This document shows positions 1 through 64,000 of a stretch of DNA of 64,000 nucleotides, one piece after another (within the stretch, counting starts at the first letter, position 1; each line of letters starts with the position of its first letter). A program made the position numbers and the translations under genes. The notes under the pieces were generated by a model, which saw only the letters and a program-made list of their open reading frames with translations, made no database searches and was not told the DNA's origin. The stretch lies in contig JAQWZU010000057.1 of NCBI GenBank assembly GCA_029253285.1, positions 1 through 64,000 on the forward strand, in the 5' to 3' direction. The stretch is from Akkermansiaceae bacterium. GTDB lineage: Bacteria > Verrucomicrobiota > Verrucomicrobiia > Verrucomicrobiales > Akkermansiaceae.

Positions 1-3000
1 TACATGTGGCTGAGAGACTTCATGTCGGGCTTCGGCAGGAAGAGGTTTACCGATTGGGATTGATCGATCCACTTTTGGCGTCTCGCGGCGGCGTCGATGA
101 TCGCTTGGTAGCCGACTTCGAAGACGGTTTTATGCTTGGCCTTGAGGTGCTCGGGGATTCCTTCAATGTCGGCGAGTTCGCCGTTGAAGTATTTGAGCTG
201 GTCGATCATTTCGGAACTCCAGAGGCCTTCCTTCTTGAGGTCGTTGACGAGGACCGGATTGAGGACGGTGAAGTCGCCACCGAGATTACTCTTTACAAAC
301 AAGTTGGTGTAGTTGGGCTCGATACAGGGAGTGGTGCCCATAATGTTTGAAATGGTGGCGGTCGGCGCGATGGCGAGGACGTTGGAGTTGCGCATGCCGT
401 TCTGGGCGATGCTCTCGCGGACGGGACGCCAGTCCATTTTGCCGCCACGGGGAACTTCAACCTTCACTCCCCTTTCGTCTTCGAGGAGATCGACGGTGTC
501 CTGTGGCAGGATGCCGCGATCCCACTTGGAGCCTTTGTAGGAATTGTAAGTTCCGCGCTCTCCGGCGAGTTCGCTGCTGGCGCTGTAGGCGTAGTAGCTA
601 ATCGCTTCCATAAACTCGTCGTTGAAATCAACGGCGGCTTCGGAAGCGAATTGGAGGTTCTTCTTGAAGAGCGCATTCTGGAGACCCATGACGCCTAGCC
701 CGATGGGACGGTGACGGCTGTTGGCGGTCTTGGCGGCTTCGGTGGGGTAAAAGTTGATGTCGATGACATTGTCGAGAGCGCGGATGGCCACGGTGACGGT
801 CTCGCGGAGCATATCGTGATCGAGCATGCCATCCTTGGTGATGTGGGTGTCAAGAACGACGGAGCCCAGGTTACACACAGCGGTCTCTTCATCGGAAGTG
901 TTGAGAGTGATCTCGGTGCAGAGATTACTGGAGTGAATGACGCCGGCATGGTCCTGCGGGCTGCGGAGGTTGCAGGGATCCTTGAAAGTGATCCAGGGAT
1001 GACCGGTTTCAAAGATCATCTTGAGCATGCGCTTCCAGAGATCGATGGCCTCGACCTTACGGGACCAAATCTTGCCTTCTTCGGCCATCGCTTCGTATTC
1101 GGTGTAGCGTTGCTCGAAGGCCTTGCCATAGAGATCGTGGAGATCGGGGCATTCATTAGAGCGAAGAAGAGTCCACTGCTGGCGGGCTTCCATACGCTTC
1201 ATGAAGAGGTCGGGAATCCAGTTCGCGGTATTCATGTCGTGCGTGCGGCGACGTTCGTCACCGGTATTCACGCGAAGTTCGAGAAAGTCCTCGATGTCAT
1301 TGTGCCAGGACTCGAGGTAAGCGCACCCGGAGCCGCGACGCTTGCCACCTTGGTTGACGGCGATGAGCTGGTCGTTGTGGAGCTTCAGGAAAGGAATGAC
1401 GCCCTGGGATTCCCCATTGGTGCCCTGAATGTATCCTCCGGTGCCGCGAACAGCGGTCCAGGATCCACCAAGTCCCCCGGCCCACTTGCTGAGGAAGGCA
1501 TTCTCGGCAATGCCGCGATGCATGATAGATTCGATGGAGTCATCGACCTTGTAGAGGTAGCAGCTCGAGAGCTGGGAATGGAGGGTTCCGGAATTGAAGA
1601 GCGTCGGAGTGGAGGAACAGAAGCGGCGGCCTTTGTAGAGGTTGTAAAGGCGGATGACCCAGTCTTCGGCGTTGGTTTTCTCAGCCTTGAAAAGTCCCAT
1701 CGCGACGCGCATCCAGAAGAACTGGGGCGTTTCCATGCGGCGGGGCTTGTCGCCGGTCTTGTCGACGTTGAGGTAGCGATCGTAGAGGGTCTGGATACCG
1801 AGGAAATCGAAGTCGAGGTCGGCGGACGGATCGAGAGCATCGGCGAGACGGTCGAGGTCGTATTTCTCGAGAATTTCAGGCGAGATGCGTTTGATCTCGA
1901 TGCCGTGCTTGAGGTAAGACTTGAAGTTTTCCCTGTGAGCCTGCTTGAGAGACTCGACACCGTCTTTCTGAATATTCCAAGGCAGGACCTCCTCGTAGAT
2001 GTAAGAGAGAAGGATGCGGCCGGCGAACTTGGACATGTCGGCATCCTTTTCGAGGAGAGTCTTGGAATTAAGAATAATGGTCTTCTTGAGGTCGCCGGCG
2101 GAGATCTCGGTGCCGATTGAACGTCGGAGTTCCTTTTCGATATCCTCTTCGGAGACGGAGAGCTTGAGTCCGATCATGGCGAACTGGATGCGCTTCTTGA
2201 GCTCGGTGCCATCCCAGAAATCGGATCTCCCATCTTCAGTGGTGACGGTAACGAAAGACTCCTGAGCAGGGTCTTCAGGTTGCGCGGCATTTTCCTCGCG
2301 ATGGCGTGCACGCTCTTCACGGTAGCGGAAGTAGTGACGTGCGACATCAAAATGCTCCTGACGCATGAGTTCGTTTTCAACGAGATCCTGAATGTCCTCG
2401 ATGTGAACGAAAGCCTGGTCGCCAGTGCGCACCTTGGTGGTGACCGCTTGGGCGATCTTGGCAGCGGGTGTGGGGTCGAGCTTGAGTGTGAGGAAAGCGC
2501 GGGAAACGGCTTGCTCGATCTTGGTCTCGGACCAGGGGACGACGTTGCCATTACGACGGATGAGGCGCACGGGCATTTCCTGCGGTTCTTCGTCAATGGA
2601 AATTTCGCCGGTGCGTTCGAGCGAGCGCTTGAAGACGAGAGACTTCGCGACGTCGTGTGCGTCGTTCTCGATAAGAGCTTTTTCGATGAGGAGATAAAGG
2701 TCGTTTTGGCTGAGCTTCAAGTTGCCGCCGCGCTGGACCTGACGCATGAGAGAAGAGGAAACACGATGTGCGACGGAAGAAACGAAGGAGCGGTTCTTCT
2801 CGGAGAAGATGGTGTCTTCGGGCTCGTTACGGGAGATGAGGAGGTCGGTAAGAGATTCGCCAATGGCATCGGCGACATCGGCAAGCGAAAAGCTTTCTTC
2901 CTGACCGCCCCGAGTGACGACGATTTCAGGAACGGGAGAGCGGAGCGAGGTGTCGAGGGTTTCACGCCAGGCGAAGGCGGATGATTTATCGGCAAAGCGG

Positions 3001-3056
3001 GTGGCGACGGTTTCTTTGAGGGCGAGATCTTCTTCGAGTGTGATTGAACGGTACAT
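1..3056 (-). CDS. nrdA: Class I ribonucleoside-diphosphate reductase, alpha subunit (3' end outside window)
   Basis: Catalytic subunit that reduces ribonucleoside diphosphates to deoxyribonucleotides in the cytoplasm. The minus frame is open from the ATG at 3054-3056 to the window edge (1018 codons, no stop). Residues about 43-145 look like a degenerate ATP-cone and about 161-260 like a full ATP-cone (allosteric activity site). The catalytic barrel shows LSSC (Cys499), the NLCTE motif (Asn711, Cys713, Glu715) and the partner Cys728, matching the radical and redox cysteines of E. coli NrdA. The ATPTATISNIMGTTP stretch is also typical. The C-terminal Tyr-Tyr radical relay and tail cysteines lie beyond position 1. 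It follows nrdB on the same strand after 459 bp, the reverse of the usual nrdA-nrdB order. Family assignment is secure. Confidence 0.97.
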   Translation of the reverse strand, partial: MYRSITLEEDLALKETVATRFADKSSAFAWRETLDTSLRSPVPEIVVTRGGQEESFSLADVADAIGESLTDLLISRNEPEDTIFSEKNRSFVSSVAHRVSSSLMRQVQRGGNLKLSQNDLYLLIEKALIENDAHDVAKSLVFKRSLERTGEISIDEEPQEMPVRLIRRNGNVVPWSETKIEQAVSRAFLTLKLDPTPAAKIAQAVTTKVRTGDQAFVHIEDIQDLVENELMRQEHFDVARHYFRYREERARHREENAAQPEDPAQESFVTVTTEDGRSDFWDGTELKKRIQFAMIGLKLSVSEEDIEKELRRSIGTEISAGDLKKTIILNSKTLLEKDADMSKFAGRILLSYIYEEVLPWNIQKDGVESLKQAHRENFKSYLKHGIEIKRISPEILEKYDLDRLADALDPSADLDFDFLGIQTLYDRYLNVDKTGDKPRRMETPQFFWMRVAMGLFKAEKTNAEDWVIRLYNLYKGRRFCSSTPTLFNSGTLHSQLSSCYLYKVDDSIESIMHRGIAENAFLSKWAGGLGGSWTAVRGTGGYIQGTNGESQGVIPFLKLHNDQLIAVNQGGKRRGSGCAYLESWHNDIEDFLELRVNTGDERRRTHDMNTANWIPDLFMKRMEARQQWTLLRSNECPDLHDLYGKAFEQRYTEYEAMAEEGKIWSRKVEAIDLWKRMLKMIFETGHPWITFKDPCNLRSPQDHAGVIHSSNLCTEITLNTSDEETAVCNLGSVVLDTHITKDGMLDHDMLRETVTVAIRALDNVIDINFYPTEAAKTANSRHRPIGLGVMGLQNALFKKNLQFASEAAVDFNDEFMEAISYYAYSASSELAGERGTYNSYKGSKWDRGILPQDTVDLLEDERGVKVEVPRGGKMDWRPVRESIAQNGMRNSNVLAIAPTATISNIMGTTPCIEPNYTNLFVKSNLGGDFTVLNPVLVNDLKKEGLWSSEMIDQLKYFNGELADIEGIPEHLKAKHKTVFEVGYQAIIDAAARRQKWIDQSQSVNLFLPKPDMKSLSHM

Positions 3057-3233
3057 TGGAATGGGGCTGATGAGTTGTTATTTGGATGTTGGAGGTCAGC
3101 AGTGATGAAGTTTGAATATTAATGGTGCTGACTTCCGGGTTAATGTTTTTTGCGAGTTTTAGGATTCGCTTCAAGACTGTGGGTCAAGGATTGAAGCTTG
3201 GGTGACATAATTTTGGTTTCGGCAATCATGTGA

Positions 3234-3476
3234 TCACCTTTTTTCTAGAAGAGGCTGGTTGAGCCCTTTGAGAGTGGACTGAAGAATGCAAAGTTAAGTC
3301 CGGAGCTCAACGCTGGATCCTTCGACTATATTGGAGGGGATTGAGACGGAACCACGTTTCATTTAGCTTCGGAGGGCATAATTATTTGAGCTTTTAAGGC
3401 TGACACAGAAATCGACAACAAGCCGGGAGCTTCGTTTCCAAACATCAAAATCTTCGAATGACTGAATCTTACTTAT
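3234..3476 (-). pseudogene. Decayed four-helix-bundle protein gene (23S rRNA IVS / S23 family)
   Basis: The 459-bp nrdB-nrdA gap holds no intact gene. On the minus strand one frame reads IQSFEDFDVWKRSSR, then MKRGSVSIPSNIVEG, then ELRT and LCI, which are the conserved blocks of the four-helix-bundle family (usually about 120 residues). It is dead: the expected start ATG reads ATA (3474-3476), two TAA stops sit where family members usually have Gln (ALR-S-Q-M and ELRTQL), and the segment between IVEG and ELRT is shortened. All these point changes fit C-to-T or G-to-A transitions. The motif match is direct reading; the family name is from knowledge of its consensus. Confidence 0.7.
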
Positions 3477-3515
3477 TCCGAAAGCTGATGACTCCCTACT
3501 TCCAACTACTGATTT

Positions 3516-4613
3516 TTAAAGATCGTCGTCGGAATAGGCGGCGTCTTCTAGCGCGGAGGCTTTTTGGTATTCGGTGACTTTACCTTCGAAGAAATTCTGC
3601 TCCTTTTTGAGGTCAATTGCTTCGGAAAGCCATGGGAAAGGGTTCTCGGTGTTGCCGCCGGCGAGTGGCTCAAGGTGGCAATTGACGAGACGACGATCGG
3701 AGATATAATCGATGTATTGCTCGAACTCGACAATGGAGAGTCCGACCGAATCAACAGGGAGACAGTCGCGAATGAATTCTTTCTCGAGGCGAACTCCTTC
3801 GGCCATGGTCTGGCGAAGATCTTCCTTGAATTCGGGAGTCATGATGTCGGGATTTTCGACAACGAGAGAATTCAAAAGCTGACGGAAGACATCGATGTGA
3901 TTGGACTCGTCACGGAGGGTGTAGCGGAACATTTGACCGATGCCGGGGAACTTGTTCTGACGAGAGAGGGAGAGGATCATTCCGAAGAGGCCGTAGAACT
4001 GGGTTCCTTCCATCACCTGACCGAACATGAAAATATTCTTGGCCAGAGCCTGCTTGTTTTCGAGGAGGGTAAGATCAACGTCCCGACGGAGCGAGCGGGA
4101 GTTGGAAACGACGAAGTTATTCTTGGCCTTAATGGTGGGAATATCTTCGAACATGGCCTCGCATTCGTGTGGATTGATACCGAGAGAAGAAATCATGTAG
4201 ACGAGAGAATCGGCGTGAATGTTTTCCTCGTGAGCGTGACGACCGAGAACGAGCTTGAGTTCGGGAGCGGTTACAAGCTCTCGTACGACGTGAAGAATGT
4301 TGTCACCCACGATGCCTTCGGCCGCGGAAAAATAGCCGATACCCATCTTAATGATCCAGCGCTCGACGTCAGAAATCTCTCCGCCACGCCACTGCTCAAC
4401 GTCCTTCTGCATTTGGACATCTTCGGGCTCCCAATGATTACCCTTCATTGTCTTGTAAAGATCGTAGGCCCACTGGTATTTCAGAGGCAAAATGTTGAAA
4501 AACATGGTTTCGCGCCCGTTGATAACGGATTTGGCGGCGATGGCGGCGTCGGCTTTCTCCTTATCGAGGACAAAAGTGCGGTCTCCCAGGGTGATTGTTG
4601 TGGTATCGGACAT
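3516..4613 (-). CDS. nrdB: Class I ribonucleotide reductase beta subunit, class Ic-like (Leu at the radical site)
   Basis: Ferritin-like radical-generating subunit, 365 aa. The dimetal ligands are all present: Glu99 (Asp in E. coli), Glu130, His133, Glu202, Glu236 and His239. Four residues after His133, where E. coli has radical Tyr122, this protein has Leu137. Chlamydia trachomatis, the class Ic type with a Mn/Fe cofactor, has Phe there and also Glu as first ligand; a Leu variant belongs to the same R2c group by family knowledge. The tail keeps a Tyr (VTEY) and an acidic end SDDDL for binding NrdA. It starts at ATG 4611-4613 and is the first gene before nrdA. NrdR-like boxes lie 125-172 bp upstream. 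The Mn/Fe assignment is inferred, not shown. Confidence 0.96.
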   Translation of the reverse strand: MSDTTTITLGDRTFVLDKEKADAAIAAKSVINGRETMFFNILPLKYQWAYDLYKTMKGNHWEPEDVQMQKDVEQWRGGEISDVERWIIKMGIGYFSAAEGIVGDNILHVVRELVTAPELKLVLGRHAHEENIHADSLVYMISSLGINPHECEAMFEDIPTIKAKNNFVVSNSRSLRRDVDLTLLENKQALAKNIFMFGQVMEGTQFYGLFGMILSLSRQNKFPGIGQMFRYTLRDESNHIDVFRQLLNSLVVENPDIMTPEFKEDLRQTMAEGVRLEKEFIRDCLPVDSVGLSIVEFEQYIDYISDRRLVNCHLEPLAGGNTENPFPWLSEAIDLKKEQNFFEGKVTEYQKASALEDAAYSDDDL

Positions 4614-4737
4614 GTGGTAGTTTCGGCGTTGCAGGCTATGTATTTAAGAATCGTTAACGGTTCAGTTATCTTTACGGACCACTGACCGGCGGCGAGGAGT
4701 AGACTATTCCCAAGAAGTCGTTTTCGACAAGAGGTAA

Positions 4738-4785
4738 GTTGCTCATGTGGTATTACCAAATTATTCACAATACAACATGTTGTAT
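4738..4785 (-). promoter_or_regulatory. Tandem NrdR-box-like operator upstream of nrdB
   Basis: Positions 4770-4785 are a perfect 16-bp palindrome, atacaacatgttgtat, matching the core of the NrdR box consensus (acaCwAtATaTwGtgt). A second, weaker box at 4738-4753 keeps mainly one half (TgTgGtat). The two centres are 32 bp apart, the three-helical-turn spacing typical of paired NrdR boxes. The position upstream of nrdB fits ATP/dATP-sensing repression of the ribonucleotide reductase genes. No nrdR gene is in the window. Confidence 0.65.
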
Positions 4786-5053
4786 GTTGGCCGGTTTCTC
4801 AGCACTTCGCGAAAAAAGCCAAAATTTGACGTTTTCTTCGATAAAAACAGGGGGAAATGGGGTCTGGATTGAAACTCTCACAAGCAGTCCCAAACCTCCT
4901 GTAGGGCCTCAAAAAAAATTGAAAGAAATTCTCGATTACTTCGGAAACCTAAATATTCAAAAAAAAGGGGAGCTGAAGGATTACTTGCATAAAAAAAATG
5001 GACGCTTTGCCGAGATATTGGGGGAATTGGGAATAAAAAAAACACCTCATTAA
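4784..5053 (+). CDS. Possible small Lys-rich protein, unknown
   Basis: An 89-codon open frame from the ATG at 4784. The second half, with KKLKEILDYFG and FAEILGELGIKK, looks like amphipathic helices and is rich in Lys and Glu, so it could be real. The first half is featureless and overlaps the end of the NrdR-like box at 4770-4785. The local DNA is A-rich, unlike the surrounding genes. No family recognised; it may be chance or a fossil. Confidence 0.25.
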   Translation: MLAGFSALREKSQNLTFSSIKTGGNGVWIETLTSSPKPPVGPQKKLKEILDYFGNLNIQKKGELKDYLHKKNGRFAEILGELGIKKTPH

Positions 5054-5194
5054 AGGGGCTTTTCTCGATAATGATATCTTTGATCCAAGTAAAATGACTC
5101 AGCCAATAATCAGATCACGCTATCACAATGTGTCTGCTGGAAATTGAACCTTATGAACCCCTGATTCCCTCGCTATTCTTCCTTGCTCCCAGGC

Positions 5195-5396
5195 GTATCC
5201 GACACCCTCGGATACTAACGGTTTAACGATGGGACGGCTGATGCAGTGGCCACTGCAATCGCCGACTCTTCCACAAACGTAAACACGGGCACGCCAATCA
5301 ACGGGCCGCTCTATCGCACATGCACTCCGGGCAACTTCTCAAACGACGACAATACTCAAAGTCTGGAGTTCAATGGGGCCAATCAAATCGTCGAAA
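5195..5396 (+). pseudogene. LamG/concanavalin-like domain fragment, interrupted
   Basis: The plus frame reads SDTLGY, a TAA stop (5216-5218), then RFNDGTADA, IADSSTNVNTGTP and SLEFNGANQIVEI. This is the start of a LamG-type domain as found in verrucomicrobial secreted proteins (pattern GYW-RF-DG...A.DSS.N.NTGT). The stop falls exactly where the conserved Trp of GYW is expected. The rest of the domain and any signal peptide are missing, and the homology ends at about 5396 where the broken tag gene begins on the other strand. It is a truncated remnant. Confidence 0.55.
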
Positions 5397-5546
5397 TCCT
5401 TCGAGGAAGATCTTTTCGAAGAGGCGCACGTCATCAGTGACATGATGGCCCCATTCCTAATCATGATCGTGCAGATACTCTTCGTCCGTGCTTGGCCACC
5501 AGCAACGGACTTCACCATCCTCTCCTTTGATCAATCCTTCCTTCAT
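5394..5546 (-). pseudogene. tag: Truncated DNA-3-methyladenine glycosylase I
   Basis: Starting at ATG 5544-5546, which overlaps the comM stop as ATGA, the minus frame reads MKEGLIKGEDGEVRCWWPS, then YLHDHD, a TAG stop (5457-5459), then EWG, VTDDVRLFEKIFLEGF. This is the N-terminal third of Tag (consensus YHDtEWG.P..DD..LFE...LEGfQAGLSW). Homology stops at LEGF where the LamG fossil abuts, so about 130 residues are lost. Tag removes 3-methyladenine from alkylated DNA; this copy cannot. The tight coupling suggests a former comM-tag operon. Confidence 0.7.
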
Positions 5547-7090
5547 GAGAAACTCAGTTTGCGGTCAAGGCTGCGATATTGAATCGCTTCCAAAACGTGC
5601 TCCACACTCAACTCCCCTGCTCCGCCGAGATCGGCAATGGTCCGCGCGACTTTCAAAATTCGATCGTGTGCACGAGCCGAAAAATTGAGTTGCTCCATCG
5701 CTTGCTCTAACAACACGGAACATTCCGAACTGACCTTGCATTCCTGCCGCATCACCTTGGGTCCCATGTCGCTGTTGACGCGCACACCAGGCATGTCGGC
5801 AAAGCGTTTCTCCTGCAAGCGACGACAATTCATGACACGATCCCGTACCGTGGCCGACGATTCGCTAACTTCATCGGAAGAGAGTTGCTTGTAGTCGATG
5901 AGCGGAACCTCGACATGAAGATCGATACGATCTAACAGCGGACCGGAAATTTTCTGACGATAGTTTTCCACCTGGCGTGGACTGCAACGGCATTGCCTGA
6001 CCGGGTCACCATGAAAACCGCAGGGACATGGATTGAGAGCTGCAACTAATAGGAATTTTGTTTGGAATCGAAGAGTCCCGGCTGCGCGGGAAATGGTCAC
6101 CTCGCCATCCTCGAGCGGCTGGCGAAGAACTTCGAGAGTGGAACGGCGATACTCAGGAAGTTCATCAAGGAAAAGAACACCATTGTGCGCGAGCGAAATT
6201 TCACCGGGGCCTGGATTAGCGCCTCCTCCGAGGAGACCCACATCACTGATCGTGTGGTGAGGGGATCGGAAAGGACGTTCGGTGACAAGACCTTCGCGGG
6301 CATTGAGAAGCCCGGATACTGAATGAATTCGTGTCGTTTCGATCGCCTCCTCCTCCGTCATCTCAGGCATAATCGTGCCCATGCGTTTGGCGAGCATCGA
6401 CTTGCCGGTTCCTGGCGGGCCAACCATCAACAAATTATGTCCGCCGGCGGCGGCGACTTCGAGCGCGCGCTTCACATGGTGCTGTCCTTTCACTTCATCG
6501 AGATCGGCCGAGTGATCTCTTCGCGGAGTGGAAATTCTTGGCGGGCGAGGCTCGGGAGAAAGCGTCTTCTCTCCGGTGACAAAAGCCCAGGCTTCGTGCA
6601 AGGAAGTCAACCCGTAGACTTCCAATCCGCTCACCATGGCGGCTTCTCGGGCATTTGCTTTCGGCAGCAGCAAACGACGTCGTCCCGCCGCTTTCGCTCC
6701 AAGAGCGATCGAGAGCGCGCCTTTGACCGGTCGCAGCGTGCCATCGAGTGCTAGCTCTCCAACGATGACAAGATCCTTCGCTTGCGGGAGGTCCTCCTGC
6801 TGTTCGCACGCCGTCATGGCCAGAGCGATCGGCAGATCAAAGGCCGGACCTTCCTTCTTCAAATCGGCCGGAGCGAGGTTGATGGTATGCACGCCGTATG
6901 TGTATGGCAGAGCCGAGGCGCTGAGCGCCGTCGTTACCCGCTCCCCACTTTCGCGAACCGCCGCATCGGGCAATCCCACGATGACGATACGACCGGCATT
7001 TTGACCGTCGGCCTCGCGGGCACTCACCTCGACCTCCACTTCGACAGACTCCACTCCTCGCAGAGCTGCGCTATAGACCTTTGAAATCAT
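5543..7090 (-). CDS. comM: YifB/ComM family Mg-chelatase-like AAA+ ATPase
   Basis: 515 aa from ATG 7088-7090, chosen because the sequence then starts MISKVYSAALRGVESVEVEV as in the family. An upstream in-frame extension of 23 residues looks non-coding. The N-terminal ChlI-like domain (about 1-165) is followed by an AAA+ domain with Walker A GPPGTGKS (224-231), a GVLFLDELPEYRR Walker B region, the CPCGFHGDP Cys-rich segment and LLDRIDLHVEVP, then the Mg_chelatase C-terminal domain. ComM acts as a hexameric branch-migration helicase on recombination intermediates in transformation (family knowledge). The stop overlaps the start of the broken tag. Confidence 0.95.
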   Translation of the reverse strand: MISKVYSAALRGVESVEVEVEVSAREADGQNAGRIVIVGLPDAAVRESGERVTTALSASALPYTYGVHTINLAPADLKKEGPAFDLPIALAMTACEQQEDLPQAKDLVIVGELALDGTLRPVKGALSIALGAKAAGRRRLLLPKANAREAAMVSGLEVYGLTSLHEAWAFVTGEKTLSPEPRPPRISTPRRDHSADLDEVKGQHHVKRALEVAAAGGHNLLMVGPPGTGKSMLAKRMGTIMPEMTEEEAIETTRIHSVSGLLNAREGLVTERPFRSPHHTISDVGLLGGGANPGPGEISLAHNGVLFLDELPEYRRSTLEVLRQPLEDGEVTISRAAGTLRFQTKFLLVAALNPCPCGFHGDPVRQCRCSPRQVENYRQKISGPLLDRIDLHVEVPLIDYKQLSSDEVSESSATVRDRVMNCRRLQEKRFADMPGVRVNSDMGPKVMRQECKVSSECSVLLEQAMEQLNFSARAHDRILKVARTIADLGGAGELSVEHVLEAIQYRSLDRKLSFS

Positions 7091-7179
7091 AAAGAGAAGT
7101 ATACTGTTCAAGTAAACAGTAGTCACGCTTTTGTTTTGCGGGGTTTGAGTCTCCGGCATTTTTCCGCTAGGGTCACGCC

Positions 7180-7542
7180 GTGCTTCAAATCGTCTTCAAT
7201 GAAATCAGTGCTGCTGAGATTTCCCAACTGGGTACTCTCGAGCAACTGGAACTCCTCGATGAATTCAAGGTCACCGAAGACGATCTCGAGCATCTCGATG
7301 ATCAACGCTTCGGTAAAATCGAGCGTAACGGCAAGACCCTCTACCGTTTTCGCACTCTGGATTGGCGCTTTTATTTCGAAGTCGTCCACGAGCAAGTCAT
7401 CGTTCACCGCGTACTCCACAAAGGCACCTTTTCCGACTTCCTCTTCCGCTCAAAACTCCCCCTCGGTGAGGATGAGGCGCTGGCCGACTCCAAGCACTTC
7501 TGGAATCTCATCGACGAAGGCCGCCAGGCGCGGAGATCGTAA
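7180..7542 (+). CDS. Small RelE/ParE-like conserved protein
   Basis: 120 aa with a GTG start at 7180, preceded by an AGGG element about 8 bp upstream. The middle, GKTLYRFRTLDWRFYFEV followed by VIVHRVLHK, is compatible with the beta-sheet core of RelE/ParE toxins (a small basic protein with R-rich strands and an HRVLHK strand), but no antitoxin gene is adjacent. The N-terminal 45 residues are acidic and helical. It could instead be a housekeeping protein of RelE fold without toxin activity. Being a real gene is likely; function is uncertain. Confidence 0.6.
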   Translation: MLQIVFNEISAAEISQLGTLEQLELLDEFKVTEDDLEHLDDQRFGKIERNGKTLYRFRTLDWRFYFEVVHEQVIVHRVLHKGTFSDFLFRSKLPLGEDEALADSKHFWNLIDEGRQARRS

Positions 7543-7663
7543 TAGACACGGAAGAATGCCCCCAGACGCATCCGGTCGGACTCGGCCTGTAGCCTTGATT
7601 CGCCACCTCAATCGGTTCTTCACCAAAGTTCGGAGGCCTGAAGAGAAATTTGGAGGACATCTC

Positions 7664-7693
7664 AAAAAAGGCCACCCGAAGGCGGCCTTTTTT
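7664..7693 (-). terminator. Intrinsic terminator (bidirectional shape)
   Basis: A perfect 10-bp stem aaaaaaggcc (7664-7673) and ggcctttttt (7684-7693) with a 10-nt loop. It lies just past the 3' end of tRNA-Pro on the minus strand. Because the stem begins with A6 and ends with T6 it can also stop transcripts from the plus-strand gene ending at 7542. Confidence 0.85.
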
Positions 7694-7697
7694 AGAG

Positions 7698-7774
<77 letters not shown>

Positions 7775-7872
7775 CCGTTGATGAGGGCGGGAAACTGTGT
7801 CAGCCGAACAATAAAGGCAAGTCGAAATCTCATCGAATTACGCATCTTTTTCCTCTGAGCTATCGGTCTTGG

Positions 7873-7970
7873 AACCACGAAACTCACGAAATGGACGAAA
7901 TCCCCGAAAACCAAGAGAATCCCATTCGATGTGATTTCAAACTTTAGGAGATTTCGCGAGTTTCGGGGTT
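7873..7970. repeat. REP-like imperfect inverted repeat
   Basis: Left arm 7873-7892 (aaccacgaaactcacgaaat) and right arm 7951-7970 are inverted copies with 2 mismatches in 20, enclosing 58 bp. The arms are built on the CACGAAA/TTTCGTG theme seen as short dispersed intergenic repeats in many bacteria, including PVC members (general knowledge). It sits between tRNA-Pro and the glycosyltransferase gene. I see no transposase. Confidence 0.5.
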
Positions 7971-7975
7971 TGCCT

Positions 7976-8959
7976 TCAGCAGCAGCACCAAAAGTCCTCT
8001 CCCTCGTCATATCCTGCCGTTTCGGCTACCGCTCGGACTTTGTCCCGCCCACCGGAAACACCGACGGCGGAGAGAAGAATTGCAGATTCCCAGACTTTCC
8101 CCAGCTCGGCATCGGAGACGATGGGGCGATCCTGGCAGATGCTCCCAATACGCTTCGGGCTGACTTCGAAGAATCCATAAACTTCCACTCCGCATGAAAG
8201 GAGTTCCCGGGCGAGGACTTTGCCAATGGGACCGGCGCCCGCGACAACGACTCCCCTTTCCATGACCTCGGGAAGGTCAGCCAGACGCGCTGCTTTCAGA
8301 GCAAGCATTTGCTTGTGGCCAAATCTTGGATCGCTTCGAGTGAGACGATCATTCCGATCATGCCAACGATAAAGTTTTTCCGGGACTCTCCCAAACCGGG
8401 CATCCATTGCCAGTAACCGAAGCCAGAGGTCGTAGTCCTCGGCAAAGCCATTTTCCAAATAGCCACCCACCTTCAAGAATAGCTCCTTCGACATCATCAC
8501 CGTGGGCTGCACCACCGGGCTCTCGACGAAGCGTTCTTTCGCGGGGTCCTTCAGGTTATTGACCCAATCAACATATCGCTGCATCCCATCGCCAAGCGCT
8601 CCGACCAATTCGATTTCACAGGTCACAACATCCACCGATTGCAACAACTCAAGCTGCTTTTCGATTCGAGTCGCAGAGCACCGGTCATCCGAATCCATCC
8701 GCGCCAACCACTTTCCCCGACTCTCCCTGATCGCTAAATTCAATGCAGGAAGGAGTTGCGGTTCTTCACCCAAATCCAGGACACGCAGCCGCTCATCCTT
8801 CTTTGCGAGAAATTCCTCACGCACCTCGGGAAGACAACCATTCAAAACCGCAATGATTTCCAGGTTCTGCCAGGTCTGCTCCAGTAAATCATCCAAGGCC
8901 TCTCTTGCCGAGGCCACTCCGGGACCGACTGGAAAAACGACCGAAACCAGATCATTCAT
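7976..8959 (-). CDS. Family 2 glycosyltransferase fused to a Rossmann-like C-terminal domain
   Basis: 327 aa. Residues about 4-210 form a GT-A fold glycosyltransferase 2 domain: start SVVFPVGPG, the ARMDSDD metal-binding motif (Asp89, Asp91, Asp92), FAEDYDLWLRL and a Trp/His acceptor region. From about 236 a second domain begins with VVVAGAGPIGKVLARELL, a dinucleotide-binding glycine motif (GAGPIG, 241-246), followed by an ELGKVWESAIL segment. The protein ends in three cysteines. It has no signal peptide, so it probably works at the cytoplasmic face on a nucleotide-sugar. It overlaps the upstream CPXCG-like gene by 8 bp, implying cotranscription. The role of the second domain is unknown. Confidence 0.85.
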   Translation of the reverse strand: MNDLVSVVFPVGPGVASAREALDDLLEQTWQNLEIIAVLNGCLPEVREEFLAKKDERLRVLDLGEEPQLLPALNLAIRESRGKWLARMDSDDRCSATRIEKQLELLQSVDVVTCEIELVGALGDGMQRYVDWVNNLKDPAKERFVESPVVQPTVMMSKELFLKVGGYLENGFAEDYDLWLRLLAMDARFGRVPEKLYRWHDRNDRLTRSDPRFGHKQMLALKAARLADLPEVMERGVVVAGAGPIGKVLARELLSCGVEVYGFFEVSPKRIGSICQDRPIVSDAELGKVWESAILLSAVGVSGGRDKVRAVAETAGYDEGEDFWCCC

Positions 8960-9116
8960 CGAGACTCAGCGCACTCAATTCTCCGTCCTCATCTACCAAC
9001 AAGACCAATGGCCGGCAGCAGACCTCACAGTCGTAATCCATCTGTGTGCCATAGTCTTCGGGAGCCACCTCGGACACTTCGAAGAACTCAAAACAGGTCG
9101 GACATTGCACCGTCAT
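8952..9116 (-). CDS. CPXCG-type cysteine-rich small protein
   Basis: 54 aa from ATG 9114-9116. It has CPTC (Cys5, Cys8) and a DCEVCCRPL block (Cys30, 33, 34), the pattern of the Cys_rich_CPXG family, a small zinc-ribbon-like protein of unknown function in many bacteria. The acidic tail DEDGELSALSLDE is also usual. The normal CPxCG Gly is replaced by Phe here. It lies between the winged-helix gene (20 bp away) and the glycosyltransferase gene (8-bp overlap). Confidence 0.8.
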   Translation of the reverse strand: MTVQCPTCFEFFEVSEVAPEDYGTQMDYDCEVCCRPLVLLVDEDGELSALSLDE

Positions 9117-9135
9117 CCCAGTCAGAATGCCCTCG

Positions 9136-9366
9136 TTACTGACTCTCGCAAGAACGAAAGCGGTAGCCCATACCACGCGCCGTCTCGATCACGCTTGTCT
9201 CGCCACCGATCTTTTTCCGCAGCATGTGAATCTGCTGATCCAAGGAGTGGGCGTCGGGGAAGTAATCCATGCCCCAACATCGATTGAGGAATTCATCGCG
9301 CGAGACCGGTCGGTTCATCTTTTCGTTCAATAAGACCAACATCAAGAACTCGCGTGGGGTCAGCAC
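9136..9366 (-). CDS. Stand-alone OmpR-type winged-helix DNA-binding domain
   Basis: 76 aa from GTG 9364-9366, preceded by AGGAG 4 nt upstream. The sequence is a near-complete Trans_reg_C domain: LTPREFLMLVLL, VSRDEFLNRCWG, SLDQQIHMLRKKIGG and ETARGMGYRF. The receiver domain normally placed before it is absent. The homologous frame continues a few codons upstream (SDGQEI) and then meets a TGA, with no receiver remnant in the 101 bp before the next gene. It is either a genuine orphan DNA-binding protein or the end of a broken response regulator. First gene of a likely three-gene run. Confidence 0.7.
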   Translation of the reverse strand: MLTPREFLMLVLLNEKMNRPVSRDEFLNRCWGMDYFPDAHSLDQQIHMLRKKIGGETSVIETARGMGYRFRSCESQ

Positions 9367-9467
9367 AATCTCCTGGCCGTCCGATAATCATCGTTTCCTG
9401 GCTGATTTTTTTTGGCTTTCACTCCCGGGCGAAACGACCCTTGTGTCAAACCAAGGTCAAAGTTTCG

Positions 9468-10235
9468 TCAAAGCTCTCCGCCCCCAAAAATCCCGCTTTG
9501 AGAGCGTTTTCGGTATTCTCCCGGTGTCAATCCGGTCTCGCGCTTGAAGATCCGCCCGAACTGACCCTGGTCATAAAAGCCACACTCCAGCGCGACTTCC
9601 CCCAGCGAACCACTCCCACGGGATAAGATCGTGCGAGCCGCATTCACTCGGGCCCGAAGAACAAATTGCATCGGCGCAATCCCGAAGAGCTTCTTAAATC
9701 GACGATTCAACTGACTCACCGAAACTCCCACAAGCTTCGCCAGAGACGCCACTTCGATTTGCTCGGCGAAATTCTCCAAAACAAATTCCACTACCGGCGC
9801 CAGCCCTTGGTAGCTGGCCTTCAAATGCCCCGCGCTCTCCAGTGGCCTCATGATCCCGGCCAAACCGACGACCTCATCGCTTTTTCCAAAGAGAGGAATC
9901 TTCGTGGAGACAAACCAGCGCTGCGTTCCCAAATAATCGTAGACCAACCAAATCTGCTCGGGAATCGCCCGACGCCCGGCCATTACCTTCTTATCCTCCT
10001 CAACATAAGCCGCCGCCATTTGCGGCGGATGGAGATCAAAATCGGTCTTTCCGATAATCTCTGAACTGGCCGCAAAGCCATTCCGCCGCGCCGAGGCTTC
10101 ATTGACCACCATGAAGCGTCCGCCCCTATCTTTGATGTAGAGATGAGCATCCGGCAGCCAGTCAAAGAGCGCCAACACTTGCGATATCGATCCCACTTCC
10201 TCGAGAAAGCTCTCCTGCGTTGGCAATTGCTCCAT
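9468..10235 (-). CDS. PAS domain-containing AraC family transcriptional regulator
   Basis: 255 aa from ATG 10233-10235; an in-frame TTG 15 bp upstream is less likely. Residues about 20-135 form a PAS domain (LPDAHLYIKDRGGRFMVVN, then GKTDFDLHP and GLAGIMRP). Residues about 150-250 hold the two helix-turn-helix motifs of AraC/XylS proteins (ASLAKLVGVSVSQLNRRFK; ECGFYDQGQFGRIFKRETG). It is divergent from the PSD1-type gene with 76 bp between starts, so it probably controls the 10.3-17.4 kb unit. The PAS ligand is unknown. Confidence 0.92.
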   Translation of the reverse strand: MEQLPTQESFLEEVGSISQVLALFDWLPDAHLYIKDRGGRFMVVNEASARRNGFAASSEIIGKTDFDLHPPQMAAAYVEEDKKVMAGRRAIPEQIWLVYDYLGTQRWFVSTKIPLFGKSDEVVGLAGIMRPLESAGHLKASYQGLAPVVEFVLENFAEQIEVASLAKLVGVSVSQLNRRFKKLFGIAPMQFVLRARVNAARTILSRGSGSLGEVALECGFYDQGQFGRIFKRETGLTPGEYRKRSQSGIFGGGEL

Positions 10236-10311
10236 GCGCGGATAATACAAAGAAAGAGGAACTCAATCCAAGACAAAGCATCCGTCTTACTCTACCATCC
10301 GGCAGTTTCCA

Positions 10312-13300
10312 ATGATCCGTGTCCTAATTTTCCTCACCCTGCCGCTCACCGCTGCTGGAAAGATCAGCTACAACCGCGACATCCGTCCCATCCTCTCGGA
10401 GAACTGCTTTTTCTGTCACGGCTTCGATAAGGAAAAACGCGAAGCCGGCCTTCGTCTCGACACCTTCCAAGGAGCTACCAGTCGAAAATCCTCGGCCATC
10501 GTTCCGGGCAAGCCCGAAGAGAGCGAATTAATCTACCGGATCTTCACCGACGCTGAAGATGATCACATGCCGCCCCTCGACTCGGCCTATCGCCTTACGA
10601 GAGAGCAAAAGGAAACGCTCAAACAATGGATCAAGGAAGGTGCGGAATACGAAGAACATTGGGCCTATCAAAAACTCACCCGCCCCGAAGTCCCAGCTCT
10701 CGCCAAACACCCTGTCGATGCCTTCCTTAAACGCACTTGGGACGAGCAAAAAGTCAAGCCCGTCAAAAAAGCCTCCCCGCGCGTTCTTCTTCGTCGACTT
10801 TCCTACGACCTTCGCGGACTTCCGCCCGCGCCCGAAGAAGTCGCCTCCTTCGAAAAAGATCCCTCGCCGGAACACTACAAAAAGTTCGTCGATAGATGGC
10901 TCGCCTCTCTCGAGCACGCCGAGCACCAGGGGCTTCTCTGGCTCGATCTCGTTCGTCACGCCGACTCCAACGGCATGGTTTCCGACGAACCCATCGCCTC
11001 CGCGCCTTACCGAAAATACGTCATCGAGGCCTTCCGCGACAACATGCCCTTTGATCAATTCACCCGCGAGCAACTCGCCGGGGATCTTCTTCCCGATCGA
11101 AATAATCGCACCCTCACCGCTTCCGCCTACAACCGCATCGTCAATACGAATTGCGAAGCCGGCGTCATTGAAAAAGAAGCTCTCTATGCACTCAAGGGCG
11201 AGCACGTCCGCGCCCTTGGCACAGTCTGGATGGGCACCACCACCGGCTGCGCCGAATGCCACGATCACAAATACGATCCTATCTCCGCCAAAGACTATTA
11301 CTCCCTCGCCGCCTTCTTCGACGACCTCATCGAGGCCGGCGTCTACGAACCCGGAGACCGTCGCGTTCCGCTCCACTACCTTCACGAAAAACCCGCTGAC
11401 ATCACTCGCGAACACCAACTCGCCAGAGAAATCGACGAAATACGTGAGAAGCTTTACTCCGCCGCCATCGACAAAGAAAAATTTGCAGTCTGGAAAAAGA
11501 AAATCTTCGCAGATGAAAAAGCGGCCGGAGCGGACAAGAAGCCTGTCGACTGGCCTTGGTTCCCCTCAAAACTTGGCGCCGTGCACATTCTTAAAGGAGA
11601 CTTTGCGCAATTACCCCAAGGCCGAAAAACCTCAGGCCCAAAGGACACGATCACCCGTCACTACGCCGGCGAAACTCTCGTCTCCAAACCCGAGGGAACC
11701 AACAACGCCTTCTTCACCCACGTCACTCTTGATCCCAAAAACATGCCCGAGTTTGTCGGTTTCCAAATCGTCAACGGCGCCTACCGCCGCGTCGGCTGGC
11801 ATCAGGACTACCACATCACCTACTTCTGGGGACCCAAAGACCATCCACTTCTAAAACAAAACCAACCCTGGCTTTCATCGAAGAAAATCTACCACATGGG
11901 ACCACTCCCCGAAGCCGGCAAGAAAGTCCGCTTGGAGGTTCCCAAAGCCAAATTCGGCAAAGCGTCCTACGTTCCACAGGTCATGGCTTGGATTCATGCC
12001 GGTGGCACCGTGACTTGGGGCGATTCCGGCTACGTCACCACCGCGGCCCAGGCCTTTAAAAACCGCAATGCTGGATCAGCCTACCGCTACTTTTGGGAAC
12101 TCCCCCTCAATCGCGATGATCGAAAGGACTTTCATTCGCTCTTGATGGGTTCACTCAAAAAGTCACGCGAAAGCCGCCGTGAGATTCACCAAAAAATCAT
12201 CAACATCGCCTTCCGCGAATCGATCAATCCGGAACTCACCCAAAAAGTCACCGACCTCTACCGCGAGATCTACCACCTCCGCCGCGACGCTCTTCCAACT
12301 CTTGTCAGCAAGGTCGGTTCTCCCAAGAAAACCCACGCTCTCACCCGAGGAAACTTCATGGACGAATCGGGACCGCAAGCCCTCCCCGGGCTTCCCGCTC
12401 ACTTCAGCAAATCTTTCTCCGGAGACAAACGCCTGACCCGACTCGATCTCGCGAACTGGATCATGTCGAAAGACAACCCCCTCACTGCCCGCGTCTTTGT
12501 CAATCGTCTCTGGCACCAATTCTATGGACGCGGTATTAGCGAGACTCTTGAGGACTCCGGCAATCAGGGCGACTGGCCGTCACACGTTCATCTTCTCGAT
12601 TGGCTTGCCATCGAATTCCAACAATCCAATTGGAACATCCGTCATATGATTCAGCTTCTGACCACCTCGGAGGCCTACCAGCTCTCTTCGATTCCAACTT
12701 ACAAGCTCACCGAAATGGATCCCACTAACCGCCTTCACGCCCGCCAGGGAAGGCATCGTCACAGCGCCGAGGAAATTCGCGACTCCGCCCTTCACGCGGC
12801 CGGTCTCCTCAAGCTCACCAAAGAGATTCCCACCGCCTCCTTCTTCCCTTACCAACCCGATCCCTATTGGGCCAAATCGAACAAGGTCATGTTCGGCTCG
12901 CGATATCAAATCTGGGAAACCAACCTCGGCGACGACCAATACCAGCGTTCTCTCTACACCTTTTGGAAGCGCCAAAACATCCACCCCGCCATGCTCGCTC
13001 TTGATGCGCCAACCCGCCAGGAATGCACCGCCCGCCGCACCATCACGAACACACCCGCTCAAGCCCTCGCTCTCCTCAATGATCCGCAATTCGTGGAAGC
13101 AGCCCGTGTCCTGGCCCAAAGAATCCTGACTGAATCTTCCGGAAATCAACGAATCGACAAGCTCTTCCAGCTCACCCTCCAACGTCCCCCATCGCCCGCC
13201 GAGAAAATAGAAATCCAAACCCTCCTCGAACAACTCACCGAACAATACAAGGAAAGCCCCGAAGACGCCGCCGCCCTCCTGAAAATCGGCCAGTATCCCA

Positions 13301-13389
13301 GCACTAAATTAGATCCCATCGAACACGCTACGTGGACTGGCGTCAGTCGGGTGACACTCAATCTTCATGAATTTTTAACCAGGAATTAA
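10312..13389 (+). CDS. Secreted PSCyt1/DUF1549/DUF1553 protein (PSD1 type) 1
   Basis: 1025 aa. After a short signal peptide (MIRVLIFLTLPLTAA) comes a planctomycete-type cytochrome c domain with CFFCH (Cys32, Cys35, His36), then DUF1549 with a second CAECH motif (Cys313, Cys316) in the CxxCHDHKYDPI block, a middle linker of about 300 residues, and a DUF1553 C-terminus (LTARVFVNRLWHQFYGRG; SLYTFWKRQNIHPAM; TNTPAQALALLND). The family is secreted, haem-binding and of unknown biochemical function, almost always next to DUF1501. Here DUF1501 follows after 18 bp. Haem binding is inferred from the CxxCH motifs. Confidence 0.93.
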   Translation: MIRVLIFLTLPLTAAGKISYNRDIRPILSENCFFCHGFDKEKREAGLRLDTFQGATSRKSSAIVPGKPEESELIYRIFTDAEDDHMPPLDSAYRLTREQKETLKQWIKEGAEYEEHWAYQKLTRPEVPALAKHPVDAFLKRTWDEQKVKPVKKASPRVLLRRLSYDLRGLPPAPEEVASFEKDPSPEHYKKFVDRWLASLEHAEHQGLLWLDLVRHADSNGMVSDEPIASAPYRKYVIEAFRDNMPFDQFTREQLAGDLLPDRNNRTLTASAYNRIVNTNCEAGVIEKEALYALKGEHVRALGTVWMGTTTGCAECHDHKYDPISAKDYYSLAAFFDDLIEAGVYEPGDRRVPLHYLHEKPADITREHQLAREIDEIREKLYSAAIDKEKFAVWKKKIFADEKAAGADKKPVDWPWFPSKLGAVHILKGDFAQLPQGRKTSGPKDTITRHYAGETLVSKPEGTNNAFFTHVTLDPKNMPEFVGFQIVNGAYRRVGWHQDYHITYFWGPKDHPLLKQNQPWLSSKKIYHMGPLPEAGKKVRLEVPKAKFGKASYVPQVMAWIHAGGTVTWGDSGYVTTAAQAFKNRNAGSAYRYFWELPLNRDDRKDFHSLLMGSLKKSRESRREIHQKIINIAFRESINPELTQKVTDLYREIYHLRRDALPTLVSKVGSPKKTHALTRGNFMDESGPQALPGLPAHFSKSFSGDKRLTRLDLANWIMSKDNPLTARVFVNRLWHQFYGRGISETLEDSGNQGDWPSHVHLLDWLAIEFQQSNWNIRHMIQLLTTSEAYQLSSIPTYKLTEMDPTNRLHARQGRHRHSAEEIRDSALHAAGLLKLTKEIPTASFFPYQPDPYWAKSNKVMFGSRYQIWETNLGDDQYQRSLYTFWKRQNIHPAMLALDAPTRQECTARRTITNTPAQALALLNDPQFVEAARVLAQRILTESSGNQRIDKLFQLTLQRPPSPAEKIEIQTLLEQLTEQYKESPEDAAALLKIGQYPSTKLDPIEHATWTGVSRVTLNLHEFLTRN

Positions 13390-13407
13390 ACTCAACCATT
13401 ACTCATC

Positions 13408-14790
13408 ATGAGCAATATCAATTTTCCTCGCCGCGATTTCTTCGCCCGTTCCTCATCCGCCCTCACGGGCACCGCTTTCGCCTCTCTCCTCTTCAAGGAT
13501 GGCTTCGCCCAGCAGACCAAGGATTTCGATCACACACCCAAAGCCAAGCGAGTCATCTACCTCTACATGGCCGGTGGCCCGTCGCAATTTGAGAGTTTCG
13601 ATGACAAGCCGAAGCTTCGTGAAAACAATGGAAAGCCTATCCCAAAGGAGCTGACTGAAGGGATTAAATTCGCTTTCCTCCAGCACTCCGCGCTCAAGTG
13701 TTTTGGCTCGAAAGTCGAATTCAAAGAATGCGGACAATCGGGACAGCAGATTTCCAGCCTTCTCCCCAACATTCAAAAGATTGCCGACGACATCTGCATC
13801 GTTCGTACCCAGCAAACCGATCAGGTCAATCATGACCCGGCTCACGCCTTCATGAATACCGGCACCGCGATTCCCGGCCGTCCAAGCATGGGATCCTGGG
13901 TCACCTACGGACTCGGTCACATCACCGACAACCTCCCTTCCTTCGTCGTAATGCGCTCCGGCCCCGAAGGACAACCAATCCCGCAAACCGCTTGGAACGC
14001 CGGCTTCCTTCCCGGCAAGCACACCGGCGTCGAGTTCTACTCCAAAGGCGTTCCGCTCAACTACCTCACTTCGCCCAAGGGAATCTCAAAGACCACCCAA
14101 CGCGCCTCTCTCGACACCCTCGCCCGCCTCAACAAACATCATCACGAAACGGTCGCCGACCCCGAGATCATGACTCGCCTGGCGCAGTATGAGCTGGCCT
14201 ACAAGATGCAAGCCAGTGTCCCGGACCTCGCGGACTTCTCCGGTGAGTCGAAAGCGACCCGTGAACTTTACGGCGTCGGAGACAAACCTGACGGAACCTT
14301 TGCCTCCAACTGCCTCATGGCGCGCCGTATGGCCGAACGCGGCGTGCGTTTTGTGCAACTCTATCACTCGGGCTGGGACCATCACGGCAATGTCATGGGC
14401 GGCATGAAATCCCGATGCAAAGACGTCGATCAAGGCTCCGCCGCTCTCATCACCGATCTCAAACAACGCGGCCTCCTTGATGACACCCTCGTCATCTGGG
14501 GCGGTGAATTCGGACGCACCCCGATGTCACAAGGCAGCGGCCGCGACCACCACACCAAGTCCGGCTCCATGTTCCTCGCCGGCGGAGGAATTAAAGGTGG
14601 CGTCACCTACGGCGAAACCGATCCCTTCGGCTTCACCGCCGCCCACGATCCCTTCCACGTCCACGACTTCCACGCCACCGCCCTCCACCTCCTCGGCATC
14701 GAGCACAAAAAACTCGTCTTCAAATACAAAGGCCGTAATTTCCGCCTCACCGATGTGCACGGCCATGTCGTGGAGAAGATTCTGACGTAG
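13408..14790 (+). CDS. DUF1501 domain-containing protein 1 (Tat-exported)
   Basis: 460 aa with an N-terminal twin-arginine signal (RRDFFARSSSALTG) and the DUF1501 core, a fold related to sulfatase/alkaline phosphatase: [65 protein letters not shown] and the ending RLTDVHGHVVEKIL. Conserved Asp and His residues in these blocks would bind metal. The substrate is unknown. It is paired with the preceding PSD1 gene and followed after 68 bp by a sugar transporter, suggesting a role in sugar catabolism. Confidence 0.93.
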   Translation: MSNINFPRRDFFARSSSALTGTAFASLLFKDGFAQQTKDFDHTPKAKRVIYLYMAGGPSQFESFDDKPKLRENNGKPIPKELTEGIKFAFLQHSALKCFGSKVEFKECGQSGQQISSLLPNIQKIADDICIVRTQQTDQVNHDPAHAFMNTGTAIPGRPSMGSWVTYGLGHITDNLPSFVVMRSGPEGQPIPQTAWNAGFLPGKHTGVEFYSKGVPLNYLTSPKGISKTTQRASLDTLARLNKHHHETVADPEIMTRLAQYELAYKMQASVPDLADFSGESKATRELYGVGDKPDGTFASNCLMARRMAERGVRFVQLYHSGWDHHGNVMGGMKSRCKDVDQGSAALITDLKQRGLLDDTLVIWGGEFGRTPMSQGSGRDHHTKSGSMFLAGGGIKGGVTYGETDPFGFTAAHDPFHVHDFHATALHLLGIEHKKLVFKYKGRNFRLTDVHGHVVEKILT

Positions 14791-14858
14791 CCTTGCAACT
14801 TCCGGCATCGACCTAGCACCCCGACCTTGTTAGAGATGCAAACCGCTTCCCTATCTCT

Positions 14859-16445
14859 ATGAAAAACCGTCTACTCTTTTGGGCCATCACCTGCGCGCTG
14901 GCCGGGTTTATTTTTGGATTTGACCTCATCGTCATCTCGGGTGCCGAGCAGCGAATTCAAAGCCTCTGGGGACTCACGGGGATTCAACACGGACTCGCGA
15001 TGAGTTCGGCTCTATGGGGGACCGTTTTGGGAGCGATCTTCGGAGCGATTCCCACTGATCGCTTTGGACGAAAGAAAACACTCCTCTGGATTGGCATTCT
15101 CTATTTTGTCTCAGCCCTTGGGTCTGGGCTGGCACCCGATGTCACCTTCTTTTCAATTTCACGATTCATTGGCGGATTAGGTATTGGGATCTCCACGGTA
15201 GCGGCCCCGCTTTTCATCTCGGAAATTTCCCCCGCCGACCGACGCGGGCGTCTCACCGGAATGTTCCAGTTCAATATCGTCCTCGGACTTCTCATCGCGA
15301 CTCTGTCTAATGCCCTCATTGCATCCATCATTGATGCCGAGACCGCGTGGCGTTGGATGTTGGGAATCGAGGCCCTCCCCGCGCTCATCTACAGCTTCAT
15401 GTGCTTTTCTCTTCCCGAAAGTCCGCGCTGGCTCATCGCTCAAGGAAAGCGAGATGAAGGGAAAGCCATCTTGGGACAAATCAACCCCTCCCTCAGTGAG
15501 AACGAACTTGAAGCAAAGGTCGCCGAAATCGAGCAATCCTCACACCGGGAAACAGGTTCGCCCAAGATTTCTCGGAACCCCCTAAAGCTCGCACTGGTCC
15601 TCGCTTTCCTCATCGCCTTCTTCAACCAGCTCTCGGGAATCAATGCCATTCTGGGTTTCTCACCCCGCATTCTCGGCATGACCGGATTTGATCCAGGCCA
15701 ATCACTCTTCAATGCCTCTCTGATCACACTGGTGAATCTCATCTTCACCCTCGTTGGCTTGCGCCTTATCGACAAACTTGGTCGCCGTACTTTGCTTTTT
15801 GTCGGTTCGATCGGCTACATCGTTTCCCTGACCATCTGCGCTTGGGCGTTTTCACATTATAAAGCCCCCTTCCAGGTTGCAGAGAAAGCAATCAGCTTGA
15901 AAGGAGCCATTGTCGAAGTGGCCAAAACCGACCTCTCGGAAGAGCGTAGGAAAAGCGCGGAAGAGACTTTAGAAAATGCCCGCGTTGCGCTCGTCGAATC
16001 ATCCAATGACCAAGCCTATGCGGGAAAAGGCGTCGACCTGCCCAAGGGATTGACCGAAAAAGAAAACATCGAGATCGCCGAAGTAGCTCTCAAGGAAGCC
16101 TCAGACAAAGCGGGCGGCGGAAGCGTCCTTGTTCTCGTTTGCATTCTGGGTTTCATCGCCGCCCACGCCGTGGGACAAGGAACGGTGATCTGGGTCTTCA
16201 TTTCCGAGATCTTCCCCGCCGTTTCCCGGGCCTTTGGACAATCGCTAGGAAGCGCCACTCACTGGGTGTTCGCCGCCATTCTTACTTTTGCATTCCCCTT
16301 GGCCATGGAGAATTTCTCAGCCACCGCGATCTTTGGCTTCTTTGCCTTCATGATGATCCTGCAGCTAATTTGGGTGTGTATCATGGTGCCAGAGACCAAG
16401 GGAATCAGCCTTGAGCAGATTGAAGAAAAGCTCGGCAAGAAATAA
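14859..16445 (+). CDS. MFS sugar porter (SP family)
   Basis: 528 aa, 12 predicted membrane helices. Sugar porter signatures are present: TDRFGRKKTL between TM2 and TM3, ISPADRRGRLTGMFQ after TM4, LPESPRWLIAQGKRDE after TM6, FFNQLSGINAILGFSPRI in TM7 and LIDKLGRRTLL after TM8, ending with PETKGISLEQIEEKL. Between TM9 and TM10 there is an unusual hydrophilic insertion (about residues 345-410, Glu/Lys-rich) not seen in short family members. It probably imports a monosaccharide with protons. It lies between DUF1501 and the isomerase on the same strand. Confidence 0.93.
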   Translation: MKNRLLFWAITCALAGFIFGFDLIVISGAEQRIQSLWGLTGIQHGLAMSSALWGTVLGAIFGAIPTDRFGRKKTLLWIGILYFVSALGSGLAPDVTFFSISRFIGGLGIGISTVAAPLFISEISPADRRGRLTGMFQFNIVLGLLIATLSNALIASIIDAETAWRWMLGIEALPALIYSFMCFSLPESPRWLIAQGKRDEGKAILGQINPSLSENELEAKVAEIEQSSHRETGSPKISRNPLKLALVLAFLIAFFNQLSGINAILGFSPRILGMTGFDPGQSLFNASLITLVNLIFTLVGLRLIDKLGRRTLLFVGSIGYIVSLTICAWAFSHYKAPFQVAEKAISLKGAIVEVAKTDLSEERRKSAEETLENARVALVESSNDQAYAGKGVDLPKGLTEKENIEIAEVALKEASDKAGGGSVLVLVCILGFIAAHAVGQGTVIWVFISEIFPAVSRAFGQSLGSATHWVFAAILTFAFPLAMENFSATAIFGFFAFMMILQLIWVCIMVPETKGISLEQIEEKLGKK

Positions 16446-16482
16446 GAGTTTTCCAATCCGCCAATCGGGTTTAGTTACGGCC

Positions 16483-17361
16483 ATGTATTTGACCGGATTC
16501 GCTGACGAAGCAGCTCAGGACCTCGCCACCCAGATCAAAGCCACCAAGGAAATTGGCTGGACGCAAATCTCCGCCCGCGGAGTCAACGGAGCGAACATCC
16601 ACGAACTTCCGCAGGGCGAATTCGACAAAGTCGCCGACCAACTCGATGCCGCAGGAATCACCATTCCCGAATTCGGCTCGCTCATCGGCAACTGGGGGAA
16701 GAAGATCACTTCTGATTTCGACATCACACTCGCCGAAGTCGAACGCGCTATTCCGCGGATGCAACGTCTTGGCACGAAACTTATCCGAATCATGTCCTAC
16801 GCGCAGGAGCCCTGGGGCGAGAACCAGCAGGAAGAAGAACGCTTTCGTCGTCTGCGTGAAATTCATGCTCGTTTCGCCGATGCCGGTCTTCAGGCCATTC
16901 ACGAAAACTGCATGAACTGGGGTGGCTTTTCCGCCGAGCATACGCTCCGGCTTGTGGAGAAAATTCCCGGGCTGAAACTCGTCTTTGATACCGCAAATCC
17001 CGTTTTCCAACTCGATCGCTCAAAGCCCGAGCCTTTCCCCTGGCAGGATCCACTGGAGTTTTACAGCAAGGTCAAGGAACACGTCGTGCACGTTCACATC
17101 AAGGACTGCACCAATCCACCCGCCTGTGAAACCGAGCCCGCAAAATACACTCTTCCCGGTGATGGTCAGGGCAAAGTCCACGAGATTCTCACCGCACTCA
17201 GAGATGATGGCTACACTGGCGGACTCGCCATCGAACCTCATGTTGCTACTGTCTTCCACGCTGTCGACGGCCAGGAGCCCGACTGGAAGCAGTGCTACGA
17301 TTCCTACGTGGAATACGGCCACGCCACCAACAAGCTTGCTGAAGACCTCGGACTGCTTTAG
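16483..17361 (+). CDS. Sugar phosphate isomerase/epimerase (xylose isomerase-like TIM barrel)
   Basis: 292 aa from ATG 16483; a longer in-frame start at 16411 would overlap the MFS gene and adds no family sequence. AP_endonuc_2 type TIM barrel: LTGFADEAAQDLATQI, then ARGVNGANIHEL, GTKLIRIMSYA, IHENCMNWGGFSAEH (Glu metal ligand), KLVFDTANPVF (Asp), VVHVHIKDC (His/Asp) and LPGDGQGKV...LAIEPH (Glu). It probably isomerises or epimerises a sugar or keto-sugar in the cytosol after uptake by the upstream porter (37-bp gap). The exact substrate cannot be read. Confidence 0.88.
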   Translation: MYLTGFADEAAQDLATQIKATKEIGWTQISARGVNGANIHELPQGEFDKVADQLDAAGITIPEFGSLIGNWGKKITSDFDITLAEVERAIPRMQRLGTKLIRIMSYAQEPWGENQQEEERFRRLREIHARFADAGLQAIHENCMNWGGFSAEHTLRLVEKIPGLKLVFDTANPVFQLDRSKPEPFPWQDPLEFYSKVKEHVVHVHIKDCTNPPACETEPAKYTLPGDGQGKVHEILTALRDDGYTGGLAIEPHVATVFHAVDGQEPDWKQCYDSYVEYGHATNKLAEDLGLL

Positions 17362-17457
17362 ATCTCAGAATGACTCCCCCTCCGGCGGCTTTGATCTCAA
17401 CGTCACCATTTCGAATGATGCCTACCGACACTCAACGACAGGTTCACAATCCAAGCA

Positions 17458-17601
17458 CTACATCACTCCCAAAAAGGCCGAGGAGGCCTGAAACAGCGAG
17501 ACAGGTTTCGACATCCCCGTCAGTTGCAGAGCACTCGCCCCCAGCTTTACCAGCAAAAGTGCAACCAAAATGATAATGACGAGGGCTAAAAATGATCCCA
17601 T
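17458..17601 (-). pseudogene. Remnant of a TM-hairpin membrane protein (TrkA-C-type family) N-terminus
   Basis: The 339-bp gap 17362-17700 holds no intact gene. On the minus strand an ATG at 17599-17601 opens a 47-codon frame: one membrane segment (FLALVIIILVALLLVKLGA), then ALQLTGMSKPVSLFQASSAF, ending LGVM and TAG. The LTG...FQA.SAF.GVGFTT pattern is typical of membrane proteins with a C-terminal TrkA-C domain; here it stops exactly before GFTT. It is either a broken gene or a tiny membrane peptide. The assignment is from memory of the pattern and is tentative. Confidence 0.4.
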
Positions 17602-17700
17602 GGAGATATTTTTACCAAAATCGTACCTTTCAGCGACACAATTATTGATAACCGAGCTTGCCTAAACGGGAGGTTTGGGAAAACTAATCCAATAAGATCT

Positions 17701-20700
17701 ATGAGTGATGACCGCTATGAAATCCGTAGCAAAATAGGCCAAGGTGGCGTCGGTGCGGTATATCGAGCCTTCGACCGCCACTTGAACCGCGAGGTTGCGA
17801 TCAAACGCGTCCTGCCGGAGGGAGGTTACGAGAATCAGGAAGAGGCAACGAAGGCCATGCTGAACGAAGCGGCCTCACTTTGCTCTGTCCAGCACCCAAA
17901 CATCGTCACTGTCTTTGATGCCGGCATTGATAACGACGGCCCATACGTGGTGATGGAACTTCTCTCGGGAAGAACCATCGACGAGATGGTCGATCGTGGG
18001 ACCCTGACCTACCAGGATTTCCGGGAAGTCGCTTTGCAAACTCAGGAGGCTCTCATTGCGGCCCAAGACCTTGATTTGGTCCACCGTGATATCAAACCGA
18101 CCAACGTCATGGTCACCTGGCTCCCCAGCGGACGGTTCCAGGTAAAGTTAGTGGATTTCGGCCTCGCCAAATTTTCACCAAAACCCTCACTCCAGACCAT
18201 TGATCACGGGGACTCCGTCTTTGGATCAATTCACTTCATGGCGCCCGAGCAATTCGAGAGAATCCCGCTCGACAAGCCCACCGACATGTACTCCATGGGT
18301 TGTGTCTACTACTACACTCTTGCCGGTGTATACCCCTTTGACGGGGAAACCGCACCCAAGGTCATGAATGCCCATCTCCAGCATCAAATCAAACCGCTGC
18401 AGGAGCACCGCCCCGACCTTCCCCAGTGGCTCTGCCAGTGGGTTATGTGGCATCTTGCGCGCCAAATGGAAGAGCGCCCCCGAGACGCCCGTGAATCACT
18501 CAAACTTTTCCTAATGAGCGAAAACAGCCCCGAAAATTCAGCCTCTCAAATCCCCCTCGTCAGCACTCCCACTCTGAATGCCGCACCACAAATGAACGTG
18601 CCTTCACCAGCACCGGTAAATACCCCAACCAGCCCCGTCATTCCCCACGTCACGGGCCCGGTCAATACCGCCACCGCACCTCAGCCTATCCTTCCTCCCA
18701 TAGGGAGTGCCCCCTCCATTCACACCGATGCCCAAATGGTCAAGGTCCCCGTCATCCCAACTCCAGTCGAGCCCATGGCTCCCGCTCCGAATATGCCCAA
18801 CGATCACAAGCCCACCGACGCTCCCGCGCAGGCTTCAATGGCTCCACCAAAAATAGAAGAGCCTGCCGTGGCAGCCGCACCAAAACTCATCATTCCGGGT
18901 TCTCCGGTCCAAGCACCGGCACCGAAAACCGAAACAAGCCCTGATCCCATCCAATCCCAGTCATTGGTAACGGCTCCGGCACCTCAGCCTATCCTTCCCC
19001 CTGAAGGGAACGCCCCCTCCATTCACACCGAGGCCCAAATGGTCAAGGCCCACGCCATCCCAACCCCGGTCGAGCCCATGGCTCCCGCTCCGGATATGCC
19101 CAACGATCGCAAGCCCACCGGCGCTCCCGCGCAGGCTCCACCAAAAGTAGAAGAGCCTGCCGTGGCAGCCGCACCAAAACTCATCATTCCAAATTCTCCG
19201 GTCCAAGCACCGGCACCGGAAAGCGAAACAAGCCCTGATCCCATCCAATCCCAGTCATTGGTGACGGCTCCGGCACCTCTCCAAGTCTCGGCTCCGGCCT
19301 CTCCGGAGACACCTCAAATGTCAGAGCCTCTTCCCTCCACTACCGGAGCTGCTCCAAAATTCAATATCCCTGAAGCCACCATTCAAGCCAAACCCGAGGA
19401 AGCGTCTCCGACCCCGACGTCAGCAGCTTCCGGCCCTCTGATTAAAGTCAAAGGGCCTCAGCTAGAAAAAGCTGCTCCAAAACCTGTGGAAACTCCGGTT
19501 CTCGCAGTAGCTCCAACTGTAATACCAGCAGAACCTGCCCCCACTCCATCCGAAGAAACACCAGCTGTCTCCATCCCTGTGAAAACAGGAATGAGCGGAG
19601 CTGCCAAGGGAGTCATTGCCGCCCTCCTCGTCGTCGGCATCCTCATTGCAGGAGTTTTTTTGCTCGGCAAAAGAGCCGAAAAAGCCAGAATGGCCCGCCT
19701 TGTCGAAATCACCGCACCCTTTAATGCGGGCCCTTCCAATTATCCAGAGGAAATCGAACTCACCAAGAGCGACATCACCCTGCTTCTCGATACGATTATC
19801 ACTCCGGACTCCAAAGAAAAGGGCGTCAGAAAGACCTACATGCAGGCACTCAATATTGGTACGACCACCGATGGATCCGACCTTGATGATGTGGTCGCCA
19901 AGTATGCCACCAAAACCCAGATGAGCGAGGGTGCCCGCATCAATCTCTTCAAAGTCCTCAAACGTCGCAGTCGCACCAACAGCCCGGCCCTCCCCCACCT
20001 GATCGATTTCGCCCGTTCCGCGACCGAAGCCAAACTCGGTGTAGCCGCTCTTGAGGCCACCGAAAAAATGGCCACCCCCGATGACCTTGAACAGCTCCTG
20101 GACATTGTTTCGGACGCCAAGCACGGCGATGTCCGACGCGCCGCAGTGAGAACCCTCAAGGCCGTCATCAAAAAAGCCCCGGATAAATCGTCCTTCGCTG
20201 CTCCCATCATTTCCTCCTTCCAAAGCAGCACCGAGGGAGAAGTCCGCGAGCAGTTACTACAAATATTAGGAACAGCCGGAGGCAGCCGGGCAGCCGAATT
20301 GATCAGCACCCACCTCAATGGTTCGAATATGAAACTCCAACTCGCCGCCATCGCCGGACTTCGCGAGTGGCCCGATACCGGCCAATTCGAAACCCTCTCT
20401 ACTTTCGTTGAGAACGAAGAAGAAGGCACCATGAGGAAACAAGGCTTTGCCGCCATGATTAAATTCCTCACCGAGGGACCGGACATCAATGAGGATGACC
20501 TTTCTCTCTTCTGGAATGACACCGCCACCCTGGCCTTGAGCGAGTCAGAGCAACTCCGGGTCGTCAACACCATGGTCACTCAAAGAGGTAAGTGGGCCCT
20601 GAAGATCCTAGACCACTTCATGCAGCGCGGCCTAACTGACCGCGTCACAGCCCGCGCCGAAGACGTGAAGGAAGAGCTCAAAAAGCGTTTGGCAGCCGGA

Positions 20701-20715
20701 AGCAATGACGAGTAG
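17701..20715 (+). CDS. Membrane-anchored Hanks-type Ser/Thr protein kinase with HEAT-like outer region
   Basis: 1004 aa. The kinase domain (about 6-270) is complete: glycine loop GQGGVGAV, Lys35 (VAIKR), HRDIKPTN with Asp130, DFG at 152-154 and APEQF, so it should be active. Residues about 285-630 are a Pro/Ala-rich linker containing two near-identical copies of about 100 residues. One transmembrane helix follows (about 636-656). The outer part (about 680-1004) has HEAT/armadillo-like helical repeats (LEATEKMATPDDLEQLLDIV; RRAAVRTLKAVIKKAP; LAAIAGLREWPD). It is followed by a strong terminator and appears monocistronic. Its signal and targets are unknown. Confidence 0.94.
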   Translation: MSDDRYEIRSKIGQGGVGAVYRAFDRHLNREVAIKRVLPEGGYENQEEATKAMLNEAASLCSVQHPNIVTVFDAGIDNDGPYVVMELLSGRTIDEMVDRGTLTYQDFREVALQTQEALIAAQDLDLVHRDIKPTNVMVTWLPSGRFQVKLVDFGLAKFSPKPSLQTIDHGDSVFGSIHFMAPEQFERIPLDKPTDMYSMGCVYYYTLAGVYPFDGETAPKVMNAHLQHQIKPLQEHRPDLPQWLCQWVMWHLARQMEERPRDARESLKLFLMSENSPENSASQIPLVSTPTLNAAPQMNVPSPAPVNTPTSPVIPHVTGPVNTATAPQPILPPIGSAPSIHTDAQMVKVPVIPTPVEPMAPAPNMPNDHKPTDAPAQASMAPPKIEEPAVAAAPKLIIPGSPVQAPAPKTETSPDPIQSQSLVTAPAPQPILPPEGNAPSIHTEAQMVKAHAIPTPVEPMAPAPDMPNDRKPTGAPAQAPPKVEEPAVAAAPKLIIPNSPVQAPAPESETSPDPIQSQSLVTAPAPLQVSAPASPETPQMSEPLPSTTGAAPKFNIPEATIQAKPEEASPTPTSAASGPLIKVKGPQLEKAAPKPVETPVLAVAPTVIPAEPAPTPSEETPAVSIPVKTGMSGAAKGVIAALLVVGILIAGVFLLGKRAEKARMARLVEITAPFNAGPSNYPEEIELTKSDITLLLDTIITPDSKEKGVRKTYMQALNIGTTTDGSDLDDVVAKYATKTQMSEGARINLFKVLKRRSRTNSPALPHLIDFARSATEAKLGVAALEATEKMATPDDLEQLLDIVSDAKHGDVRRAAVRTLKAVIKKAPDKSSFAAPIISSFQSSTEGEVREQLLQILGTAGGSRAAELISTHLNGSNMKLQLAAIAGLREWPDTGQFETLSTFVENEEEGTMRKQGFAAMIKFLTEGPDINEDDLSLFWNDTATLALSESEQLRVVNTMVTQRGKWALKILDHFMQRGLTDRVTARAEDVKEELKKRLAAGSNDE
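18679..19275 (+). repeat. In-frame tandem duplication inside the kinase linker
   Basis: Copy 1 is 18679-18981 (303 bp) and copy 2 is 18982-19275 (294 bp); copy 2 lacks 9 bp (one SMA tripeptide equivalent). The copies are nearly identical at DNA level, so the duplication is recent. Each encodes a segment starting PQPILPP and ending SQSLVTAPA. A partial third start (APLQVSAPASP) follows. Confidence 0.9.
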
Positions 20716-20769
20716 GGTAACTCTTACAACGAGTCCCAATAACGAAAGCTAACGCACTCACTTTTCAGG

Positions 20770-20800
20770 ACAGGCGACCTTAATCGGTCGCCTGTTTTTT
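20770..20800 (+). terminator. Intrinsic terminator of the kinase gene
   Basis: A perfect 10-bp stem acaggcgacc (20770-20779) and ggtcgcctgt (20786-20795), 6-nt loop, followed by a run of T (20795-20800). It lies 55 bp after the kinase stop codon. Confidence 0.93.
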
Positions 20801-20880
20801 ACGTTCATTTCCGATCGCTGACCAAAATCTTTTCACAACCTTACTTCAAAACCGAACCCAACCCCAAAGAAATCATCAAC

Positions 20881-23310
20881 TCATTTGACAAGGATTCGAC
20901 GGAAAAACGCCTCCACCTTGGCTCTCACTTTCGGAGTTGCAAAAAGCGGGCCTCCGTGACCGCCACCTTTTACAATATGAAACTCACTGGGAACCCCGGC
21001 TCCAAGCAAAGCCGCATGCAGTCTCCGACTCTGATCGATCGGCACGCCCGGATCCTCGCTTCCATGCATGATTAGAAAGGGAGCATCATCCGCACTCACA
21101 TTATCCAGCGCGCTTGCTTCCTTCGCCAATTTCGGCACATCTTTCACCGTCGCGCCCAATAAGATTGCGCCATTGGATTTCGCAACCTGTTCTTCAGTTC
21201 GACCATTGGCCACCATATTCGGCGGCATCGTCAATAACTCCGAAGGACCAAACCAATCACAAACCGCCTGTATCCTGCTGGCTTCATCCACATAAGGCCG
21301 CGTCCCCATCAGAGCCACCAAATGCCCTCCCGCCGACGAACCAAACGCGCCAATGTGATCCGCATCCAATCCGTATTTTTGGGCATTCCTACGCAGCCAC
21401 CTTACCGAAGCCCGGCAATCATCAATCTGAGCCGGCCACTGGGCTTCGTTCGTCAAACGATAATTGATACTCGCCACCGCAAAGCCCCTTCCAGCCAACC
21501 ACGCCGCATGACGCGGATTTTCCTTACTCCCATTTTTCCACCCCCCTCCATGAACCCAAACAATCACTGGCAATGGTGAGGCCGCCTGTTTGGGGAGATA
21601 CAAATCAAGTAACTGCGGACTCCCCTTTGGCTCGGAATAAACCAAATTCTTGATCACCTTGGTTCCCTCCGGAACTAAGAATGCCTTTTTACGAGAGACC
21701 GATTTCAAATATCCTCCCGCCAGGATCTCGCCCAAGCGAATCACTCCGGCCGAATCGAGAACCAACTTCTTTTCCTGCTCTGGCAAATCGAGTGCCTTAA
21801 GATGAACCATGTTACGGTCACTCGCGGCCAGCGAAGCAAACTTCGACATCACCTCAATCTCATTCACTCGTTTATCATCCGTCGGCGCCTGCTGGCTGAC
21901 GATCCACTTGAGCTTGGGCCTCTTCAAATCCTGCCGAACTCGTTCAACCGTCGACTTTAACCACTCCGGTGATTTCTTTCGATATGGAGGCATCGACATG
22001 TCGTTTTCGCCGACGTGATAAAAGATGCCCGCCAACTCAACCTGATGTCCTCTGTCCTTCAGCTCTTTTACCGAGGTTCTGATGAAATCGACGAAGCGAG
22101 GATAAAGATTTCGAGACTTCGCTTCACTCCCCTCCGGAGTCCAATCGTTCATTTGCGATCCACTGTGGGTAAATTTCGCAATGGCAATATTTCCGCTCAC
22201 CTTCTTCTTCAGCTCCCGCGCAAAACTCAACTCAGGACCAAAAGTCTCGTAGTATCCCACCGCACCAAGGGGTTCCCATTGATCTGACACTCGATACCCA
22301 CCACCGAGACTGTATCTATAAGCGATTGAAGGATCATCCTTACGCAGACCTTCCGGTAGGTCCTGAACAAAAGCCCGCTCGCCTTCCATATTCCGATGTC
22401 CCGCCATCACAAAGAGCTTCACCTTCGCTCCCTTTTTGTAGGGCCATTTTTTAAGACTCTTCTCAACCTCCTTCTTTTTCCCAATCGACTCCAAATAAGC
22501 CTCCGCATAGTTCTCTCCATGCTGCAATTGTCCCAAAGTCCCGTAGTGATAATGCAGCCCTACTCCACCTCCAATCTCAACCCCGACATGTGAAGTCGGG
22601 ACATACTCCGCAAGTGGATCTGTATTCGTCACCTCCCGCTGACCCAAACTAATGGCATACATCCGCGGCCGCAGATCCATTCCCCAAATCGTCTTGGTGC
22701 ACAACTCACCGATATAAAACTTCAACCTAGGCGACTTCAAATCCCGCCGCCAACTCGCAAGGAATTTCTTCAAATTCGCTCCGTAATTCGCCTGATACTC
22801 TTCATTGAACATATCGTTCTCACCCTGATGCCACATGAAGCCCTCCAGACGATACGGAACCTTCTTCCGATCCAACTCCGCGAGAGACTTCCGAACCACC
22901 TCCAACGCCAGAGGATACATTTTAAATCCGATCGGATCTTTTGGATTCCAATCTCCGCCTAAATGGGTCCCTCCAGCCGCCACCTTGATAATCGCGATCG
23001 GCGCCTCGATGCTCTCGGTCACCTTCCGGGCAAAACTCAACTCAGGCCCCACCACTTTGTTTACTGCTTGCAGATCAACCCAGCCCTCCGAATTCATCTT
23101 GTTCTCCCTGCCAATGGAGTAAGAAAACCTCACTCCCTTCTGTGGTTTCTCCAATCCCACGAAGGGAGGAAAGCGTTGGATATCCACAACCTTGGAATCC
23201 GATCCCACCATATTCGACTGCCCCGCAAAAATAAAGACCCTCAAGGTCTTATCGTCATCAGCGAGGACATTCCCAATGAGAACCAAAAATAAGAAAAAAA
23301 AGCGAAACAT
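20881..23310 (-). CDS. Secreted three-domain esterase: two SGNH (SASA-type) domains plus alpha/beta hydrolase
   Basis: 809 aa from ATG 23308-23310, chosen because it starts a clear signal peptide (MFRFFFLFLVLIGNVLA). Domain 1 (about 22-285) is a sialate O-acetylesterase-like SGNH hydrolase with FAGQSNMVG (nucleophile Ser32) and WHQGEND. Domain 2 (about 295-570) has the same fold but reads AGHRNMEG: the Ser is Arg306, although YHVGEND remains, so it is probably inactive. Domain 3 (about 590-809) is a BD-FAE-like alpha/beta hydrolase with VHGGGW, GSSAGG (Ser659), HGSEDPGVP and GGGHGG. It probably removes acetyl or aryl groups from glycans outside the cytoplasmic membrane. Single gene with short gaps to its neighbours. 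Confidence 0.9.
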   Translation of the reverse strand: MFRFFFLFLVLIGNVLADDDKTLRVFIFAGQSNMVGSDSKVVDIQRFPPFVGLEKPQKGVRFSYSIGRENKMNSEGWVDLQAVNKVVGPELSFARKVTESIEAPIAIIKVAAGGTHLGGDWNPKDPIGFKMYPLALEVVRKSLAELDRKKVPYRLEGFMWHQGENDMFNEEYQANYGANLKKFLASWRRDLKSPRLKFYIGELCTKTIWGMDLRPRMYAISLGQREVTNTDPLAEYVPTSHVGVEIGGGVGLHYHYGTLGQLQHGENYAEAYLESIGKKKEVEKSLKKWPYKKGAKVKLFVMAGHRNMEGERAFVQDLPEGLRKDDPSIAYRYSLGGGYRVSDQWEPLGAVGYYETFGPELSFARELKKKVSGNIAIAKFTHSGSQMNDWTPEGSEAKSRNLYPRFVDFIRTSVKELKDRGHQVELAGIFYHVGENDMSMPPYRKKSPEWLKSTVERVRQDLKRPKLKWIVSQQAPTDDKRVNEIEVMSKFASLAASDRNMVHLKALDLPEQEKKLVLDSAGVIRLGEILAGGYLKSVSRKKAFLVPEGTKVIKNLVYSEPKGSPQLLDLYLPKQAASPLPVIVWVHGGGWKNGSKENPRHAAWLAGRGFAVASINYRLTNEAQWPAQIDDCRASVRWLRRNAQKYGLDADHIGAFGSSAGGHLVALMGTRPYVDEASRIQAVCDWFGPSELLTMPPNMVANGRTEEQVAKSNGAILLGATVKDVPKLAKEASALDNVSADDAPFLIMHGSEDPGVPIDQSRRLHAALLGAGVPSEFHIVKGGGHGGPLFATPKVRAKVEAFFRRILVK

Positions 23311-23386
23311 GGACCTTGGATTTTCAAACACAGGGTAGCCTCTCAGATCTCGACCCTTCCTCAAAGAGTGGAATGAAAAGATTCGC

Positions 23387-23602
23387 CTATTCATCGTGAT
23401 GCCGCCAAAGCACTGCACTCAAGAGCAGTCCCACTCCGAGTGTCCACATCCAGTTTGGTGTGAAATAAGGATAGACCATCATCGCCAACCCGATCGCCAA
23501 AGGCTGCCAGTATTCCATCTTCCGCCCATACCAAAAGGCACAAAAACCAATCAAACTGAAGAGAATGCCAAAGACAATATTGTAGGTTTCAAATTCAAAC
23601 AT
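23387..23602 (-). CDS. Small two-helix membrane protein
   Basis: 71 aa with two hydrophobic segments (about 6-26 and 30-66) separated by a YGRKMEYWQP loop, ending in RHHDE. The pattern GILFSLIGF...YGRK...P.A.GLA.M.YPYF is that of a small conserved verrucomicrobial membrane protein of unknown function (sometimes labelled amino acid transport protein without proof). It lies upstream of the esterase on the same strand with a 76-bp gap. Confidence 0.75.
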   Translation of the reverse strand: MFEFETYNIVFGILFSLIGFCAFWYGRKMEYWQPLAIGLAMMVYPYFTPNWMWTLGVGLLLSAVLWRHHDE

Positions 23603-23710
23603 GACTCTTTCAAAGGGATTTAAGTTACCTCGGAATCACCGCAACACGAGGAACCTTTTCTTCCCCTGATAGGCCCAGTCCACCATTGCAGTATTTTAGA
23701 TCCACACTCT

Positions 23711-24030
23711 ATGTTTTCGAAACTCTTCCTCGTCCTCACTGCAACGATTCTCTTGCCTGCCAACTGTCACGCCCGGAATCACGCCCAGGCAGATGCGGCT
23801 TTGAAAATGAATCCAATCAGTGTCGTCGATAAAAAGCTCACCCCTCCCAGCGGAGACAAGCATGGCCACCCCAGCCTTGCCTTGGTTTCTGGAACGACAA
23901 GTCGGATCCCGACAGCGAAGCCTACCTCGGATCCGACGCCAAAAAATGGCCCGCCAACTCTCTAAAAAAGACTCATCCCGGGAAATCGCTCCTTGATCCT
24001 TCCATCGGGAAACTATCATACATCTTTCCA
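23711..24030 (+). pseudogene. Frameshifted fragment resembling the start of an alginate lyase family protein
   Basis: The frame starts with a signal peptide (MFSKLFLVLTATILLPANCHA) and continues ISVVDKKLTPPSGDKH, similar to the PPSGDKHDY block near the N-terminus of alginate-lyase-type proteins (PF05426). After HGHPSLA the frame ends soon at 23965, while another frame gives GFWNDKSDPDSEAYLG, which could continue the domain (YWWP-like). The catalytic region is missing entirely. It lies immediately before a PSD1 gene. The family link is a weak motif match. Confidence 0.35.
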
Positions 24031-24034
24031 CAAA

Positions 24035-27000
24035 ATGACGCTTCGCAAACTCACCGTCTTTCTGGCCTTATCCGTTCAGTCCCCGGGATTGGGCGCTGAA
24101 TCCGTAGGCTACAACACCGATGTCCGCCCCATTCTCTCGGACAAATGCTTCCTTTGCCACGGCCCGGACAAAACCAACAACAAAGCCGGTCTGCGCCTCG
24201 ACGACGAAGCCTCCGCTTACGCCGCGCTTAAGGATACGCCAGAGAAGCACGCCATCGTCCCCGGCTCACTCGAAAACTCCGAGGTTTGGCTGCGCATCAA
24301 TTCAAACGACCCCGATGAGGTCATGCCCACTCCGGAATCTAATCTCGCCCTCACCGATTCCGAAAAAGAAATCATCGGAGCTTGGATCAAACAAGGCGCC
24401 AAATACGAACCTCACTGGGCCTTCGTTCCCCTTCCTGAAAAAATCCCTGTCCCACCCACCAACTCCGCGAACTGGCCAAGAAACCCCATCGACAATTTCG
24501 TCGCCGCCAAGCTTCAGGCCAACGATCTGAAGCCCTCGCCCGAAGCCGCCCCCCTTCGCTGGTTCCGCCGCGTTTGCTTCGACCTCACCGGACTCCCTCC
24601 GAACCAGGCACAACTCGACACCTTTCAATCTGATCTCAAATCATCCCCTGCCAAGGCTCACGAAAAGGCTGTGGACGCCCTCCTCGCCACCATCGAATAC
24701 GCCGAGCACATGACGCTCGATTGGCTCGATGCCGCCCGCTACGCCGACACCTGGGGCTACCACTCCGACATGAATTTCACCGCCTGGCCTTACCGCGACT
24801 GGGTCGTGCGAGCCTATCAGCAAGACCTCCCTTACAAAGACTTCGTCACCTGGAACATCGCCGGAGATCTTCTTCCCAACGCCACCAAAGATCAAAAGCT
24901 CGCTACGGCATTTAATCGCTTTAACCGCATGACCAATGAGGGTGGTTCCGACGCCCTCGAGTTTTTCGTCGATGGCGTCTCCGATCGCGTCCACACCATG
25001 GGCACGGCATTCCTTGGCCTTACCATGGAATGTTCAAAATGCCACGATCACAAATACGATCCCATCACCGCCAAGGACTACTACCAGCTTTTCTCCTTCT
25101 TTAATTCCATCAATGAAACCGGCCTCTACATCCACGGAAACATCTCCCCTCCGCCCAGCCTTCTCCTCCCCACTGATGCCCAGGAAGCCGACCTCAAAAA
25201 GCGCAAGAAACGTGTCACCGCAGCACAACAAAAACTAGCTCAACTGGACAAAGATCTCGGCTCGAAATTCCAGGAATGGAAAGCTACCGTTCTCAATCCC
25301 ACTTCATCAGAAGAGGGAACCCCACCACTACCCCTCAAGCTTTCCCTCGCCGACCTCAGCGGCCGCTTCGATTTCGACAAAGATCACAAACAACCACTCG
25401 AATCGCGCACGCCCCCGCCTTCCGGCCCCGTGAAGAAGGACAAAAACAATCGCCTCATCAAACCCAAACCACCCAGCCTGAGCCTTGCTGACATCCACTA
25501 CACCAAAGGCCCCAAAGGCCACGGCTCGGCCATCATCCTCGACGGCGACCGCGGAGCTTCCACTGGCAACTTTTTCATCAAAGATCGCTACACCCCCTTC
25601 TCGGTCGGACTGTGGCTCAAGGACACCTTGCGCGAAAAGCGCTCCGTCGTCATCTGGCAGCGCGCCCACGGAACGGAAGTGGGCTACAACGGCATCGACC
25701 TCCGCACCGAAAATGGATTCCTGACCGCACGCGTCTTCCGCCATTGGCCCGACAACGGTGTCGGCATCAAAACCATCGCCCAGATCCCGAAAAACGAATG
25801 GCATCACATCACCGTCACTTACGACGCCTCCAGCAACGCCGAAGGGCTCGCCATGTATAAAAATGGCCTCCCCCTCGAAACTAAAATCGTCGGCGGCAAA
25901 CTTTACAAAAGTGTCAACACCAGAACCTACACCGCTGGTAACTTCACCCTCGGCGCCATCTTCCGCGGCCCTGGATTCAAGGGAGGGCACGTCGACGAAC
26001 TCATCACCTTCGACCGGGCTCTCACTCCGCTCGAAGTCAGTCATCTCGCCGGCCTTGAAGACATCGATCAAAGCGCCCGCAAAGCCGCCGACAAAGATCT
26101 CTATCCTTACTACCTTTCCAATCACAACAAAGACTACCGTAAAGCCCTCGACGAACATGCCGCCGCCCAAAAGGCCCTCGTCCAACTCGAAGATACCCTC
26201 ACCGAAGTCCCCGTCATGGAAGAGATGGACACCCCACGCCCCGCCTACCTTCTCGCCCGTGGTGAGTTCACCGCCGAGCGAACCGAGGAAAACAAAGTCA
26301 CCCGCGACACGCCCGCCTTCCTCCTACCCTTCCCCAAAGGCGCTCCACGTAATCGCCTCGGCCTAGCCCAATGGCTCACTCTTCCAAATCACCCGCTCAC
26401 AACCCGCATTTACATCAACCGCATCTGGCAACAGCTCTTCGGAAATGGCCTCGTCGGCACGACGGAAAACTTCGGTTTGCAAGGCGACCTCCCCACCCAC
26501 CCCGGGCTCCTCGACTGGCTCTGCCGCGACTTCATCAGTCACAAATGGAGCACCAAGCACCTCGTCAGACAGATCGCCCTCTCCGCGACCTACCGGCAGG
26601 ACTCTGTGCTTACACCCGAGCTCCAGTCACTCGACATCGCCAACAAGCTCCTCGCCCGCGGCCCTTCCCACCGTCTCACCGGCGAAGCAATCCGCGACGC
26701 CGCTCTTCTCACTTCCGGGCTCCTGAGCGACAAACGCGGCGGCCCACCGGTCAAACCTTACGACCCGGTTCACAATCAAAAAGGCAACCTTGATCACGTC
26801 CACCGGCGCTCCCTCTACAGCTACTGGCGCCGCACCAAGCCGCAGAACAATATGATCATCTTCGACAAGCCATCGCTCGAAGTCTGCAGCGTGCAACGCA
26901 GCCGCACCAACAGCCCGGCCCAGGCGCTCGTGCTTCTCAACGACACCCAATTCGTCGAAGCAGCCCGCAATCTCGCTGCCAACATGCTTCAAAAACATGG

Positions 27001-27256
27001 CGATGACGCATCCCGGATCAAAGCCGCCTGGAAAACTGTCACCAGCCGCGAAACCACCGAGAAAGAGCTCGAACTCCTCACCGCCATTCTCGCCGAGCAA
27101 CGAAACTATTTCAAAGCCAACCCCAAGGAGGCCGAAGCATTTCTCAAAATCGGGCTCAAGCCCTTACCAAAGGATCTCGACCCCATCGAGTCCGCCGCTC
27201 TTACCGTCGTCTGTCAGGCGACTTACAACACCGACGCAGCTGTCTGGAAACGCTAA
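24035..27256 (+). CDS. Secreted PSCyt1/DUF1549/LamG/DUF1553 protein (PSD1 type) 2
   Basis: 1073 aa from ATG 24035, which gives a clean signal peptide; an upstream in-frame start adds 14 unlikely residues. Cytochrome c motif CFLCH (Cys38, Cys41), DUF1549 with CSKCHDHKYDP (Cys333, Cys336), then a LamG/concanavalin domain (about 495-675: AIILDGDRGASTGNFFI; WHHITVTYDASS; GGHVDELITFDRALTP) inserted before DUF1553 (TTRIYINRIWQQLFGNG; SLYSYWRRTKPQNNM; TNSPAQALVLLND). The inserted LamG suggests glycan binding. DUF1501 follows after 12 bp. Enzyme activity is not established for the family. Confidence 0.93.
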   Translation: MTLRKLTVFLALSVQSPGLGAESVGYNTDVRPILSDKCFLCHGPDKTNNKAGLRLDDEASAYAALKDTPEKHAIVPGSLENSEVWLRINSNDPDEVMPTPESNLALTDSEKEIIGAWIKQGAKYEPHWAFVPLPEKIPVPPTNSANWPRNPIDNFVAAKLQANDLKPSPEAAPLRWFRRVCFDLTGLPPNQAQLDTFQSDLKSSPAKAHEKAVDALLATIEYAEHMTLDWLDAARYADTWGYHSDMNFTAWPYRDWVVRAYQQDLPYKDFVTWNIAGDLLPNATKDQKLATAFNRFNRMTNEGGSDALEFFVDGVSDRVHTMGTAFLGLTMECSKCHDHKYDPITAKDYYQLFSFFNSINETGLYIHGNISPPPSLLLPTDAQEADLKKRKKRVTAAQQKLAQLDKDLGSKFQEWKATVLNPTSSEEGTPPLPLKLSLADLSGRFDFDKDHKQPLESRTPPPSGPVKKDKNNRLIKPKPPSLSLADIHYTKGPKGHGSAIILDGDRGASTGNFFIKDRYTPFSVGLWLKDTLREKRSVVIWQRAHGTEVGYNGIDLRTENGFLTARVFRHWPDNGVGIKTIAQIPKNEWHHITVTYDASSNAEGLAMYKNGLPLETKIVGGKLYKSVNTRTYTAGNFTLGAIFRGPGFKGGHVDELITFDRALTPLEVSHLAGLEDIDQSARKAADKDLYPYYLSNHNKDYRKALDEHAAAQKALVQLEDTLTEVPVMEEMDTPRPAYLLARGEFTAERTEENKVTRDTPAFLLPFPKGAPRNRLGLAQWLTLPNHPLTTRIYINRIWQQLFGNGLVGTTENFGLQGDLPTHPGLLDWLCRDFISHKWSTKHLVRQIALSATYRQDSVLTPELQSLDIANKLLARGPSHRLTGEAIRDAALLTSGLLSDKRGGPPVKPYDPVHNQKGNLDHVHRRSLYSYWRRTKPQNNMIIFDKPSLEVCSVQRSRTNSPAQALVLLNDTQFVEAARNLAANMLQKHGDDASRIKAAWKTVTSRETTEKELELLTAILAEQRNYFKANPKEAEAFLKIGLKPLPKDLDPIESAALTVVCQATYNTDAAVWKR

Positions 27257-27268
27257 CAATTTCGTCCA

Positions 27269-28747
27269 ATGAACCCTATCATTCCCAACGATCCTTTTGC
27301 GGTCAATCGACGCCACTTCTTCAAAAAGTCCACCACCGGCATCGGAGGCATGGCTCTCGCCTCCATGATGGCCAGAGCCTCCGACTCCGATCATTCCGGC
27401 GTCCTCGGAGGCCCCGGCTTCACCCCCAAAGCCAAGCGGGTGATCTACCTCTTCCAATCCGGCGGCCCCTCGCAATTTGAGACCTTCGATCACAAGCCCT
27501 ACCTCCAGGAACACCACGGCGAGGAACTCCCGCCCGAAGCCCACGGCCGAGCCACCGGCATGTCCTCCAACCAATCGTCCAAACCCATGGCAGGCTCGGT
27601 CTTCAAGTTTGGCAAGTTTGGCAAATCCGGTCAGGAGATGAATGCCGACCTCCTTCCGTGGACGCAAAAAATCGCCGATGACATTTGCATCATGCGCAAT
27701 GTCTACACCGATGCCATCAATCACGATCCCGCCATCACCTTCATCCAGACCGGCGCGCAAATCGCGGGACGTCCTTGCCTCGGGTCGTGGCTTTCCTACG
27801 GCCTCGGCACCGACAATTCCGATCTACCCAACTTTATTGTCATGGTCAGTAAGAACGGCGGCGGCCAACCACTCTACTCCCGCCTCTGGGGATCGGGCTT
27901 CCTCGACTCCCGCCATCAGGGAATGCAATTCCTCTCCGGCGAAGACCGCGTTCTTTACCTCAAAAACCCCAAGGGTGTCAGCAACGAGTCACGACGCTCG
28001 ATGCTCCAAAAACTCAACGCCCTAAACAAAGAGGCATTTTACAAAGAACTCGATCCCGAAATCGAATCCCGCATCGCGCAATACGAAATGGCCTATCGTA
28101 TGCAGGCCAGCGTTCCCGAGGCCTCCGACATGTCGGACGAACCACAATCCACCTGGGACCTCTACGGCGATGAAGCAAAGCAACCCGGCACCTACGCCGC
28201 AAACTGTCTGCAAGCCCGGCGCCTCGCTGAACGCGGCTGCCAATTCATCCAACTCTACCACCAGGGTTGGGACGCCCACGGCGGCCTCCCCGGCTCCATG
28301 CGCGATCGATGCAAAAAGACCGACCGTGGTTCTGCCGCTCTCGTCATGGATCTCAAACAACGCGGCCTCCTCGAAGACACCCTCGTCATTTGGGGCGGCG
28401 AATTCGGACGCACACCGTATTCACAGGGGTTCATCAAAAAAGACAACTACGGTCGCGATCACCATCAGGCCTGTTTCTCAATGTGGATGGCCGGCGGCGG
28501 CATCAAGGGTGGTATCACCGTCGGTCATACTGACAAATACGGCTCCAAAATTGTCCGCCCCGACGGCTCTCCTGTCAACGCCGACAAACACCACTACGAC
28601 AAGGATGCCATCCACATTCACGATCTCCAGGCCACTATCCTTCACCAAATGGGCGTCGACCATACCAAGCTCAGCTACAAATTCCAGGGCCGCCGATTCC
28701 GCCTCACCGATGTCCACGGCCACAAGGTCGACCACATCATCGCATAG
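27269..28747 (+). CDS. DUF1501 domain-containing protein 2 (Tat-exported)
   Basis: 492 aa. The Tat-type start has RRHFFKKSTTG, then [88 protein letters not shown] and RLTDVHGHKVDHI. It is about 30 residues longer than DUF1501 protein 1, mainly around the GRDHH block, and closer to the third copy. Cotranscribed with the preceding PSD1 gene. Confidence 0.93.
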   Translation: MNPIIPNDPFAVNRRHFFKKSTTGIGGMALASMMARASDSDHSGVLGGPGFTPKAKRVIYLFQSGGPSQFETFDHKPYLQEHHGEELPPEAHGRATGMSSNQSSKPMAGSVFKFGKFGKSGQEMNADLLPWTQKIADDICIMRNVYTDAINHDPAITFIQTGAQIAGRPCLGSWLSYGLGTDNSDLPNFIVMVSKNGGGQPLYSRLWGSGFLDSRHQGMQFLSGEDRVLYLKNPKGVSNESRRSMLQKLNALNKEAFYKELDPEIESRIAQYEMAYRMQASVPEASDMSDEPQSTWDLYGDEAKQPGTYAANCLQARRLAERGCQFIQLYHQGWDAHGGLPGSMRDRCKKTDRGSAALVMDLKQRGLLEDTLVIWGGEFGRTPYSQGFIKKDNYGRDHHQACFSMWMAGGGIKGGITVGHTDKYGSKIVRPDGSPVNADKHHYDKDAIHIHDLQATILHQMGVDHTKLSYKFQGRRFRLTDVHGHKVDHIIA

Positions 28748-28816
28748 CCACCCCCCGGGAACACTTCCTCAAAAAATTCAAATACTCTAATGGCGTTGAG
28801 ATCCAACTCCACTCCG

Positions 28817-28936
28817 ATGAAAACAACAAGTTTGATCCTCGTCATTCTCGTTCTTCTCATCATCTACAAACGCAAGACCAAGCGTCTTGCCCTCAAGGAC
28901 GAACTTCTTCAAATGATCCTTCCGAAGTCAGTTTGA
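28817..28936 (+). CDS. Possible 39-residue single-pass membrane peptide
   Basis: ATG at 28817 (an in-frame ATG also at 28790) opens a frame with one membrane helix (SLILVILVLLIIY), then KRKTKRLALKDELLQMIL. Positive charges after the helix and an amphipathic tail are typical of real small membrane proteins. It sits between DUF1501 and the PhnA-like gene. No family recognised. Confidence 0.4.
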   Translation: MKTTSLILVILVLLIIYKRKTKRLALKDELLQMILPKSV

Positions 28937-28991
28937 AAATCCTGAAGCAAAGACCTTTCCCTTTCCCCACGGAGGGACTAAATCACTATTT

Positions 28992-29333
28992 GTGAGCGAC
29001 ACTCCAAATTGTCCCGAATGCCAGTCCGAATACACCTACGAGAGCGGACCACTTTTCGCCTGCCCCGATTGCGGGCACGAATGGTCGGCCGAAGAAGCCG
29101 CTGCCGCAGCAGAGGCCAGGATTCTGCGAGACGCGCACGGAAACGAGCTCCAAAGCGGCGACACAATTCAACTCACCAAGGATCTCAAGGTCAAAGGAAC
29201 ATCCACCACCTTGAAAATTGGGACTAAAGTGAAAAACATCCGCATTGATCCGGGAGCCAACCATGATATCGACTGCAAAGTCGACGGCATTGGCCCCATG
29301 AAACTGAAGTCCCAATTTGTCAAAAAAATCTAG
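28992..29333 (+). CDS. PhnA/YjdM-family zinc-ribbon protein
   Basis: 113 aa with a GTG start at 28992 and GGAGGG upstream. The N-terminal zinc ribbon has Cys7, Cys10, Cys24 and Cys27 (CPECQSEY...CPDCGHEW). The C-terminal PhnA domain (about 45-113) has GDTIQLTKDLKVKG, TLKIGTKVKNI and GPMKLKSQFVKKI. Despite the name, family members are not needed for phosphonate cleavage and their role is unclear. The last 4 bp overlap the end of the convergent esterase gene. Confidence 0.92.
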   Translation: MSDTPNCPECQSEYTYESGPLFACPDCGHEWSAEEAAAAAEARILRDAHGNELQSGDTIQLTKDLKVKGTSTTLKIGTKVKNIRIDPGANHDIDCKVDGIGPMKLKSQFVKKI

Positions 29334-32026
29334 TCAACAATCTCGACCTTGAGACGGTAGTAGAGTTCGTCCTCCGCTCCTGGGAACCATCCACCATCGC
29401 GTGTAAAATCAACGGTTTCAAAGTCACCGTCGGTCGAAACCACATTCTCAACAACCCCTCCCAGAGCAGTCCAGCTGTTTACGGACAAGTCAGTCGAAGA
29501 TTCAATCGTGTAAGCCAAACCGCCAACGCTCCCTTGACGACGGGTCACACGAATGGCCTCACCCACCATGTTCCCAAGGATCGACACATTATCAACTACT
29601 AGGGGGGAGGTCCCAATGGCATACTCCACGAGATTTGTAATCCCATCACCGTCCAAATCCTGATTGGGATCGGCCACCAGAGAGAACGAGTCAAGCCAGC
29701 TCACAAAGGCGGACGAGGTGTTGACCTCGGTAAGCACGACATTGTCAAAGTCCAAATAAGTATTCACGCCCCCGGCAACTTTTAAGATACGAATCCCCAA
29801 CTCGTGAGGCTGCCCCGCCAAGGCCCCGGTATCGTAACGCAATGTCGCATCGGTGAACTTCCCAGTGGCATTCCCACCTGCCAAGGTATTGAGCTTATTA
29901 CTATCCACCGACAGTGATGCCAAGACACTGCTCCCATTCATTAATTCAAGTCGTGCTCCGGCATAGGTTTCAGCTCCGACATCTCTTTTTCCAAAAGCGG
30001 CACTCAGAAAGTAGGTCTTATTCGGCTTCACCAGAGCCCGTAGTGTCTGCAAGAAATAATTATTACCACTGCCACCACGCATCGTCGCGGCATGGGGTCC
30101 GCTCATTTTGGCCAATGGTTCTTTGGAATAAGTCTCCGATCCGGGATTGAAAAAACCATTTGATCCATCTGCTGAGGCATCACCACTCACCCCGAGAATC
30201 CGCCAATCCAAAACGGCCGGGCCATTGATGGCAGAACTTATGGTTTCTGCGAAGGCATTTTCAGCGAGAGGAGACACTCCCGTCAGAGAGACATCAGTAT
30301 TCAATTCAAAATCTCCATTCCGGGCTTCTGCGGGCACTCTTTGGTAAATCACCTCGAACCACTGTTGTGCATGTTCAGCCAGCCCCGCCGCATTGAAATG
30401 CACCCCGTCCGAGGAGCGGCCCTCCAAATGGAAGTCGTTGGTATCAGCGCCAAGGTAGACGTTGGTCACATCAAAGGCCACCTTACGCTGCCCCGCAAGA
30501 ATCCCTTCCTCAACAGTCAATGGATCAGAAGGTTGATAAGATGCCTCCGAGACATACCAGGGAATGTCCCAATTGGCTCCATTCGACCCACGACCATGAT
30601 TAATAATCCCAATCAGGGTATCGCGGTAACTCGCAGCTGATGTCGAGATAGCGCTATCGGCTTCCCCTTGATGCCACAAAACCCCTCGGAAACCATCTTG
30701 TGGAAATGACTTAATCGCCGGGTTCAGCAAGTTGTTGTTATTTGAAGAATCGGGACTCCAAGCAGCAACGGTGCTGTTGTTTCGTCCAAGAGAAATAAAG
30801 CCAACGGGCACATCTTCTCCCGCAACAATCAAATCTCCCAAGCGGGTCCACGGTGATCCCATCGACCCCTCCGCAATGGGTATCGGATCAACTGCCGCAA
30901 TCCAGCTGTTGTCATCAACACTATCTCTCGCTGACACGCGGTCACTGGACGGAGTTAAAGCCGGCGTTCCTTGGTTTGCCGAATTCGATTGTCCCGAACA
31001 GATAAAGACATCCCCCACTCCGACCCGCCCAACCGTGACCGGACTCGATGGAGTTCCCCCGACCACAGAGCGCACCTCGAGTTCATACCATCCACCCGCA
31101 GGCACATTGGAAAGCACTCCGGAAAACGTCCCACCGGTGGGCACCGCCTCAACGGTCTGCCATGATGTCGTTGTCCCGTTGTTTTCTCCTCCCGACTTCA
31201 CCACCGCCCGGGCTTCCACAAAATCAGGATTGCTCACGAATGTTCCTCCGATGGGGATATCAGCCACATTCGAACTATTACGCTGAACGATCTGACGCTC
31301 GCTTGGTGTCGCGATCACGAGCTCATTCGGATTGCCTCCAACGGCGAAGCCCACGACATCAATTTCCCGAATGACCGTTCCCAGGGCCCCTCCTCCCCCG
31401 GCTGGTCCGCCGGTATCGTTAAAGGTGAAACGAATACTATCCACCCCACTGGCCAAAATCCCGGTAACATCTTCGACCACGCGGACCTTCGACTCATAGT
31501 TGCCCTCAAAATCTGTCAGATCCGTGAACGGAGTATAGAGAACGTCGGTCAGCAAGACATAATCGGCCGACCCCACCAGGCTAATCTCGATCTTGTAGTC
31601 TTGGTGCACATGGACTCTGGACTCGAACCCCCATCCCATAAAAGTGGAAATGCTCGTCAAATTATAGCCGTCCATAACAACCGAAGTATCCAGGTTGTAG
31701 GTGACAACGGCAGGTAAACGACCCGGATCAAAATAGGTATTCTTCTTATCACCCCCTTCGTAAATCCCGTCGTTCATATACTCAGCCACGAACGAATTTC
31801 CGACCCCCCCTGATCCAAAAGCCGCCGTCGAATTCCAGTCTAACAAGGAAGGGCTTCCTTCATTAATCAAATCCCCACTGCTGAAATCATCGACATACTC
31901 CAACAGGACGTCCCCCTCGTTTGGTGCCAGGGCGGAGACACTCGCGGTTTGAATATCAATCGCTCCAAAACCGAAATGCACCAGAGAAAGGAATAATAAT
32001 AGATAAGTGGAATTACGTTTCATCAT
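29330..32026 (-). CDS. Large secreted SGNH (sialate O-acetylesterase-like) protein
   Basis: 898 aa with a signal peptide (MMKRNSTYLLLFLSLVHFGFG). Residues about 40-235 form a beta-rich region. The SGNH domain (about 335-570) has FICSGQSNSANQG (Ser347), GFISLGRNNS, VLWHQGEADS and DGVHFNAAGLAEHAQ (catalytic Asp/His). Residues about 580-770 form another beta-sandwich-like region (possible carbohydrate binding), followed by a DLDGDGITNLVEYAIGTSP motif, the short thrombospondin-type-3-like block common in verrucomicrobial secreted proteins. Probably removes acetyl groups from glycans. No PEP-CTERM tail. Confidence 0.87.
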   Translation of the reverse strand: MMKRNSTYLLLFLSLVHFGFGAIDIQTASVSALAPNEGDVLLEYVDDFSSGDLINEGSPSLLDWNSTAAFGSGGVGNSFVAEYMNDGIYEGGDKKNTYFDPGRLPAVVTYNLDTSVVMDGYNLTSISTFMGWGFESRVHVHQDYKIEISLVGSADYVLLTDVLYTPFTDLTDFEGNYESKVRVVEDVTGILASGVDSIRFTFNDTGGPAGGGGALGTVIREIDVVGFAVGGNPNELVIATPSERQIVQRNSSNVADIPIGGTFVSNPDFVEARAVVKSGGENNGTTTSWQTVEAVPTGGTFSGVLSNVPAGGWYELEVRSVVGGTPSSPVTVGRVGVGDVFICSGQSNSANQGTPALTPSSDRVSARDSVDDNSWIAAVDPIPIAEGSMGSPWTRLGDLIVAGEDVPVGFISLGRNNSTVAAWSPDSSNNNNLLNPAIKSFPQDGFRGVLWHQGEADSAISTSAASYRDTLIGIINHGRGSNGANWDIPWYVSEASYQPSDPLTVEEGILAGQRKVAFDVTNVYLGADTNDFHLEGRSSDGVHFNAAGLAEHAQQWFEVIYQRVPAEARNGDFELNTDVSLTGVSPLAENAFAETISSAINGPAVLDWRILGVSGDASADGSNGFFNPGSETYSKEPLAKMSGPHAATMRGGSGNNYFLQTLRALVKPNKTYFLSAAFGKRDVGAETYAGARLELMNGSSVLASLSVDSNKLNTLAGGNATGKFTDATLRYDTGALAGQPHELGIRILKVAGGVNTYLDFDNVVLTEVNTSSAFVSWLDSFSLVADPNQDLDGDGITNLVEYAIGTSPLVVDNVSILGNMVGEAIRVTRRQGSVGGLAYTIESSTDLSVNSWTALGGVVENVVSTDGDFETVDFTRDGGWFPGAEDELYYRLKVEIVD

Positions 32027-32243
32027 CGGATTCAGCCAGAAATGGTTACATTAAGACACTGGGGATAACATAGCCAGTGATCTGAGCTATGGCAAGTCAG
32101 GCCTTATCACTCCATCCACGGATAATTTTCATGGCACGATTCATCGCTAATCATTGAACCGGTCTTCAACACCTCACTTCTGACACCCATAAAATCTCCT
32201 CTCTCTGAGAGATTGCCTCAGGAATCGCAGTATCCCTCCTCCC

Positions 32244-33293
32244 ATGCGAACAATCATCCTCTCACTTACATGCGCTCTCGCCGCAACCGCGGCTCAAGCC
32301 AATACCCTGAGCTTCCCCGGGACTAAAGGGAAACCAGGCAACGGAAAACATATCGTCCTCATTGCGGGCGACGACGAATATCGCTCCGAGGAATCCTGCC
32401 CCATGCTGGCCAAGATTCTTTCCAAACATCACGGCTTTAAAACCACTGTTCTGTTCTCCCAGAACAAAGAAGGTGGATTCATCGATGCCAATTCCCAGAA
32501 AAACATCCCCGGCACTGAGGCCGTCAACACCGCAGACTTTCTCATCCTCGGGCTTCGCTTCCGTGATCTTCCCGACGACCAACTCAAACCCCTCGCCGAT
32601 TACCTCAACGCCGGAAAACCCGTCTTCGGATTCCGCACCTCAACTCACGGCTTCCGCACGAAAAGTAAACTTGGCGGAATTAATTGGGGAAACCTCGGAC
32701 CCGACGTTCTCGGTGAAGGCTGGGCCGGCCACTATGGTGGACACGGATCACAAGGTGCCCGCGGCGTCATCAACGAACCCCACGCCAAACACCCTATTCT
32801 CAACGGAGTTTCCGACGTCTTCGCGGAAAGCGACGTCTACGGCGTCCGCCGCGTCAACAAAGACAATGCCACCATCCTGGTTCATGGAGTGGTCACCGAA
32901 GCCCTCGTCCCCGAGTCCGCCGACGTCAAAGGCAAGCAACCCCAACCCGCTGTCTGGCTGAAAAAATACCAAACGCCCGAAGGAAAAGAAGGCACCGCCC
33001 TCTGCACCACCATGGGGTCCTCCTGCGACCTCGACAACGAAGGACTTCGCCGCATCTTCGTCAATGCCGCCTTCCACTTCACTGGTCTCGAGGTGCCCTC
33101 CAAAGTTGACGTCTCTTTTGTCGATCCCTTCGACCCAAGTCGCTTCAGCTTTCTCAATCGCGGCGACCATTTCAAAAAACTCAACCTCAAACCCGCTGAT
33201 TTCGGATACGGAAAATCACCACAGATTACTGAACCCGCCTCCGTCTTAATTAACAAGAACGCGGAAAAGTGGAAAGCTTCCAAGTCCAAGTAA
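32244..33293 (+). CDS. Secreted ThuA-like domain protein
   Basis: 349 aa with a signal peptide (MRTIILSLTCALAATAAQA). The ThuA/glutamine amidotransferase-like fold is suggested by KHIVLIAGDDEYRSEESCPML, FLILGLRFRDLPDDQLKPL, LNAGKPVFGFRTSTHGF and HPILNGVSDVF. ThuA-like proteins are linked to trehalose or keto-sugar metabolism and occur beside PVC cytochromes and DUF1080 genes. No nucleophile Cys of amidotransferases is evident. It stands alone and ends at a strong terminator. Confidence 0.8.
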   Translation: MRTIILSLTCALAATAAQANTLSFPGTKGKPGNGKHIVLIAGDDEYRSEESCPMLAKILSKHHGFKTTVLFSQNKEGGFIDANSQKNIPGTEAVNTADFLILGLRFRDLPDDQLKPLADYLNAGKPVFGFRTSTHGFRTKSKLGGINWGNLGPDVLGEGWAGHYGGHGSQGARGVINEPHAKHPILNGVSDVFAESDVYGVRRVNKDNATILVHGVVTEALVPESADVKGKQPQPAVWLKKYQTPEGKEGTALCTTMGSSCDLDNEGLRRIFVNAAFHFTGLEVPSKVDVSFVDPFDPSRFSFLNRGDHFKKLNLKPADFGYGKSPQITEPASVLINKNAEKWKASKSK

Positions 33294-33318
33294 GCTCCAA
33301 ATCAAAATCTCCTGCCCC

Positions 33319-33350
33319 AGATCCGTCGGAATTCCCGGCGGGTCTTTTTT
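33319..33350 (+). terminator. Intrinsic terminator of the ThuA-like gene
   Basis: An 11-bp stem (33319-33329 with 33335-33345, two G-U pairs), loop aattc, then T6 to 33350. It lies 26 bp after the stop codon. Confidence 0.9.
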
Positions 33351-33432
33351 ATGCAAAGAGACCCAACCCTGCATGCGATCGCCCCACATAAGAAAGTTTA
33401 TCTCTTAAGAAATTCAACCCGAGATAGCTCCA

Positions 33433-34125
33433 CTAATCCTGCGGCCCGGTGGCTTTCAAAAATTCCCCCACTTCAACCTGAACCTCGGGTCTTCCCATGA
33501 TAAAGGTATGGTCGCCGGGCCGCACTCGAAACTTACTCATTCCCTCAACCTTCCCCTTCTCCACCGAAACAATCCCATCGTTCTCTTCATCGAGTAAAAA
33601 ACGAAACAGCGGCATGGGATTACTTTCCCCCATAATCACCATGACCTCATTTCCCTGCTTAAATCCCGGCACCTCAAGCGGAGTCCTCTGGGTCGACATT
33701 GCCATTCCTCCCGGACCCAGCGCCCAACGTCCCACGAAGGAATCGGACAACCAATCGATAATCTCACTCCCCTGATTAGGTGGAGCCAGCATGGCAATCT
33801 TTCCCGTGACCAGTTCCGGAAAGCGATCTGCCAAAAGACGCACCAAGATCCCACCCATCGAGTGCGTCACAAAGTGTGTTGTCTTCTCGGATTTCCCGAT
33901 CTCAGCAGCCACATCTTCGATGATTTCGCCCAATGGTTTTCGAAATGACGCATAGGGCACATTTAATGTCTCAAAGCCCTCCCCATGCAAATACTCCGCC
34001 ACCCCGTCCATCGCCCAGACACTCCGCCAAAGCCCGTGCAAAAGCACCACCCGGTCACCCCTGGCCGCCCTGACCCGGGGCCGATGCCACGGAACCGGGG
34101 GGATCATCATCTTGAGTCTTCGCAT
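33433..34125 (-). CDS. Alpha/beta hydrolase, lipase-like, cytoplasmic form
   Basis: 230 aa from ATG 34123-34125; a TTG four codons upstream is possible. Lipase/PGAP1-type hydrolase: oxyanion VVLLHGLWR, nucleophile THSMGG, LAPPNQGSEIID, Asp in DEENDGIVSV and His in RPGDHTFIMG. No signal peptide, so probably cytosolic. It is clearly paralogous to the secreted hydrolase at 35628 (shared LLHGL, THS.GGILVR, MLAPPNQGSE, FIM). It likely hydrolyses a carboxyl ester; the substrate is unknown. Confidence 0.85.
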   Translation of the reverse strand: MRRLKMMIPPVPWHRPRVRAARGDRVVLLHGLWRSVWAMDGVAEYLHGEGFETLNVPYASFRKPLGEIIEDVAAEIGKSEKTTHFVTHSMGGILVRLLADRFPELVTGKIAMLAPPNQGSEIIDWLSDSFVGRWALGPGGMAMSTQRTPLEVPGFKQGNEVMVIMGESNPMPLFRFLLDEENDGIVSVEKGKVEGMSKFRVRPGDHTFIMGRPEVQVEVGEFLKATGPQD

Positions 34126-34294
34126 CCACACAGACAATCAGAGTTTCACCTCCCAAGGCAATCGATTCTCTTGATCCAAATATCAACTCAAACAATCATC
34201 CCCGCCCCTTGCGAATTCCAGAGCCCTCACCTTTAAGCCGCTGCGGAGCTTGGAGTTTGGCCCGGGCCCATCCTGCAAGCCCAACCCGGCATAA

Positions 34295-35485
<1,191 letters not shown>

Positions 35486-35627
35486 CCATGGCGGCGCTTT
35501 TCAAGCGCCATTCCACCTCCTCCAGCAGAGGCCCGCCAGCCTCCATTTCGACCATCACTTTGATCGATGTTAAGGTTGAGAATAGAGATTAGGGAAATAA
35601 GTCGTTTGGCAATATGCTCTTTCCACG

Positions 35628-36335
35628 ATGAATAGATTCCTGATCATTCTCTGTGGCCTCCTCATGTTCCCCAAGGCCCTCGCGGCCAAGGAAGGAGTGA
35701 TCTTGTTGCATGGTCTCTGCAGGACTCCTGCGAGTATGACAAAAATGGCCGAAACTTTGGAGAATTCGGGCTATGTCGTCGAGAACGTTGGCTATCCTTC
35801 CCGGACTGATCAGATCAATACCTTGGCTGACAATGCCATCGGAAAGGCTCTCAAGAAGCCGCAAATCATGGCTTGTTCCAAGGTCCATTTCGTCACCCAT
35901 TCCCTGGGCGGCATTCTGGTGAGAAGCTATTTTCAGAAACGCAAGGACCCTCGCTTGGGACGCGTGGTCATGCTGGCTCCACCCAATCAAGGAAGTGAGG
36001 TCATCGACCAAATCGGATCATGGCGGCTCGTTCGCTGGCTCAATGGCCCTGCCGGAAACGAGCTTGGGACCGGAGAAAACGCCACGCCCAACAAGTTGGG
36101 AAAAATTAATTTCGAATGCGGCGTCCTCACCGGAGACCGCTCCATCAACTGGATCAACAGTATGATCATCCCGGGCAAGGACGACGGCAAGGTCTCGACC
36201 AAACGATCAACTTCTCTTGGAGTCAAAGACTACCGCGTCCTCCATGTCACCCACCCCTTCATCATGAAGAATAAAAAAGTGATCACCGAAACCATTCACT
36301 TTCTCCGCAACGGAACCTTTAGCGAGCCCTCCTGA
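35628..36335 (+). CDS. Alpha/beta hydrolase, lipase-like, exported form
   Basis: 235 aa with a signal peptide (MNRFLIILCGLLMFPKALA). Catalytic blocks: VILLHGLCRTPASM, THSLGG (Ser), MLAPPNQGSEVID, KDDGKVS (Asp) and VTHPFIM (His). It is a paralogue of the minus-strand hydrolase at 33433-34125, but with an export signal, so the pair probably acts in two compartments. The intergenic gap to leuB (142 bp) has a small 7-bp hairpin near 35492-35508 without a T tract. Confidence 0.87.
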   Translation: MNRFLIILCGLLMFPKALAAKEGVILLHGLCRTPASMTKMAETLENSGYVVENVGYPSRTDQINTLADNAIGKALKKPQIMACSKVHFVTHSLGGILVRSYFQKRKDPRLGRVVMLAPPNQGSEVIDQIGSWRLVRWLNGPAGNELGTGENATPNKLGKINFECGVLTGDRSINWINSMIIPGKDDGKVSTKRSTSLGVKDYRVLHVTHPFIMKNKKVITETIHFLRNGTFSEPS

Positions 36336-36486
36336 CTTAACCCCCTTCGGGAATCCGACAGTCTAACGGAATGACAAATCGGATCTCCCCTCTGCCTGTG
36401 GTGTCCCTCTCGGGCCCCGCCGCTCTTTTACTCCAACTTCACGCTGCCAACCTGGTTACGGAAAAGGACGTCCTCGCGCCGCAACT

Positions 36487-39400
36487 CTATCGCTTATTGA
36501 TTTCGATCATTCCGCCTTTGATCGCCGGCTGTTCAACCTTACTCGTGGAGCCATCACTCCAGCGAACCTCCAAGGAAGTAACGCTTTCACCTTCGGCCAG
36601 GCCGAAATGAACCACCGCCGGGGACTGACTCAAAAAACTCCCGCCGGCACATACTTCAGCCGATCGACCTTGATTCAAGACCACTCGCGCGCCTATACCC
36701 TGTGGGTTTTGCGCCCCCCCTTTGAGATGAATCGTCACTCCCGGATGCTTCTTGGTTTTGAGGCCCATCATGGGAGAATTATTGATTCCAAAACTAAGAT
36801 CCGGATGGCCGTCGCCATCGAGGTCGGGCGTGGTCAGGCTCTTGGAGTCGCCGGAAACATTGATGCCACTGCGGTTCGGCCAAACAGGCTCGAAAATTGT
36901 GCGACCCCCTTCTTTCCTCCCTCGCAATAGAAGAGAGAGCCCACCGGCCATGCGTCCCGTTTCCCGTTGCGGAGAGAAGAAGTTTTGCGCGAGCACAATA
37001 TCGACCTGCCCGTCGCCATCGAAGTCCTGAACAACCACCCCGAATGAAGGAGCCAACTGGGCTTCCCACGAGAGAGCCTCGGGAGAGAAGTTGCCCTTGC
37101 CATCATTCCAAAAAATCGAAGTTTCAAGATGGCTCGCCGAAAATTTCTTCACTGCCTTGAGTCTCTCCGGAGTATAAATATCTTGAAGGGTGGCCGCGGC
37201 AAAACCTTTGTATGTATTAAATTTATTGGCCAAACTGGGGATTGCTGCCGTCGAACAACTTTTTCCACGAATCGGGTAAACAATATCTCCTTCGAATTCG
37301 GCTTCGATGAGGTGCTTGCGCCCTGAATTGGCGACGTCACCATAGAAGAGGAGCGCCGGTTTTTCGGGTGAGGCATGATACTTGGTATTCAGCCCAAAGT
37401 TCGTGACGACGAGGTCGAAATCTCCGTCTCCATCGAGATCAGCCGAGCTGACTCCATTCCACCAACCTCTTCGGGTTTCCGCGCCGGCACTTTGAGGCAG
37501 AGCTTTCAATTTCCCTTCGGTGTTCTTGAAAATCCCCACGGTGTCCCATTCGCGAGCGAGAACAAGATCGATCCACCCATCATTATCGATATCCGACCAG
37601 ACCGCGCTGGTCACAATTCCGGCGCGTGAATTCGAAAGAGCCGGAGCAAGGTCGGAAGTAACATCGACAAAGCGGCCACTACCTTCGTTGCGTAAAAGCT
37701 GGCTGGCTGCTGCGGTTGGGTAGTATCCGGGAACTGTGCGGCCACCAATAAAAAGATCAAGATCTCCATCACGATCGAAATCAGCGGCGCTGACACAGCT
37801 TCCACTATGTCTCGCCAAAGGGAGAGCTCCCTTGGGAGCAAGGGTCATCTTTCCCCCCCCGTCATTCAGGTAAAGGCGATCCTGGAGACTATCTTCATCA
37901 TTCTCGCACTCGACCCCTCCGCTCACAATGTAGAGATCCTGATCTCCATCGCCGTCAGCATCGAAAAAGAGACAACCCATGTCCTCAAAATCTCCATCGT
38001 TCGGAAGAGGCATTGGTTTAAGCCCCCCTTGGCGGTCACGAAGAATGATCAGGCGCCCGGGAGCGCCCTTTCCCTGGCCAAGATAAAAATCGTCCACACC
38101 ATCGCCATTGACATCACTCCAAGCCTGCCCCGGACCGAACTGAGAAAGCTTGTTGGGGAGGAGGGGCTCCCGGGCAAAGTCATCGTAACGCTTCTCGGCA
38201 TGTTTCACTCGAGATAGAGACGGTAAGGCCTCAAAAACCAGTTCAGATTGAATGACCGGCGGGGTCGCATTGGCTCCCCCGCCTTCAACAATATGGTGGT
38301 GTCTTCCCGCATCGAGATTCTTGATTATCTGGGTTAAACCACTGGGCCAGTATAGTTCCAATCGAGCGGCGGTTGACGCTTCGCCCAATCCAAAATGCAA
38401 GATGGCCTGGTCACTTCCCAGGTATCCGCGGGAGGTCACGAGAGTTCGCAATTGCGGAGTCTCATCATCGTGATTCGTGAAGAGTTTAGCCTTCACTCCG
38501 AGTCCTTGCTTGTTGGACTTGGTTCCTTCAAAGGAGAGCGTGAGGCTGTTTCCGGCATCAGCTCCGGTATTGTGATAAATTGCCACCGGTCCATCAAGAC
38601 GCACGCTGACAATATCGAGCGCGCCATCCTGATCAAGATCACCTACGGCACAACCGTAGCTCATTCCGTAATAATCCAAGCCCCAGTCCTTCGAGGTGTT
38701 TTCAAAATTCATCCCACCGAGATTTCGAAAGACCCTGTTATGCTCTCTTAAAGGTGGGAGATGACGATAGCGCTCCCATTGGGTCAGTTTACGATCCTTT
38801 TTTTTCAATTCCTCGTCGTCATTCTCGTTGAAGTTTCGTGACATCCCACACTGGAAATAGGCATCGTTGAGACCATCATGATCGAAGTCACACAAACGAA
38901 CGGCCCAGGTCCAGTCCGTGCTGGCCAGACCGGAGAGAAAGGCCCCTTCTAGGAACCGCCCGTTTCCAGCGTTGAGAAAGAGACCGTTTCTCATGAGTTG
39001 AACGGGCTCTACGTTGTCCATAAACCATGCGAAGGCCGACATGCTCCCCATCGCCGTTTTCTGTTTAAAGTGATTACTCCCTGCCATATCAGCAATCAGG
39101 AAATCGGGCAGGCCGTCGGCATTGAGATCGCCGAAGTCAGCGCCCATGGAAAACCACGCGGTGTGGCCCACTGCCATGTCTACCACGTTCACGAAGGTGC
39201 CGTCTCCGCGGTTCACGTAAAGGCAATCGGCGTCCTGGAAGTCATTTCCCACCCAGAGGTCGAGCCAGCCGTCACCATTCCAATCCCACCAGGTTGCAGA
39301 AAGTCCGTGACCCCGATGGGTAATTCCAGCCGCCTTGTTGGCGACTTCAAATTTTCCAGCGCCGTTGTTTCGGCACAGGAGATCTGGACGCCCCACAACA

Positions 39401-40197
39401 ACGGACTCCCAATGACCTTCCCCAGTCCACTGATCTGCCCCGGTTTGCCGGGCATCGTAAAAGCGCTCAAACTTTTCGATCACTCTGGGCCTCCCATCAG
39501 GTCCCTGCTCAATAGTTTTCTCCGAAGGAAATCCTTCCGGACGATACCAACGATTAGTGAGAATATAGAGATCAAGATCGCCGTCGCGGTCGTAGTCGCA
39601 GAAAGATGGCGTATGGCTGGCATCAATGAAATCAAGACCCCATTCTTTCGCGGACTCAATAAAAGTGCCGTCACCCTTATTTAAAAAAAGTTGGTTGGGA
39701 GAAAGGTAGTTGCAAACGTAGAGATCGGTATCCCCGTCATTGTCAATATCAGCAGCGGCACATCCGATAGCCCAAGCGTCCCCTCCACCGACTCCAGCCT
39801 GACTGGTCACATCGGTGAACTGCATTCTTGACGTCTGACGATAGAGTTTGTTGGGAACAGGTCCGCCGGCGAACAAGATATCAGGTTTGGCATCTCCATC
39901 GAAGTCAGCAATCGCGACCCCTCCGGTAGACATTGAGGATGAATAAAGATACCGCAGCTCATGGCTTTCATCGATAGGATTGACAAAATCCACTCCACTT
40001 TTTGAGGTGTCGAGCTCGACGAAACGAGTCTCTGCGCTCGGAGGACGCTCCTTGAATGGCACGCTTTCCACGACGCTCTGCAAGACACTCTCAGAGCTCC
40101 CCTGATTGGATTCTGACTTCTGCGAATCACAGGAACAAAGGAAGCAGGAGATTCCGATAAGTGGGAAAATAAACTTAGGGAAGGCTATAAGGGTCAT
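36487..40197 (-). CDS. FG-GAP/VCBS repeat lipoprotein with two ASPIC/UnbV domains
   Basis: 1236 aa. The N-terminus (IGISCFLCSC) ends in a plausible lipobox with Cys23. Two tandem halves follow. Half 1 has FG-GAP calcium-binding repeats (DFDGDAKPDIL, DIDNDGDTDLYV, DYDRDGDLDLYI, DWNGDGWLDLWV, DLNADGLPDFLI, DLDQDGALDIVS) closed by an ASPIC/UnbV domain (about 555-640). Half 2 repeats this (DVNGDGVDDFYL, DADGDGDQDLYI, DFDRDGDLDLFI, DLDGDGDFDLVV, DFDGDGQVDIVL) with a second UnbV domain (about 1155-1235). It is a beta-propeller surface protein (CRTAC-like) that probably binds glycans or scaffolds enzymes. It lies downstream of the PEP-CTERM gene past a terminator. Confidence 0.92.
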   Translation of the reverse strand: MTLIAFPKFIFPLIGISCFLCSCDSQKSESNQGSSESVLQSVVESVPFKERPPSAETRFVELDTSKSGVDFVNPIDESHELRYLYSSSMSTGGVAIADFDGDAKPDILFAGGPVPNKLYRQTSRMQFTDVTSQAGVGGGDAWAIGCAAADIDNDGDTDLYVCNYLSPNQLFLNKGDGTFIESAKEWGLDFIDASHTPSFCDYDRDGDLDLYILTNRWYRPEGFPSEKTIEQGPDGRPRVIEKFERFYDARQTGADQWTGEGHWESVVVGRPDLLCRNNGAGKFEVANKAAGITHRGHGLSATWWDWNGDGWLDLWVGNDFQDADCLYVNRGDGTFVNVVDMAVGHTAWFSMGADFGDLNADGLPDFLIADMAGSNHFKQKTAMGSMSAFAWFMDNVEPVQLMRNGLFLNAGNGRFLEGAFLSGLASTDWTWAVRLCDFDHDGLNDAYFQCGMSRNFNENDDEELKKKDRKLTQWERYRHLPPLREHNRVFRNLGGMNFENTSKDWGLDYYGMSYGCAVGDLDQDGALDIVSVRLDGPVAIYHNTGADAGNSLTLSFEGTKSNKQGLGVKAKLFTNHDDETPQLRTLVTSRGYLGSDQAILHFGLGEASTAARLELYWPSGLTQIIKNLDAGRHHHIVEGGGANATPPVIQSELVFEALPSLSRVKHAEKRYDDFAREPLLPNKLSQFGPGQAWSDVNGDGVDDFYLGQGKGAPGRLIILRDRQGGLKPMPLPNDGDFEDMGCLFFDADGDGDQDLYIVSGGVECENDEDSLQDRLYLNDGGGKMTLAPKGALPLARHSGSCVSAADFDRDGDLDLFIGGRTVPGYYPTAAASQLLRNEGSGRFVDVTSDLAPALSNSRAGIVTSAVWSDIDNDGWIDLVLAREWDTVGIFKNTEGKLKALPQSAGAETRRGWWNGVSSADLDGDGDFDLVVTNFGLNTKYHASPEKPALLFYGDVANSGRKHLIEAEFEGDIVYPIRGKSCSTAAIPSLANKFNTYKGFAAATLQDIYTPERLKAVKKFSASHLETSIFWNDGKGNFSPEALSWEAQLAPSFGVVVQDFDGDGQVDIVLAQNFFSPQRETGRMAGGLSLLLRGRKEGGRTIFEPVWPNRSGINVSGDSKSLTTPDLDGDGHPDLSFGINNSPMMGLKTKKHPGVTIHLKGGAQNPQGIGARVVLNQGRSAEVCAGGSFLSQSPAVVHFGLAEGESVTSLEVRWSDGSTSKVEQPAIKGGMIEINKR

Positions 40198-40221
40198 TGA
40201 TCGAATGTGGTGAGATTACCG

Positions 40222-40253
40222 AAAAAACGACCGATGCCAAGGCATCGGTCGTT
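40222..40253 (-). terminator. Intrinsic terminator of the PEP-CTERM gene
   Basis: On the minus strand the stem aacgaccgatgcc/ggcatcggtcgtt (40226-40253) is followed by a T run (complement of A at 40222-40227). It lies 39 bp past the PEP-CTERM stop and 25 bp before the lipoprotein start. Confidence 0.9.
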
Positions 40254-40291
40254 GATTAAAAACTGTCTTTCTTTGGACTCAGTCACCACGC

Positions 40292-41119
40292 CTAACGGCG
40301 GCGGCGAAGAAGAGCAAGACTAGCGAGACTCAAGAGAATTCCGCTGGTTGGTTCCGGGATAGCAACCGTCGCAAGATCAGCGATCTGAGCAGCTGAGAGA
40401 ACCTCGTCGTAAACTCTCACATCATCAAGATCTCCATTGAATGATCCCCCGTTATTAGAAGTTCCAATCAAAAGAGTTTGGCCTCCGTTGGCACCATATC
40501 CACCAGACTGGCCAGCACCGCCAGAAACGGCAAGGACACCATCAACATAGATACTCTGCTCATTTGAGCCAGCGGTATTGGTCCATGCAACGTGATGCCA
40601 TGCTCCAATTTCGGTGGTAGGAGCACCATTTGCGTTAATATCGTCACCCCAGTGGCCTGACCAATGTTGCCCTGAACCGTTTTGATTTCTGGAGCCAAGG
40701 TGAATGACATCACCATCAGCACCACCAAAGACCATGTTGTCTCCGTTACTATTATTATACCGAATCCAGGCCGCCATGGTGTAATTTTGATCTCCAGCGA
40801 GATTCAAAGAAGTAATCGAACCTCCAGTGCCGATGTGGGGAGCTCCAGCTCCTTGGTTACCGTCTTGGGTCGGAACAAGCGAAAGGTAATTGGTAGTCAA
40901 CCCACCAGGACCTGAGCCAGTGACAATCGATGCTGTCCCACCTACTGTTCCACCAACGGTTCCGTTGGAGCCTGAGGTTCCAGAGTTTGCGATGCTAGCG
41001 GCATCAGCGAGAGCTCCCGCGGTTTCTGATTCAAAGTCATAGACGATCAGATTGGCTGCCTGTGCTGACGCACCAATGACCATACCGAGGGCTATGCTTA
41101 GCTTTTTTGTATTTCTCAT
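40292..41119 (-). CDS. LamG domain PEP-CTERM sorting domain protein
   Basis: 275 aa. A signal peptide (to about residue 21) is followed by a LamG/concanavalin domain (about 23-245: LIVYDFESETAG; NYTMAAWIRYNN; GAWHHVAWTNTAG; GDLDDVRVYDEVLS) and a C-terminal PEP-CTERM tag: IPEPTSG, a short hydrophobic helix and RRRR. The tag is cleaved by an exosortase, so the protein is delivered to the surface or matrix. No exosortase gene is in this window. It is Gly/Ser/Asn-rich with no SD sequence at the start, and has its own terminator. Confidence 0.95.
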   Translation of the reverse strand: MRNTKKLSIALGMVIGASAQAANLIVYDFESETAGALADAASIANSGTSGSNGTVGGTVGGTASIVTGSGPGGLTTNYLSLVPTQDGNQGAGAPHIGTGGSITSLNLAGDQNYTMAAWIRYNNSNGDNMVFGGADGDVIHLGSRNQNGSGQHWSGHWGDDINANGAPTTEIGAWHHVAWTNTAGSNEQSIYVDGVLAVSGGAGQSGGYGANGGQTLLIGTSNNGGSFNGDLDDVRVYDEVLSAAQIADLATVAIPEPTSGILLSLASLALLRRRR

Positions 41120-41635
41120 GTTGTTGTGGATTGTGTTGTAGATTGGGGTTTTCAGGGCTTTTGGGGGTGAGGCTCTGTAAGAAAACTCGGTCCAGATCGA
41201 AAAGGCAACCTGAAAATGGAATATTTCTCTCTAGAGTTTGATTTCCAAGGTCTTTACGAGATAAAGGTCGTATGAATCTCCACCTTGATCCACCCGGTCC
41301 GACTCATTTTCTGAGATCTTTTAAACTACCCCTTCCGGCCCACCCACTCGGCGACACCCCACCTGAGAAACTCACTTAAAAAACTGATGGATAGTTCATT
41401 AAGAATTAAACAGGCAATGATTCGCAGGCTCGGGATGCTGCAGAAACCGACATCTCAGGCCCGCTTCTCGAACTGAAGTCCGGGACGACGATCAAAAGGA
41501 GCGGGATTGGCGAAATTATCACCACCCGCGCCACCGCCAAGTGGCCACTGGAGCACCAATCGGTGCGGAAAAACCACTCCTTTCGTTCAAATACGACCTC
41601 AATAGTGAGGCGACCAAGTATGGATGGAAGACCCG
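41120..41635. other. 516-bp intergenic region with a possible gene tail fossil
   Basis: No intact gene seen. On the minus strand 41455-41586 is open and reads LVLQWPLGGGAGGDNFANP, then APFDRRPGLQFEKRA and a TGA stop, which looks like the C-terminus of a lost protein; the frame is closed upstream by TGA (41587-41589). I do not recognise the family. The rest (41120-41450) has no strong feature; the 80 bp before the PEP-CTERM start should hold its promoter. Confidence 0.35.
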
Positions 41636-44629
41636 CTAAGGCTTGAAGGCTTTGTCTTTGGGATTTCCTCCCGACATCATGTAGGTAACCAAATCCGCGA
41701 GTTCATCTGGATTGAGCGAATTGATCAGTCCCGGTGGCATCATCGAAAGGGGAAGCGGAGTGCGTCTTTTGATTTCTGACTTGGGAATTTCGATGAGAGA
41801 ATCCGGGGCGAAGGGGTTGGTCATAATTAAGATACTCGTCTCGCTCTCCCCTCCCTCGCGACCGATCACGACCGAGCCGTCTTTTTTGGTAATGGTCTCA
41901 CTGCCATACTGATCGGAAATCACCTTGGATGGCTCGACAATATTCTCGAGGAGATCCGCCAGAGTGTAGCGGTTCCCCGAACCGGTGAGGTCGGGTCCGA
42001 TCCCTCCTCCTTCTCCAGCCATGCGATGACAACTGGCACAGGCCGTAGCCGCGAAGAGTTCCTTTCCTCGCGCGAAGTTCCGTCCGGTCTTGCGAGTGGC
42101 GACTTCCTTCACCGCCTCTGCAACCGACCAAGAACGGCCCGGTCCTTCCGGCCCTTTAATATTGGCCATTGCCGGTGGTGGTGTTTTTGACAGCTTATCC
42201 AGCGCCTCTTTTTCGTTAGCAGGCGCGGTGTTCTTCATGGCCTCGTTGCGGATATTCTCAATGAATTTCTTCAGGCTATTGCCGCCCTTCCACTTGTTCG
42301 CGCGCGGGAACCAAGAGAAGTAGGTCTTTCGCAATTCCGGATTCCAACCAGCCGTGGCATTCCGAAGGAGGAAGAGCAAACTATACTGCTGCAAATTCGG
42401 CCGGCTGTTGTGAGTTGCCCGCGCCGCTTTGGCGTATCGATCATTACGATTGAGAACACCCTCATTTGTGAGCGCAGTGTGATCATCCTTGGCCGTCGCC
42501 ATCAACTGAAGCGCCGTGGGCACGACCGAGGGCTCTTTGAGATAGATTAAAATCTCCGCGAGATCCCGATCAACGATATTATTTCCACTCGGAAAGAGCG
42601 GAAGGAAGCGCTTCACAAGTTCTTCCTTTTTCTCAGGCTCGCCCATGCGCGTGAAGGCCAGGGAGTGGGCACGTAACCAAGCCAGCAATTGCTCCCGACT
42701 CAGAGACTTCGGATTGAGTCTTCCGAGCGCTTGTAAAATCGCAGTCTGCTCCTTCTTCACTCCAACCCGGGCCAGACCGACCACTCCTTCAATCAATGCC
42801 CAGGGATTTTTTTCTCCCAACACCATCACACCCCAACCCGATGCCTTCTGTCGCTCCAAGGCAACCCGGGCGGCATACCTTACATGTCGATCTTCGTGCC
42901 CTAAATACTTCAACGCTTTTTTTACTGATGCCGCACTTCCCTTGCCCTCATGAAGGGATTCCAATTCACGGCGCAGCTTCGCCTCCGCGGTCAGTGGCAG
43001 AGCCTTGACCGAAGTCGTCGATTCTTTTCCGGTATACCTCACACGATAAAGCGCCGACTGCGTCCGTCGTCCACCAATCATAAAATACATCGCCCCATCC
43101 TGGGGATGAATAATGACATCGGTCAGCGGCAAAGGACGTCCACTCACGAACTCTTCTACTTTACTGGTGTAACCACCACCTGAGGCCACAGGGTGAACGG
43201 CATACATCGTCCCGTAGGTCCAATCGTTAATAAAGATTGCCCGCTGATACTTCGCTGGAAATTTTGCGCCGGTTCCCATCACCACGCCGGTCGGACTGCC
43301 AGGACCAATGTCCGCGACAGGTGGCAAGGTGTCGGGATAATGATTGGGCCACTTGCCCGTTCCCGAACGCCATCCGGCGTCTAGGCCACTCACCGCATGA
43401 TACACCCGCGTCGGGCGATACCACGGCGAGCCAAGATCCCATTCCATATCGGCATCAAAGACAAAGAGCTCGCCATTTTGATCAAAGGCCGCGTCAAACT
43501 CGTTGCGAAATCCATAAGCGATCATCTCGATCTCTTTGGCGTCAGGATCGGTTTTCAACACGAATCCTCCCGGTGCCAATTTACCGCGGGCGTGTCCATT
43601 ACCATCCCACATCCGAGGAAGAAGGTGGTCCTCACTCCACGCTTTTGCCGGACGGGAGTGGTCAATCTTCTCGGGCTCGTTGGTATGATTTCCAAAAACA
43701 AGGTGCAGCGACTTACCATCCGGACTCGGAATAATACTGTGCAAGCCATGCTCTCCTCCACCCTTGAATTCACGAAGGAATTTCTCTTCATCAAATTGGC
43801 CGTCATTGTTGGTATCACGAAGTCGATAAAGACCACGTGCACCCTTCTGCTCGTTCTTCAAAAGATAGAGTGCGCCATAAACATAGCAGAGCCCATGCGC
43901 CCCCTCGACCTTGGTGTTTAATTTCTGAACTTCCACTTCTCCACCCGCCTTCGGAAGAATGACCCGGTAAAGACCACCATACTGATCACCGGTGATGAGA
44001 TTCCCTTTCGGATCCACTGTCATCGCGACCCACGATCCCTGCTGGCCCTTCGGCACGGTGTAGAGTCTCTCGGCCTCGAAACCAGGCAAGGTAATCACTT
44101 TGTCCGCCACCGGTCCGGGGGCTGATCCTCCGCCACCTCCATCCAAAGCATTCCCCCAGGGAGCCGCGCCATACTTTGCAATCACCGTGGCCGGTTTCCA
44201 GCTTGTCGACCCTTCCGCTTGCACTTCCCAATTTCCGCCCGACTCGACCCAGGTCAACTTACCATTTTTTTGCTTCAAACTCAGTCGCGCCACCAATCCA
44301 GCCGCACCTCCTTCGTTCTTCCCTTTGATCGTCAGCACATTCGTCCCAACCTTCACCATATCCGTCAAATCCCGCTGCGTCGCCTTCTGCCAGTCCGGAT
44401 TGGTCGCCACTTTTTTGCCGTTCAAAAGAGCCACCGCACCATTATCACAAGTAAATTCCAGCTTCACCATGGAGACTCCACCCCTCGGGATCTCAAAATT
44501 GGCGCGGAAAGTCGCCTTGTCATCAGCCTTGGGAGACTTCGAGGACCAAATCCAACTCGGCGCGGCCATCGCCGGGGCCAATCCCAACAGGAAACAAAGA
44601 ACGGAGAATAAAAAGAGAGATTTTTTCAT
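41636..44629 (-). CDS. PVC-type secreted dehydrogenase-like beta-propeller with C-terminal cytochrome c
   Basis: 997 aa with a signal peptide (to about residue 22). Residues about 23-165 form a beta-sandwich domain. About 180-540 is a glucose/sorbosone dehydrogenase-like propeller (GSWVAMTVDPKGNLITGDQYGG; RDTNNDGQFDEEKFL; YGFRNEFDAAFDQNGELFV). Residues about 560-830 are HEAT-like (RHVRYAARVALERQ). The C-terminal cytochrome c domain has CASCH (Cys864, Cys867) and a TSILIMTNPFAPDS region. The combination is known in PVC bacteria as the membrane-bound dehydrogenase/haem-binding family; its substrate is unproven but thought to be a sugar. No neighbours on the same strand. Confidence 0.9.
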   Translation of the reverse strand: MKKSLFLFSVLCFLLGLAPAMAAPSWIWSSKSPKADDKATFRANFEIPRGGVSMVKLEFTCDNGAVALLNGKKVATNPDWQKATQRDLTDMVKVGTNVLTIKGKNEGGAAGLVARLSLKQKNGKLTWVESGGNWEVQAEGSTSWKPATVIAKYGAAPWGNALDGGGGGSAPGPVADKVITLPGFEAERLYTVPKGQQGSWVAMTVDPKGNLITGDQYGGLYRVILPKAGGEVEVQKLNTKVEGAHGLCYVYGALYLLKNEQKGARGLYRLRDTNNDGQFDEEKFLREFKGGGEHGLHSIIPSPDGKSLHLVFGNHTNEPEKIDHSRPAKAWSEDHLLPRMWDGNGHARGKLAPGGFVLKTDPDAKEIEMIAYGFRNEFDAAFDQNGELFVFDADMEWDLGSPWYRPTRVYHAVSGLDAGWRSGTGKWPNHYPDTLPPVADIGPGSPTGVVMGTGAKFPAKYQRAIFINDWTYGTMYAVHPVASGGGYTSKVEEFVSGRPLPLTDVIIHPQDGAMYFMIGGRRTQSALYRVRYTGKESTTSVKALPLTAEAKLRRELESLHEGKGSAASVKKALKYLGHEDRHVRYAARVALERQKASGWGVMVLGEKNPWALIEGVVGLARVGVKKEQTAILQALGRLNPKSLSREQLLAWLRAHSLAFTRMGEPEKKEELVKRFLPLFPSGNNIVDRDLAEILIYLKEPSVVPTALQLMATAKDDHTALTNEGVLNRNDRYAKAARATHNSRPNLQQYSLLFLLRNATAGWNPELRKTYFSWFPRANKWKGGNSLKKFIENIRNEAMKNTAPANEKEALDKLSKTPPPAMANIKGPEGPGRSWSVAEAVKEVATRKTGRNFARGKELFAATACASCHRMAGEGGGIGPDLTGSGNRYTLADLLENIVEPSKVISDQYGSETITKKDGSVVIGREGGESETSILIMTNPFAPDSLIEIPKSEIKRRTPLPLSMMPPGLINSLNPDELADLVTYMMSGGNPKDKAFKP

Positions 44630-44778
44630 GAGATCGAGGGACTAAATACGGAGACTTTCTTGTGTCCTTACGAAAAGTATTGCTTCTCCTAAATCCGAAT
44701 TCGAGCTCACACAATCAGCCGCATTCCTGACAGTTGATGAATCCTCTCTTTTGAGGCAGACTTCGACGGCATCTGTCC

Positions 44779-47391
44779 ATGATAATTCGACCTCTCCTGC
44801 TCTCCCTCGTAATTGTCTCGGCCCTCCATGGAGCCGATCTTTTCGTTTCTCCTGATGGAAATGACGAACATTTGGGAACAAAGACCGAGCCCTTTGCTAC
44901 TCTGCCCCGTGCTCAGAAGGCCGCGCGTGCGGAGCATGTTAAAAACCCACAGAATGGTGTGACCGTCACTCTCCTCCCCGGCCGCCATCGACTCACCGAA
45001 CCTCTCGTCTTTGACTCTGCGGATTCCGGAACCGCTGAGGGACCCATCGTCTATCAATCTGAGGGCGACGCCGAAATCAGTGGGGGTACGCGCATCACCG
45101 ATTGGATCGTTGATCTCGACCGCGCCGGGATTTGGAAAACCAAAGTCGGCTCCCTCCCGAGCTTCGAACAACTCTGGATTGATGGACGTCGCGCCGTTCG
45201 GGCCCGCACTCCCAACTGGTGGCACTTCAATTCCCTCCTCGAGGTCATTGAAGAACCACTCAACGACAAACGGGTCAAACACACTTTCGAAGTTCCCGCC
45301 CGCGACCTCTCCCCGCTCGCAAACTTGAATGAGCAGGAACTCAAAGATGTTCAGGTCTTGGTCTTCCATAAATGGGATACCACCCGGGAGTTTCTCCAGT
45401 CCATCTCTCCCGAGCAGGGCGAGTTCATCACGCACGGCTCGAAGATGAAGAGCTGGAACAAAATGAACCGCAACTGCCTCTACTATTTTGAGAACTTCCT
45501 TGGCGCGCTCGACTCGCCTGGCGAATGGTTTCTCGATCGTAACGGTTGGCTCTACTACCACCCGCGTGAAGGCGAAGACATGCGCGCTGTTGAGGTCATG
45601 GCGGCTCGAATCGACAGCCTCGTTCAAATCGCGGGCACGCCGGAAAAACCGATCAGGCATCTCGCCTTCAAAAACCTGAACTTCCGCCACAGCGAACTCC
45701 TTACTCCTTCAACCGGAGTTCCTCCCAGCCAAGCCGCCTTGGCCATCGATGCTGCCGCGATTCGGGTCAGCCATGCCGAACAAATCTCCTTCCAAAACTG
45801 CACCGTCGAAAATATCGGAGGCACCGCCTTTTGGTTTCGCGAAGGTGCCAAGCATTGCACGGTAAGAGACACCCGAATCTTCGACCTCGGGGTGAGTGGG
45901 GTTCGTATTGGCGAAACCAGAACCCTCCCTGACGCCACCCGCACCAGTCACATCACTATCGACAATTGCATCATCCACAGCGGAGGCCGCAAGGCCCCCT
46001 GTGCCGTCGGCGTCTGGATCGGACACAGCGGCGACAACGTTATTAGCCACTGCGATATCGCCGACTTTTACTACACCGCCGTCTCCGCCGGTTGGGTCTG
46101 GGGATACGGACCCAGCGATTCCAAACGCAATCGTATCGAAAACAACCACCTCCATCACATCGGCTACCGCATCCTCAGCGACATGGGCGGAGTTTACACC
46201 CTCGGGAAGTCCGAAGGAACGGTCGTCCGGAATAACCACATCCACGATATTTTCTCCGCCCGCTATGGTGGATGGGGCCTTTACCCCGACGAAGGCAGCA
46301 CCGGCATCCTTTTCGAGAACAACCTCGTCTACCGGGTCCGCGACGGAGCTTTCCATCAACACTACGGCCGGGACAACATTGTCCGAAACAATATCCTCAC
46401 CTACAGCGAAGAAGGACAAATCGCCATCACCCGCTCCGAACCACATCGCTCCTTCACCTTCGAAAACAACATCGTCTACTTTGACGGAGGCCACCTGCTC
46501 GGCGGACGAGGCTGGGCTGCCGGAGCCAAAGTCGACCTGCGCCACAACCTCTACTGGCGCGCCGACGGAAAGCCCTTCGACTTCGACGGTAAAAGCTTTA
46601 CGCAATGGCAGTCCGAGGGGAAAGACCAGGACTCAAAAATTGCCGACCCGCTCTTTCACGATCCCGCGAATTACGACTTTCGTCTGAAGTCTGGTTCCCC
46701 CGCCCTTGCAATGGGATTCAAACCTTTCGACATTTCCAAAGCCGGCGTGAGAGGCGACGACTGGCGTGCCCTCGCCAAAGCCACCACCTTCCCCAAACCC
46801 TACCTCGTCCCCGAACCACTCCCGAACATCCTTCACGACGACTTCGAACGCGGAAAGCTCGGCGGCCTCTTTCGAAAAGCAACCCTCAGCCACGAGGGAA
46901 ACGAAAGCCTCATTTCCATTTCCAAGGAAAAGGACAACCACATTCTCAAACTCCAACGCCACCCCGATCTCAAACAAGGCCACAATCCCCACTTCTACTG
47001 GGACCCAAATCTCAGTTCAGGAACAGGCATCCTCTCCTTCCGCGTGCGACTCCAGCCCAACTCAAGCCTTCAATGCGAATGGCGCAGCAAAGGGGCCAGC
47101 TATAAGAAAGGTCCCAGCCTCTCTTTCAAAAATGGCAGGATCTACAACCGTCATCAAGAACTCGTCACCTACCCCATCGGCACCTGGGTCACCGTCACGA
47201 TCAAAGCCGCAACCGGGAAAAAGACCAGCAGCTGGAAAGCCACCATCATCCACGAAGATGGCCTCAAATTTGAATTCACCAATCTCCCCTGCGATCCCGA
47301 GTGGACCGAACTCAACTGGCTCGGCTTCACCTCCGGCGGCAGCAAGGAAGCCATCCTCCACCTCGACGATCTTTCTTTCACCTCCCGATAA
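44779..47391 (+). CDS. Secreted right-handed parallel beta-helix protein, possible glycoside hydrolase (GH141-like)
   Basis: 870 aa with a signal peptide (MIIRPLLLSLVIVSALHG). The start LFVSPDGNDEHLGTKTEPFAT and GVTVTLLPGRHRLTEPLVF, with AEISGGTRITDW, is typical of beta-helix carbohydrate enzymes (as in GH141 and related families). Helix turns run to about residue 620 (NRIENNHLHHIGYRILSDMGG; NNHIHDIFSARYGGWGLYPDEGS; NNIVRNNILTYSEEG). A C-terminal concanavalin-like domain (about 690-870) resembles DUF1080. It is divergent from the PVC cytochrome gene across 149 bp. The GH141 label is a guess from memory; the beta-helix itself is clear. Confidence 0.85.
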   Translation: MIIRPLLLSLVIVSALHGADLFVSPDGNDEHLGTKTEPFATLPRAQKAARAEHVKNPQNGVTVTLLPGRHRLTEPLVFDSADSGTAEGPIVYQSEGDAEISGGTRITDWIVDLDRAGIWKTKVGSLPSFEQLWIDGRRAVRARTPNWWHFNSLLEVIEEPLNDKRVKHTFEVPARDLSPLANLNEQELKDVQVLVFHKWDTTREFLQSISPEQGEFITHGSKMKSWNKMNRNCLYYFENFLGALDSPGEWFLDRNGWLYYHPREGEDMRAVEVMAARIDSLVQIAGTPEKPIRHLAFKNLNFRHSELLTPSTGVPPSQAALAIDAAAIRVSHAEQISFQNCTVENIGGTAFWFREGAKHCTVRDTRIFDLGVSGVRIGETRTLPDATRTSHITIDNCIIHSGGRKAPCAVGVWIGHSGDNVISHCDIADFYYTAVSAGWVWGYGPSDSKRNRIENNHLHHIGYRILSDMGGVYTLGKSEGTVVRNNHIHDIFSARYGGWGLYPDEGSTGILFENNLVYRVRDGAFHQHYGRDNIVRNNILTYSEEGQIAITRSEPHRSFTFENNIVYFDGGHLLGGRGWAAGAKVDLRHNLYWRADGKPFDFDGKSFTQWQSEGKDQDSKIADPLFHDPANYDFRLKSGSPALAMGFKPFDISKAGVRGDDWRALAKATTFPKPYLVPEPLPNILHDDFERGKLGGLFRKATLSHEGNESLISISKEKDNHILKLQRHPDLKQGHNPHFYWDPNLSSGTGILSFRVRLQPNSSLQCEWRSKGASYKKGPSLSFKNGRIYNRHQELVTYPIGTWVTVTIKAATGKKTSSWKATIIHEDGLKFEFTNLPCDPEWTELNWLGFTSGGSKEAILHLDDLSFTSR

Positions 47392-47473
47392 AAAAAGAAA
47401 ACTCCTTGAGGCCCGCTCATTCGAAACGGGGACTTAAGAAGGTTGTGCACACCTTAGAAAGAGGAACGCGAGC

Positions 47474-48145
47474 TTACTTCAGCTCTTTGATTTTAATGTT
47501 CCTCCAGGCAGCGGTAAACGGACCCGCTTTCTTGCCGATTCCGTGCACCTGAAGTCCAAAGTGCCCCTTCGGATGGGTCTTGAAAATCTCCTCATCTGAG
47601 AGGTCGGAAACTTGGACCCCATTGATCCAAGTCTTGATGTTTACCCCGTTGGCCACGATGCGGAAATGATTCCACTCTCCATCTTTGAAATTCTTGTGCT
47701 TCTTCAACAGATCTTTCGGCGTCAACCAACCACGACCGGTGGCCTCACCATAAATGTATCCGGCTTCAGCACCACCTCCACCACTGGCTTCGATCTCCAC
47801 TTGAGGACCGAATAAGCGACCTCCAAATTTGTCCTTTTCGACATTCTTCAGAAGAGAACGAATCTGGATTCCTGAGTTCAGCGAGTTGTGAACCTTAACA
47901 TCAAACTGGATCTCGAAGTTAGCATACTGCTTATCGCTCACCAAAAAAGTATTCGGACTTCCATTTTCGGTCGTTCCCACAATGGCATCGCCCTCAACTT
48001 TATATGTCGCCTTGCCGCTCTTAATCGACCATCCGGAAAGATCTTTCCCGTTAAAGAGGGAAACCCAACCCGCCTCATCAGCAAAGGCGCTGGAGTGAAA
48101 AGCAAACACTGCGGTCAATGCCGCGCAAAAAGGAATTTTAATCAT
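47474..48145 (-). CDS. 3-keto-disaccharide hydrolase domain (DUF1080) protein
   Basis: 223 aa with a signal peptide (MIKIPFCAALTAVFAFHSSAFA). A single DUF1080 jelly-roll: GWVSLFNGKDLSGWSI, VEGDAIVGTTENGSPNTFL, NFEIQFDVKVHNSLNSGIQIRS (split here for length), VEIEASGGGGAEAGYIYGE, GEWNHFRIVANG, INGVQVSDL and GHFGLQVHG. Some family members cleave 3-keto-glycosides made by a glucoside 3-dehydrogenase. It is downstream of and on the same strand as a sulfatase (75-bp gap), suggesting shared expression. Confidence 0.93.
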   Translation of the reverse strand: MIKIPFCAALTAVFAFHSSAFADEAGWVSLFNGKDLSGWSIKSGKATYKVEGDAIVGTTENGSPNTFLVSDKQYANFEIQFDVKVHNSLNSGIQIRSLLKNVEKDKFGGRLFGPQVEIEASGGGGAEAGYIYGEATGRGWLTPKDLLKKHKNFKDGEWNHFRIVANGVNIKTWINGVQVSDLSDEEIFKTHPKGHFGLQVHGIGKKAGPFTAAWRNIKIKELK

Positions 48146-48220
48146 AAATTTTTACTGGTTTCCGGCAGAGAATCTCACCGGGCTGATGACTACGCGCACT
48201 TTCTTAAAATCTTACACCGC

Positions 48221-49660
48221 CTACTTCGGCACCCGCCCCACCTGACGCCGTCCGGTGCCTTTGCGCTTGAGCGACCCATCGCCCAGATCTTTGTATGCCT
48301 TCTCCGCCAGTGCAAGAAGTCGCTTGAGCTCCTCAGGCCTTTCTTCCGCGAGATTCTTCTTCTCGGAAACATCGGACTTTAGATGATACAGCTCCGGCTC
48401 CTTGATCGTGTTCGCAGAATATCCGTTCGGAATACCATCCTTCCCTCCAGACTTGCCGGCCATGGTGCGATACTTGTGTGGCAGAATCAATTTCCACGAC
48501 CCCGAAATCACCGCCTGCAACTGACTATTGGAATAGTAAATGTAGTAAGCCTCCTGAGGGCTCTTCGCATCTTTCTTGCCCGATAACATCGGCCAGATGT
48601 CTTTACCATCGATCTCATGCTCGGGCAGGGATGACTTCGTAAGTCCGGCAATCGTAGGATACAAATCGATCGTCATCGCCGGATTGTCATTCACTGATCC
48701 CTCCGGAATCCTTCCCGGCCAACGTGCGATAAAGGGGACGCGCACGCCACCCTCCCAGGAAGTTCCCTTCCCTTCACGAAGCGGGTCCGCCAATCCCGAG
48801 TGCTCCCCGTAGGAAAGCCAAGGCCCGTTATCCGAAGTGAAAATCACCAGGGTATTGCGATCCAACTCGGTACGCTTCAGCACATCGAGGACCTGCCCTA
48901 CCGACCAATCGATTTCAGCAATGACATCGCCATAAATCCCTCGCTTTGTTTTTCCGCGAAACTTATCGCTCACATAAAGCGGAACGTGCGGCATGCTGTG
49001 GGCCAAATAGAGGAAGAAAGGTTTGCTGGTATTCTTCTCAATAAACTTCACCGCCTTCTTGGTATAATCCGTGGTGAGTTGTTCCTGATCCTTCGGCGAG
49101 ACCTTCGGATTAATCACTTTCGTTCCCTCGATCAGCGGGAGATGCGGCCAACGCTTGATCCGCTTTTCCATCGGCAAATGCCGCACGCCCGGATGATACG
49201 GCCACATGTCGTTCGAGTAAGGCAACCCGTAGTATTCATCGAAGCCATTGTTCGTTGGTAAAAAGCGTGGATGGTCACCCAGATGCCACTTTCCAAAACA
49301 CGCCGTGGCATAGCCATTCTGCTGGACTAATTCTCCCATTGTAAGTTCGTCCAAACTCAAGCCGATCTTGGAATTCGGTCCCAACGCTCCGTTAATCCCC
49401 ACCCGAGTATTGTAACACCCGGTCAGCAAGGCCGCCCGCGATGCCGAACATACCGCCGACGCGACATGGAAGTTGGTAAACTTAATTCCCTCCTTCGCCA
49501 TCTTATCGAGATGCGGCGTTTCATACCCTTTCGCCCCAAAACACCCCACGTCGGAGTATCCCAGGTCATCGCAGAAAATCACCACGATATTGGGTGTCTT
49601 GGCGGTCAACGGAATCACTGCCACAGCAGCGAGGAAACAAAAAAATAAGAGCAATTTCAT
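48221..49660 (-). CDS. Secreted sulfatase 1 (arylsulfatase A type)
   Basis: 479 aa with a signal peptide (to about residue 20). Metal site [13 protein letters not shown], then the formylglycine motif CSASR (Cys71) followed by AALLTG, HLGDHP (GKWHLG), [18 protein letters not shown] and [12 protein letters not shown]. The Cys-type motif with Ala in place of Pro (C-x-A-x-R) occurs in S1 subfamilies and still needs a formylglycine-generating enzyme, which is not in the window. It would remove sulfate esters from glycans in the periplasm. The C-terminal tail is basic ([15 protein letters not shown]). Confidence 0.95.
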
Positions 49661-49739
49661 GAGAAAATAGAGGCTACCTCGATACTTCTCAGCTTCCCAA
49701 AATCTTACGAGAGTGGATGAAAATGTTCCTCCTCAACAT

Positions 49740-50657
49740 TCACTCTTCAGCACCTCTCTTAATCCTCCCAATCACCTGCCACATTCCTTTGCTTCTCCAC
49801 ACAGGCTCCTTGAATTGAAGATCCCAAATAGCCAAGCCGACCGAAACATCTGATTTGATCCACGCAAGATGTTCGAGAGCCGGCTTCCCCTGCCACTTCG
49901 CAGCGTTACTCGACACTCCCAGAAGCACTTTTGCAAAGTGATCTCCAGCGGCAGCTTTGATGAACTCATAAGATCTCCAATCTGCAGCTCCAACCCCGGT
50001 CTCCGAATACCCCATCACATGCAAACCATCGATGTGAGGCAAAAGCTCCAACCACCATCCCTGATTAGGGGCATGCCATTTGTAGGCGAATGTATCGATC
50101 GTGAGTTCCTTGCCTTCCGCATGAAGCCGCTTTGACAGTTCCTTGATAAATTTGACGAAGGACTCCCGGTCCCCGTCAAGGCTCCCCTTGCCCTCGAAAT
50201 CAATATCGACTCCATCGAGCTTCAATCGCAGGGTCTCCGAAACCAAAGCCTCAACCAAGCGTTCACGGTGCTTTCCAAACGCTGACCTCGCCAACCCCCA
50301 ATCCCAGCCCTTCGCACTCGTATTGTAAACGCAAAGCATCGCCTTAACCCCGTTCGCTTCTCCCCACCTTTGAAAGCTCGAAACTGTCGCGTCATCTATC
50401 GTCTTGAATCGATCAACAAACTTCAATCTCCCGTCCTCGGTCGGCACCCAAAACTGAAGCCCCAAATGCGTCAACCCATCTTTCACGCCGACACCATCGA
50501 ACGACAGATCCAAATTCTTCCGACATACCTCAGTGGCATAAGGAGGCACCCAACTCATCACCCGCCCCTTCGAACTTGAATCTTGAGCTAACCCAGATTC
50601 CGACAGGACCAAGCTGACAACAAACAGAATAATCACCACTGGCCTCAGCTTCATCAT
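49740..50657 (-). CDS. Secreted GH18-like protein
   Basis: 305 aa from ATG 50655-50657; a second ATG follows directly and longer in-frame sequence upstream lacks family character. Signal peptide (LRPVVIILFVVSLVLS). The GH18 catalytic motif LDGVDIDFEG (DxxDxDxE with the acid Glu) is intact, with WVPPYATE near the start, KAMLCVYNTS on strand 3, HVMGYSETG and LAIWDLQF near the end. GH18 enzymes cleave chitin, chitosan or peptidoglycan-type GlcNAc links. It is shorter than typical chitinases and lacks a binding module, so the substrate is open. Confidence 0.85.
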   Translation of the reverse strand: MMKLRPVVIILFVVSLVLSESGLAQDSSSKGRVMSWVPPYATEVCRKNLDLSFDGVGVKDGLTHLGLQFWVPTEDGRLKFVDRFKTIDDATVSSFQRWGEANGVKAMLCVYNTSAKGWDWGLARSAFGKHRERLVEALVSETLRLKLDGVDIDFEGKGSLDGDRESFVKFIKELSKRLHAEGKELTIDTFAYKWHAPNQGWWLELLPHIDGLHVMGYSETGVGAADWRSYEFIKAAAGDHFAKVLLGVSSNAAKWQGKPALEHLAWIKSDVSVGLAIWDLQFKEPVWRSKGMWQVIGRIKRGAEE

Positions 50658-50988
50658 GAATTGCCCAGTGGAATACTCCGTCAAACTCAACGATCTTGCG
50701 AGAGTAGATAAAAGCTCCAAAGGCTGTCGAAACTGCGGTTCAAGAAACCCAAGGTGATCAATGACAAACCCGGCCCACACAGCCAAGGCCGTGATAGTCC
50801 TCGTCCTCTTCATCGCGTCCAGAAATTCCCAAATAGAGGCGCCTCCCCCCATTCCGAGCCCAAATTAGTTCATAAAACGCCCCAATTTCAGCAAACAGCC
50901 TTCAGATCTGCTCCTCTGCAACTCCGCGTGTGACACCCCAATCGGTGAAACTTCCCCGTCCGCCCGCCCGTATAGCCTCTCTGCATTC
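50658..50988. other. Divergent intergenic region, no gene seen
   Basis: This stretch separates the minus-strand GH18-like gene from the plus-strand PVC dehydrogenase gene and should hold both promoters. A minus frame is open through it in phase with the GH18 gene but begins far before the signal peptide and shows no recognisable sequence. No clear -35/-10 pair or palindrome was found by eye. Confidence 0.4.
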
Positions 50989-53900
50989 ATGAACGTCTCG
51001 ACCCTCGGCCGCACCGCCGCTCTCACACTCGTCCTTCCCCTTCAGGCCCAGATCAAGCCCTCGCCTGAATTTCCCAAGATTCACATCCCCGAGGGAACAA
51101 AAATCACCCAGTTCGCCACTGCAGATCAGGTCAACAACGTCACCGCGATTTGCATCGACGGAAAAAACCGCGTTTATGCTGCCGAGACCCACCGCTGGCG
51201 CGTCCAAGTGCAAGACATTCGCCACGGCGGAAAAAACAACCGCTATCTCCGCGACCGCGTCAATGGCGACATCTCCACCATGACTCTCAAAGACCGCGAG
51301 GCTTACCACAAGCAGTGGTCCGGCAAGGAGCCCGATTTTCTCAAATGGGATCAATTCGACGACCAATCCGAAGTCATCAAAGTCCTCGAAGACACCACCG
51401 GAGACGGCAAGGCCGACAAGACCACCGTTTTCCGTGGTGACTTTAACGAACCCCTCGCAGGCCCCTCCGGCGGCCTCATTGAAAAAGACGGCACCGTTTA
51501 CTTCGCGATGATCCCCGGCGTCTACAGCCTCAAGGACATCGATGGCGACGGAAAAGCCGAAGAAGTGAAAACTCTCGTCGACGGCTTCGGCGTGCGCGTG
51601 AGCTTCTCCGGACACGACTTGAACGGCTTCGCCTTCGGCCCCGACGGCAAACTCTACTGGTCGATCGGCGACCGCGGTTACCACGTCTATCAAGATGGCA
51701 AAACCTTCTCCCGTCCCGACAGCGGCGGAGTCTTTCGGAGCAATCCCGACGGCACGGAATTCGAAGAATTCTACATCAACCTCCGCAATCCGAAGGAGAT
51801 CGTCTTCGATGATTTCGGTAACCTCTTCACCGTCGACAACGACTACGACCAAGGCGACCGCGAACGCATCCTCTACCTCGTCGAACACGGCGACACCGGT
51901 TGGCGCATGGGACACCAAACGCTCGCCTCCTTCGGCGGCGTCGCTTGGGATCACCTCGGCTCAAAGCCACCCCGCAAAGAAGATCAAATCGACGCCTGGA
52001 TGAACGAAGGCATCTGGGAAACCCGTCACGACCGCCAGCCCGCCTTCGTCAATCCACCCATCGCATACTCCGTCAACGGCCCCTGCGGCCTGGCCTACAA
52101 CCCGGGCGTAACCACCATGCCGAGCAAGTTCGACAAAAACTTCTTCGTCGTCGGCTACGTCGCCAATGCCGACCGCTGCGTCATCGAAAACTTCTCCCTC
52201 GAACCCAATGGTGCGGAATTCAAACTCAAAACCCAGGAGGTCTTCCTGAAGGGCATCGCTCTCACCGACATCGACTGGAGCTACGACGGCAAGCTTTACA
52301 TCTCCGACTACGGCGGAGGATGGAGCAGACCGAATAAAGGAAACATCTACGCCATGACGGGCGACCGTAAGGACAATGCCGCCGCCGTGAAGGAGGTCGC
52401 TGCACTCTTCGCGAAGGGCTTCCCAAACATTGACTCCAAGAAGCTCGAGACCCTTCTCGACCACGCCGACCAGCGGGTCCGCTGCCGGGCTCAATACGCC
52501 CTTGCCGAGCGTGGCAAGGAGTCTCTCGCCATCTTCCAAAAAGCCCTCGCAACTGAAAACCCACTCCTCCGCCGCATCCACGGACTCTGGGGAATCGGCC
52601 AGCTTGCACAAAAAGACCCCAAGCTTCTCTCCAACCTCAAAGGACTTCTACTGGACAAGGAAATGGAAATCCGTGCCAATACTGCGCGCGTCCTCGGCAA
52701 CCACGCAGACCATAGCCAGGCCTACCGTAGCGAGCTCATCGCCGCCATTGACGACTCATCCACCCGCGTCGGCGGACTCGCTGCCATTGCGCTCGCCAAT
52801 GCGAAAGAAAGCAAGGCCGTCCAACCCGCCATCGCCTTCCTCGAACGCAATGCCGACAAAGACGTCGTCGTTCGCCACAGCGGCATTATGGTCCTGGCCA
52901 AAGCGGCCCAAGCTGCCGAGCTCGCTGCGCTTAAATCTCACAAATCCATTGCCGTCCGACGCGCCGCCGTCGTGGCCCTCCGACGCCAACAAGCACCCGA
53001 GATCTCCGCCTTCTTCGACGACACCGACGAAGCCGTTCGCCAGGAAGCGATCCGCGGAGCCTACGATGAAAATGTCGTCGGAGCCTATGCCGATCTCTCC
53101 GACCGTGCCCACACTATTGCCAAACGCGTCACTCCAAAAGTGAAGCACCACCCGCTCAGCGCGCGCCGGGCCCTCCACGCAGCCTGGACCCTCGCCCGCC
53201 CGCAGGACCTCAAGGTCATCGTCGACATCGTCAATGATTCCTCAATCGACAAGCGTATCCGCCGCGACGCCATCACCACCCTGCTCGACTGGAACAACCC
53301 ACCGGTTGGAGATCCCGTCACCGGCTTCGCCCGCACCCTGCCCAGGGGTCGCACCAAGCTGCCCGCCAACCTCATCAAGCAACTACAACCATACTTCAAG
53401 TCAGCGCCTACTGACAAGGAAGCGACCGAACTCCTTGCCCGCGCCCTTAAGCTCGTCAGCCAGGACAAACTCGCTATCAGCTCAGCACAGCTCAAAGGCT
53501 ACCTCAATGCCAAAGACGCTCCCGAAGACGCTCGACTCGAAGCTCTCAATATCCTCGCTCCACTTGAGAAAAAAAACCCCAAGTGGAAAGATGAATTGAA
53601 TGCCCTCGTCTCCGACAAGAGCGATAAGATCCGCAGCCGCGCCCGCTCGCTACTGGTCTTCCTCAACCCTGGAGCGCAGTCCCTCAAACTTCTCGCCGAC
53701 ACGCTGAAAGACAAACAAACCACCCTCGCCGAAAAGCAACTCACCATCAAAACTCTCGGCACAATCAACAAGCCCGAAGCCGGAAAGCTCATCGCCGCCG
53801 AGTTGAAAAAACTCATCGCTCAAAAACTCGAGGCCGGACTCGCCCTCGATGTCGTGATGGCAGCCGAAGCCTCCAAGTCACCGCAAGCCAGGAAAGCCTT

Positions 53901-54411
53901 GGCCGACTTCCGCGCCAAACTTCCCAAGGATGATCCCTTCGCCGAATGGAACGTTCTTTGTGAAACCGGTGGCGACGTCGACAAAGGAAAGGCCGCCTTC
54001 TACGGCCACGGCATCGCGCAATGCCAACGCTGTCACACCATGCACGGCGTCGGTGCCGACGTCGGCCCCGAACTCGGAGCCATCGGCAAGTCCAAAGACG
54101 CGAAGTATCTCCTCCGCTCCCTCGTCAATCCCGGCGCCGAAGTGGCCGAAGGATTCGGCTTGGGAACCGTCACCTTGAGGGACGGCACCGCCATCACCGG
54201 CACCATTCTCACCAAAGATGACAAAGGCAACTCCCGCGTAAAGATCGAGCAGAAGATCACCGTCATCGCCCCGGACAAGATCGCCAGCCAGACCACTCCC
54301 GTTTCGGCCATGCCTCCCATGGCTGGTATCCTCAACAAGCAGGAGATGCGCGACATGGTTGCCTATCTCCTTTCCTGCAAAGAGGACAAAACCGACGACG
54401 AGCACAAGTAG
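50989..54411 (+). CDS. PVC-type membrane-bound dehydrogenase / HEAT / cytochrome c protein
   Basis: 1140 aa with a short signal peptide (to about residue 20). An N-terminal propeller (about 25-460) has CIDGKNRVYAAETHRWR, GDGKADKTTVFRGDFNEP, GFAFGPDGKLYWSIGDRG and NYDQGDRER-like NDYDQGDRERILYL. Residues about 475-960 are HEAT repeats (RVRCRAQYALAERGKE; EIRANTARVLGNHAD; VAVRRAAVVALRR-like). The C-terminal cytochrome c domain has CQRCH (Cys1012, Cys1015), GVGADVGPELGAIG, and ends with a haem-pocket PPMAGILNKQEMRDMVAYLL. A secreted electron-transfer protein probably oxidising a sugar; paralogous in design to the protein at 41636-44629. The 148 bp after it show no clear gene. Confidence 0.9.
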   Translation: MNVSTLGRTAALTLVLPLQAQIKPSPEFPKIHIPEGTKITQFATADQVNNVTAICIDGKNRVYAAETHRWRVQVQDIRHGGKNNRYLRDRVNGDISTMTLKDREAYHKQWSGKEPDFLKWDQFDDQSEVIKVLEDTTGDGKADKTTVFRGDFNEPLAGPSGGLIEKDGTVYFAMIPGVYSLKDIDGDGKAEEVKTLVDGFGVRVSFSGHDLNGFAFGPDGKLYWSIGDRGYHVYQDGKTFSRPDSGGVFRSNPDGTEFEEFYINLRNPKEIVFDDFGNLFTVDNDYDQGDRERILYLVEHGDTGWRMGHQTLASFGGVAWDHLGSKPPRKEDQIDAWMNEGIWETRHDRQPAFVNPPIAYSVNGPCGLAYNPGVTTMPSKFDKNFFVVGYVANADRCVIENFSLEPNGAEFKLKTQEVFLKGIALTDIDWSYDGKLYISDYGGGWSRPNKGNIYAMTGDRKDNAAAVKEVAALFAKGFPNIDSKKLETLLDHADQRVRCRAQYALAERGKESLAIFQKALATENPLLRRIHGLWGIGQLAQKDPKLLSNLKGLLLDKEMEIRANTARVLGNHADHSQAYRSELIAAIDDSSTRVGGLAAIALANAKESKAVQPAIAFLERNADKDVVVRHSGIMVLAKAAQAAELAALKSHKSIAVRRAAVVALRRQQAPEISAFFDDTDEAVRQEAIRGAYDENVVGAYADLSDRAHTIAKRVTPKVKHHPLSARRALHAAWTLARPQDLKVIVDIVNDSSIDKRIRRDAITTLLDWNNPPVGDPVTGFARTLPRGRTKLPANLIKQLQPYFKSAPTDKEATELLARALKLVSQDKLAISSAQLKGYLNAKDAPEDARLEALNILAPLEKKNPKWKDELNALVSDKSDKIRSRARSLLVFLNPGAQSLKLLADTLKDKQTTLAEKQLTIKTLGTINKPEAGKLIAAELKKLIAQKLEAGLALDVVMAAEASKSPQARKALADFRAKLPKDDPFAEWNVLCETGGDVDKGKAAFYGHGIAQCQRCHTMHGVGADVGPELGAIGKSKDAKYLLRSLVNPGAEVAEGFGLGTVTLRDGTAITGTILTKDDKGNSRVKIEQKITVIAPDKIASQTTPVSAMPPMAGILNKQEMRDMVAYLLSCKEDKTDDEHK

Positions 54412-54559
54412 CCGAAAGTGACGGTGATGTCGGCCACGTCTCCGGGCTGGATAGTTCAGTCTACGTCGTCTGGCAGGGAGTGACTCCAAACGCGGGCGGC
54501 GAAATCAATAGCTGGGCCAACCTTTACGATTTGGTGAGAGCCAGACGAGACTGAGAATT

Positions 54560-56056
54560 CTAGGCAAGCAGCTCTTTGATCACGTGCCCGTGAATATCCG
54601 TGAGGCGGAAATCACGCCCCTGGTAGCGATAGGTCAGCTTCTTATGATCAATCCCCAGGAGATGTAGAATCGTCGCGTTCAAATCGTGAATATGCATCGT
54701 GCCCGGCGTGTGCTTTTCCTTATCCGGTTGTGGCTTGAGAACATTCCCGTCGGCATCGGCGATGTTGTAACCAAAGTCGTCGGTCTTGCCGTAGGTAATC
54801 CCCGGCTTCACCCCACCACCTGCCATCCAGGTCGTGAAACAACGCGGATGGTGATCGCGCCCATAATTCTCCTTCTTCAAACCACCCTGACAATAAGCCG
54901 TCCGCCCGAATTCCCCGCCCCAAACGACAAGCGTGTCTTCCAACATGCCTTTGCGTTTCAAGTCGATGATCAAGGCCGCACATGCTTGGTCGATATCCTT
55001 ACACTGCGATTCGTGTTCACGAGGAAGATTACCATGAGCATCCCAGCCTCGATGGAAAATTTGGACATTGCGCACCCCTCGCTCAATCAAACGCCGTGCG
55101 TTCAGACAACACGCCGAAAAGGTTCCCGCCTGCCGGGCCTCTTCTCCGTAGAGCTTGAATGTCTCGTCAGATTCGCTCGATAAATCCATCAACTCCGGAA
55201 CAGAGGTCTGCATGCGATATGCCATCTCATGCTGCTTGATCCGAGAAAGTATCTCCGGATCGCCGAGTCGCTGGTGTTGCTCGTAATTCAGGGCCGAAAG
55301 AGCATCGAGTTGATTGCGTCGGTCCGACCTCGAGACATCTTTGGGATTTCCCAGATACAAAACGGGATCTCCCTGGCTTCGCAAAAGAACACCTTGATGC
55401 TCCGAAGGCATGAAACCACTCCCCCAAAGACGCCCGAACAAACTCTGCTCCGCGTGGGATGACTTGGCATGCATCACCACGTAACCAGGCAAATTCTCGT
55501 TCACATTCCCGAGACCGTAACTCAGCCACGAACCCATACTCGGACGCCCCGGAATCTGGCTCCCGGTTTGAATGTAGGTAATCGCCGGGTCGTGATTGAT
55601 GGCCTCGGTAAAGGTCGTGTGTACCACACAGAGATCCTTCACCACCTTCGCGGTATGCGGAAGAAGTTCACTCACCCAGACTCCGTCCTGATTATTCTCC
55701 TGTCTCGTGAATTTGTATTTCGAGGGACACACCGGAAGAGTCTTTTGACGCGAGGTCATTCCCGTGATGCGCTGTCCATCGCGGACATACTCCGGAAGAT
55801 CCTTCCCGAACATCTCCTGCATCTTCGGCTTGTAATCCCACATGTCATGCTGGCTCGGACCGCCGCTCATGAAGAGATAAATCACCCGCTTGGCCGTCGC
55901 CTTGTGATGCATCCCCTCGCTGGTCGTGGCAGCCTGCAGACTCGGTCCCATCAATTGCGCCAGCGATGCTGTCCCCAGCCCCAAAGCAGCGCGGCCAAAA
56001 AGCTGGCGGCGGGTTTGACTCAGACCGTTCTCTTGAAAAATTCCAAATTCGTTCAT
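54560..56056 (-). CDS. DUF1501 domain-containing protein 3 (Tat-exported)
   Basis: 498 aa from ATG 56054-56056; the longer in-frame start would overlap the upstream gene and lacks family sequence. Tat motif [14 protein letters not shown], then [90 protein letters not shown] and the ending [14 protein letters not shown]. It starts 5 bp after the PSD1 stop, so the two are cotranscribed. Confidence 0.93.
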
Positions 56057-56061
56057 CACGT

Positions 56062-58257
56062 TTAATAGAGTAAGATTGTTGTATCGCTCGCTAACGCCGC
56101 ACCGGCGAGCTGGCTCCAAGCAGATTTCTCGTCGTGTTTGGCATCTTTGGCCTGCTTCAGAAGCTTCAAACAAACCGTCCGTTCATGCTCCGACGCGTCC
56201 CGACAGGCAATCCATTGAAAGAGCTGATTCACTCTCTCCGCATCATTCTTCTTTTCCGCCAACAATCGCGACGCGACACCCTGCGCCATTGCCACGCGTT
56301 GCGGTTCGTTGAAGAGCGCCAGTGATTGCAAGGGCGTATTTCCACTCGTTCGGCGCACGCAACTCACCTCCCGGCTAGGCGCATCAAAGAGTGTCATCAT
56401 GGGATGGGGGCTCGTTCGTTTCCAATAAACATACAAGCTCCGCCGAAAGACCCGCTGGTCCTTATCGGCAACATACTTTTTGGTATTGCTCCCCGGATGG
56501 GACAAGGCCGCCCACATTCCTCCAGGCTGGAAGGGCTTCACACCCTCGCCTCCCATCGTGGGATCCAACAATCCCCCTGTCCAAAGCCCGAGGTCACGAA
56601 TCACTTCGGCATCAAGACGATAACTCGGACCACGACCCAGCAAGAGATTCTCCGGATCCTCCAAATCAGCTCTCCGCAGGGAGTCCTGTCGGAAGGTCTT
56701 ACTCATCACCATCATCTTCATTAGCCCCTTGTAATCCCAACCGCTCTCCTGAAAATCCACCGCAAGCCAATCCAGCAACTTGGGGTGCGTCGGCTGCCTT
56801 CCTTGTAGCCCAAAATCCTCCGGACTCCGCACCAGACCAGCGCCGAACACCGACTGCCAGAATCGATTCACCAAGACCCGCGCCACAAGAGGGTTTTCCC
56901 GCGAAGTCGTCCACTGCGCCAATCCGAGACGGTTCTTGGGAGCATCTTTGGGAAAAGGATTCAACACCTCAAAGACACCCCGCGAAACCGGCTCGCCCAT
57001 CGGTTCATTATATTCTCCACGCCGAAGCACTTTGGTCTCCCGCTTCTTCTTCAACTCCTCTGCCACCAATGTCGTGGTAAATGCTTTCTCCAAATTCGAT
57101 TTTTCCTCATCCAATTTCTTCGCTTCTTCCACAAAGTCTCCTTCACCTTTCGCCTTCAGGGCCTCTCGCTTCTCTAGATAAGCATCCCACCGCCTCCAGT
57201 CCGCCGCATTCGCCGGCGCTTTCATCACTGGCTTGTATTCATACTTGTTACCGTCCATCGGGCTCTCGCTTGTGCTGTTGAAGAAGGCCATCAACTGGTA
57301 ATACTCTTCATGCACAATCGGGTCATATTTGTGGGTATGACAACGCGCGCAGTTCAAAGTCATCCCCAAAAAGATCGTTCCAAAATTCTCGGTACGATCG
57401 AAATTATTCTTGGCCTGAAACTCCGCCGGAATCGCTCCGCCCTCCGCGGTCGAAACATTCATCCGCACGTATCCCGTTGCCACGCGTTGAGCCACGGTTG
57501 GGTTCTCCAAAAGATCCCCCGCCAACTGCCAGGTGATGAAATCATCAAAAGGCAAATTCTCATTAAAGGCTTTCACCACCCAGTCACGATAGGGGTAAAT
57601 CCCGCGCTTGTTATCGAGATGCAAGCCATGGGTATCGCCATAACGCACCGCATCCAACCAATACCGGGCCTGATGCTCACCAAATCGTTCGCTGCCCAGT
57701 AGCTGATCGACCAGTTTTTCAAAATCACCGCTTTTGACATAGGCCTCCAGCTGCCCCCTCTCCGGCGGCAGCCCCGTCAGAACCAAGGCCACGCGTCGCG
57801 CCAGCGTGTGGCGATCTGCTTCCGGAGCGAACCCTTTCCCGTCCAGCTTAGCCTCCACCAAATGATCAATGCTTCCACCTTCAACAATCCCGGGTTTCAC
57901 GAAAGCCCAATGCTCGGCATACCTCCCGCCGCTCTTAACCCATCGCGACAGCAACTCCCGCTCGGCCTTCGTCAATTGCTTCTCGGCATCCTCCGGCGGC
58001 ATGGGATCTTTCTCATCATGGATGCGAATCAGCAATTCACCATCCTCCGGCTTCTCTGAATCAATCGCAGAATACCCGCCCAAGTCCTCCGTCGCACCTT
58101 CATACGAATCCAAACGCACCTCGTCCTTCTTGGCATCCGGCCCATGACAGGCAAAACACTTATTCGAAAGAATCGGCAAAATCTCTGTCGAGAAATCCGG
58201 ACCCTCTTCAGACCAAATTGGCCCCACCAACAAACAAGCGATTGCAATCCTCCGCAT
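56062..58257 (-). CDS. Secreted PSCyt1/DUF1549/DUF1553 protein (PSD1 type) 3, short form
   Basis: 731 aa, the shortest of the three, with a signal peptide ([16 protein letters not shown]). Cytochrome c motif CFACH (Cys34, Cys37), DUF1549 ([19 protein letters not shown]; second motif [12 protein letters not shown]), a coiled Lys/Glu-rich linker, then DUF1553 ([45 protein letters not shown]). It lacks the roughly 300-residue middle region of the other two. Operon with DUF1501 protein 3; divergent from sulfatase 2 across 96 bp. Confidence 0.93.
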
Positions 58258-58353
58258 CCCCGTTATTCCATGATCAATCCTGCCGATTGGAAAGGGTTAA
58301 ATACCTTTCTTCGTATGTTTATCCCCTCCTACCAATCGTCCCAGACTTTCGCA

Positions 58354-59760
58354 ATGATCGCATTCAAGAAACTCACCCTTTCCCTCTTCTGTTTCGGCGC
58401 CGCCCTCGCTGCCGACAAGCCCAACATCGTCATCATTCTCACCGACGACATGGGCTATGGCGATCCGACTTGCTTTAATCCCGATTCCAAAATCCCCACG
58501 CCGCACATCGACAAGCTGGCCGCCGACGGAATGAAGTTCACCGACGCCCATGCCCCGGGTCCGCTTTGCCACGTCTCGCGCTATGGCCTGATGACCGGAC
58601 GCTATCCCTTTCGCAAGCGTATCGTCTGGAAAAACAATGCTGTCATCGATAAAGACCGCCTCACTCTCCCCGGAATGTTGCAAAAGAACGGCTACCACAC
58701 CGCAATGGTCGGCAAGTGGCACCTCGGGTTTTTCGAAGATAAGAAATTCGAGGGCACTCTGAGTGGCGGGCCGGTAGATCGCGGCTTCGACACCTTCTTC
58801 GGCATCCGGGCCTCCACCGATATTCCACCCTACTTCTACATCCGTGGCGACAAGGCCGCGATGCCGCCGTCTTTGAAAATCGAAGCCAACAACACCAAAG
58901 GCTGGTCACCGATCCAAGGAAAGTTCTGGCGCGCCGGGGGCATTTCCCCTGACCTCAAACTTGAGGAGGTTACGCCCCGCTTCACCACCGAGGCGATCTC
59001 GGTCATCGAAAAACACGCCTCCAAAAAAGGGGATAAGCCCCTCATGCTCTACCTCGCCTATCCCGGCCCACACACCCCGTGGTTGCCCACCAAGGAATTC
59101 GTCGGCTCCACCAAAGTTGATCTCTACGGCGACTTCACCCACATGATCGACGCGGAAATCGGCAAGGTTCTCGGAGCCCTCGACAAGACAGGAATGGCAA
59201 AAGACACCATCGTCGTCTTCACCGCAGACAACGGGCCGGTTTGGTATGACGTCGATACCAAAAACTTCTCACACGATAGCTCGGGCGGCCTGCGCGGGAT
59301 GAAAGCCGATGCCTGGGAAGCGGGGCACCGCATGCCCTTCATCATGCGCTGGCCCGCCGCCATTAAGAACGGACAAACCGCTGACCGGACGATCTGTTTC
59401 ACCGACCTCTTCCGCACCTTCGCTGATCTCACTGGCGCCGAGATTCCCAAGGGACAAGCACCCGACAGCGTTTCTTTCCTTCCCATTCTCAAAGGAGGAA
59501 AAGTCAAGCCTCGCAAGCCCATCGTGATGGGAGCCGGACAAAATCACTTTCTCGTTCGTTCCGGTGACTGGAAACTCATCACCGGACCCGGCTCCGGCGG
59601 ATTTTCAAAAATCGACAAAAAGGTTCTCAAGACTCTCCCCAAGGTTCAGCTCTATAATCTCAAGGACGACCTCGGCGAAACCAATAACCTCGCCGCAAAA
59701 CACCCTGAAAAAGTCAAAGAGCTCCAAGGCCTCCTTGAATCGGTCCGCAACGAAAAGTAA
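58354..59760 (+). CDS. Secreted sulfatase 2 with atypical formylglycine motif
   Basis: 468 aa from ATG 58354, which begins the signal peptide (MIAFKKLTLSLFCFGAALA); earlier in-frame codons overlap the divergent gene. NIVIILTDDMGYGDP metal site, then CHVSR (Cys72) followed by YGLMTGRYPFR, GKWHLGF, AYPGPHTPW, VVFTADNGPVW and ADAWEAGHRMPF. The motif has Val where formylglycine sites normally have Pro or Ala. All other sulfatase residues are kept. The P450 gene starts 8 bp later, so the two are cotranscribed. Confidence 0.95.
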   Translation: MIAFKKLTLSLFCFGAALAADKPNIVIILTDDMGYGDPTCFNPDSKIPTPHIDKLAADGMKFTDAHAPGPLCHVSRYGLMTGRYPFRKRIVWKNNAVIDKDRLTLPGMLQKNGYHTAMVGKWHLGFFEDKKFEGTLSGGPVDRGFDTFFGIRASTDIPPYFYIRGDKAAMPPSLKIEANNTKGWSPIQGKFWRAGGISPDLKLEEVTPRFTTEAISVIEKHASKKGDKPLMLYLAYPGPHTPWLPTKEFVGSTKVDLYGDFTHMIDAEIGKVLGALDKTGMAKDTIVVFTADNGPVWYDVDTKNFSHDSSGGLRGMKADAWEAGHRMPFIMRWPAAIKNGQTADRTICFTDLFRTFADLTGAEIPKGQAPDSVSFLPILKGGKVKPRKPIVMGAGQNHFLVRSGDWKLITGPGSGGFSKIDKKVLKTLPKVQLYNLKDDLGETNNLAAKHPEKVKELQGLLESVRNEK

Positions 59761-59768
59761 TTCCCCCA

Positions 59769-60899
59769 ATGAGCGACTCCGATCCCTTTGAGAAAGCCCG
59801 TAAAGACGACGGGGTTCTCACCTGTCCTTTCCAAGGCGAGTCCCTCCCCATGATTCTGCGACACGCCGACGTGCGGGCCGCGGCCAAGGACTGGCAGACC
59901 TTCAGTTCCGATGCCCCCTTTCGCGTTCCCATACCCTCCGAGGAAGATCTCCGTACCATGCGGCAACTTCCCATCGAAACCAACCCTCCCGAGCACAAGG
60001 AATACCGCAAACTCGTCGATCCATTCTTCAAGCGAGCCAAACTTCCTGAAGTCATCGAAAGGGTCGAGCAACTCATCACGCGACTCCTCGACGAAGCCGG
60101 AAGAAATGACTCCGTCGAAATCGTTCGCGACTTCGCGCTCCCGCTCCAGTCACACGCCCTGACCTATCTCCTCGACGTCCCTGAGTCCGAAGCCGAAATC
60201 TGGATCAAATGGGGTATTCATGTCTTTCACGATCCCGACTCACCTGACGAGGACATCGGCCTGGAACCCTACCTTCATCGGAAATTCGACGAGGCCAAGG
60301 CAAACCCCGGCGAGGACTTCTTCAGCGCCCTCACTCAAGCGAGCTATCAGGGCCGCCCGCTCACGCGCGACGAAATGATGGGCTATGCCAACCTGGCCTT
60401 CGCCGGTGGACGCGATACCGTGATCCACACAATCTCCGGAATCATCGCCTACTTCGCCGAGCATCCGGAAACTCTCACCGAACTTCGCGAAGAGCCGAAA
60501 AAAGTCACCCACGCCGTCGAAGAATTCTTTCGTGTGCTCGCACCGATCACCCACCTCGGACGGGTTTGTCCGGAGACAAGCGCTGTCCGGGGAGTCACCG
60601 TTCCACCAAACGGTCGCGTTTCGCTCTGCTGGTCATCCGCCAATCGAGACGAGGAGGTTTTCCAAAACCCTCACGAATTTCAACTCGACCGCAAACCAAA
60701 CCCACACCTCGCCTTCGGCTTCGGCCCACACCTTTGCCTCGGTGCCGCACACGCCCGCCTGCTCGCCCGCACTCTGGTCAACGCCCTCGCGCAACGATCA
60801 GCCAAGATCAAGGTTCTCGAGGAGACAAAACACATCGAAAACCAAGCCACCTACACGCGAGTCAACGGATACGACTCGCTCACGGTGAGCTTCAAATAA
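59769..60899 (+). CDS. Cytochrome P450
   Basis: 376 aa, soluble bacterial type, no signal peptide. I-helix AFAGGRDTVIHT (normally AG.DT), K-helix EEFFR (ExxR), and the haem loop FGFGPHLCLGAAHAR with Cys323 as iron ligand. An N-terminal NPPEHKEYRKLVDPFF C-helix block is typical of class I bacterial P450s that use ferredoxin. No ferredoxin or reductase gene is adjacent. It is 8 bp behind a sulfatase gene, which suggests a role in sugar-side-group oxidation (for example O-demethylation, as known for P450s of marine agar degraders); this is inference. Confidence 0.95.
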   Translation: MSDSDPFEKARKDDGVLTCPFQGESLPMILRHADVRAAAKDWQTFSSDAPFRVPIPSEEDLRTMRQLPIETNPPEHKEYRKLVDPFFKRAKLPEVIERVEQLITRLLDEAGRNDSVEIVRDFALPLQSHALTYLLDVPESEAEIWIKWGIHVFHDPDSPDEDIGLEPYLHRKFDEAKANPGEDFFSALTQASYQGRPLTRDEMMGYANLAFAGGRDTVIHTISGIIAYFAEHPETLTELREEPKKVTHAVEEFFRVLAPITHLGRVCPETSAVRGVTVPPNGRVSLCWSSANRDEEVFQNPHEFQLDRKPNPHLAFGFGPHLCLGAAHARLLARTLVNALAQRSAKIKVLEETKHIENQATYTRVNGYDSLTVSFK

Positions 60900-61055
60900 G
60901 CTAAGCCCAGCGGCGCACTACAAAGGCTCCCGCCAGCTCATCACCAGCGACTCTCACTCCGGACAAAAGACGATCTGGTTCTCTCCTGAGAGGTAACTAA
61001 TTCAATCACGCCAAAACTCCTTCCCAATCGTACCGGTCTCGACTACCCCTCCCCC

Positions 61056-63035
61056 GTGCTCGCCGTCAAAAACCTTCGCGTTGAATTTGGACCCCGTGTT
61101 ATTTTCAAGGATCTCACCTTCTCCATCGGAGATAAGGAGCGCGTGGCTTTCGCCGGACACAATGGCGCAGGCAAGTCGACTCTGATGAAATGTATCGGTG
61201 GAGTCCTCCTCCCCAACGCCGGAGAGATCAATAAACCGAAGCATCACCGCATTGGCTATCTCCCGCAGGAAGGCATCCACATCACCGGAATTTCACTCTA
61301 CGACGAAGTCGAATCCGCCTTCGCTGAAACCAAGGCCATTCAGGAAGAAGTGGCCCGTCTCGAGAAAGACCTTCCCAATCTCGATCCCCGATCCGCCCCA
61401 TACTCGGATCTCCTCAATAAAATCGGCGAGCTCGAGCTCCAGCTCGACGGCCACGATCCCGCCCGCATGCGTCCTCGCATTCAGGCCATCCTCAGCGGAC
61501 TCGGCTTCAAGAAATCCGACCTCGAACGCGACTGCGGCGAATTTTCCGGTGGCTGGCAAATGCGCATCGCGATGGCCAAGCTCTTCCTCTCCGAGCCCGA
61601 GGTCCTCCTCCTCGACGAGCCGACCAACCACCTCGACATCGGAGCCCAGCGCTTCATGGAAAACTACCTCCATTCTTATAAAGGAGCCATCATCCTCATC
61701 TCCCACGACCGCTCCATGATGGATGGCCTTACTACCCGCACCATCGCCTTCCACCACGGCCGCGCCGAGGAATTCACGGGAAACTATTCCTCCTACGAAA
61801 CCCAGCTCAAGGAACGTCAGGACAATCTCCGCAAACAAAAAGTCAACCAGGACCGAGAGATTGCCAAGACCGAGCAATTCATCAACCGCTTCCGCGCCCA
61901 GGCCAACAAAGCCTCCCAAGTACAATCGCGCATCAAGCACTTGGCCAAGATCGAGCGTATCGAGATCGATGCCGAGGATGCCGTGATGTCTTTCCGCTTT
62001 CCCGACCCTCCGGCCTCGACCCATCTTGTCGGCAAGCTCGAAAAAGCCGCCCAACAATACGGCGACCTCGTCGTCTTCCGCGACCTCGACCTCGAAATCA
62101 CGCGCGGCGAGAAAATCGCCATTGTCGGCCCCAACGGTGCAGGAAAATCAACCTTCTGCCGCATGATCACCGGCGAGGAACAACCATCCTCCGGCCACCA
62201 CGAACTTGGCCCCAAATCCAAGCCCTCATTCTTCAACCAAAACCACGCCGACGAACTCGACCCTGATCTCACCGTTCTGGAAACTGTCGAGCAGATCCAA
62301 ACCCGCGGGTCAAAGATGTCCGCCCGCGACGTCCTCGGCTGCTTTCTTTTCAAAGGCGACGACGTCTTCAAAAAAGTCGGCGTCCTCTCCGGTGGAGAAC
62401 GATCCCGCGTCGCCCTCGTCCGCATGCTCGTTCGCCCAGCCAACTTCCTAATCCTGGATGAGCCAACGAACCACCTCGACATGCAGTCACAGGACATTCT
62501 GCAAAAGGCTCTCATCGACTACCCCGGCACTCTCCTCATCGTTTCCCACAACCGGAACTTCCTCGATAACATCGTGCAAAAAACGATGGAGTTTCGCCCC
62601 AACGAAGATCCCCGCATGTTCGCTGGCAACCTCACCTACTACCTCGACAAAACCGAAGAGGACGAGAAGGCCGCAAAAGGACGCACTTCCTCCGCTCCCT
62701 CCCAATCTGTAAAACCAGCGGCCGCCAAAGGCACTCAACTCAGCTCCAAGGAACGCCGCAAAAAAGAGGCCGCCATCCGAGAAAAACGCAACAAGGTCCT
62801 CAAGCCCCTGCAAAACGAATTCGAGTCCGTCGAAAAACAAATCGCGGACCTCGAAGGCGCCCAGGCTACCATCTCCGCCCACCTCGAAAAACCCGAGATC
62901 TCCGGTGACGCCGAAGAACTCCGTAAGGCCACCAACGCTTACGAGCAAGCGTCCAAAAAACTGGAAATGGCCTACTCCAAATGGGAAACCCTCAGCGACC
63001 AGATTGAAAAACTGCAAGCAGAGCTCGCAAACTAA
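61056..63035 (+). CDS. ABC-F family ATPase (translation factor/ribosome-protection type)
   Basis: 659 aa with a GTG start at 61056. Two ABC domains: Walker A GHNGAGKST and GPNGAGKST, signatures FSGGWQMR and LSGGERSR, and Walker B LLLDEPTNHLD and LILDEPTNHLD. They are separated by a charged linker (about residues 250-310, the ribosomal P-site interacting region). A C-terminal coiled-coil (about 560-659) resembles Uup/YfmR types. No membrane segments, so it acts on ribosomes. The 155-bp upstream gap shows no other gene. Confidence 0.94.
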   Translation: MLAVKNLRVEFGPRVIFKDLTFSIGDKERVAFAGHNGAGKSTLMKCIGGVLLPNAGEINKPKHHRIGYLPQEGIHITGISLYDEVESAFAETKAIQEEVARLEKDLPNLDPRSAPYSDLLNKIGELELQLDGHDPARMRPRIQAILSGLGFKKSDLERDCGEFSGGWQMRIAMAKLFLSEPEVLLLDEPTNHLDIGAQRFMENYLHSYKGAIILISHDRSMMDGLTTRTIAFHHGRAEEFTGNYSSYETQLKERQDNLRKQKVNQDREIAKTEQFINRFRAQANKASQVQSRIKHLAKIERIEIDAEDAVMSFRFPDPPASTHLVGKLEKAAQQYGDLVVFRDLDLEITRGEKIAIVGPNGAGKSTFCRMITGEEQPSSGHHELGPKSKPSFFNQNHADELDPDLTVLETVEQIQTRGSKMSARDVLGCFLFKGDDVFKKVGVLSGGERSRVALVRMLVRPANFLILDEPTNHLDMQSQDILQKALIDYPGTLLIVSHNRNFLDNIVQKTMEFRPNEDPRMFAGNLTYYLDKTEEDEKAAKGRTSSAPSQSVKPAAAKGTQLSSKERRKKEAAIREKRNKVLKPLQNEFESVEKQIADLEGAQATISAHLEKPEISGDAEELRKATNAYEQASKKLEMAYSKWETLSDQIEKLQAELAN

Positions 63036-63176
63036 ACGACTCCCCTAAAAGAGCGACTGGAGAGAATCGAGGCTATCCCTCCCTCTTTTTTCTACCTAAC
63101 GTAAAGGCCGACTGCGCCACGAATTCTGTATTACAGAAACTCCGGCACACGCACTGCTTTCAACACCGATAGACTC

Positions 63177-64000
63177 ATGCCTCCGCTCAAAGACACCATT
63201 GGATTCACCGACAAGGGCCCCGCCCTCGCCTCTCCCGACGAAGAAAAACGCCTTCGCGAATTCGTCAATCTCAAACTCGCCGCCCGGGGCCACGAAATCG
63301 TCGGTAATGAAGCAGACTATCCCTTCCTCGATCTCGGTCGCTCTCTTCTCGCCTCCTTCCAGGAAAAGACCCGTCTCCTTTCCGACCACCTCTGCCCCGT
63401 CGACCAGGCCATTCACGATTACCTTGCCAATCTCCTCAACGACGACTCCCCCGCCCTCGTCCCTGCCGGAGCCCTCGTCCTAGAGCGCCACGGTATCGGG
63501 CGCATGCTTTCCCTCCCGCCCGATCAAGATGAATTCAAATCCTCCATCCTGAGTTCCTACCGCGTCCATCAAGGCGTATGCCACAACCCTGCTTCCGACC
63601 GGCGCACCACCAAGGGCGTCTTCCATGTCGCCGAGGGCGGCTTCCCGGTTCCCGCCGATAAAAAAGAAGTCCCGCTGCAAACTTTCGCCGGTCTCCTCAA
63701 GGCTGCGCTCAATCCGCCCGAGGAGATCATGGTCCTTCCCTTCACCGGCACCAGCGAGACGCCGGCAAAGGTCTTCGTCTCCCTCCTTCTTCGTCCCGTG
63801 GTCTGCCCGGAAGTTCCCGGGGTTTCCAAAGAACGACGCATGGAAGTACGCTTCTTTGCTCCCGGCAATCTCGTTTCCAATCTCGACTTCGTCGAGAGCA
63901 TCTTCGGCAACGGTGGTGATCCTTACCTTCCTGAGAACGATGCCCGCCTCGACATGGATCATTGGTCCGGTCACACCGGTTGTGTCATTCTCGCGCCTCA
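63177..64000 (+). CDS. Large conserved protein, possibly PPi-type PEP carboxykinase (3' end outside window)
   Basis: ATG at 63177; open to the window end (274 complete codons, no stop). Seen: EEKRLREFVNLKLAARG, RVHQGVCHNPASDRRTTKG, FHVAEGGFPVPADKKEVP and DHWSGHTGCVIL. The NP..DRRTTKGVFH.AEGG.PVP block resembles, from memory, the start of the roughly 1100-residue pyrophosphate-dependent PEP carboxykinases found in some bacteria and protists. The catalytic metal and PPi sites would lie beyond the window, so the assignment stays tentative. Preceded by 141 bp with no gene. Confidence 0.55.
   Translation, partial: MPPLKDTIGFTDKGPALASPDEEKRLREFVNLKLAARGHEIVGNEADYPFLDLGRSLLASFQEKTRLLSDHLCPVDQAIHDYLANLLNDDSPALVPAGALVLERHGIGRMLSLPPDQDEFKSSILSSYRVHQGVCHNPASDRRTTKGVFHVAEGGFPVPADKKEVPLQTFAGLLKAALNPPEEIMVLPFTGTSETPAKVFVSLLLRPVVCPEVPGVSKERRMEVRFFAPGNLVSNLDFVESIFGNGGDPYLPENDARLDMDHWSGHTGCVILAP

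What the first reader, a model, noticed from the sequence alone, without database searches (positions are those of the whole stretch)
3516..4613. NrdB with leucine at the tyrosyl-radical site
Leu137 stands at the E. coli Tyr122 position while all six metal ligands are kept and the first ligand is Glu99 rather than Asp, as in chlamydial class Ic NrdB. Class Ic uses a Mn(IV)/Fe(III) cofactor instead of a tyrosyl radical; Phe is the studied variant and Leu variants are little characterised. This links a verrucomicrobium to the chlamydial enzyme type.
Basis: partly seen in the sequence, partly recalled or inferred. Interest (0 to 1): 0.7.

Follow-up and report, generated by a model that had tools for sequence, protein, structure and literature searches.

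The report
Leucine-type, tyrosine-free ribonucleotide reductase subunit
This bacterium's only DNA-building-block enzyme lacks the tyrosine that usually holds the starting radical and has a leucine there instead, so it probably stores the oxidising power on a metal pair as the Chlamydia enzyme does; many related bacteria share this, and leucine variants have been noted before but, as far as we found, not studied.

Summary
The gene at 3516-4613 (minus strand) is an intact 365-aa class I NrdB with Leu137 at the E. coli Tyr122 / C. trachomatis Phe127 position, Glu99 as first ligand, all other metal ligands, and the radical-transfer chain (W61, D235, Y231, Y349). It is not a fluke: 166 distinct Leu-type sequences, from Verrucomicrobiota and from genomes labelled Armatimonadetes/Fimbriimonadaceae, all pair Leu with Glu; 19 others pair Phe with Glu; 25 pair Tyr with Asp. 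No other R2, R1/NrdJ, NrdD or NrdI was found in the genome, so this should be the working aerobic enzyme. Most likely a metal-centred (Mn/Fe) oxidant replaces the tyrosyl radical.

The Leu enzymes form a separate, strongly supported clade, probably sister to the chlamydial Phe clade (94/86), 38% identical to the C. trachomatis protein, with their own conserved residues (T232, Q205, L209); the phylum also holds chlamydial-type Phe enzymes. And Leu at this site is already recorded for R2c (Hogbom 2010, cited in PMC3824934) and class O. The cofactor is inferred, not shown.

The parts
3516..4613 (-). nrdB, class I ribonucleotide reductase radical-generating subunit, Leu type, 365 aa
   Evidence: NF005550 327 bits over its cut-off of 309; PF00268
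4203..4205 (-). codon CTC, Leu137, at the E. coli Tyr122 / C. trachomatis Phe127 position
4317..4319 (-). Glu99, first metal ligand (Ct Glu89; Asp84 in E. coli)
4224..4226 (-). Glu130, metal ligand (Ct Glu120)
4215..4217 (-). His133, metal ligand (Ct His123)
4008..4010 (-). Glu202, metal ligand (Ct Glu193)
3906..3908 (-). Glu236, metal ligand (Ct Glu227)
3897..3899 (-). His239, metal ligand (Ct His230)
4431..4433 (-). Trp61 (Ct Trp51, E. coli Trp48), radical-transfer and activation path
3921..3923 (-). Tyr231 (Ct Tyr222)
3909..3911 (-). Asp235 (Ct Asp226)
3567..3569 (-). Tyr349 (Ct Tyr338, E. coli Tyr356), C-terminal radical-transfer tyrosine
3..3056 (-). nrdA, catalytic subunit, cut by the contig end, with an N-terminal ATP cone, all-alpha domain and barrel; the near-identical relative L101 has a complete 1077-aa nrdA ending ECEACQ

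Best explanation
An O2-dependent class I ribonucleotide reductase whose radical-generating subunit keeps no tyrosyl radical. The buried two-metal site (E99, E130, H133, E202, E236, H239) reacts with O2; with leucine in place of the tyrosine there is nothing beside the metals to oxidise, so the oxidising equivalent stays on the metals, most likely as Mn(IV)/Fe(III) as in C. trachomatis. It is passed through W61, D235, Y231 and Y349 to the active-site cysteine of NrdA, encoded just downstream. Shown here: the residues, their conservation, the gene pair, the absence of another reductase, and a separate Leu clade. Inferred: the metal identity, the oxidation states, and that Leu is only an inert filler.
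For: All six ligands, the path residues and the C-terminal Tyr are kept in 176 of 178 Leu-type rows; the other two are tandem second copies lacking Tyr231. Absence of Tyr goes with Glu as first ligand in every Leu and Phe row. Nearest solved proteins are C. trachomatis Mn/Fe NrdB by sequence (257.8 bits) and by fold (E 1.2e-19). It is the only R2 and R1 in a 97%-complete genome, with no NrdD and no NrdI, so it must work. Class Ic: Mn(IV) at site 1 stands in for the redox-active Tyr (PMC8463856).
Against: Sister clade, not member, of the chlamydial clade. Second-shell residues differ in every Leu row: Thr232 for Ile223, Gln205 for Phe196, Leu209 for Gly200, which could change metal preference or activation. 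No metal data for any Leu enzyme were found. Metal use does not always follow phylogeny (PMC6187632).
Confidence: 0.65

Rival explanations
1. A metal-centred oxidant made of two manganese ions, Mn(III)/Mn(IV), as in class Id, activated by superoxide without NrdI.
For: Class Id also has Glu as first ligand, a metal-based oxidant and no NrdI; no NrdI was found in this genome.
Against: Class Id keeps a Tyr at this site and a Lys four residues after the Glu; here that position is Gly103 in 178 of 178 Leu rows. By sequence and fold the enzyme is far nearer the chlamydial protein than class Id structures.
Confidence: 0.17
2. A di-iron oxidant (Fe(III)/Fe(IV), long-lived intermediate X) carries out initiation.
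For: The same ligands can bind two irons; leucine would remove the usual sink of X. R2c scaffolds are known to mismetallate.
Against: In C. trachomatis maximal activity needs Mn plus Fe.
Confidence: 0.08
3. Another tyrosine (for instance Y231, or Y94, which is invariant in the Leu clade and Phe in the Phe clade) holds a stable radical.
For: Y94 and Y231 are invariant in the Leu clade apart from the tandem second copies, which lack Y231.
Against: Y231 is Tyr222 in C. trachomatis and in 18 of 19 Phe rows, so it is not special to the Leu clade; E. coli-type enzymes also have Tyr at position 94 without using it as the radical site (own knowledge).
Confidence: 0.07
4. A non-catalytic or regulatory R2 homologue, or an R2lox-type oxidase.
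For: Tyr-less R2 paralogues and R2lox exist.
Against: Only R2 in the genome, next to nrdA, C-terminal Tyr349 and tail kept; R2lox models score far below the reductase models.
Confidence: 0.03

Closest known systems
Class Ic NrdB (R2c) of Chlamydia trachomatis, PDB 1SYY, 4D8F/G, 4M1H/I
   Same: Fold, six ligands including Glu as first ligand, no Tyr at the radical site, W51/D226/Y222/Y338 path
   Different: 38% identity; Leu for Phe127; Thr/Gln/Leu for Ile223/Phe196/Gly200; C-terminal tail ending DDDL; sister clade
Leu/Ile/Val variants of R2c noted by Hogbom 2010 (as cited in PMC3824934)
   Same: Leu at the radical site of an R2c-like protein
   Different: Hogbom 2010 is not held, so it is unknown whether these very sequences were among them
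6Y2N R2 and haloarchaeal R2c (L186, L187)
   Same: Glu and Tyr-less site
   Different: Phe at the site, in the Phe clade
Class O RNR ferritin-like subunits (PMC9531940)
   Same: Phe or Leu at the radical site
   Different: Class O sequences were not compared here; described as minimal and with unusually short C-termini
Class Id NrdB (Flavobacterium, Leeuwenhoekiella)
   Same: Glu as first ligand, metal-centred oxidant
   Different: Tyr kept at the site and Lys at Glu+4; here Leu and Gly

Membership tests
Class I RNR radical-generating subunit | Ribonuc_red_sm domain, six metal ligands | tested here: met
Class I RNR radical-generating subunit | Partner NrdA and C-terminal radical-transfer Tyr | tested here: met
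   nrdA directly downstream; Tyr349
Class Ic (R2c), broad sense: no Tyr, Glu first ligand | Redox-inert residue at the radical site and Glu as first ligand | tested here: met
   L137, E99
Class Ic (R2c), strict sense | Phe/Glu pairing as stated in PMC8463856 | tested here: not met
   Leu/Glu, not Phe/Glu
Class Ic (R2c), by descent | Falls inside the clade of C. trachomatis R2c | tested here: not met
   Leu clade 100/99 lies beside, not inside, the chlamydial clade; joint clade 94/86, not starred
Class Ic (R2c) | Mn(IV)/Fe(III) cofactor, no tyrosyl radical in active enzyme | not testable with these tools
   needs purified protein
Class Id | Tyr/Glu pairing and Lys four residues after the Glu | tested here: not met
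   Leu137; Gly103 in 178 of 178
Class Ib / Ie | NrdI activase in the genome | tested here: not met
   no NrdI found
Class Ia/Ib | Tyr at the radical site with Asp first ligand | tested here: not met

The most novel reading that the evidence does not exclude
The Leu clade is an independently derived Tyr-less reductase subclass with its own cofactor behaviour (a different metal pair or activation route), marked by Leu137 with Thr232, Gln205 and Leu209 rather than the chlamydial set.
Probability: 0.2. Interest if true: 0.7.

Novelty: new member of a known kind. Interest (0 to 1): 0.38.

Why it matters
If it holds, metal-centred initiation is not a chlamydial or haloarchaeal oddity but the sole aerobic route to DNA precursors in this lineage and probably in much of Verrucomicrobiota and some Armatimonadota, mostly free-living bacteria; that would weaken the idea that the Mn/Fe cofactor is an adaptation to hosts or extremes. 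The Leu clade also gives a natural test of whether Phe127 has any role beyond being inert, and of which second-shell residues set the metal choice.

Tried and rejected
Sequencing error or decayed gene: rejected, Leu is fixed in 166 distinct sequences. Misalignment hiding a Tyr two residues on (Y139): rejected, Y139 aligns without gap to Ct Tyr129, is present in all 19 Phe rows, and is His in three Leu-type rows. Viral origin: scans of viral contigs found no Leu-type relative, and the best phage hits are below 40% identity; the two best phage types that were read are Tyr/Asp. Leu+Phe as one clade without the Tyr enzymes: rejected by AU test, p 0.0007. Phe alone as one clade: rejected, p 0.005. 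Hogbom 2010 could not be read. An early view that the second-shell set is the same as in Chlamydia was dropped.

Full report
Observation. The ORF at 3516-4613 on the minus strand codes for 365 aa and is a class I ribonucleotide reductase small subunit (PF00268; NF005550, 327 bits against a cut-off of 309). Its best solved relatives are the C. trachomatis R2c entries (257.8 bits), followed closely by 6Y2N (254.9 bits), which has Phe at the site. The alignment is ungapped around the metal site: E99, E130, H133 and L137 stand opposite Ct E89, E120, H123 and F127; E202, E236 and H239 complete the ligands; W61, Y231, D235 and Y349 correspond to Ct W51, Y222, D226 and Y338.

Genome context. The window is the first 64 kb of contig C118 of a 4.3-Mb genome, 97% complete. 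nrdA lies directly downstream in the same direction, cut by the contig end, with an N-terminal ATP cone. A near-identical gene pair in L101 (nrdB 99% identical) has a complete 1077-aa nrdA with a C-terminal CEAC motif. No second R2, no second NrdA or NrdJ barrel, no class III NrdD and no NrdI were found. The enzyme therefore should be functional and is probably essential; 3% of the genome is missing, so this is strong rather than absolute.

Relatives. In the same phylum, 90 of 289 sampled genomes have an R2 homologue. Among all aligned rows, 178 (166 distinct) have Leu with Glu, 19 Phe with Glu, 25 Tyr with Asp, 4 Tyr with Glu (the class Id pairing) and 2 Met with Glu (at least one, L214, also lacks the C-terminal Tyr, like R2lox). 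The Leu rows include cultured strains such as Haloferula, Pelagicoccus, Cerasicoccus and Geminisphaera, and genomes labelled Armatimonadetes/Fimbriimonadaceae. So Leu is a fixed property of a large group. Its perfect pairing with Glu, as for Phe, is what one expects if the first ligand and the radical site change together.

Phylogeny. With columns 99 and 137 left out, the Leu enzymes form one clade (100/99) in both trees. After removal of five long-branch rows the Leu clade is sister to the clade of Chlamydia, Verrucomicrobiota Phe enzymes, haloarchaea and 6Y2N, with support 94/86, which falls just short of the tool's trust threshold. Tyr/Asp enzymes of proteobacterial and cyanobacterial plasmids and a phage are nested inside the Phe clade; forcing Phe alone, or Leu plus Phe alone, into one clade is rejected (AU p 0.005 and 0.0007). 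Hence the verrucomicrobial Leu enzyme is not a chlamydial enzyme that changed one residue; it is a separate branch, and the Verrucomicrobiota also carry the real chlamydial type (L062-L070).

Second shell. The Leu clade differs from the Phe clade at sites next to ligands in every row: Thr232 (Ct Ile223), Gln205 (Ct Phe196), Thr204 (Ct Ile195), Gly100 (Ct Ser90), Tyr94 (Ct Phe84), and nearly always Leu209 (Ct Gly200) and Asn131 (Ct Ala121). That Ile223 lies by the radical site is taken from the E. coli pocket (Ile234), my own knowledge. The AlphaFold model (mean pLDDT 79, low in the last 30 residues) matches C. trachomatis Mn/Fe NrdB best, but coordinates could not be inspected, so these differences are not placed in space.

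Mechanism. Best reading: O2 oxidises a metal pair that itself keeps the oxidising equivalent, probably Mn(IV)/Fe(III), then passes it along W61-D235-Y231-Y349 to NrdA. In class Ic the Mn at site 1 replaces the redox-active Tyr. Class Id chemistry is the main rival; its Lys at Glu+4 is Gly103 in all Leu rows. The metal identity is not testable here.

Novelty. Leu, Ile and Val in place of Phe are documented in R2c by Hogbom 2010 as cited in PMC3824934, and Phe or Leu is recorded in class O subunits. The library held no study of a Leu-type enzyme and no paper on this enzyme in Verrucomicrobia, but most subscription papers are not held. The finding is therefore a new member of a known kind, with an under-studied clade as the interesting part.

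Noticed in passing
L233:7218-13030 (+) and L234:6312-12324 (-): Two Verrucomicrobiota genomes carry a tandem nrdB1-nrdB2-nrdA operon of Leu type. nrdB2 keeps all six ligands, W61 and Y349 but has Asn at Tyr231, Phe or Cys at Tyr207, and lacks the NFFE tail motif; perhaps a helper subunit like yeast Rnr4.
   Followed up: partly
L181, L188, L189, L190: Tyr/Asp enzymes of plasmids and a phage nest inside the Phe/Glu clade, suggesting the radical site was switched more than once, possibly with Tyr regained.
   Followed up: partly
L213: A divergent Phe/Glu enzyme from the phylum of the Fimbriimonadaceae genome with Trp at the Tyr222 position and a long branch.
   Followed up: no
window 3057-3515 (-): The 459-bp gap between nrdB and nrdA looks like a decayed gene of the 23S rRNA-intervening-sequence (four-helix bundle) family; only a weak match (E 0.013, below cut-off).
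   Followed up: partly
window 7698-7774 (-): tRNA-Pro (TGG), the only tRNA in the window.
   Followed up: no
window 36487-40197 (-): 1236-aa protein with about 11 FG-GAP repeats and two ASPIC/UnbV domains, no NCBIfam match.
   Followed up: no
window 10312-14790, 23993-27256, 41636-44629, 50989-54411: Several large proteins with PVC-type c-type cytochrome/heme-binding (CxxCH) domains, one beside a DUF1501 gene, typical of Verrucomicrobia/Planctomycetes.
   Followed up: no
window 58144-60899 (+): A sulfatase gene directly followed by a cytochrome P450-like gene.
   Followed up: no
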